28,716 nucleotides of DNA. It comes from Streptomyces sp. NRRL F-5122 (lineage in GTDB: Bacteria; Actinomycetota; Actinomycetes; Streptomycetales; Streptomycetaceae). This document shows, in pieces, positions 1-28,716 of this stretch. The stretch spans positions 1 through 28,716 of the forward strand of contig NZ_LMWH01000304.1 in the NCBI RefSeq assembly GCF_001507435.1, written 5' to 3'. The notes beneath the pieces were generated by a model, which saw nothing but the letters and a program-made list of their open reading frames with translations, was not told the DNA's origin and made no database searches. Both the position numbers and the translations under genes were made by a program. The first letter of the stretch is position 1; each line of letters opens with the position of its first letter.

Positions 1-79
1 CGCCACCCGGACAGAATGACGCCCACGCGCCGTCCAACACAGCATCCGGACGGCGCGTCACATCACAACAGGGCAAACG

Positions 80-1048
80 TTGCCTGATGCGGCACTAGCC
101 GCGGCCGCCCCCGCCACCAGGACCCCGCGCCGTATCGGGATGACCGACGTCGAGCGCCTACAGCAGCGCTTCGCCGAAGTCATTGCCAGCGACCACCGCC
201 ACGGCGGACAGCTCAACATCGAAAACCACGCCGTCGCTCTCGCAGACACCGCGCTGAAACTGCAGGAGTCCTGCAGCGCCACCGAACGCGTACGCAGCCA
301 CCTCTACGGCTGCGCAGCCGCCTTCCGGTCTTCCGCCATGTGGGCCGCCATCGACGGCCGGCGTTTCGACATCGCGATCAGCCACATGCGGGAAGCACAG
401 GCCTTAGCGGAGATGGCAGGCGACCAGGCGATCAAGTTCCGCATCTGGAGCCACGCCAGCACCATGTACCGGCACATCGGCCGGCCCACGCAGGCCATGG
501 CCGCGAACAACGTCGCCCGCAGCCTCCACCTCAACCGCCGAGACCCCATGTTCGCCTCCCTCGGCCTGGCCCGGCAGATGGCCATCCACGGAGCATCCGG
601 AGACCCGATCGGCACCCGCCGCGCCTACGATGAAGCTCAGAGCGCCATGGACCGCGCCGACCCGGGTGCGGACCGCCCCGTCTGGCTGAACGCCTTCTAC
701 GACCAAGCGGAGCTCGACTCGCTCGCCCTGTCCTCCTACCTGGCACTGCGAGACTGGGAAAAGGCCGAGTACCACGCCTATCGCTGCCTGGCCGCACTGC
801 GCCCCCACATGCGACGCTCCAAGGCCATCACCATCGCGCGCCTGGCCCGCGCCCAGCTCGAGCAGGGCGCCATCGACGCGGCAACGGACGCCGCACTCTC
901 CGTAGAGACGGAGGCCGCTACACAACACCCTCGCGTCGCCTTGATGCTGAACGAGTTCGGCGGCCGGCTCAACGTCATCGCACCCACCAGCACGGCCGCA
1001 ACCACCTGGTACGAGCACGCCCGAACCACCTGGGGGACTGCAGCGTGA
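80..1048 (+). CDS. TPR-type C-terminal region of an XRE-family regulator, lacking the HTH domain
   Basis: The 322-residue product matches in style the C-terminal sensor part of Streptomyces XRE-family regulators: helical repeats with landmarks RRIGMTDVERL, DHRHGGQL, AAFRSSAMWAAIDGRRFD, HASTMYRHIGRP and FYDQAELDSLALS. Full-length relatives carry an N-terminal helix-turn-helix of about 70 residues plus a linker. Here the frame is closed by a TGA at 17-19, so the only starts are TTG at 80 or ATG at 140, which begins at MTDVERL. I see no HTH in any upstream frame inside the window. It could be a 5'-truncated gene or a genuine sensor-only protein. A TTA codon at 404-406 (residue 109) makes bldA-dependent translation possible. 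The stop overlaps the GNAT start by GTGA, so the two are probably one operon; this regulator/acetyltransferase pairing is familiar from Streptomyces. Confidence 0.75.
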   Translation: MPDAALAAAAPATRTPRRIGMTDVERLQQRFAEVIASDHRHGGQLNIENHAVALADTALKLQESCSATERVRSHLYGCAAAFRSSAMWAAIDGRRFDIAISHMREAQALAEMAGDQAIKFRIWSHASTMYRHIGRPTQAMAANNVARSLHLNRRDPMFASLGLARQMAIHGASGDPIGTRRAYDEAQSAMDRADPGADRPVWLNAFYDQAELDSLALSSYLALRDWEKAEYHAYRCLAALRPHMRRSKAITIARLARAQLEQGAIDAATDAALSVETEAATQHPRVALMLNEFGGRLNVIAPTSTAATTWYEHARTTWGTAA

Positions 1049-1611
1049 CGACAGCACAGAGAACCACCCTGATGACCTATACCGACCTCGCCCCGGCCCG
1101 AGCAGACCTCATCGCCGCGTACACCGATGTACGGGGGGAGCTACTGCACCTGCCGAACTACACGGTGAGCGCGTTCACCGAGCGCCTGGACCGGCACGGC
1201 AGCGAACCAGGGTGGGCCGCCGTCCTGGCCTACACCGACGGTGGGAAGCCGGTGGGCTACGCGTACGGAAACGTCATCGAGGGGGAAAACCGCTGGTGGA
1301 AACGAATCTCACCAACCCCGGCCCTCGAGTACACCGCTCAGCCCGTCGTTGCATTGAAGGAACTGGGCGTAACCGTCCCATGGCGGAAGACTGGCACCTC
1401 ACGGCGACTCCATGACGCGCTACTCGCCGCATACTCCGCCAAGCCCTACGTGTCGCTGATGGTGAACCCCGCCGCCGGCGAGGGAAAGGTCCAGCAGCTC
1501 TACGAGTCGTGGGGGTACTGGGGCATCGGCGTCAGTCATCCGGCTCCGCACTCGCCGATCCTGACGGCGATGATCCGTCCGACATCGGGGCATGCAGTGG
1601 CACCTTACTGA
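1045..1611 (+). CDS. GNAT-family N-acetyltransferase
   Basis: The 188-residue protein has the outline of a GNAT fold. The central strand is GKPVGYAYGNV. The acetyl-CoA pyrophosphate-binding region appears as VPWRKTGTSRRLHDALLAAY, a variant of the usual R/Q-x-x-G-x-G/A loop, followed by the late helix VQQLYESWGYWGIG that is typical of the family. The substrate cannot be told; such proteins acetylate amines on small molecules or proteins in the cytoplasm. The GTG start at 1045 overlaps the stop of the preceding regulator-like gene by four bases, which argues for translational coupling and a shared role. The acetyltransferase call is firm; any specific function is not. Confidence 0.85.
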   Translation: MTTAQRTTLMTYTDLAPARADLIAAYTDVRGELLHLPNYTVSAFTERLDRHGSEPGWAAVLAYTDGGKPVGYAYGNVIEGENRWWKRISPTPALEYTAQPVVALKELGVTVPWRKTGTSRRLHDALLAAYSAKPYVSLMVNPAAGEGKVQQLYESWGYWGIGVSHPAPHSPILTAMIRPTSGHAVAPY

Positions 1612-1879
1612 ACGGATCACGCTGGGCGTCCCTGGCCGGCCGCACGTAGACCTCGCGAGGAATGGGAGAAACCTTCGATAAGCGGCCGGCCTCCTCCAGC
1701 TCTATACCTAGGCGCGGCCGGGCGCCCAAAGCTGTTTGTCGCACGTGCGGACTAGGGCCCGTATCGAGTCGTGATCAGACTGCCTGCATAAGCCGGTGGC
1801 GGGGGGCGGTCAGTGCGGGCATCTCTCGCGGCCGTCTCGGTGCGCACGTACTCGACATCGAGGTGTTCGCCTGCCCGCC

Positions 1880-2487
1880 GTGCGCAGGTGGATCCTCCCT
1901 CAATTCCCGCCCTGGACCGAGGCGTACCTGACCGCCCAGGGGTTCACCTGGAACCCCGAGATCGAGGCATACACCCGCCGGGGCGACTACAGTCTGTCGT
2001 CAAAACGTCACGCCCACATCAGCAGTGACGCGAGTGTGACGGCGGCCTGGAAGGAACGGGGCAGTCTTCTCGTAGCGAGTAGCGGTGCGACGCCACGCCC
2101 GCATCTCGACCTGTTCTACCGCGCAGGCGCAGCAGCCATGGGCTATCACCCGGCCGACTTCAACCTCGGCCGAACTCTTCAACCGGGTGACGCTCTCAAC
2201 GCCATGCTCCTGACCGGCAAGCGCCACCCGCACAGCCTGGCCATCCAGGTGCTCCGCAGCAGCCTCACGGCGATAGAGACCGGACGCACTGCCGTGGACG
2301 AGGATGCCCTCGTCGTGGCCGAGGGCTGTCCGCGCAGGCCAGCCACGTCGAGGAAGTCGTCCCGGGCGAGCCGGCGGGTGGTGAGTCGGGGCCGCAGGTT
2401 GCGCACCGCAGCCAGCCCGGGCCGCTGGCGGGGAGCACCAGGGAGGCATGTTCGCGTTCCTCTACCATCAGTAGAGGAACGCGATAG
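1880..2487 (+). pseudogene. Hypothetical protein with an apparent single-base frameshift
   Basis: From GTG at 1880 the frame encodes WILPQFPPWTEAYL...FTWNPEIEAYTRRGDYSL...PHLDLFYRAGAAAMGYHPADFNLGRTLQPGDAL...LLTGKRHPHSLAIQVL, with strongly coding-like codon use. After about 2325 (VVAEG) that frame turns into Arg/Ser-rich shadow sequence. The +1 frame instead continues sensibly as LSAQASHVEEVVPGEPAGGESGPQVAHR and stops at TAG 2485-2487. One extra C near 2326 (GGCTGTCC read as GGCCTGTCC) would join the two halves. I do not recognise the family. The start is uncertain because no good ribosome-binding site is visible. The alternative is that the unshifted frame simply runs on to TGA 2498-2500, overlapping the antitoxin start. 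Confidence 0.45.
2452..2484. promoter_or_regulatory. Perfect inverted repeat, probable operator of the toxin-antitoxin pair
   Basis: Arms TCGCGTTCCTCTAC (2452-2465) and GTAGAGGAACGCGA (2471-2484) are perfect 14-bp complements around the 5-base spacer CATCA. The repeat lies 12 bp upstream of the antitoxin ATG, where autoregulating antitoxins usually bind. TAGAGT at 2485-2490 could be a -10 box, in which case the transcript would be almost leaderless; no convincing -35 box is seen. Confidence 0.7.
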
Positions 2488-2496
2488 AGTCGGGAT

Positions 2497-2772
2497 ATGA
2501 CAGCAGATGAGACGAGCATCAAGGTGAGCGCGGCCGCGCGGGACCGGCTGGCCCAGCTAGCGGCTGAGCACGGCACCACCATTCGCAGCATGGTCGAGGA
2601 CCTGGCGCAGAGCACGCCGACGCAGGCCGAATACGTCGAGCGTGCCGAGCTGGCCCGCGCCGAGCTCGTCTCCGCCCTCGGCAGCGCGCCGAGTCCGGAG
2701 GCAGAGGCGAAGGCCCGAGCTCTGCTGGAGCGCCTGGGCGCCGCCTCGCAGGGTCCGCGGGCGGCCGCGTAG
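2497..2772 (+). CDS. Ribbon-helix-helix type antitoxin
   Basis: The 91-residue protein begins TSIKVSAAARDRLAQLAAEHGTTIRSMVEDLAQ, the strand-helix-helix pattern of small RHH/Arc- or VapB-type antitoxins. A charged helical tail (QAEYVERAELARAELVSAL...) follows that would wrap the partner toxin. It would bind DNA as a dimer and repress its own operon; the perfect inverted repeat just upstream is the obvious site. The stop TAG shares its last base with the GTG start of the next gene (TAGTG), so the two are translationally coupled, as is typical of type II toxin-antitoxin modules. The antitoxin class is well supported, the exact family less so. Confidence 0.8.
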   Translation: MTADETSIKVSAAARDRLAQLAAEHGTTIRSMVEDLAQSTPTQAEYVERAELARAELVSALGSAPSPEAEAKARALLERLGAASQGPRAAA

Positions 2773-3170
2773 TGGCGGCGATCGCGGTCGTCCTGGACCA
2801 CACAACCGCCGCGGCGCTGTACGACCCGAAGGATCCGTTCAACGAGGCAGTCGCCGCGTTCTACGTCCAAGCCTCCGGCGGACTCGGTGATCTGTATGCG
2901 CCGGTACTGTCGCTCACGGCCGGCGACGCCGAGCGGCCCGGCTTGCTCGGCTACATCAAGGGGCTACGGTTCATCCGCATCGAGGCGTTCGACACCGACG
3001 CCGCGGTCACCGCCACCGAGCTGCTGCGCTTCGGGCATTCCTGGGCTGCCGTCCACGCCATCCACGCAGCCCGTCCCTCCGCCGCCCACCCCACCGGCCG
3101 GTTCCTGCTCACTGTGACGCCGAAGGCATACGCCGGCACCGGCGTCCAGGCTGTCCACCCGGGCCAGTAG
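2772..3170 (+). CDS. Degenerate PIN-domain (VapC-like) toxin
   Basis: The 132-residue protein follows the PIN layout: VVLDHTTAAALYD at residues 6-18, with the first acidic residue D9; a middle region with YAPVLSLTAGDAERPG carrying candidate acidic residues; then FGHSWAAVHAIHAARPSAAHPTGRFLLTVTPKAYAGTGVQAVHP. Active VapC proteins are Mg-dependent RNases that use three or four acidic residues. Here the usual third Asp, which normally lies before AAxHA, is replaced by Ser (HSWAAVHA), and the Asp normally found in LLTxD is not in the expected place (LLTVTPKAY). Catalysis may be lost or altered. It is coupled to the antitoxin gene by a one-base overlap. Similar degenerate PIN proteins occur in Streptomyces, so this may be a diverged subfamily and not a dead gene. 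Confidence 0.7.
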   Translation: MAAIAVVLDHTTAAALYDPKDPFNEAVAAFYVQASGGLGDLYAPVLSLTAGDAERPGLLGYIKGLRFIRIEAFDTDAAVTATELLRFGHSWAAVHAIHAARPSAAHPTGRFLLTVTPKAYAGTGVQAVHPGQ

Positions 3171-3490
3171 CCGTAAGCCGCCCGGCGGCAGTAGACGGTC
3201 GCACGAGCCCGCCTGTACCGCCGACACCATCGTCGCTTCGCTCCGAGCCCGGTCCATCACAACCCGACACCACAAAAGCCCACGACTGCTACCCCGGGAG
3301 CAGCACCGACGGGCTGGGGCGGGGGTCTCCCAGGCGCACGTCTCAAGTCCGCTCCGGGACGCGCGAGTACAGGCTGCAGTGCTGGCCGATCCGGGCACCG
3401 GGCCGGCGACCCAGCACGGCATCGACTGCTGCTGCATCTGCTCGATCTCCGGTCTCCGTGCCGCCGCACCGTTCACGCGGCCCTTCCTGC
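3171..3490. other. About 320 bp with no recognisable gene
   Basis: No frame on either strand shows a start with a ribosome-binding site or protein-like composition. Short open frames here are Arg/Pro/Ser-rich shadow translations. The stretch lies between the toxin stop and the broken membrane mini-gene and is probably decayed sequence. Confidence 0.5.
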
Positions 3491-3615
3491 TCACCGGCGC
3501 TCCAGCAGCAGCACGGCCAGCGTCATTGCCGCGATCGCGACTCCGGCCGCCTCCAGCCGAACACCAGGCCGCCGCACAACGCCAACACCATTACCCACAA
3601 GGGCATTTCGACCAT
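3491..3615 (-). pseudogene. Small single-pass membrane protein, frameshifted
   Basis: Starting at ATG 3615 (or 3606), the minus strand reads MVEMPLWVMVLALCGGLVFG. It then falls out of frame and stops at 3523. The neighbouring frame continues naturally as LEAAGVAIAAMTLAVLLLERR and stops at 3491. One extra C near 3556 (GGCTGGAG read as GGCCTGGAG) would give a continuous protein of about 41 residues made of hydrophobic segments. Small proteins of this type occur near transfer genes of actinomycete plasmids, and this one lies downstream of the relaxase on the same strand. The function is unknown and the call rests only on the hydrophobic pattern across two frames. Confidence 0.4.
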
Positions 3616-3799
3616 CTCTCGCGAGCGGAACCCCTCCGCCCTCACCTCTCTGGGCCGAGAACCACCCCCACCGACAAAAAATCTTGAACCGGATTTCGAG
3701 CACCGGGCATCGGTCCGCAACCGCCGAAGCACCCGTGCCCGCGGGCCATCTGGCACGTCCTGATGGACGGGCAGCGCGAGCGCCTGGAGCAACTCGGCG

Positions 3800-4128
3800 T
3801 CACACCATTGCCGACGCCGGAAGAACGCTTGTGGCGACCCGCAAAAGCGGTTGTGGCGCCTTCGAGCGGGGCGTTGGGGCCCCTGGCGCAGTATGAGGCG
3901 CGAACAGGCTCTGTGACGGGTCCCACGGGGACACGTAGAGACCGTTGTCACCAACGGCGAAGAGCACGCCGTGAAACTGGGAGTCTTCCTGTCCAACACC
4001 AAAACCCGCCGCGTCGGCGTCGGCGTCGGCGACGTGAACAGCGCCGTGCGCAGCCGGGATGCGTCCGCGAGCCGCTCGAGGTACTTCAGGCGCTCCGGCG
4101 ACAGGTACGGCGGGATCGGGGCAACCAT
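3800..4128 (-). pseudogene. Hypothetical protein downstream of the relaxase, frameshifted
   Basis: ATG at 4128 (minus) is preceded at proper spacing by GGAGG (GCGGAGGACCCGATG). It encodes MVAPIPPYLSPERLKYLERLADASRLRTALFTS. From about 4030 the meaningful reading moves to another frame: ADADADAAGFGVGQEDSQFHGVLFAVGDNGLYVSPWDPSQSLF. Adding one C in TCG near 4030 would join the halves. The 3' end is unclear; the second frame stops at 3800 but looks protein-like only to about 3890. It lies about 140 bp downstream of the relaxase stop on the same strand. I do not recognise the family. Confidence 0.45.
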
Positions 4129-4265
4129 CGGGTCCTCCGCGCTCAAAGGGGAACGGTCCCCGCACCTTCCCCGCTCCCGGGTGGCGCCGGGGCCGGGCGG
4201 CCAGTCGTCTCCCGGCGCCTGGCACGGTGACTTCCTCGTCCGTCCCGTCGGCCGGTCCCCGGCCG

Positions 4266-6137
4266 TCACGGCTGGATGCCCTGGCCGGGACCGGGCTGCG
4301 GGTGCTGCTGCTCGTGCTCCTGGCGGCGCGGGTCGACCGGGTCGGCGGCCGGGGCCGGGAGCTCCCGGTCCTCGAGGGCGCGGCGGCGGGCGTCGGCAGC
4401 GCGGGTGATGGCGGCGAGCCGCTCCAGGTTGGCCGGTGTGCGCATCCACGTCTCCGGGTCGGTCGTGCGGCCCTCCAACTGCTCCGGCATCGCGGCCTGA
4501 TGGTGGGCCTGTACGGCGGCGGCCCGCTGCGCCGGGGTGAGCGCGGCGTCCCGCCCGGGATGGTCGACGCCGTGCGGCGCCTCAGTGTGGTGGTCGGTGG
4601 GTGTGGCGGCCGGCGTGGTGCGGGTGGCGCGGATCGTGTTCCGCACGGCGAGGCTGGCAACCCTGGCCCGCTCGTAGCGGGTGGCGGCCCGCAGCGGCTT
4701 GCCGTCGGCGCCGGCGATCCACCAGCGGCCGGGCCAGGCGAAGTCGGCGGTGTAGCTCAGCTGGTCGGAGGCCGAGGTCCGGCGGCCGGGCTGGGGAACG
4801 GTGAGCTGGCGGGAGTGGTGGGACAAGGCGCGGTTGGCGATGTAGTCGTCCAGGCCGCGCGTGAACTCCTGGCCGCGCAGGGTCTCCAGCAAGTGCCGAC
4901 GGGCTTCGGCCAGGACGTGACGGCGGGCGAAGGTGCCGCGCACGGTGAAGACGACCGCGGCGACGTCGACGGCGGCGAGCGCGGTGTCCACCACCGGGTC
5001 CACCAGGGCCCGGATCGCCGCACCCGCTGCGCGGCAGCGCTGAAGGAGCCCGTCGACCATCTGCTTGCCGAACTTCAGGAGCGCGGAGGCCCGCCACCAT
5101 GCGAGCAGCTGCTTCAAGGGGCGTGGGGTCTTCTTCTCGGGGCGGGTGTCCTGCGCCGCCCACCAGGCCAGGCCATGGCGGGCGCGCTCGCCGGGCAGCC
5201 GCCCGTGCTTCTCCGCGTACGTGTAGGTGAGGCCCTCCAGAACGTCCTCGATCCGCTGACGGCGGGTCGACGACCAGGCGATCAGCTCGGAGTCGACACC
5301 GGCTGTCTCCATCACCGGGCGCAGGCCCGGCGTCACCTCCCGGGGCACCGTCGCCACCCCCAGCTCCTCACACACCTCGGTCGTCATCGCGAGGGTGTAG
5401 AGCGTCCCGGCGGCCACCACATACTTGTAGAGGCGGACCGTGTCCAGGGCCCCCCACACCGGCTCGCCGTCGTCGTCCAGGCGCTGCACGCGGTTGAGGA
5501 CCAGGCAGTGGTCATGCAGGAGCGGGAAGCCGTCCCGGTTGTCGAAGTGCCGGAACGCCGCGACCACGAAGGCCGGGGTCTTCGCGCGGTCGCGGCCGGA
5601 GGACCACCGGGTCTCCGCGACCTCATCCTCCAGCCAGCGCAGCGCCTTGGCGATGGCCCGCTCGTGGGCCCGCTCGTGGGCCCGCTCGTGGGCCCGCTCG
5701 ATGATCCGGCGCGTCCTGGCGTCTCCCAGCGCCCACAGCACGATCAGGGACGCCGGCGGCCGGAAGGTGAAGTCGAGGGCGAGCAACGGAGTCTGCTTGC
5801 GGGCCTCGATCTCTTCGATCGGCTGCCCGAGCACGGTGGCCAGCCGTGCCGTGGCCGGGTCGGCACCGTCGTCCAGGAGGTCACGCTCGATGCGGTCGGC
5901 GTCCGGGTGCCGGAGCATCCCGAACAGCAGCTCCATCTGCCGCTCGGACACCTCCGCGCCCCCAGTCAGCCCGAGCGCAGCCAGGCCGCGCCCCAACCAC
6001 CTCCTGGGCGGGAGGCCGGCCATCTCCTGGGCGTCCTTCAATGACTGGCCGACCGGACGGCTGCCGTCTCCGAACGCGACTCCGCGCACGTAGTACCGCC
6101 ACGCGTTACGCCTCTGAACCTTTGCGACACTGAGCAT
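4266..6137 (-). CDS. MobF (TrwC-type) conjugative relaxase, relaxase domain without helicase
   Basis: The N-terminal half is a clear TrwC relaxase domain: a tyrosine pair in WRYYVRG near the N terminus, LDFTFRPPASLIVLWAL, then FVVAAFRHFDNRDGFPLLHDHCLVLNRVQ, which carries the three metal-binding histidines (about residues 197, 208 and 210 from ATG 6137), and ALDTVRLYKYVVAAGTLY. Such enzymes nick oriT through a tyrosine-DNA link and pilot the strand during conjugation. Classical MobF proteins reach about 1000 residues with a C-terminal helicase. This one is about 620 residues, and its C-terminal half shows no Walker motif. ATG 6137 gives the familiar MLSVAKV start; GTG 6152 is the alternative. 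A 12-bp tandem repeat encodes ERAH several times. No TraB/FtsK or coupling protein is in the window, so transfer would need other functions. Confidence 0.88.
   Translation of the reverse strand: MLSVAKVQRRNAWRYYVRGVAFGDGSRPVGQSLKDAQEMAGLPPRRWLGRGLAALGLTGGAEVSERQMELLFGMLRHPDADRIERDLLDDGADPATARLATVLGQPIEEIEARKQTPLLALDFTFRPPASLIVLWALGDARTRRIIERAHERAHERAHERAIAKALRWLEDEVAETRWSSGRDRAKTPAFVVAAFRHFDNRDGFPLLHDHCLVLNRVQRLDDDGEPVWGALDTVRLYKYVVAAGTLYTLAMTTEVCEELGVATVPREVTPGLRPVMETAGVDSELIAWSSTRRQRIEDVLEGLTYTYAEKHGRLPGERARHGLAWWAAQDTRPEKKTPRPLKQLLAWWRASALLKFGKQMVDGLLQRCRAAGAAIRALVDPVVDTALAAVDVAAVVFTVRGTFARRHVLAEARRHLLETLRGQEFTRGLDDYIANRALSHHSRQLTVPQPGRRTSASDQLSYTADFAWPGRWWIAGADGKPLRAATRYERARVASLAVRNTIRATRTTPAATPTDHHTEAPHGVDHPGRDAALTPAQRAAAVQAHHQAAMPEQLEGRTTDPETWMRTPANLERLAAITRAADARRRALEDRELPAPAADPVDPRRQEHEQQHPQPGPGQGIQP
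5655..5702. repeat. 12-bp tandem repeat inside the relaxase gene
   Basis: The unit GGCCCGCTCGTG is present three times exactly (5655-5690), plus a fourth copy differing in its last two bases. It stays in frame and adds ERAH-ERAH-ERAH-ERAI to a helix in the relaxase core, so copy number could vary by slippage without breaking the gene. Confidence 0.9.
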
Positions 6138-6152
6138 CCCCACAGAGGACAC

Positions 6153-6314
6153 CCACTCTGACCTGTGGAAAAGCGCGATCCCGTGAGGCGGGACAGTTCA
6201 CCGGAACTCCACTGCCGATCCTGTACGGCGGGCGCCGACGGCGACACCGAGCCCGTCAGGCGGGCACCCTCGCCGCCCGATCGAGGCCATGTAAATGCTG
6301 CGCAACGGCCGAGC
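6153..6314. promoter_or_regulatory. Relaxase upstream region with two near-identical small hairpins, possible oriT
   Basis: The gap between the relaxase start and the stop of the upstream ATPase gene contains CCCGTGAGGCGGG (within 6179-6193) and CCCGTCAGGCGGG (within 6251-6265). These are the same 13-bp hairpin element with one difference, each extended by a flanking base pair (T-A and G-C). MobF nic sites usually lie next to the relaxase gene beside inverted repeats, so this is a candidate oriT and/or relaxase operator. No nic consensus could be verified. Confidence 0.35.
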
Positions 6315-9137
6315 TCATTCGATGACCGGGCGTCTATGGCGGGGGCAAACACGGGCTGGTGGCGAAACGCGACCGCCAGGGGTGGGTCCGAGGGGTAGCG
6401 ACCATGCCTTGCGGACGGTGTCGATCAGAGGTCGGGCGCTGTAGGGCGATATGCCGAGTTCCTGACGTGCGTCGGCCAGTCGTTCAGGGTCGCCGTCCGG
6501 GCCGTGCTCAGCTGCCAGTTGCGTGCGGCGCTCAAGTCCTTCAGTGCTGAAGATCTCGAGCAGGGTGAGCGAGAAGTAGGCGTATGTGGAGGCCTCGTCG
6601 ATGAGCTGGCGTGCGTCGCTGCTGAGGTCCGGATCGGCTGGCACATGCGGTGGGTCGCCGGCGTCCACGGGGCGTGGTCGGGGACCCTCGGTGTAGAAAG
6701 CGAACTGATCCAGAGTTCGCAGCATGTCGGCTTCTACGCACGGGCAGGGGTCGCGCAGATAGCCGCAGAGGGTGCGGAAGGAAGCGAGGACGCTGCTGGT
6801 GTCGTGGGTCCACAGCTGTTTGCTCAGCAAGGTCCTGAAGCCAGCGAATGTTTCAGCGAGTTCTTCCAGGATGAGGTGGCGGGAGATGTGAGTGAGCTCG
6901 TACGACTGCGTCTTGTCCTGTATCTCGCGGAGCTGCAGCCCGTAGCGGAGCAGGTCGCGCAGGATGCCGCCCGACAGGGCATGGGCGAGCATGACGTGCG
7001 GGTCTTTCAGCCTTTGGGAGCGCTTGGCGAGGATGGCGCGTGATTCTTTGAGGGTGCTGGGCTGAACGTGGACGATGTCGTCCAGGGAGCTGTCGGTGAC
7101 GTCTCGGTGTGGCAGGCCCCGGCGGACAAAGGCGGCCCCGACGTCTTCGGCGACCGAGATCAGGTAGTGGACCAAGGGAACGCCAAGGATCGCCTTGATC
7201 TCTCGGAGGAACGCCAGGGCTTCGGTATCCGCACCAAGGCGGTCCACTTCGTCGATGGCGATCAAGACGGTCTTGCCCTCTCCGACTTTCTCAGCAGCGA
7301 TGCACTTGAGCAGTTCGCGGAACTCTTCCACCAGTTCTGGGTAGTTCGGGGGGACTGTGGAGACGGACGTGGTGTGGTTGGTGCCCAGGCTCAGGATCTG
7401 GGCAGCGCCGCCGGTCGTCAGGCCGTGGGTGGCCTGCTGGATCGTCTGGAGGCGGAAAAGGTGGTTGCGGCACCGTGTGACCAGTTCGGGTTCTTCCGGC
7501 TGCGGGTGCCAGTCTCCCGCCTTCGACACCAGGACTCCGGCGATGATGCCCGCGAGCCGCAGCGGGTTCTCGGGGTCCGCCAGGAGGGTGTGCGTCTGCG
7601 GGTTGTCGATGAGATACAGCAGCAGGTACGTCCCCGCAGCGGCGGCCAAGGGGCGGAAGATCTTCTCCAGGGAGACGGGCCACCTCCCGAGGGGGAACTC
7701 GACCCCGGAATCGCGAGCCAGGCGCAAGAGCCACCACACGACCATCAACACCCCGGTGTAACCGACGGCCTGGTATAGAGCCTCGGGCTGGGTTCGGTGG
7801 AGGTGTCGGACCTGCTGGCGGATCTGTTCGTCCAGCAGCACTGTGGCAGCGGATGCCCAGGCTAGAAGCAGCCCGATGCGCCTGATGCCACGCATCCACA
7901 GCCGTCCCAGCATGCGCGGCAGCCAGGCAGCATGCCGCGCCTGCCACCAGGCGATCCCTCCGAAGGTGATGGTCACGCTCGCGACGACTGCGTGGCCGTG
8001 CCAGATGGCCATCACGTCGTCGCGGATCGCATCGGTGTGCGTGCGCACGAAGGCAGAGACGGACGTGGCGTACTGCTCATACAGGGAGCGCACCGAGGCA
8101 GACAGGCCCAGCACCAGCAGGGCGGCGGCGGGCACCGCGAAGGAACTCCACCGTCCCAGCCGCTTGGCCTGAAACCTCACACGCCGCAACAGCCTGCGCA
8201 CAGGCGACAACTGCGCGAACTCGGGCGGGTCATAACCCTGGTCGCGCATGTACTGCTCGCACAGTTGCACCGACAGCGACAGCAGGAAATCGTGCGGGGT
8301 ATAGGTGGCCGGCGCCTGGACGATCACACCGAAGCCGGCCTTCTTGACGCACTGCTCCAGCAGCGTCGTCTTCCCCGCACCCCGCGGACCGCAGACCGCG
8401 ATGGTTCCGTCCTCGAGATGCGTGAGCTTGCGCTCCAGTTGCCGCCGGGCCCCGTTCTCAACGACGTAGCCCGGTGCTCGAGGCGCGCGCAGGCCCCACT
8501 CGTAGTCATCCGGGATGAAGAGGGAGTCGGGGTCGTCACCCAGCATGTGCCGGACCAGATCGGCAACCACCGGGCCGGTGCCTCGCTCCTGCAGGTCTTC
8601 ACCCCAGCGGGCGGCGCACACCCCCACCTCGAAGCGCTGCACCAGCCAGGCGACGCCCAGCCCTGCAGCGACCAGGCACTGTCTCAGGTTGAACCACGCC
8701 CTCGAGCCGCGCCAGAACAGCGTGAACATCACGGCTGCAGCTGCCAGAACCGCTACAAGCAGGGCGAACATTCCGCCGAAGATCAGCACTGCCAGCGCCC
8801 CGACCGCGATCAGAAAACAGACCACCCGCCAGTTCCACTGCGTCTCGCGCGCTGCCCTCTCGTGCTTGTTCCGGGCCTCGTCCAGTTTCTCGACCGCTTC
8901 GTCAAAGGGGAGAGACGGGCAGCGGATGGTGGCGTAGTGGTGGGATGTGACCGTCCTCATCCGCTCCAGAACCGCGTCCCGGGTCACGCCTTCCCGTTTA
9001 TCGAGCAGCCGCGCCGTCTCGGGATCGTCAAGCGCGGCCAGCACACACCGGTGGTAGATGTCGTCCTTGTCGCCCCCGCTCAGGAAGTCGAGGACCCTCG
9101 CCCCCCATAACTCCACCCAGGCCTGTAACCGCAGCAT
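6315..9137 (-). CDS. Membrane-embedded P-loop ATPase with KAP-like architecture
   Basis: From ATG 9137 the protein has 940 residues. Two hydrophobic segments occur near residues 104-141. Walker A is GPRGAGKTT (about 250-258) and Walker B is TVLIAIDEVDRL (about 623-634, with D629 and E630). Roughly 370 residues separate them, including about six hydrophobic segments (near 332-349, 382-399, 421-436, 457-473, 496-512 and 526-540). Membrane spans inserted between Walker A and Walker B are the hallmark of KAP NTPases, the group that includes the phage-exclusion protein PifA. The C-terminal 300 residues look like an AAA-type helical lid plus an unknown region. The start was chosen because GAAGGG precedes ATG 9137; the upstream in-frame 57 residues are low-quality and overlap palindromes. 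It is on the same strand as the relaxase. A defence or entry-exclusion role is inference. Confidence 0.72.
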   Translation of the reverse strand: MLRLQAWVELWGARVLDFLSGGDKDDIYHRCVLAALDDPETARLLDKREGVTRDAVLERMRTVTSHHYATIRCPSLPFDEAVEKLDEARNKHERAARETQWNWRVVCFLIAVGALAVLIFGGMFALLVAVLAAAAVMFTLFWRGSRAWFNLRQCLVAAGLGVAWLVQRFEVGVCAARWGEDLQERGTGPVVADLVRHMLGDDPDSLFIPDDYEWGLRAPRAPGYVVENGARRQLERKLTHLEDGTIAVCGPRGAGKTTLLEQCVKKAGFGVIVQAPATYTPHDFLLSLSVQLCEQYMRDQGYDPPEFAQLSPVRRLLRRVRFQAKRLGRWSSFAVPAAALLVLGLSASVRSLYEQYATSVSAFVRTHTDAIRDDVMAIWHGHAVVASVTITFGGIAWWQARHAAWLPRMLGRLWMRGIRRIGLLLAWASAATVLLDEQIRQQVRHLHRTQPEALYQAVGYTGVLMVVWWLLRLARDSGVEFPLGRWPVSLEKIFRPLAAAAGTYLLLYLIDNPQTHTLLADPENPLRLAGIIAGVLVSKAGDWHPQPEEPELVTRCRNHLFRLQTIQQATHGLTTGGAAQILSLGTNHTTSVSTVPPNYPELVEEFRELLKCIAAEKVGEGKTVLIAIDEVDRLGADTEALAFLREIKAILGVPLVHYLISVAEDVGAAFVRRGLPHRDVTDSSLDDIVHVQPSTLKESRAILAKRSQRLKDPHVMLAHALSGGILRDLLRYGLQLREIQDKTQSYELTHISRHLILEELAETFAGFRTLLSKQLWTHDTSSVLASFRTLCGYLRDPCPCVEADMLRTLDQFAFYTEGPRPRPVDAGDPPHVPADPDLSSDARQLIDEASTYAYFSLTLLEIFSTEGLERRTQLAAEHGPDGDPERLADARQELGISPYSARPLIDTVRKAWSLPLGPTPGGRVSPPARVCPRHRRPVIE

Positions 9138-9240
9138 CCGCCCACCCTTCCCCCGAGTGCAGAACCTGCGGATGCTAACCCCCGAGGCCAGCACGGCGGA
9201 GAGCGTTCTCCCGAAGGTGGCGCAGTTTGTGCACACTGAG

Positions 9241-9281
9241 CGAAGCGCGGGGTGCTTACGTCGTAAGCACCCCGCGCTTCG
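9241..9281. repeat. Nearly perfect 41-bp palindrome
   Basis: Twenty-base arms (9241-9260 and 9262-9281) are exact complements around a single T. The core is GGTGCTTACG / CGTAAGCACC. It lies about 100 bp upstream of the KAP-like ATPase start. It may be an operator, a bidirectional terminator or a remnant of a mobile element end. Confidence 0.9.
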
Positions 9282-9311
9282 GTTCTGGGTGACAGGCCTC
9301 AGGCCCATAGG

Positions 9312-9339
9312 GCGGGTGCTTTACGGCGTAAGCACCCGC
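9312..9339. repeat. Second palindrome sharing the same core
   Basis: The left arm GCGGGTGCTTTACG and right arm CGTAAGCACCCGC pair with one bulged T. It shares the GGTGCTTACG / CGTAAGCACC core with the palindrome at 9241-9281, whose near end is 31 bp away. It lies just beyond the stop (9346) of a minus-strand gene remnant and could also terminate it. Confidence 0.75.
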
Positions 9340-9345
9340 GATGGA

Positions 9346-9480
9346 TCACCCTTTGAGCAGCTCGATCAGTTTCTCCACCTGCTCTGGCGTCAGGCGGCTG
9401 CGGAGGTCTTGCGCCAGGGCCTGCAGTTCGCTGTCTGAATAGACCGTGGCATGTGCGGGCTGCTCCTGTGCCGTTTCAGC
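9346..9480 (-). pseudogene. 3' remnant of a hypothetical gene
   Basis: The minus strand ends with a convincing protein tail, TVYSDSELQALAQDLRSRLTPEQVEKLIELLKG, followed by TGA at 9346-9348. No start codon with protein-like sequence lies upstream; beyond about 9480 the frame is a Cys/Arg/Trp-rich shadow of plus-strand coding. The 5' part therefore seems to have been lost at the junction with the plus-strand remnant at 9540-9704. The family was not recognised; the helical tail alone does not identify it. Confidence 0.4.
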
Positions 9481-9539
9481 GGTCTGCCGAGCAGGGCCGT
9501 TCGCGGCGCCAGGCCAGAGCGGTCTGCGCCGCCAGATCC

Positions 9540-9704
9540 AGCGTCGGCACCACGAACAGCACCAGCCGCGTGGGATTCCTGCTGGACGAGGAGTCCACCC
9601 GCGTGCTGCGCAACGCGCGCTACCGCGTCCCCGACAACGCCCGGCGCTACCGCATCCCCGGCAACGGCATCCCGGTCTCCTGCCTGGACCTGATCGAGGA
9701 CTGA
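9540..9704 (+). pseudogene. 3' remnant of a hypothetical plus-strand gene
   Basis: The tail TSRVGFLLDEESTRVLRNARYRVPDNARRYRIPGNGIPVSCLDLIED ends at TGA 9702-9704 and has good codon bias. A strong hairpin follows immediately. The in-frame sequence before about 9540 is shadow-like, although a GTG at 9453 would formally start an 83-residue frame. I infer a gene that lost its 5' end at the same junction as the minus-strand remnant at 9346-9480. It could alternatively be a complete small gene of 83 residues. Confidence 0.4.
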
Positions 9705-9710
9705 CCCACA

Positions 9711-9755
9711 CCTGCGTTCGTGCCGCCCCGCTCGATGAGGCGGCACGAACGCAGG
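9711..9755. terminator. Strong GC hairpin terminator
   Basis: Perfect 17-bp arms, CCTGCGTTCGTGCCGCC (9711-9727) and its complement (9739-9755), flank an 11-base loop. It sits 7 bp after the stop at 9704. There is no U tract, as is usual in Streptomyces. Confidence 0.85.
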
Positions 9756-9819
9756 CAGGAATCCGCCCAGCCCATCGGCCGGGCGACCCCACCGCCCGGC
9801 CAGCTCTCGAAAGGCCACC

Positions 9820-10151
9820 ATGACCGACCAACAACAGGCACCGCCCTCCGCCGACGACGACCGCCGCGACCGCCCTCTAACCCTTGCCGTGCTGCGCCAG
9901 CTGGTCCGCAACGACTGGAGCAAGCTGCCCGGCGACACGCTCGTCGTGCTCTCAGCCGACACGGAAGGCACCGCTACTCGCCCTTCTCCACCTACGAAAA
10001 CTCGCGATACGCGCCGCTCTCCCCCGCTGACCAGGTCGGCGAGACCTACCCGCTACCCGAGGAACTGAAGCAGGACAAGGAGCTGCGGGAGCTGTACCCG
10101 CAGATCCCGGACACCGCCGTTCCGGCCCTGGTGCTGTACCCCCTCGGCTGA
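9820..10151 (+). pseudogene. Conserved hypothetical protein with a single-base frameshift
   Basis: ATG 9820, behind GAAAGG, encodes MTDQQQAPPSADDD...LTLAVLRQLVRNDWSKLPGDTLVVLSADTEG. The sense then moves to the next frame: RYSPFSTYENSRYAPLSPADQVGETYPLPEELKQDKELRELYPQIPDTAVPALVLYPLG, ending at 10151. One extra A at about 9987 (GGCACCGC read as GGCAACCGC) restores a 110-residue protein with the familiar Streptomyces pattern of LP-x-D-x-LVVLS-D-EGN-x-x-SP...GE-x-Y...AVPALVLYP. These small cytoplasmic proteins have no known function. A 12-bp-arm hairpin follows. It may be intact in the real genome if the missing base is a sequencing error. Confidence 0.65.
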
Positions 10152-10161
10152 GCCGACCCGT

Positions 10162-10195
10162 GCGGGGCGGGACAAGCGGAAGCGTCCCGCCCCGC
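10162..10195. terminator. GC hairpin terminator
   Basis: Arms GCGGGGCGGGAC (10162-10173) and GTCCCGCCCCGC (10184-10195) are perfect complements with a 10-base loop. The hairpin begins 10 bp after the stop at 10151. Confidence 0.8.
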
Positions 10196-10251
10196 GGCCA
10201 CCAACTCCCGAGCCGGTTTCTGGCTCGGCCTGACGAAAGCGAACCGTCGCC

Positions 10252-10683
10252 ATGTCCGACTCAGCTCACGCACCACAGGAGAGATCCCCGGCGCCCGTGC
10301 TGGTCATCAGCGACAGCGCCCACGACGACCCCATCGGCCTGGAGCCCTGCCCGGTCCCCCTACGGCACTTGCCGTCGCCGCTGTTCAACGCCGAGGAGTA
10401 CCAGCGGGCTCCGCTCGTCCTCCTGGACGACCGCAGCTACACCGGCTTCACGCTGCGCCACATGCCCCACCGCCTGGGCCTAATCATCGTGGGCGCCGAT
10501 CCCGACGACAACACGGTGTACCACCGGGCCGTGAACCTCGGCGCTGAAGGAATCCTTCGGGCCGAACAGGACCTGAGCTGGCTGCACCTTCGACTGCACT
10601 CCGCGACCGACTGCCGCTACGCCCACTGGGATGCGCTCCTGACCGGCGGCCCCGCGGACCCTCCCCCGCCCGCGACCAGTTGA
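10252..10683 (+). CDS. Stand-alone CpaE-like receiver-type protein
   Basis: The 143-residue protein has a receiver-like (Rossmann-type) outline: VLVISDSA (strand 1), RAPLVLLDDRSY (strand 3 with acidic residues), LGLIIVGADPDDNTVYHRAVNLGAEGILRAEQDLSWLHLRL (strands 4 and 5 with the A-LGAE motif). This matches the N-terminal pseudo-receiver of CpaE/Ssd-type septum-site and pilus-secretion proteins in actinobacteria, which normally precedes a ParA-type ATPase. No ATPase domain or Walker motif follows here, so the domain stands alone. Free-standing copies may act as localisation or decoy partners; the role is unknown. It starts the plus-strand run up to 12191 with short gaps. Confidence 0.65.
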   Translation: MSDSAHAPQERSPAPVLVISDSAHDDPIGLEPCPVPLRHLPSPLFNAEEYQRAPLVLLDDRSYTGFTLRHMPHRLGLIIVGADPDDNTVYHRAVNLGAEGILRAEQDLSWLHLRLHSATDCRYAHWDALLTGGPADPPPPATS

Positions 10684-10737
10684 CGCGCCACGGCACCGAC
10701 CGCATGGCCGGACCCCCGTCACCAGAAGGAGTCACCA

Positions 10738-11352
10738 ATGCACCCGATACCTCACCGCTGTGCCCGCCGGCCTTTGGCGGGCGGGCTCGTCGTGCCCTGG
10801 GTGTCCCTGATCCACGACGGCCACGCCGCCTTCGGCAGCCTCGACGCCGACCGGGCCCGCACCGCCTTCCTACACCGCCTGTGCCAGATACGCGGCCAGC
10901 CGCTCAACGAGCGGTGCTTCCTGATCGTCCGCCCGGCCGACGTAGCCCAGGGCTGCTCCCCGGAACCGGCCTTGCACCCCGAGTGCCTGCCGTATGCCGC
11001 CGCGCACTGCCCGATGCTCAACGGCACGGCCACGCACTACCGGCACCGCCCCGTCCTGGCCACCCACCCCGCCGGGCGACCCTGCACCGATCCGTCCTGC
11101 CCCTGCCCGGCCCGCACACCCGACGACGGCCACACCGCGCGCAGCGGAAGCCCGGCCGACCGATACGAGGCCTGGATGATCCACACCCGCAGCTACCGCC
11201 TGACCGGTGCGTCCGGCCAGGCCGACGTTCCCGCAGGCATCAGCCTCGACGTACCGATCCTGCGCAGACGCGTCCTGCGTACCGCCCACCTCTCGGCCGA
11301 CCAGGAGCGCCTGATGGGCCTGGTGCGCAGCCTCCTGGACGGACACCTGTGA
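10738..11352 (+). CDS. Conserved Streptomyces hypothetical protein, Cys/His-rich
   Basis: The 204-residue product follows AAGGAG (AGAAGGAGTCACCAATG). Landmarks are LVVPWVSLIHDGHAAFGSLDADR, LHRLCQIRGQPLNERCFLIVRP, CSPEPALHPECLPYAAAHCPMLNGTATHYR, ATHPAGRPCTDPSCPCPARTPD and GISLDVPILRRRVLRT. The family is widespread on Streptomyces plasmids and arms and is sometimes wrongly labelled as cell-envelope protein OmpA. The many Cys/His pairs (C-x8-C, H-x2-C, H-C, C-x4-C-x-C) suggest structural zinc sites. There is no signal peptide or membrane span, so it is cytoplasmic. The function is unknown. Its stop overlaps a GTG of the next frame by GTGA. Confidence 0.85.
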   Translation: MHPIPHRCARRPLAGGLVVPWVSLIHDGHAAFGSLDADRARTAFLHRLCQIRGQPLNERCFLIVRPADVAQGCSPEPALHPECLPYAAAHCPMLNGTATHYRHRPVLATHPAGRPCTDPSCPCPARTPDDGHTARSGSPADRYEAWMIHTRSYRLTGASGQADVPAGISLDVPILRRRVLRTAHLSADQERLMGLVRSLLDGHL

Positions 11353-11393
11353 CCTCCACCCGCAACGTCGTCCCTTGGTTGAAGGAGCCTTCT

Positions 11394-12191
11394 GTGATCA
11401 CGCCCGATCCCACGACGCCCGAGGGCGAAGCCATCATCAAGCTCCACGAGCAGATGGCCGAGCTCCGCGAACGCACTGACGAGTGGCCCGGCGCCGACAC
11501 CGTCGACATCCTCGACAAGTGGCTCGCCCTCTTCGACTTCACCAGCCCGGTGAAGCGGACGCGGCTTGTCGCCGGCAGCGTCTGGGTGCTGCGTCGCGAG
11601 GACCGCCACGAGGACGACGTGACGATCTGGAGCGACGAGGACTCCGCGCTGGCGGCACTGGCCGAGCACGTCCGCAGCAGCTGGGACAACGTGCAAGGAA
11701 ACGACGGCATCCCGGACCTCCCTCCCCTGGAGGACCGCTTGGCCGTCGACCTCTACTACGGGCCGCGGTCCGAACGGTCCGACGAGGACTACTGGCTGTA
11801 CGGCACCGACGTCGGCCGGTGCGTGCGCACGGCGCCCGCGTCGCACGACTTCCGTTTCCCGGACGAGAAGGTCAGCGCCCAGATCAACAGCGCGGCCCTC
11901 TTCCACGCGCCAGCCGGCCCCGACGGTGAGGGGCTGCCGTGCATCGAGATCGCGGGGGTCCTCGTCTTCGCCTACCTGGACGCCGGCATGCAGGCGGTGC
12001 GGGTCTCGGTTCACCTCGACACCGCCGATGAGCTGGTCATCCAGCCGGGTCAGACGGTGCCGCTGCACGTGCAGGTCGAGGACTCCACGGTATTCAGTGC
12101 AGGCGCCGTCCTGACCCGGCCGACGGGTGGCGGGAGGCGTCAGTGGCTGCGGGGGCTGAGCCACCGAATGCCGTGGCGCAGGGGGGATTGA
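11394..12191 (+). CDS. Hypothetical protein, acidic
   Basis: The 265-residue protein begins at GTG 11394 behind GAAGGAG (11381-11387). GTG 11349, which overlaps the previous stop, would add 15 residues and cannot be excluded. Landmarks are IKLHEQMAELRERTDEWPGADTVDILDKWLALFDF, VWVLRREDRHEDDVTIWSDEDSALAALAEHVR, DEDYWLYGTDVGRCV and a C-terminal beta-rich half (VSVHLDTADELVIQPGQTVPLHVQVEDSTVF) ending in a basic tail. It is acidic overall, has no membrane span, and I recognise no family. Operon-like spacing with the two preceding genes suggests co-expression. The ssb promoter overlaps its last codons. Confidence 0.7.
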   Translation: MITPDPTTPEGEAIIKLHEQMAELRERTDEWPGADTVDILDKWLALFDFTSPVKRTRLVAGSVWVLRREDRHEDDVTIWSDEDSALAALAEHVRSSWDNVQGNDGIPDLPPLEDRLAVDLYYGPRSERSDEDYWLYGTDVGRCVRTAPASHDFRFPDEKVSAQINSAALFHAPAGPDGEGLPCIEIAGVLVFAYLDAGMQAVRVSVHLDTADELVIQPGQTVPLHVQVEDSTVFSAGAVLTRPTGGGRRQWLRGLSHRMPWRRGD

Positions 12192-12215
12192 CCCACCACT
12201 GAAATACACTAGTAT
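12188..12215 (+). promoter_or_regulatory. Sigma-70-like promoter of ssb
   Basis: TTGACC (12188-12193) and TAGTAT (12210-12215) are separated by 16 bp in a locally AT-rich patch, about 20 bp before the ssb ATG and overlapping the stop of the preceding gene. An inverted repeat AAATAC-ACTA-GTATTT covers the -10 box and could be a regulator site. Confidence 0.65.
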
Positions 12216-12235
12216 TTGAGCTAGAAGGTGTTCGC

Positions 12236-12763
12236 ATGGCCCCGCTCATCCCGCACGTGTTGTCCGGCACCGTCAGCAGCGACGTCGAATGCCGCTTCAC
12301 CGAAACCGGTCTCGCCGTCTGCCGGTTCCGCGTCACCGCGACGCCGAGCCAATGGGACGCCGCCGCACAGACATGGCGGGACGGAACCCCGGTCCCCTAT
12401 GTCTGCACGGCCTGGCGGGACCTCGCCCGCAACGCCACCGAGTCCCTCACCCCCGGGGTCACCGTCCTGATCACGGGACGCATCACCGAGATCAGGGACA
12501 ACTCCATCTACCTCAGCGTCGACGACCTCGGCGTCAGCCTGCGCCAGCGCATCGCCTACACCGAAACCAGCCTGCCCAGCCCAGCCGCCGCCGCTCCCGT
12601 CGCCCCACCCCCGACCCCTCAGCCCGCAGCACCGAGCGCACCCCGGGCCGCCACCAGGCAGCCGGGCAACCCGCCCGCCTGGTGGGACAAGCAACGGTCC
12701 TCCGGCTGGTCCGAGACCGACACCTCCGCCGCCGACGGCACTCCCCTTCACGTCGTCCGCTGA
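12236..12763 (+). CDS. ssb: Single-stranded DNA-binding protein
   Basis: The 175-residue protein carries an N-terminal OB fold typical of bacterial SSB: VLSGTVSSDVECRFTETGLAVCRFRVTATPSQWD, VPYVCTAWRDLARNATESLTPGVTVLITGRI, IYLSVDDLGVSLR (about residues 8-105). A Pro/Ala-rich linker and a tail follow. The tail ends LHVVR and lacks the acidic DDDIPF-type tip by which housekeeping SSBs recruit partners, so this is probably a plasmid-type SSB protecting single strands in transfer or replication. GAAGG lies 9 bp before ATG 12236. It is followed by a terminator and a dprA fragment, a grouping common in DNA-uptake or transfer gene sets. Confidence 0.88.
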   Translation: MAPLIPHVLSGTVSSDVECRFTETGLAVCRFRVTATPSQWDAAAQTWRDGTPVPYVCTAWRDLARNATESLTPGVTVLITGRITEIRDNSIYLSVDDLGVSLRQRIAYTETSLPSPAAAAPVAPPPTPQPAAPSAPRAATRQPGNPPAWWDKQRSSGWSETDTSAADGTPLHVVR

Positions 12764-12797
12764 GACTCTCCCCCTTCTTCCCCTTCACCGCCCACCT

Positions 12798-12831
12798 GGC
12801 GCGGCACCGGTTCGCCTGCCGGTGCCGCGCC
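12798..12831. terminator. GC hairpin terminator after ssb
   Basis: Perfect 13-bp arms, GGCGCGGCACCGG (12798-12810) and its complement (12819-12831), flank an 8-base loop, 34 bp after the ssb stop. Confidence 0.8.
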
Positions 12832-12848
12832 CTGCCCGAAAGGCCGCC

Positions 12849-13200
12849 ATGCCCACAAGCACGCTGTCCGAGCGGGCCGCCCGCGCCGCGCTGGCCGCCC
12901 ACTTCACGCCGGATCAGGTCGCCGCCGACCTCGCCCGCTACTCCCCCGCCGACGTCTGGCAGCTGCGCGAGCGCCTCGACGGCAGCGGGCGACTGGCCCA
13001 GTACAGGCCGCGCGCCGAGCTCGACACCGCACAGCTGACCTGCCGGTTCATCATCCCGTCGGACGAGGTCTGGCCCACAGCCCTGGCCGACCTCGGACCG
13101 GACTGCCCACTGGGGCTCTGGGTCCGCGGAAGCGACCAACTGCCCCAGCTGACCGGCCGCGCCGTGGCCGTGACCGGCAACCGCAACCCCACCAAGGGGG
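12849..13200 (+). pseudogene. dprA: Truncated DNA-processing protein DprA
   Basis: ATG 12849, behind GAAAGG, encodes SERAARAALAAHFTPDQVAADLARYSPADVWQLRERL. The DprA-specific segment FIIPSDEVWPTALADLGPDCPLGLWVRGSDQLPQLTGRAVAVTGNRNPT follows, equivalent to the start of the Rossmann fold with its GSR-x-x-T motif. The homology ends abruptly at about residue 115. The remaining frame, to 13517, is Arg/Gly-rich shadow of the next gene. DprA normally has 280-380 residues and binds single-stranded DNA and loads RecA; nearly the whole functional fold is missing here. The break at about 13195-13200 looks like a deletion junction with the following recombinase-like gene. Confidence 0.75.
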
Positions 13201-13311
13201 CCGGGCCGTTGGCGCCGAGGAACAGCCGGCGGCGGGCCCGGCACGGCCGGTGCCGCGCAGCCGTCGGGGTGCCGGGCCGCGCTCGCTCCCGCCAAGCTGA
13301 GGGGCCGGCCT

Positions 13312-15655
13312 GTGACGGTGGGGCGCGGGAAGGGGCTGGCACGGAGCTGCCCGGTGTGCCTGGGATGGCTGGTGGTGCACTGGTACAGGGTGTGCGACGG
13401 GTGCCGGCCCTGGGCGAGGAAGTACCCCGAGCGCGGGGTGTGCCCGCGGTGCCGACACGAGGCACACCTCAACACGGACGGGCTGTGCAAGCCGTGCCTC
13501 ATGGCGATCCGAGTTGAGGAAGACGCCGAGTGGGCTTTGGGCCTGGAGGAGGCGCGGCCTCGGCCTGTCCAGCTCACCGTCGGCGGCATGTATGGCGACC
13601 GGTCGGCGTCGGCCCGGCCGCTGCGCCGCCCCACCAAGAACGGACTGAGTATCGGGGTCGAGTGGTGGACCAAGCTCCGGCGGCAGCGCGCCGCTCCCGC
13701 CGGGCCGCCGGTGCTGGAGCCGCAGGTACGCGGTCAGGTCCCTCTCTTCACCGTGCCCCGGGCACTGAGCGACGCTACGGTCAGCGCGATCGTCGGTCGG
13801 CCGGTCGCCGGGTGGGAGGAGGCCCGGCAGGTGATCGAGGCGATGGCGGCCGAGCACGGATTGACCGCGGGCTGGCGCAGCAAGGTCGCCGAGATGGTCC
13901 GCCTCGCCCTGGCCGTGCGTGAGGCCGAAGGCGCCGAGCGGCTGCCCGAGGCCATGCTGCGGGACCTGCCGACCAACGGGGACGCGGTCCGCCTGATCTT
14001 GCTGCGGGTCGGGCTATTGGACGAGGCTCCCGAGCCCATGCGGTTCTCCATCTCGGACCAGCCCGCCCGTACTCCGTACATCACCGCTCCGGCTCCGCTG
14101 CCGCCCCGGGCGCCCCGCCAGTGCGCCGACTGCTACGCCTGGATCCCCGCCGGTCGACGGGCAGGTTTCGTCTGCGATCCGTGTCGGCACTGGCGGGAGC
14201 GGACGGGGCGAGGCCGGTGCTGCCGCTGCGGCCGTGACGGACTGGCCCTGCGCAACGACCGTTGCCGCAGCTGCCACCCCTACCGCCTCATCGACCAAGC
14301 CCGCCCGGCCTCCCGGCGGTTCACGCAGCTGGTGATCTCACTGCCGACCGGCAAGGGCGGACCGTTCGAGGCGTTCCCGGTCGGCGACGGCCAGGCGCCC
14401 GACTACGACGAACGACGGCCAGCTCTGCACACGAGCCGCGGACAGGAAGCGCTGTTCACCAGCCGCCGCGACTGGGCCCCGGTGCTGGCCCGGCTGCGGA
14501 GTATGCCTTCGGGCGATCCGCCGCTGACCGAGACCGCCCAGTGCCTTCTTGAGGAGTTCACCCGCCATCGACCGGGGCAGCGGACGGACTACCGGAAGAA
14601 CACCCGCACGCTCACGATCCTCCTGTACTGGCTCGGCACCGAAACGGCCGTCTTCGAACGCGACGTGCACGACCTAGCCAGGATCGACGTGAACCTCGCG
14701 GCCAAGCCCGTCTGCCAGTTCCTGCGCACCCGAGGCCTGTTGGTGGAGGACCCGAACCTGCATCGGGACGCGTACCTGGCGTGGATCGAGTTGACCCTCA
14801 CCGCCCTGCCGGAGCCGGTCGCGAGCGAGGTGGGCACCTGGGTCAAGGTCATGCGCGAGCAGGGCCGCCACGAAGGCGAGCCCCGCGGCTACGACGGCAT
14901 CCGCCGCTACCTCACCACGCTTCAGCCCACCCTCACAGCCTGGACCACGACGGCTGGCGTGAACTCACTGAGGGAGATCACGAAGGACCACGTCGAGAAC
15001 GCCGTGGATGGCCTGTCCGGCTACGCCCGTCGAGGACTGGCCACAGCCCTGCGCAGCCTGTTCCGCGCGCTGAAGCGCGAGCGAGTGGTCTTCCGCAACC
15101 CCGCCCGCACCTGCCGGTCGGCGACCTCAACGGCATCCCGAGGTCCATCCCTTCCGACCTCCTGATGGGGCTGCTCGACCAGGCGGCGACGCCGCTCGGT
15201 CGCCTCGTCGTCGCCTTCGCTGCCATCCACGCACTGCCCGGAATCGAGATCCGAAAGCTGCACACCACGGGCCTCGATCTCTCCCGCGGCACCCTCGAAG
15301 TACGGCGCGGCCTGCTGCGGCACACCCTCTACCTCGAGGAGCTCACCCACCAACTCGCCGCCGACTGGACTACCTACCGCCACCAGCGATGGCCCGCCTC
15401 GGCCAACCCCCACCTGCTGGTCAGCCAGAAGACCGCGGTCGACCCCGACCACCCGGCCGTCAGCATCGGCCTTCTAAGCGGAGCCCTTCCCCGCGGGCTG
15501 ACGCTGAGCGGTCTGCGACAAGACCGCATCCTGAACGAGGCGTCCGAAAGCGCCGACCGCTCAAACTGATGCGCCTGTTCGGCATCACCGAGCAGACCGC
15601 CATGCGCTATGTCACCGCGGCGCACCCCGAACGCACCACCAAGATGCCTCGGTAA
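13312..15655 (+). pseudogene. Zinc-ribbon / tyrosine-recombinase-like protein, broken by two frameshifts
   Basis: GTG 13312 follows GAGGGG at good spacing. The N terminus has two CxxC pairs (CPVC...CDGC, CPRC...CKPC), and a second cluster lies around residues 270-325 (CADC, CDPC, CCRCG, CRSC). The C-terminal half resembles the core-binding and catalytic regions of tyrosine recombinases (FTRHRPGQRTDYRKNTRTL...; GYARRGLATALRSLFRALKRERVVFRNPAR). The first frame ends in shadow at 15165. Sense continues in a second frame from about 15115 (HLPVGDLNGIPRSIPSD...LRQDRILNEA), then in a third from about 15556 (PLKLMRLFGITEQTAMRYVTAAHPERTTKMPR), stopping at 15655. Each shift is repaired by one C. Repaired length would be about 780 residues. 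The canonical R-HxxR-Y residues are not all evident, so activity is doubtful even if intact. Confidence 0.65.
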
Positions 15656-15661
15656 GCCGCG

Positions 15662-15748
15662 CTAGGGTCTTTCGTTTGGATCATCGTGTGACGCTGCGAT
15701 ATGGAGTCCGGCCAGGTAGATCGCGCCAGGCCATTTTCCCGTGTTCAC
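15662..15748 (-). pseudogene. Transposase 3' remnant
   Basis: The minus strand reads GKWPGAIYLAGLHIAASHDDPNERP then TAG (15662-15664). This resembles the C-terminal end of an insertion-sequence transposase, where HDDPNERP lies right at the IS end. A GTG at 15748 would formally start a 28-residue frame, but a degraded IS end is more likely. It abuts the stop of the membrane-protein gene at 15764. Confidence 0.4.
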
Positions 15749-15763
15749 GGCTGCTCCCTCGTG

Positions 15764-16711
15764 TCAGGGGAAGCTTGGCGGTGGGTCTTTGCGGAGAAGC
15801 GCGTTGATCTGATTGCCGACGTCGACAGTCAAGGGCCCTGGGCAGTGCAGGCGTAGTTGTTCGGCGAGGGTGTGGCCGTGGAGGTCCGCAGCGGTCTCGA
15901 TGAGCTGGCAAAGGGCGGCAGTGGCCGTGCGGGCTCGGATCGTGCCGGTGGTGACCACGGCGATGCTGATGAGCAGAGCGGGCCACCAGCAGATGCCGAG
16001 TAAGCCGTAGAGGGTGGCCCATCCCATGAGGCTGCCGGCGGCTGTGTAGGCGGTTTGGGCAGTGGTGAGGTCGGCGCGCAGGGATTCGGGGAGCACGGTC
16101 CATAAGCGGGGCCACGCAAGGGCGATGTCCAGTCCGTAGGCACGGCGGATGCGGATCGCGTTGTCCCGCCATCGGTCGCCAATCCACGTAGGGAGCTCGG
16201 GGAATTCAAGGCTGATGGCGTCTCGGCGAGCCAGCGCTTCGGCGATGCCAGGCCCCGCGACCACTATGGGCAATGCGGTGGTGACGCCGGTGGCTGGGGG
16301 GAATGAAGAGTGTGCGCTGCTGCGGAGGGCCTCGCCTATCAGCGTGTTGACCTGGTTGTCGGCGGAGCGCCATCGGTTTTGCCGCCAGATGGTGAGCCGG
16401 CGGGCGGGTGGCCACCGGCCGCGGGTGGTCCAGAGGCGGCGTACCAGCATGCCCAGCGCGGTCGCTACCAATCCGGCGGCGGCACTGGCTAGCAGGAGGC
16501 CCGCGAGGAGGACCACGATCACCACCGCGGGGTGACTGTCGTCTGCCCACGGGGTGATCCTGTCGGCCAGGACGTGCGGGCTCAAGGCGTGACTCCACCC
16601 GAGTTGGGTGGCGAGGAGAGCGGTGGACACCCACAGCAGGCCGGGGAGGACCAGGACGGTGACCCAGCGTTCGGCTATCTTCTTGCCGAGTTCGCCAAGA
16701 AACGTGTTCAT
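15764..16711 (-). CDS. Multi-pass membrane protein of the CHAT-protease locus
   Basis: The 315-residue protein begins MNTFLGELGKKIAERWVTVLVLPGLLWV. Hydrophobic spans lie near residues 17-36, 61-88, 221-241 and 242-258, with a soluble loop of about 130 residues between spans 2 and 3 and a cytoplasm-like C-terminal tail. No enzyme motif is seen. The start overlaps the stop of the upstream 127-residue gene by ATGA, so both are made from one message, divergent from the CHAT protease gene. In such a setting a membrane protein is a candidate effector (channel or pore) or anchor that the protease acts on; this is inference. Related proteins with an N-terminal FLGELGKK-AERW signature occur in Streptomyces. 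Confidence 0.75.
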   Translation of the reverse strand: MNTFLGELGKKIAERWVTVLVLPGLLWVSTALLATQLGWSHALSPHVLADRITPWADDSHPAVVIVVLLAGLLLASAAAGLVATALGMLVRRLWTTRGRWPPARRLTIWRQNRWRSADNQVNTLIGEALRSSAHSSFPPATGVTTALPIVVAGPGIAEALARRDAISLEFPELPTWIGDRWRDNAIRIRRAYGLDIALAWPRLWTVLPESLRADLTTAQTAYTAAGSLMGWATLYGLLGICWWPALLISIAVVTTGTIRARTATAALCQLIETAADLHGHTLAEQLRLHCPGPLTVDVGNQINALLRKDPPPSFP

Positions 16712-17091
16712 CCGCTGATCACCGTGACGGGTGTCAGCGGGTCCTGCGTCAGTGGACACACCGGGGTTGCGGTGCTGCCCGGTTCGAAGCGGCCACACGG
16801 GCGCGGGTGAGGGCATCGCCACACATGGGCGGTGCGCACGCCTGCGGTCACGTCCGGCAGCGGCTGAAATTGGCGGTCCGTGCTGGTGATCCCGTCCACT
16901 CCGACGGCGGCGGCGGCCTCCTCCACCGCGTCGAGCAGTTCTGTCAGCAGGGCAGGATCGCCGCCGTCGCGGACCGCGCCGACAAGCGACTCCCACTGCG
17001 TGCGGGTGAAGCCGGCGCCGTGCAGCACCGCCTGCAAGCCCGGGTCGCCGGCCATGCTCAGACATAGTTGTTCAACGCGTTCTGACACCAT
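16708..17091 (-). CDS. Small protein with helical N-terminal domain and Cys-cluster tail, CHAT locus
   Basis: The 127-residue protein starts at ATG 17091, six bases after a near-perfect GGGAGGA site. Residues 1-65 form an all-helical domain (RVEQLCLSMAGDPGLQAVLHGAGFTRTQWESLVGAVR...LLTELLDAVEEAAAAVG) that could be a death-domain-like or effector-associated adaptor. The tail has VWRCPHPRPCGRF and PVCPLTQDPLTPV, a short C93/C99/C112 (plus H95) cluster like a mini zinc knuckle. It overlaps the membrane-protein gene by 4 bp, and its start lies about 200 bp from the divergent CHAT gene. I propose an adaptor or regulator linking protease and membrane protein; no family was recognised with certainty. 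Confidence 0.7.
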   Translation of the reverse strand: MVSERVEQLCLSMAGDPGLQAVLHGAGFTRTQWESLVGAVRDGGDPALLTELLDAVEEAAAAVGVDGITSTDRQFQPLPDVTAGVRTAHVWRCPHPRPCGRFEPGSTATPVCPLTQDPLTPVTVISG

Positions 17092-17288
17092 GATTCCTCC
17101 CCTGCCGCGCGGACGGCTGTCTATCATGCCCGTGGGCGTGGATGCCTCGCCACGAGACGCTGCCGCAGGCGCCGCGGGGTTGGAAGGCGGGCGCTGAGTC
17201 ACCGTCATTTCTTCCTGCGGCCAGCGTGAGTCTCGGGTGAAATCTCGCTACAGAGACACCGGCGCTGGCGACTGTATGGGAGGGGCTC
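17092..17288. promoter_or_regulatory. Divergent promoter region of the CHAT locus
   Basis: This 197-bp interval separates two divergent starts and must hold promoters for both. Good ribosome-binding sites are seen at both ends (GGGAGGA for the minus gene, GGGAGGGG for the plus gene). No convincing -35/-10 pair or long inverted repeat was found by eye. Confidence 0.5.
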
Positions 17289-20200
17289 ATGGCCAGGGAC
17301 AACGACCAAAGAACCCCATGGTTGGCGGCATTGGTCAGGAAGTATGACAGGGCGGATGCCATGGGCTCGGTGAGTCGCTGCGAGAGCACCGGGGACGTCG
17401 TCGGTCTCCAGCATGCCGCTGCGCGCTTACGCCACATAGCTGCCAGTACCCCCTCATCAGATGCCGCTGACAGAGCCGCAGCGCTCAATGACTTGGGTAT
17501 CGCTCTGCAGGTCCTTTTCGAGCAGTGCGGGGACCAGGCGGCACTGGTAGAGGCGGTGCAGGCTGGCCGGGACGCGGTCGGCGCCACCCCACCTGACCAC
17601 CCGAACTGGACCCTCTACATGAACAACTTGGGTGCTGCACTGGGGTACTTGTACCAATGGGGCGGTGACCCGGTCGTGCTCGAAGAACAAGTGCAGGTCC
17701 TCCGGGAGGCCGTCGGCATCACCCAGGTGAGCCACCCCCACCGCGTCATGGTCTTGAATAACCTCACCATCGCGCTACGGAGGGTGTTCGAGCGGGAGGA
17801 CGATCAGGCTGCGTTGGAGGAGGCGGTGCAGGCCAGCCGGGAGGCTGTTGGAGGCGCATCGGCCGACGACCCCAATCGAGCAGCGTGCCTGAACTCTCTT
17901 GGCACCACTCTGCTGAAACTATTCGAGCGGGGCGGCGACCAGTCCGTGTTGGAGGAGGCCGTCCAGGCCGGTCGCGATGCGGTGCGTATCCCGTCCAACC
18001 AGGCCAGCCGTGCCATCTTCCTGAACAACCTCGGTTACGCCCTACGAACCCTCTTCGAGTGCGCTGGGGACCAGGCCGCGCTGGTAGAGGCGGTGCAGGC
18101 CGGCCGGGAGGCCGTCGACGGCACCGCGCCCGATCACCCCAATCGAGCTATGTACCTGCACAATCTCGGCGTCGCCCTGCTGAGATCTTTCGAGCGAGGC
18201 GGTGATCAGGCGGTGCTGGAGGAGGCCATCCAAGCCAGCCGTGACGCGGTGCGCGCCACGCCGGAGCGAGGCGGTGATCAGGCGGTGCTGGAGGAGGCCA
18301 TCCAAGCCAGCCGTGACGCGGTGCGCGCCACGCCGCCCGACCACCCCGACTTCGCCATGTACCTGAACGCCCTTGGCATCTGCCTGCAGACTCTGTTCGA
18401 GTGGGACGGTGATCAGGCCGTGCTGGCAGAATCAGTGCAAGTGGGCCGTGACGCGGTACGCGCCACCCCGCCCGACCACCCCCGCCGAGCCATGCATCTC
18501 AACACCCTCGCCATCAGTCTGCAGAGCCTGTACGCGCGGGGTGGCGATCTGGCACTGGGAGAAGAGGCCGTGCAGGTCGCCCGCGATGCGGTGCGCGCTG
18601 TCCCGTCCGACCGTCCTGACCGGGCCATGTTCCTGAACAATCTCAGCATCGCTCTGCAGAGCCTTTTCTGGCGGGCCGGCGATCCAGCAGTGGGCAAGGA
18701 GGCCGTGCAGGTCGCCCGGGAAGCAGTCAAAGCCACCTCATCCGATCACCCCGACCTGGCCTCTCGCCTGAGCAGCCTCGGCAACGCGCTGCGAAAGCTC
18801 GGTGATTGGGACGGCAATCAGGCCGTGCTGAAGGAGGCGGTACAGGTCGGCCGTGACGCGCTCCACGCCACCCCGCCCTACGCCCCCTACCGAGCCCTAT
18901 ACCTGAACAACCTCGGCATCAGCCTGCAGTGCCTGTACGAGCGGGGTGGGGACCCAGCAGCGTTAGAAGAGGGACGAAGCTGTTGCGCCAGTGCTGCCAG
19001 CATCGTGTCGGCACCGGTGGCTACGCGGGTATCCGCATCACGGCTCGCCGCTCGCTTGGACCTCCTCGCGGGCGAGCACGACCACGCCCTGGAAATGGCA
19101 GAGTTGGCCGTGGAGCTACTGCCTCAGCTGGCTCCTCACGCTCTCGCCCGAGCTGACCGAGAAAACCGGATCGTCAACATGTCCGGATTGGCCTCGGCAG
19201 CGGCGACAGCGGCCATCGCCGCAGGCCGTCCGGAACAAGCCGTGGAACTGCTCGAGCAGACGCGGGGCGTATTGCTCGCTGACACGCTCGACGCCCGCAG
19301 TGACCTGACCGACCTATGGGACCGAGAACCCCGCCTCGCCGCCGCGTTCGAGGACATCCGAAAGGCGATCGAGGCCGCCGACCATGCCCCCGACAGCGTC
19401 GGCGTCTCCAACGCCCAGGCTCTGGGCCGCCCTGGTGGGGCAGGCGGAGTGGACCACCGAGATCTGGCCGCCCGGCGGGCCGATCTGCAGCGACGTTGGA
19501 CCGATCTGCTGGGGCGCATCCGCGAACGGCCCGGATTCGACGGGTTTCTGCGGCCGCCCCCGATCGACCAACTCCGCCAGCAGGCCGCTGACAATCCCAT
19601 TGTGTATGTCACCGTCCACGATGAGCGCGGCGCAGCGTTGATCGTCGTCGACGACCCCAGCCGGCCGGTACGCGTCATCGACCTGCCTAACCTGACCGAG
19701 TCCGCCGCAGCTGCGCACATCGACCTCCTCAGTACCGCCCAACACACCGCCTTGGACGGGACACGTCCCGCACGCGAACGGAGCGCTGCCCAGCGGCAGA
19801 TCCTCGGCGTTCTGGCCTGGCTGTGGGACACTGTCACCGAACCTGTTCTGCAGCATCTCGGCCACACCACCACCCCGCCCGACGACGGCCCGTGGCCCCG
19901 ATTGTGGTGGTGCCCCGTGGGAATGTGCACCTTCCTGCCCCTGCACGCCGCCGGACACCACATGCCCGCCAGTCGCGCCGACACCGTGATGGACCGGGTG
20001 ATCTCCTCCTACACCCCCACCATCCGCGCCCTCGCTCACGCCCGCGCCTCTCGCCTTCGGGAACGACTCGCCGGCGCCTCCGCATCGACCATGCTGATCG
20101 TGGCTGTGCCTGACGCCCCCCAAAGCAGACCACTGCACAGTGTGCCCGAGGAAGTCGAACTCCTCCGCAGGATGGTCCCCGGAGCGACCATGCTGCCGCC

Positions 20201-20693
20201 CCAGGGAACGCAGGCCACCCGTGACAACGTCGTATCAGCCCTACCGAGCCACCAGATCGCACACTTCGCCTGCCACGGCGTCGCCGACTGGGCCGCTCCC
20301 GCCAATAGCCGACTCCTCCTGCACGACCACCTCGACAACCCTCTCACCCTCGCCAGGATCGCCCGGCTTCGCCTCACCCACGTGGACCTGGCTTATCTGT
20401 CCGCGTGCAGCACGACCGACACCGATCCCGACCATGTCGATGAGGCCACCCATATCACCGCCGCATTCCTCCTTGCTGGATACCCCAGCGTCATTGGAAC
20501 CCTCTGGCCCATCAACGACCGCGCAGCGACCGCCATCACGCACGACATGTACGCCTACCTCACACGCTGCGGCGCCACGCCACCGGACCCCGCCCTCGCC
20601 GCCCAGGCTCTCCACCACAGCACACGAAAACACCGAGACCGCTACCCCGCAGTCCCCACGCGCTGGGCCGCCCATATCCACACGGGCACCTGA
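17289..20693 (+). CDS. TPR-CHAT protein, caspase-like cysteine protease
   Basis: The 1134-residue protein begins with about 60 residues of unique sequence. About eleven tetratricopeptide-like units of about 45 residues follow (pattern NNLG-AL-LFERGGDQA-LEEAVQA-REAV-ATPPDHPNRA-YL), to about residue 560. Then come a helical connector with further TPR-like stretches (to about 700) and a C-terminal CHAT domain. The caspase-type dyad is present: H996 in AHFACHGVADW and C1040 in LAYLSACSTTDTD, followed by ATHITAAFLLAGYPSVIGTLWPINDRAA. CHAT proteases are relatives of separase and caspases; TPR-CHAT forms such as Csx29 cleave partner proteins on activation in anti-phage systems. TTA codons at residues 47 and 559 suggest bldA dependence. 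A 72-bp duplication adds a half repeat near residue 325. It is divergent from the adaptor/membrane pair. Confidence 0.88.
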   Translation: MARDNDQRTPWLAALVRKYDRADAMGSVSRCESTGDVVGLQHAAARLRHIAASTPSSDAADRAAALNDLGIALQVLFEQCGDQAALVEAVQAGRDAVGATPPDHPNWTLYMNNLGAALGYLYQWGGDPVVLEEQVQVLREAVGITQVSHPHRVMVLNNLTIALRRVFEREDDQAALEEAVQASREAVGGASADDPNRAACLNSLGTTLLKLFERGGDQSVLEEAVQAGRDAVRIPSNQASRAIFLNNLGYALRTLFECAGDQAALVEAVQAGREAVDGTAPDHPNRAMYLHNLGVALLRSFERGGDQAVLEEAIQASRDAVRATPERGGDQAVLEEAIQASRDAVRATPPDHPDFAMYLNALGICLQTLFEWDGDQAVLAESVQVGRDAVRATPPDHPRRAMHLNTLAISLQSLYARGGDLALGEEAVQVARDAVRAVPSDRPDRAMFLNNLSIALQSLFWRAGDPAVGKEAVQVAREAVKATSSDHPDLASRLSSLGNALRKLGDWDGNQAVLKEAVQVGRDALHATPPYAPYRALYLNNLGISLQCLYERGGDPAALEEGRSCCASAASIVSAPVATRVSASRLAARLDLLAGEHDHALEMAELAVELLPQLAPHALARADRENRIVNMSGLASAAATAAIAAGRPEQAVELLEQTRGVLLADTLDARSDLTDLWDREPRLAAAFEDIRKAIEAADHAPDSVGVSNAQALGRPGGAGGVDHRDLAARRADLQRRWTDLLGRIRERPGFDGFLRPPPIDQLRQQAADNPIVYVTVHDERGAALIVVDDPSRPVRVIDLPNLTESAAAAHIDLLSTAQHTALDGTRPARERSAAQRQILGVLAWLWDTVTEPVLQHLGHTTTPPDDGPWPRLWWCPVGMCTFLPLHAAGHHMPASRADTVMDRVISSYTPTIRALAHARASRLRERLAGASASTMLIVAVPDAPQSRPLHSVPEEVELLRRMVPGATMLPPQGTQATRDNVVSALPSHQIAHFACHGVADWAAPANSRLLLHDHLDNPLTLARIARLRLTHVDLAYLSACSTTDTDPDHVDEATHITAAFLLAGYPSVIGTLWPINDRAATAITHDMYAYLTRCGATPPDPALAAQALHHSTRKHRDRYPAVPTRWAAHIHTGT
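18192..18335. repeat. Perfect 72-bp tandem duplication in the TPR region
   Basis: Bases 18192-18263 and 18264-18335 are identical. Each encodes 24 residues starting ERGGDQAVLEEAIQ, so the reading frame survives but one TPR unit contains an extra half repeat. The lack of any difference points to a recent duplication or an assembly artefact. Confidence 0.95.
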
Positions 20694-20938
20694 CAGTCGA
20701 GCCGTCCCGTTTCCAGGGGCGGTTTGGTGACGCCGACCTACTCGCAACCGCCGGGGACAGACCGCCGGTGCCGGGATGGCTGGGGGCAGTGGCGGCTGGC
20801 TGAGCGCACGGCCGTCAGCCGGCCGTGGCAACGTCCACCGAGGGGCGTTGTAGGCGGCGCGGGCGGCCTACCTCAGCCATGTGGTCGACGGCCCACTGCC
20901 GCAGCGCCCTGACGGGCTCGCGCAGAATCTGACCGAGG
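20694..20938. other. No recognisable gene
   Basis: Between the CHAT gene stop and the IS5-like remnant I see only shadow frames. The sequence is GC-rich but without protein-like composition. Confidence 0.5.
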
Positions 20939-21025
20939 GCAGTTCTGGTGGCCGACGGCCGCTACCAGCCCTTGGCGTTCGTCCTGACCGTCGGACAGGC
21001 CGGTGATGCACCCGCCTTCGGGTAG
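20939..21025 (+). pseudogene. IS5-type transposase remnant
   Basis: The short frame AVLVADGRYQPLAFVLTVGQAGDAPAFG then TAG matches the DDE-domain segment of IS5/IS1647-like transposases, where a D-G-R-x-x-PLAF-x-LT-x-GQ-x-GD-x-x-F pattern surrounds the first catalytic Asp. No start or downstream transposase sequence remains. It marks an old insertion or recombination point downstream of the CHAT gene. Confidence 0.55.
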
Positions 21026-21040
21026 ACCCACTGGAGCCAC

Positions 21041-21172
21041 ATGACGAGCAATACCGAAACGGACGAGCACACCGACCGCGGGATCTTCAGCGATGAAGAT
21101 GCCGGGTCGACGGACCCCTTCTACGGATCCGACAGTGAGCCTTTCCCGGTAATGGATCATGACGTTGTGTGA
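21041..21172 (+). CDS. Possible small acidic protein, 43 residues
   Basis: ATG 21041 follows GGAG at 8 bp (CTGGAGCCACATG) and runs to TGA 21170-21172. The product is very acidic (MTSNTETDEHTDRG... ...DPFYGSDSEPFPVMDHD) with no Arg/Pro shadow bias, unlike surrounding frames. It ends 5 bp before the stop of the neighbouring convergent transposase, so its 3' part may lie within the IS end and the true gene may be truncated. It could be a small regulatory peptide, a peptide precursor or chance. No family is recognised. Confidence 0.35.
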   Translation: MTSNTETDEHTDRGIFSDEDAGSTDPFYGSDSEPFPVMDHDVV

Positions 21173-21176
21173 TCGT

Positions 21177-22004
21177 TCAGATGGTTCGGTCGTATTCGAG
21201 CTGGAGCAGGACGAGGGCTGCGGCGGCGATCTGGGTGATGCGGCTGGGGTCGAGACTGACACGCCGCAGGGCCTTGAAGGTGGTCTTGAGCAGGGAGTTG
21301 GCCCGTTCGCACACGCCGTGGACACCTCGGATGACCTTGTTGTAGGTGTGCTGGGCCTCGGTCAGCTCGCCGCTCGCGGGCTTCTTGACCGGGTGCCGGA
21401 GGCCGTCTCCGGCGTTCTCGTACCCGAGGTCGACCAGGGTCGGCACGCCCGGTTCGGCGGCGAGGTTGTTCAGGGCGTCGAGCCGGCCGTGGTGGCGGGC
21501 GCAGGTGGTGTCGTGCTCGCGGCCCGGGCGTACCGGGGAGACCCAGATCGGCCAGCCGTCCGGGGTGGAGATGACCTGTACGTTCCCGCCGTGATGGCGG
21601 TGTTTCCCGGACCACCACAGGTCCGCGCCGTTGGGGCCGGGGGCGGCGACGCGGTCGGTGCGGACCACGGTGCCGTCCAGGTTCAGGTGGGTCAGCCCGG
21701 CTGCTTTCGCCCGCTCCAGCGCGGTGTTCAGATCCGGTGCCCCGGCCGCCAGGACGGTCAGTCCTTCGTGCAGGTAGCGATAGGCGGTGGAGGAGGACAG
21801 GCCGTTGTCACGGGCGAGTTGGGCCAGGCGGGTGCCGTCGAGGAACCAGCGCAGAATGAGCACGGCCTGCCGGAAGCAGCCCAGCGCGCGCCGGCCCCCG
21901 CGGGTGCCGACCGCCGCACGGTGGTCGCGCAGCAGCCGGGATAGGTGCTCGGCGGTGGACCGGCGGACATCGAGCACGGCGGTGTATGTGACACTGGTCG
22001 GCAC
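21177..22004 (-). mobile_element. IS5-superfamily insertion-sequence transposase, apparently intact
   Basis: From GTG 22004, behind GAGGGG, the protein has 275 residues; TTG 22037 would add 11. An N-terminal HTH (FLDGTRLAQLARDNGLSSSTAYRYLHEGL) is followed by a DDE domain: THLNLDGTVVRTDR (first Asp), GKHRHHGGNVQVISTPDGWPIWVSPVRPGREHDTTC, PTLVDLGYENAG (second Asp) and HGVCERANSLLKTTFKALRR (Glu). This is a DDE_Tnp_4 / IS5-group transposase. No frameshift is seen, so it may be active. Terminal inverted repeats could not be fixed with confidence; a hairpin with GGCCCCT / AGGGGCC and GATCTT / AAGATC arms (22009-22059) lies upstream of the gene and may form the right end or a regulatory structure. 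Confidence 0.85.
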
Positions 22005-22059
22005 GTGAGGCCCCTCGGTCGGATCTTTCTGTCGCAAGATCGTTCCTACCAGGGGCCTT

Positions 22060-22358
22060 ACGGTTGCCCGGACTTGGAGACAGCAGGGGCACGGAGACAG
22101 CGGCGATCACAGCGAGCGACGACCGGTTACCGGGAAAGGCTCAGTGCGTGGGTGGCCGGGCAACGGGCGCGGCTGTACGAGGAGGACTGCGGGAATCCCG
22201 TTTTCTCCTCACGGTGCTGAAGATTTGCCCCGACCACCACCTGCAGCCCAAAAAGATTGTCTGGAGTCTGGCAGGGCGTAGGCCTGAGAACCTGCATCCG
22301 TAGAGTGGGAAAACCAAGAGCCGCGTGCAGGTTCGGCCCCATGCATGGCCAGGATTCT
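22060..22358. other. No recognisable gene
   Basis: About 300 bp right of the IS with noticeably lower GC than the neighbours. Neither strand has a protein-like frame. It is probably older transposon-flanking debris. Confidence 0.45.
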
Positions 22359-22661
22359 TGACACCCGCGCGCTTCCGACCGGACGGCTCAGAAGATCCGT
22401 CGCCGCGAGCAGGGCCACGAGTACGCCACTACACAGCTGGTAGCGCTCGGAGCTCCGCGGCCGCGGCCCGGCTGCGACCCCGCCGTGTGGTTGCGCGACG
22501 CCCTGGTCGCGGTCGGAGCCCGCAACATCCGGCACCGCGGCGCGCACCGCTTCGTGTTCCGGCTCGGTCGAACCCGCAAGGAGCGGGAGGAGATCAAACT
22601 CGGACTCACCGCCCTGCGGCCCTACCCCAAGCAGCCCGACCCCGAACCGGCGCCGGCGTGA
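22359..22661 (+). pseudogene. 5'-truncated hypothetical gene
   Basis: The frame reads SDRTAQKIRRREQGHEYATTQLVALGAPRPRPGCDPAVWLRDALVAVGARNIRHRGAHRFVFRLGRTRKEREEIKLGLTALRPYPKQP and stops at TGA 22659-22661. It is protein-like with good codon bias, but the frame is closed upstream by a TGA just before 22359, and no ATG/GTG precedes the protein-like part. This looks like the C-terminal end of a longer gene cut at its left side. I recognise the style from Streptomyces mobile elements but cannot name the family. Confidence 0.5.
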
Positions 22662-22752
22662 CCGGCGCTCCGCGCAGAGAAGCCGTGCAAGGAGCCCGAC
22701 CTGGCGCGCCGCGACCGGCGCGTGCTGTGCCAGGGCTGCGCCTGGCTTTGTA

Positions 22753-22834
22753 GGCGAGTTTCGAGAACGTCCGTTGCTCAGCGGTGCGAACGCCTGGTGC
22801 CACGGGAGATTGATGTCGCTGAGTTTCGAGAACG
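22753..22834. repeat. Direct repeats of an IS21-like left end
   Basis: GAGTTTCGAGAACG occurs at 22756-22769 and again at 22821-22834, 65 bp apart. Repeated terminal motifs followed by the start of istA are the arrangement seen at IS21-family left ends. A near copy lies in inverted orientation at 23521-23539. Confidence 0.6.
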
Positions 22835-22888
22835 CCCAGGTGCTTGCCTCGGAACCATGGTTGTGCTCTGCACGACGAGGGGGCCCGG

Positions 22889-22978
22889 GTGCTGCCGAAC
22901 TCCAAGGTCGATCTGTACGCGGCGATCCGCCGTGATGCCAGGGCTGGCATGTCGACCGAAGAGGCGCGAAAGTTCAGG
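22889..22978 (+). pseudogene. IS21-type transposase (istA) N-terminal remnant
   Basis: From GTG 22889: MLPNSKVDLYAAIRRDARAGMSTEEARKF. The VDLYAAIRRDARAGMS segment is the typical N terminus of actinomycete IS21 transposases. Homology stops at the 3' end of the Nudix gene, which lies on the other strand, so the rest of istA and istB is missing. Confidence 0.55.
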
Positions 22979-23474
22979 ACTGCGCGGTCCGGAACGCGAG
23001 ATACCGGCTGAAGGCTTCGTGGCTGTCGGGAGTGAAACGCCACTTCAACAGGGCCGAGTGAAGCTCCGACTCGGTCAGCCAGCCATGCCAGGCGACCTCA
23101 TCGGGATCTGGGGTCACAGCGTCCGGAACCACGGCTTCATGCACGCCGAGCCAGTGAGGGCTCAGGCCGCTGCGGTTGATGAACGTGAACAGCAGGCGCG
23201 GCAGGCCACGGATGCCCAGCTCTTCGGCCAGCTCCCGCGCGGCAGCCTGTTCATAGGACTCGCCGACATCCACGGCGCCACCGACCATGACCTCATAGAG
23301 CCCGGAGAAGCGCGACAACTGCTCCGACCGCCGATGGACGAGAATCCGACCACGCTCATCACGACACACCGTCGAGGCGATTCGATGCAGCCAGCCCTCC
23401 CGGATGGCCTGCCGACGGGTGACCACCCCCAGAGCCCGATCTTGACAGTCGACACGCTCCACGAGTTCATCCAC
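22974..23474 (-). CDS. Nudix hydrolase
   Basis: From GTG 23474 the protein has 166 residues beginning MDELVERVDCQDRALGVVTRRQAIREGWLHRIASTVCRDERGRILVHRR; TTG 23504 would add 10. The Nudix box is complete: GGAVDVGESYEQAAARELAEELGI, fitting G-x5-E-x7-R-E-U-x-E-E-x-G-U. It therefore should bind Mg and hydrolyse a nucleoside diphosphate linked to another group; the substrate is not apparent. The N-terminal part resembles isopentenyl-isomerase-like Nudix proteins of Streptomyces. It is isolated, flanked by inverted IS21-like sequences, and has no operon partner. Confidence 0.88.
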   Translation of the reverse strand: MDELVERVDCQDRALGVVTRRQAIREGWLHRIASTVCRDERGRILVHRRSEQLSRFSGLYEVMVGGAVDVGESYEQAAARELAEELGIRGLPRLLFTFINRSGLSPHWLGVHEAVVPDAVTPDPDEVAWHGWLTESELHSALLKWRFTPDSHEAFSRYLAFRTAQS

Positions 23475-23520
23475 GAAGCACACCCTGGCAGAACCCACTG
23501 ACAACGCCGTTTCTCGGCGA

Positions 23521-23539
23521 GGCGTTCTCGGAACTCGGC
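23521..23539. repeat. Inverted copy of the IS21-like end motif
   Basis: GGCGTTCTCGGAACTCGGC is the reverse complement, with 17 of 19 matches, of 22818-22836. Together they bracket the Nudix gene. Confidence 0.55.
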
Positions 23540-23675
23540 AACAATCTGGACCCGCTTGATCAACATCTGTTGCCTGAACTCGGCATCAACCGTTCCCGCG
23601 TTACACCGACGAAGCCACTGCGCCGCTCCGCACTGATCCCGCCATCCCTGATCTTTCCTGAAAGGCATACTTCTG

Positions 23676-24020
23676 ATGATGACGACGAACACCCAGAGGA
23701 TTCTCGACCTCGCCGCGGCCGCACCGGCCAGCGACGGCGCGGACTTGTTGCTGCTCCTTCGCGAAGCGAACGAGTTGTATCAGGAGGGCTTCGAGGGGCT
23801 GCGTGACATGGTGGCGGCCCGCTTCTCGGGGCTGTCCATCGGGGAGCTCGTGGCGGCCGTGAACGCGGCCGGCATGCCCTGCGACGCGTCGCAGGACCGT
23901 GATGAGTTGCTCCTGCTGCTCGCTCTGACCGAGTGGGAGATGACCCCGGCGGCGATGGCCTATTCAGAGATGGCAGTGGACGCCGCCCGTCGAGGGGTCA
24001 GCCTCCTCCCGGAGGAGTAA
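23676..24020 (+). CDS. Small helical hypothetical protein
   Basis: The 114-residue protein starts at ATG 23676 or 23679, with AAAGG 10 bp upstream. The sequence is all-helical and acidic: TQRILDLAAAAPASDGADLLLLLREANELYQEGFEGLRDMVAARFSGLSIGELVAAVNAAGMPCDASQDRDELLLLLALTEWEMTP. There is no signal peptide or membrane segment; the leucine runs lie in amphipathic helices. I do not recognise a family. It is followed after about 110 bp by the triple-HTH protein and may belong to the same plasmid-type gene set. Confidence 0.65.
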   Translation: MMTTNTQRILDLAAAAPASDGADLLLLLREANELYQEGFEGLRDMVAARFSGLSIGELVAAVNAAGMPCDASQDRDELLLLLALTEWEMTPAAMAYSEMAVDAARRGVSLLPEE

Positions 24021-24067
24021 CGCCGGAATCGGGCCGGGATGGCTCGGAGGCTGGACAGCCCTCCAAA

Positions 24068-24085
24068 ACATACGCCATTATATGT
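24068..24085. promoter_or_regulatory. AT-rich promoter/operator with inverted repeat
   Basis: ACATA (24068-24072) and TATGT (24081-24085) form an inverted repeat in an island of low GC (ACATACGCCATTATATGT), about 50 bp before the triple-HTH gene. The AT content is unusual here and suggests a -10 region under a dimeric regulator, possibly the gene's own product. Confidence 0.4.
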
Positions 24086-24133
24086 GTTGTGAGCCGGGCA
24101 GGCCGGCTCCGCGACGATGGGACGGTTCCGGTC

Positions 24134-24826
24134 ATGGCTGCCCGATCCACGCCTCACCTCGTCGAGGCTGCAGAGATCGCCGCGGAACGCGGGCTGACGC
24201 CGGCGCGCATCAGCGCGCTGTACCTCGAGCGGGAGACCAGCGGTTTCCCCGAGGTCGTCGGCCACCGCGGCCGCGCCCGTCAATGGGACAAGAGCGACGT
24301 CGACGCGTGGTTCGACCAGCGCAAGCCGCCCCGTCTGCACGAGCACAAGCCGCCGAAACTCGATCCCGACGAGCTGCTCACCGGGGCCCAGGCCTCGCGG
24401 TTCCTCGGCTACAAGAACCCTCAGCAGGTCAACACGTATGTGCGGGACCACCCCGGCTACTTTCCGGATCCCGACGTCGTCGAGGAACTGGGCACCCCGG
24501 AGCGGCCCTACCGCCGGCCGAAGTGGTACGTGCGGACGCTCCTGGAGTGGAAAGACTCCCGCCCGGGCAGCGGGAAGCGCAGCATCGAACGCGCAGCGCC
24601 CGCCCTGCCGGACGTGCCCGTCGACGGTGACCCGGATGAGCTGCTGGGTGCATCGCAGGCGGCGGCTCTGCTGGGATTCAAGAGCGTGAACTCCTTCAGC
24701 AGCAGTCTGGGTCAGGGCAACCTGCCCCTGCTGAAGACCGTCGACGCCACGTCCGAGAAGGGCGGCCGCCGCCGGTGGACCCGCCGGCGCATCCTCGAGC
24801 AAGCCGCACAGCGCACAGCCAGGTAG
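24134..24826 (+). CDS. DNA-binding protein with three tandem HTH units
   Basis: From ATG 24134 the protein has 230 residues. Three successive excisionase/AlpA-like winged-helix units are visible: VEAAEIAAERGLTPARISALY...RQWDKSDVDAWF (about 6-60), DPDELLTGAQASRFLGYKNPQQVNTYV...KWYVRTLLEWK (about 77-145) and DPDELLGASQAAALLGFKSVNSF...RRRWTRRRILEQA (about 165-225). Each ends in the basic W-containing wing. Multi-HTH proteins of this kind sit near replication and transfer genes of Streptomyces plasmids and could bind iterated sites. A GTG at 24089 would add 15 residues. The neighbouring repeat array at 25079-25177 is a plausible target; that link is inference. Confidence 0.75.
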   Translation: MAARSTPHLVEAAEIAAERGLTPARISALYLERETSGFPEVVGHRGRARQWDKSDVDAWFDQRKPPRLHEHKPPKLDPDELLTGAQASRFLGYKNPQQVNTYVRDHPGYFPDPDVVEELGTPERPYRRPKWYVRTLLEWKDSRPGSGKRSIERAAPALPDVPVDGDPDELLGASQAAALLGFKSVNSFSSSLGQGNLPLLKTVDATSEKGGRRRWTRRRILEQAAQRTAR

Positions 24827-25078
24827 CACAACCGGCGGGTGGCCCTCGGCTCACCGCCCCTATAGACGCGGCATCCGGTTATGGGTAGTTGGTCCCTTGC
24901 GGACCGGATGTCGCACGATGGCCGGCATGGCGTGGCTCGCCACCACGCCCCGCAGCAGCTTCGGCTGCTGCGGACCGGCCATCGCCGAACTTCCGCTGCT
25001 GCTACCGCCCTCCCCCTGCGCCGGCCGCTACCCTGCCGAGTCTGGTCGGCAGGCCCGCAACGCCTCAGTCCTGCGCGT
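24827..25078. other. Intergenic region without a clear gene
   Basis: Only overlapping shadow frames are seen; none has a good start or protein-like composition. It leads into the repeat array before the replication-relaxation gene. Confidence 0.5.
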
Positions 25079-25177
25079 GGTCGGGGTCATGGTCGGGGGT
25101 CGTGAAGTCCGACCACGAGAGCGTTTCGCGTTCGTGACCATGGTCGGGGGTAGATGGTCGGAGGTTGGGTCGGGGGT
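25079..25177. repeat. Five GGTCGGGGGT-type direct repeats (iteron-like)
   Basis: Copies lie at 25079-25087 (GGTCGGGGT), 25091-25100, 25142-25151, 25156-25165 (GGTCGGAGGT) and 25168-25177. Start spacings are 12, 51, 14 and 12 bp. The palindrome GACCATGGTC (25136-25145) sits in the middle. The array ends 18 bp before the replication-relaxation start, as expected for iterons or an operator. Confidence 0.65.
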
Positions 25178-25195
25178 CACAGGTTTCCTCAAAGA

Positions 25196-26116
25196 ATGAC
25201 CAAGACCAGCCCCACGCCAAGAGTCCTGCCCAGCAGTGTGAGCCCCGTGCCGGCCGAATCGCTGCGTCACCAGGTCCTGGCCGCGCTCGCCCAGCACCGC
25301 ATCGTCACCACCAACCAGTTGCGCCGCATGCTGCGACCGGACGGCACACGGCAGCTGCTGTCCAGAGTTCTGCAGAAGCTGCGCTCCACCGGCTTGGTCG
25401 ACTTCACGGTCCTACCGGATGATGGCCGGTCACGTACCTACGCCTGGTACCTCACACCCGAAGGCGCGCGTCTGACCGGAGACCTGCCCGTTCTGCGCGG
25501 CCGGCCGCCCTACCCCATCACGTCGACCACAGCAGCGTCGCTGAAGACCCCGCACACGCTCGCCGCCGTCCGCGCCCACCTCGCCTTCGCCGAAGACGCC
25601 CGACGGCTCGGACACGAGCACGGCCCCTGGGACTGGACCCCCGAGGTATCCCACTCGATCGGCGAGGGCGAGCGGGTCGTCGCCGATGCCCTCATGTACT
25701 ACACGGTCGCCGAGCACCAACAGCGGCGAAAATTGCGTGCGTTCGTAGAAATCGATCGCAGCACCATGAGCGCGGAGCGGCTGGCCGTGAAGCTGATCGA
25801 GTACGCGCGCCTGTTCCAGTACGAGGCCCAGCCCGTCGGCCGCCGCAAGCCGACCGCCACCGGTCCTGCCTGGCTGCGCTGGTACCCGGTCTTTCCGCGC
25901 GTGCTCTTCGTGCTGACCGGCGCCTCCCGCACCAGGCTGGAGAACCGCATGAGCGACCTGCAGGCCATGGTGGCCCACCACCCGCTCGTAGCGGCCTTCG
26001 CCGGCGAAGTGCGCCTCGGAGCCGCCGTACTCGAAGACCTCGAGCAACACGGACCCGCCCACCCCGTGTGGGTTCCCCTGACCGGCGGGAACCCACGCCC
26101 TTGGACGGAATTGTGA
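25196..26116 (+). CDS. Replication-relaxation family protein
   Basis: From ATG 25196 the protein has 306 residues. The N-terminal winged helix reads VLAALAQHRIVTTNQLRRMLRPDG...LLSRVLQKLRSTGLVDFTVLPDDGRSRTYAWYLTPEGARL (about 18-95). The remainder fits the Replic_Relax family: PHTLAAVRAHLAFAEDARRLGHEHGPWDWTPEVSH, ERVVADALMYYTV, LRAFVEIDRSTMSAERLAVKLIEYARLFQYE and WYPVFPRVLFVLTGA. The family is linked to plasmid replication and relaxation in actinomycetes and has a restriction-endonuclease-like acidic core (E-x-D after a D). It could act on the repeats directly upstream. It is convergent with the minus-strand operon, with hairpins between. Confidence 0.85.
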   Translation: MTKTSPTPRVLPSSVSPVPAESLRHQVLAALAQHRIVTTNQLRRMLRPDGTRQLLSRVLQKLRSTGLVDFTVLPDDGRSRTYAWYLTPEGARLTGDLPVLRGRPPYPITSTTAASLKTPHTLAAVRAHLAFAEDARRLGHEHGPWDWTPEVSHSIGEGERVVADALMYYTVAEHQQRRKLRAFVEIDRSTMSAERLAVKLIEYARLFQYEAQPVGRRKPTATGPAWLRWYPVFPRVLFVLTGASRTRLENRMSDLQAMVAHHPLVAAFAGEVRLGAAVLEDLEQHGPAHPVWVPLTGGNPRPWTEL

Positions 26117-26170
26117 GTCTTCTGTACAGGCGGTAGCTGAGGAACCGGCCTGCCTGCGAGCGTCCGCTCA

Positions 26171-26192
26171 AGCGCATCCGGGACGATGCGCT
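26171..26192. terminator. Short hairpin
   Basis: Arms AGCGCATC (26171-26178) and GATGCGCT (26185-26192) are perfect complements around a 6-base loop, 55 bp after the replication-relaxation stop. It probably contributes to termination. Confidence 0.5.
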
Positions 26193-26212
26193 CGAGCGCC
26201 TTCCCCTCGGGG

Positions 26213-26265
26213 GTACACAGCGAGGCCCTGACGGATCCGACTCCCGTCCGGGCCTCGCTGTGTAC
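26213..26265. terminator. Strong bidirectional hairpin between convergent genes
   Basis: Perfect 16-bp arms GTACACAGCGAGGCCC (26213-26228) and GGGCCTCGCTGTGTAC (26250-26265) enclose a further GACGG / CCGTC pair (26230-26234, 26244-26248). It sits between two convergent genes and needs no U tract in either direction. Confidence 0.85.
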
Positions 26266-26310
26266 GGCATCAGGCAGTGTGTCTTGCACCCAAACGGATC
26301 CGGAGTCCGT

Positions 26311-26859
26311 TCAGGCGGGTCGGGTGAGCGGGGCGACCAGGCCGCCGCCGGGCCACAGATCCCGCTCTGCCACGAGGTTGGTGAGACAGGTATTGATCTC
26401 GTCCAGCACCGCGGTGCGCTCGGTAGGCCCGTAGGAGGTGAAGCCGCCGTTGGCGGCGCCGTAGGCGCGGACGTGGCTGTTCGGGCCGGCGCAGACGAGA
26501 GCGCGCGCAATCTCGGGCAGGCCGAGGCTGAGCGCATCGCAGTCTCCGGAGCGGACGACCTGCAGCAGGTCAGCGGTGACGGCCTCCCAGTCGCCGACGG
26601 CCGGCCAGTCGGCGCCCCCGTTCAGCTCGTGCGTGAGGGTGGCCAGCGGGACGATCTCGCCCTGCTTGCGCCCCTGGGTGAGGCGGTCGTGGATGCGGGC
26701 GCCGTCGGGTTGGTACACCTGCGGGTGGAGCAGGGAGTTGGCGGCGACGACCGTGGTGTTGATCTCCCGGGCTCCAGGGCGGGGGTAGTACGGCTCGTGC
26801 GCGAAGAGCAGGTAGACGTTCGCGGTACGGACGGCCGGGCTGAGCTCGATCTCGGGCAT
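26311..26859 (-). CDS. Hypothetical protein, last gene of the minus-strand operon
   Basis: From ATG 26859 the protein has 182 residues: MPEIELSPAVRTANVYLLFAHEPYYPRPGAREINTTVVAANSLLHPQVYQPDG...HELNGGADWPAVGDWEAVTADLLQVVRSGDCDALSLGLPEIARALVCAG...TAVLDEINTCLTNLVAERDLWPGGG. It is soluble, with no signal peptide or known motif, and I recognise no family. The start lies 13 bp after the stop of the upstream membrane protein gene, so they are likely cotranscribed. A perfect GAAGGG-TT-CCCTTC palindrome (26861-26874) covers the ribosome-binding region and may control translation. Confidence 0.65.
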   Translation of the reverse strand: MPEIELSPAVRTANVYLLFAHEPYYPRPGAREINTTVVAANSLLHPQVYQPDGARIHDRLTQGRKQGEIVPLATLTHELNGGADWPAVGDWEAVTADLLQVVRSGDCDALSLGLPEIARALVCAGPNSHVRAYGAANGGFTSYGPTERTAVLDEINTCLTNLVAERDLWPGGGLVAPLTRPA

Positions 26860-26860
26860 A

Positions 26861-26874
26861 GAAGGGTTCCCTTC
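26861..26874. promoter_or_regulatory. Palindrome over a ribosome-binding site
   Basis: GAAGGGTTCCCTTC is a perfect 6-bp-arm palindrome ending 1 bp before the start codon at 26859 (minus strand) and overlapping the upstream stop. It could fold in the message and hide the GAAGGG Shine-Dalgarno, or bind a dimeric regulator. Confidence 0.45.
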
Positions 26875-27709
26875 AGGCGTGGTGCGTTGAGGGTGAGGTC
26901 GGACGCCGGACACGGGCCTGGCCCGCCTCGGTTGCGCCGTCCTCGCAGGCTGTGCAGCCGATGGTCTGAGTGACCTGGTTGACGAGGTGGAGCATCAGCC
27001 GTTCGCGGGCGATGAGCGCGTCCGAAGCCGCGAGGGTGTCCTGTGTCTGGAGCAGGCCGGCGGCGTCCCACAGCAGGTGCTGGCCGATCTCGGCCGGGCG
27101 GCGCAGTTCGTAGCGGTCGCTGCTGGCGGCGGCCGCGACGAGGTCAGAGTGCAGGGCTGCGAGGCGCTGCACGTAGCGGCAGGGGGCGTCGCCTTCGACG
27201 GTGCGGACATGTTCGAAGGCGCGTGCGTCCAGCCGTTCAAGCAGGTGCTCGGCGAGCAGCGGGGCAAGGAGTATCGCCGGCAGTACGACGTCGACGGGGA
27301 TCCGTTGGGCGGCGGCGTACAGTCCGGTGAGCAGGCTGGCGACGGCGAGGGTTGCGACGGAGAGCCGTACGGATGCGGGGATGCCGCCCAGGCCGATGCG
27401 CTGTGCGGGGCGCCGGGTCAGCCAGCGCAGGGCCAGGCGCTGCAGGCAGGTCGCGGCCGGGGTGAGCACCCCGATCTGGTGGGGGATCTCAGGCAGGCTC
27501 CCGTCTCCGGGAACGGTCCAGGCCAGCCATCCCCACCTGGTGCGCTCGCAGACGAGCACAGGCTCGCAGTCGTGCGAGCAGGAGTCGTTGCGGACGTGGC
27601 CGGTTCGCTCGGCGCGGGCGCGTTCCTTCTCCCACCGGCCCGGGTGGCCGGTGAAGGGGCGCTCGTGGTGCGTGGTCGTTGGCGGTGTGTGGGGTGGCGT
27701 GTCCGTCAC
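26873..27709 (-). CDS. Membrane-associated hypothetical protein
   Basis: The 278-residue protein has a His/Thr-rich N terminus, a Cys pair around CSHDCEPVLVCERTRWGWLAWTVPGDGSLPEIPHQIGVLTPA, then two hydrophobic spans (SVRLSVATLAVASLLTGLYAAAQ and VDVVLPAILLAPLLAEHLL, about residues 115-160) and a helical C-terminal domain (EHVRTVEGDAPCRYVQRLAALHSDLVAAAA...EIGQHLLWDAAGLLQTQDTLAASDALIARERLMLHLVNQV). This is a hairpin-membrane topology with cytoplasmic ends. The family is unknown to me, although similar proteins occur on Streptomyces plasmids. GTG 27709 overlaps the preceding stop by GTGA, so it is translationally coupled to the HTH protein. Confidence 0.7.
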   Translation of the reverse strand: MTDTPPHTPPTTTHHERPFTGHPGRWEKERARAERTGHVRNDSCSHDCEPVLVCERTRWGWLAWTVPGDGSLPEIPHQIGVLTPAATCLQRLALRWLTRRPAQRIGLGGIPASVRLSVATLAVASLLTGLYAAAQRIPVDVVLPAILLAPLLAEHLLERLDARAFEHVRTVEGDAPCRYVQRLAALHSDLVAAAASSDRYELRRPAEIGQHLLWDAAGLLQTQDTLAASDALIARERLMLHLVNQVTQTIGCTACEDGATEAGQARVRRPTSPSTHHA

Positions 27710-28716
27710 GAGGTGCTTCCTTCCTGGTGATCGGTGGGGGCGGAGGCGCAGGTGGTGCAGCGGCCGTCACCGTGGGGGTGGGCGCGGCGGGGGGTGGGGC
27801 CGGTGCAGGTGCGGCAGAGTGGCCAGCCGAGGCAGGCCGGGCAGAGGTCCTCGCCGGGGGCGGTTCCGGGTAGGCCGCAGCCGGCGCATTCGACGAGGGC
27901 CCGGTAGGTCAGCGCCTCGCTCACCGGTCGAGTGGCGGCAGAGCCGGTCATCGGCTGCGGCCGCGTGTCGTCCCGTACGTGCGGGCCGTGGTGGTCGGCC
28001 GCGAGGGCGGGTGGCGGGTAGGCCTGGGCGGCGCGCAGGCGGGCGGCGATGATCGCGCCGACCGTGGTCCGCACCGGATGCGGCAGGGGCCGGGTCGCGA
28101 TGACGTGCCGCAGTTGCTCCTGGGTCCAGCCGGCCTCGAGCATCACGGTCACGACGCGGCCCTGGTCGGTCAGCGCCTGGCCAGTCAGGAGCAGCTCGGG
28201 GCGGGCCGTCCCGAGGTCGAGCAGCAGCCGGATGCCCGGGTGCATCTCGTCTGCTGCGTGCACGGCTGGCGGGGGTGTTGGCGTGTCCGGCCGGTCCGTC
28301 CGTCCGTGCTCTCGTGACGCGTCGCTGCGGCATGGACGGAGGGGTCTGGTGTTCTGCTTGTTGGTCTTCTTTCTGTTGGTGTTCTTAGTGCCGGGATCAG
28401 CCAACGTAGGCTCAGCCAATCTTGGAAAACCCGACTTTGGTTGCGACCTGGGGTTTTGCAGGGCCGGTAGGTCGGTGATGAAGTACAGCGCCTGGCCGAG
28501 GGTGCCGTCGGGATTGCGCTCGCGGGTGCGGTAGAGGAATCCGTGCCCCTCCAGTTGCTTGAGGCCCGTCGTGACGGCGTCGACGCCTTCCGTGCCGCGG
28601 CGCACGAGTTCGGCAACGGTGACCTGCCAGCCGTCCCGGTGCGTGCTGACGTACCCGAAGATCCCCTTCGCCTTGAAAGACAACCGACTGTCCCGGAACA
28701 GGCCGTTGGCGATCTG
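27706..28716 (-). CDS. HTH protein with zinc-ribbon tail, replication/regulation type (5' end outside window)
   Basis: The frame is open to the window edge (QIANGLFRDSRLSFKAKGIFGYVSTHRDGWQVTV...), so about 336 residues are visible and the start lies to the right. The N-terminal winged helix (LSFKAKGIFGYVSTHRDGWQVTVAELVRRGTEGVDAVTTGLKQLEGHGFLYRTR) matches the widespread Streptomyces plasmid HTH family resembling replication initiators. A basic, low-complexity linker follows (TKNTNRKKTNKQNT). Next is a second helical domain (MHPGIRLLLDLGTARPELLLTGQALTDQGRVVTVMLEAGWTQEQLRHVIATRPLP) and a zinc ribbon at the C terminus (CAGCGLPG, CPACLGWPLCRTC, CTTC). It heads the minus-strand operon. The linker coding region (28340-28440) is locally AT-richer. 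Confidence 0.75.
   Translation of the reverse strand, partial: QIANGLFRDSRLSFKAKGIFGYVSTHRDGWQVTVAELVRRGTEGVDAVTTGLKQLEGHGFLYRTRERNPDGTLGQALYFITDLPALQNPRSQPKSGFPRLAEPTLADPGTKNTNRKKTNKQNTRPLRPCRSDASREHGRTDRPDTPTPPPAVHAADEMHPGIRLLLDLGTARPELLLTGQALTDQGRVVTVMLEAGWTQEQLRHVIATRPLPHPVRTTVGAIIAARLRAAQAYPPPALAADHHGPHVRDDTRPQPMTGSAATRPVSEALTYRALVECAGCGLPGTAPGEDLCPACLGWPLCRTCTGPTPRRAHPHGDGRCTTCASAPTDHQEGSTS

Follow-up and report, generated by a model that had tools for sequence, protein, structure and literature searches.

Whether the TPR-CHAT protease gene of this Streptomyces contig forms one system with its two neighbours, and what such a system may do, is the question raised by the locus. The window (the whole stretch of DNA analysed, 28,716 nucleotides) contains the three open reading frames on which the first-pass annotation had based a three-gene locus: gene P0003 for the TPR-CHAT protease (17289..20693, + strand, 1134 aa), supported by its ORF and a Pfam match; gene P0001 for a small Cys-cluster protein (16708..17091, - strand, 127 aa), supported by its ORF, an alignment and an AlphaFold model; and gene P0002 for a polytopic membrane protein (15764..16711, - strand, 315 aa), supported by its ORF, an alignment and a model. 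The overlap claimed for the small and membrane genes, both on the - strand, is real and amounts to 4 bases according to the ORF coordinates. The CHAT gene and the small gene are separated by a divergent intergenic control region (17092..17288, assigned to neither strand), with which a single 8-nt inverted repeat was noted; the promoter search gave no match to a sigma-70-type promoter in 15600-20900. In comparison with the closest relative, L039, dN/dS, calculated as the ratio of computed dN and dS, is 0.29 for the small gene, 0.31 for the membrane gene and 0.35 for the CHAT gene.

The N-terminal part of P0003 is represented by a TPR array with a repeat of ~45 aa, occupying approximately residues 60-570 (17466..18998, + strand; Pfam matches to TPR_10 with 88.1 bits and TPR_12 with 46 bits, limits judged by eye), within which there is an exact 72-bp tandem duplication (18192..18335, + strand) corresponding to 24 aa, about half a repeat. 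Residues 841-1133 (19809..20687, + strand) match the CHAT protease domain PF12770 in Pfam with 151.2 bits, compared to the curated cut-off of 24. The dyad claimed to be intact was found at exactly the residues named, His996 (codon 20274..20276, + strand) and Cys1040 (codon 20406..20408, + strand), both of catalytic type judging by the sequence and the rows of relatives. Both residues are kept in 91 of the 93 CHAT rows of the window and related loci, and the remaining two rows stop short of the dyad site, namely, L102, a short extra frame, and L024, the frame of which leaves the family just upstream of the dyad and ends near the contig end. By its domains and dyad, P0003 is a TPR-CHAT protease, with proteolysis as the predicted activity. 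CHAT genes are present in 73 of 100 relatives sampled; for the majority of CHAT genes, neither a partner nor a function is known to us.

The small protein is modelled by AlphaFold (pLDDT 85) as four helices followed by a strand-rich Cys part, in agreement with the helical-plus-Cys-cluster composition proposed for it. The C-terminal Cys-cluster comprises C93, C99 and C112 (16756..16815, - strand), and the fourth cysteine, C10, is encoded at 17062-17064 of the same strand, as located from the alignment. The three clustered cysteines are kept in 95/95 rows and C10 in 94/95; the sole row lacking it, L021, was excluded beforehand from alignment A3, which comprises 76 of 90 locus sequences, the window protein and four database proteins. 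The best reading of the small protein is a putative zinc-type four-cysteine adaptor. Two roles, adaptor or inhibitor, had been suggested for it, and it is the former that becomes more likely, because the divergent loci L138 and L154 encode CHAT proteins that end in a fused Cys-cluster, beside a related membrane protein.

Hydropathy peaks of the membrane protein are located at residues 17-35, 65-83 and 236-254, and the helices of its all-helix model include residues 2-37, 62-95, 209-241 and 243-285, which makes the four spans claimed for it a fair reading. No confident relative was found for this protein in Pfam or PDB, including a PDB fold search. The family alignment (A4, with 70 of 80 membrane proteins used) contains a conserved core at residues 171-212, just before TM3 (16076..16201, - strand), with the consensus RPTWIGDRW...YGLD...WPRLWTVLP, and a hypervariable linker at residues 136-153 (16253..16306, - strand). 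This linker is a candidate cleavage loop, within which a cleavage site is possible. The conserved core could equally be a sensor or an anchor.

The conservation of the neighbourhood was analysed in 80 genome loci fetched by the membrane protein alone, without reference to CHAT. The CHAT gene was found in 74 of them, the small gene in 76 and all three genes in 73, with CHAT matches under 50 bits left uncounted (such a fragment is present at the edge of L115). Since the neighbourhood recurs in 73/80 loci picked in this manner, it is more than chance, and the possibility that it is not conserved elsewhere, named by the first-pass annotation as grounds for refutation, fails clearly across actinomycete genomes. 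The gene order is divergent in 56 of the 73 complete loci and co-directional in 11 and 6; adjacency is kept in each of the orders seen, i.e., divergent, small-membrane-CHAT and CHAT-small-membrane. In the mirror-tree analysis, the distances of the three proteins correlate with r 0.82-0.84, and 0 of 2000 shuffles were as high; 70 rows from 81 loci were used, eight loci judged fragmentary or multi-copy (L054, L055, L092, L098, L101, L102, L111 and L115) and three CHAT-less loci (L067, L099 and L113) having been dropped. All three CHAT genes found in the genome from which the window originates have both partners, and the trio was found across some twenty actinomycete genera, as well as on plasmids. 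The trio is a conserved unit, the members of which have stayed together despite rearrangement.

No named system with this exact trio had been known to the first-pass annotation, and none was found in the defence-system database and literature covered here. The Borvo defence system, to which BovA presumably belongs, is a single-gene system. PADLOC-DB 2.0.0 contains no confident match for any of the three proteins; the only match was a weak one of BovA to the CHAT part (E 0.0036, 13.9 bits), limited to residues 1037-1082 (46 residues). The full-text literature search, judged by titles and abstract openings and with most subscription papers outside its scope, gave no description of the trio.

That a CHAT protease can cut its partner is known from Craspase (PMC10028731), a type III-E CRISPR system of Cas7-11, TPR-CHAT (Csx29) and the substrate Csx30, with a sigma gene also expected at the locus. 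Similar to Craspase, the locus has a TPR-CHAT with a His/Cys dyad beside partner genes, and among PDB sequences P0003 is matched best by TPR-CHAT 7zoq (E 1.5e-5). However, CHAT is accompanied here by a Cys-cluster protein and a membrane protein, a Pfam scan of 20 ORFs from the window gave no Cas protein, and the NCBIfam Csx29 model matches P0003 (residues 874-1087) with 42.1 bits, far under its cut-off of 300. As for gasdermins, their pore domain is alpha/beta, whereas the model of the present polytopic membrane protein is all-helical; gasdermin is absent from the 10 Pfam families matched at E 0.1 by any of 70 members of the membrane-protein family. The gasdermin parallel drawn earlier is therefore retained as an analogy only, and the CHAT-gasdermin pairing described in the source is fungal, with ~17% of Q2-L proteins carrying CHAT (PMC10989679). 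The likeness to these HET-Q2-like proteins lies in a CHAT protease beside a presumably membrane-active partner, in a cell-death setting. In the two-gene EACC1 system (Kaur et al. 2020, System 4), a membrane sensor is proposed to activate a caspase-type protease (PMC7159879). This system is likewise actinobacterial, and its caspase-superfamily protease, paired with a membrane component, is believed to work close to the membrane. However, EACC1, encoded 5' of the caspase gene, has one TM helix and its protease carries variable C-terminal effectors (PMC7159879), whereas in the present locus the TPRs precede CHAT, the Cys-cluster is encoded by a gene of its own and the membrane protein has several spans.

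The reading preferred here, with roughly an even chance of being correct, is an accessory three-gene TPR-CHAT system of Actinomycetota, in which the protease would control the four-span membrane partner via the zinc-type adaptor, with cleavage, toxicity and phage defence as presumed properties. The fast-changing TPR array would sense an invader or damage signal, and the adaptor would dock the protease onto the membrane protein on its cytoplasmic side. Once active, the protease would cut or gate this partner, the hypervariable loop that precedes the conserved WPRLW core being a possible site, and the altered membrane would stop the growth of the infected cell. The trio thus points to a membrane response under protease control that has no name as yet and is probably directed against invaders.

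A less probable, although serious, alternative is that the membrane protein serves as sensor or anchor and not as the target: it would detect an envelope event (phage DNA entry or envelope stress) and signal via the small protein, and CHAT would cut a transcription regulator or other proteins of the cell. The part of the membrane protein that is conserved most strongly, positively charged and probably cytoplasmic, by TM3, resembles a docking surface and is consistent with this role, as is the proposal of Kaur et al. for EACC1 (PMC7159879). However, it is the fast-changing TPR array that resembles a sensing part, and no further widely shared candidate substrate gene was found near the 80 loci, where no cluster of other neighbours, all unannotated, is common to more than 19, although a distant substrate is conceivable.

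The hosts listed are actinomycetes, many of them filamentous, which fits a proteolysis pathway with a regulatory role in the development or stress response of filamentous actinomycetes, in place of a conflict system. CHAT-domain proteins also occur near group ECF54 sigma factors, and proteolytic control was proposed there (PMC8999054). Nevertheless, such a pathway is improbable: the unannotated neighbour clusters listed include no recognisable sigma factor common to the loci, and, unlike a core developmental gene, the trio is patchy in its presence (24/100 relatives), is carried by plasmids, has varied neighbours, and occurs, like CHAT genes, in several copies per genome.

The window itself is plasmid-like and contains plasmid backbone pieces, a Replic_Relax domain and a region for which matching plasmids have a relaxase annotation; a related plasmid carries other genes at the corresponding place, namely, a DNA methyltransferase and most of a DprA gene. 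The membrane gene is held by 12 plasmid records, and in 6 of the 8 annotated records opened among these, CHAT is located beside two adjacent hypothetical genes. The plasmid features of the window and the 12 records agree with a plasmid- or island-borne system acting between mobile elements, in plasmid competition or maintenance and not in cell defence, an explanation which is considered very improbable, although nothing in particular speaks against it. Carriage of the trio by phages was rejected: no phage record and, according to tblastn after a pattern scan, no viral contig holds the membrane protein.

In the 100 relatives, 26 of 38 membrane-gene places lie within 10 kb of a CHAT place. The first count used 92 CHAT places (the best 91 and a lower one added as near a membrane match), and the count redone with 150 listed places gave 26/38 again. 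For the other 12, of which several are fragments or lie at contig ends, none of the listed CHAT places is as near as 10 kb; conversely, 26 of the 150 CHAT places, among the matches listed, have a membrane gene at this distance. Of 15 loci retrieved because of a weak or fragmentary membrane match, 9 lack CHAT. Divergent membrane relatives, an alignment of four of which matches the membrane family (hhalign 98.4%), also adjoin CHAT, with a Cys-cluster ORF in between in L119, L122, L124 and L128. The adaptors of the divergent loci may be analogous rather than homologous to the small protein, because the fused and in-between Cys-clusters all escape a profile built on its C-terminal part, and hhalign of the small protein against the in-between Cys-cluster of L122 gives E 0.11. 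Homology is not supported by these comparisons, and the clusters were kept only as a motif of like kind in the corresponding position.

CHAT loci lacking this membrane protein were also examined for other TM-type ORFs. Such an ORF is present within 1.5 kb in 12 of 30 close loci and at 3-4.5 kb in another 6; the corresponding numbers for 30 distant loci are 13 and 7. TM segments were called by a crude hydropathy rule applied to stop-to-stop frames, and 4 of the 60 CHAT-first loci were chosen with a weak membrane match already known (G042, G039, G015, at 31 kb, and G004). A membrane partner as a general rule for CHAT proteases is too broad, because 18/30 close relatives have no membrane-type ORF within 1.5 kb; DUF6338 adjoins some close relatives. 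A chance neighbourhood or shared insertion hotspot of non-cooperating genes, which these 18 CHAT genes and the 12 membrane-gene places mentioned above would fit, is hardly credible and is already contradicted by the 73/80 loci in three gene orders, the mirror-tree r >0.8 and the two Cys-cluster-CHAT fusions.

The preferred reading, a protease controlling a membrane partner through an adaptor, can be extended, tentatively and with less confidence, to a widespread actinomycete immune module. In such a module, the zinc adaptor would recruit the TPR-CHAT 'caspase' to a polytopic membrane protein, opened or released by cleavage as a protease-gated membrane effector, similar to a caspase-gasdermin pair but built from unrelated parts; adaptor and protease would sometimes form one fused protein, and some lineages would have replaced the membrane partner, as with DUF6338 beside close CHAT relatives. 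With the trio, one branch of CHAT gains two constant partners and a set of residues of interest, namely, the dyad, the four cysteines, the WPRLW core and the variable loop, and the trio loci are small natural cassettes. Controlled cell death in filamentous bacteria is a long-standing question; if the membrane protein is the target, the trio would provide these bacteria with a caspase-type membrane effector unrelated to gasdermins.

The three genes lie on contig C303 (the window), one of 311 contigs of the 10.16 Mb genome of the strain. The TPR-CHAT protein is encoded by the ORF at positions 17289–20693 of the plus strand; it contains TPR repeats, and a Pfam domain search placed the CHAT domain in residues 841–1133. 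On the minus strand, the ORF of a 127-aa small protein (16708–17091) is followed by that of a 315-aa membrane protein (15764–16711), which overlaps the upstream 127-aa gene by 4 bases. These positions match the three-ORF layout with overlapping minus-strand genes described in the first-pass annotation, and His996 and Cys1040, which it named, are both present at those residues of the CHAT protein. The protease is of a known kind. For the small protein and the membrane protein, searches of Pfam, NCBIfam and PADLOC gave no confident match, nor did the trio match any named defence system in PADLOC with confidence; a full-text literature search, incomplete in coverage, found no paper describing the trio in its title or the start of its abstract.

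The three genes form a conserved unit. The membrane protein was the query (alignment A1) against the genome collection, with no CHAT information used in the search; 205 relatives were matched, and the best 80 were fetched as loci. All 80 locus record titles name actinomycetes, and two records are metagenome-assembled. Among these best 80 of 205 relatives, the CHAT gene was found in 74 loci, the small gene in 76 and the complete trio in 73; a conserved neighbourhood, for which the first-pass annotation had proposed a search, therefore exists. The CHAT gene is upstream and divergent in 56 of the 73 trio loci, downstream and co-directional in 11, and upstream and co-directional in 6. The CHAT gene is accompanied by no recognised small gene in L111 (1/80), the small gene is present without CHAT in L067, L099 and L113 (3/80), and neither was found in L054, L098 and L115 (3/80); a contig end is close by in L067, L098 and L113. 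In a second set of 20 loci, CHAT was found in 16 (missing in L021, L026, L028 and L038) and the small gene in 18 (missing in L033 and L038); the small proteins of L022, L023 and L026 are identical to those of L059, L117 and L067. Both partners are present at all three CHAT places of the strain's own genome. Among the other flanking ORFs of the 80 loci, the two commonest clusters occur in 19 and 11 loci. The distances of the three proteins are correlated over 70 rows (r 0.84, 0.84 and 0.82), with values as high in 0 of 2000 shuffles, shared species history contributing part of r.

Annotated plasmid records agree independently with a conserved unit: in six of the eight examined, from 12 matched, a ‘CHAT domain-containing protein’ adjoins two hypothetical genes, one of ~120–150 aa and one of ~300 aa, the gene order varying among three arrangements. 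In the plasmid record L200, the annotation covers just part of the membrane gene, and the remaining two records (L197, L198) contain no annotated CHAT gene. Of the 38 places of the membrane gene in 100 relatives, 26 are no more than 10 kb from a CHAT place among the 150 listed, and several of the remaining 12 are fragments or at contig ends; seen from the CHAT side, the membrane gene accompanies only 26 of these 150 listed places.

Cysteines C93, C99 and C112 and proline P94 are present in all 95 small-protein sequences, and C10 in 94 of 95. The predicted structure comprises four helices and a strand part bearing cysteines. The top Foldseek match, the zinc-ribbon protein YdjO, has an E-value of 0.47 and is a lead only, so zinc binding through the four cysteines is something we infer.

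A search from the CHAT side revealed a divergent relative of the membrane gene in 6 of 60 further CHAT loci; four of these (L119, L122, L124, L128) had been selected with a weak membrane match already known, which leaves two new finds in 56 loci (L138, L154). Profile comparison shows the membrane proteins of the former four to be homologous to the trio family (hhalign probability 98.4%), and the family profile also recovers those of L138 and L154, at 7e-13 and 6e-10. In the four loci, a Cys-cluster is located at the end of an ORF between the CHAT and membrane genes, while in L138 and L154 the CHAT frame itself terminates in a Cys-cluster (W-x-CP-x3-C ... P-x4-CCP), directly followed by the membrane gene. 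Cys-cluster ORFs also precede more remote membrane members in L181 (without CHAT), L185, L187 and L188, those of L185 and L188 being assigned by eye. Accordingly, a Cys-cluster recurs at the same place beside the membrane gene, likened by position and kind of motif. A profile of the C-terminal part of the small protein did not recover the clusters of the divergent loci it covered, and pairwise profile comparison with the L122 ORF aligned the cysteines at E 0.11; for these reasons, recurrence is claimed and common descent with the small protein is not.

In the membrane-protein family alignment, the stretch RPTWIGDRW ... YGLD ... WPRLWTVLP, directly ahead of the third membrane helix, is strongly kept, and the structural model is confidently all-helical (pLDDT 92, pTM 0.84). 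The middle part is probably cytoplasmic, because K+R exceed D+E (17.8 vs 9.6 on average). Within it, loop 136–153 is hypervariable (majority residue frequency 0.13) and is proposed as a candidate cleavage site. Craspase is described as cleaving Csx30 within a flexible loop (PMC10028731) and its orthologs as cutting at a non-conserved site (PMC11106740), whereas for loop 136–153 the likeness is one of analogy alone. Distant membrane-protein relatives without CHAT occur in L180 (7137–8111), belonging to the window's own genome, and L182 (7167–8189), seemingly near succinate dehydrogenase genes, as judged by eye. The matches in L197 (9623–10429) and L198 (10140–10427) adjoin polyketide synthase-type genes on Streptomyces plasmids, and the single locus L055 (3953–16627) carries a pair of CHAT genes together with three matches to the membrane gene.

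Membrane partnering is one of several modes for CHAT genes, since 18 of 30 close CHAT loci have no membrane-type ORF nearby. Genes of DUF6338-type membrane proteins (Pfam match computed for L134 and L135) adjoin TPR-CHAT genes close in sequence to that of the window in L132 (8847–9635), L134 (11542–12225), L135 (9316–10038) and L136 (9000–10124), where the trio membrane protein is absent; such a protein is possibly an exchanged partner. A different TM protein recurs beside CHAT genes in L178 (4963–5996), L172 (6285–7418), L160 (6244–6966) and L142 (3543–4349), accompanied at three of these loci by a small Cys protein, and looks like part of an analogous pair. In L024 (36–3056), the CHAT frame leaves the family just ahead of the dyad, close to a contig end.

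Parts of the window have matches in Streptomyces plasmids, and the contig itself is likely to be a plasmid or a conjugative element. It contains a region annotated as MobF relaxase in matching plasmids (4015–6268), a gene with an AAA domain (6315–9308), a plasmid-matching region annotated with an HTH regulator (13202–15657), which stops ~100 bases short of the trio, and an ORF with a Replic_Relax domain (25154–26116). The plasmid of Streptomyces sp. JCM17656 has segments 9519–13196, 22376–22649 and 23674–26116 in common with the window, and at the place of the trio and its neighbours contains a DNA cytosine methyltransferase gene and most of a DprA gene (L139, 6335–10141); this may be an exchangeable cargo site. 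The closest relative of the trio, L039, is similar to the window over 15777–20698 only, with a 21-aa gap in the TPR array. An exact 72-bp tandem duplication in this array (18192–18335), adding a half-length repeat, either arose very recently or is an artefact of assembly. Mobility and TPR changes are compatible with an accessory, recombining sensor array and do not in themselves prove defence.

The fixed points for any working scheme are the conserved unit, the kept dyad, the kept cysteines, the Cys-cluster fusion in two related loci and plasmid carriage. The main rival explanation, in which the membrane protein is the sensor, is separated from the proposed scheme by a single point, namely, that another conserved candidate substrate is absent. 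In the proposed scheme, the most likely one, with the membrane protein as the target, the TPR part would do the sensing, the small protein would dock as an adaptor, and the CHAT protease would cut or gate the membrane protein, so that the membrane would be altered and the cell would stop.
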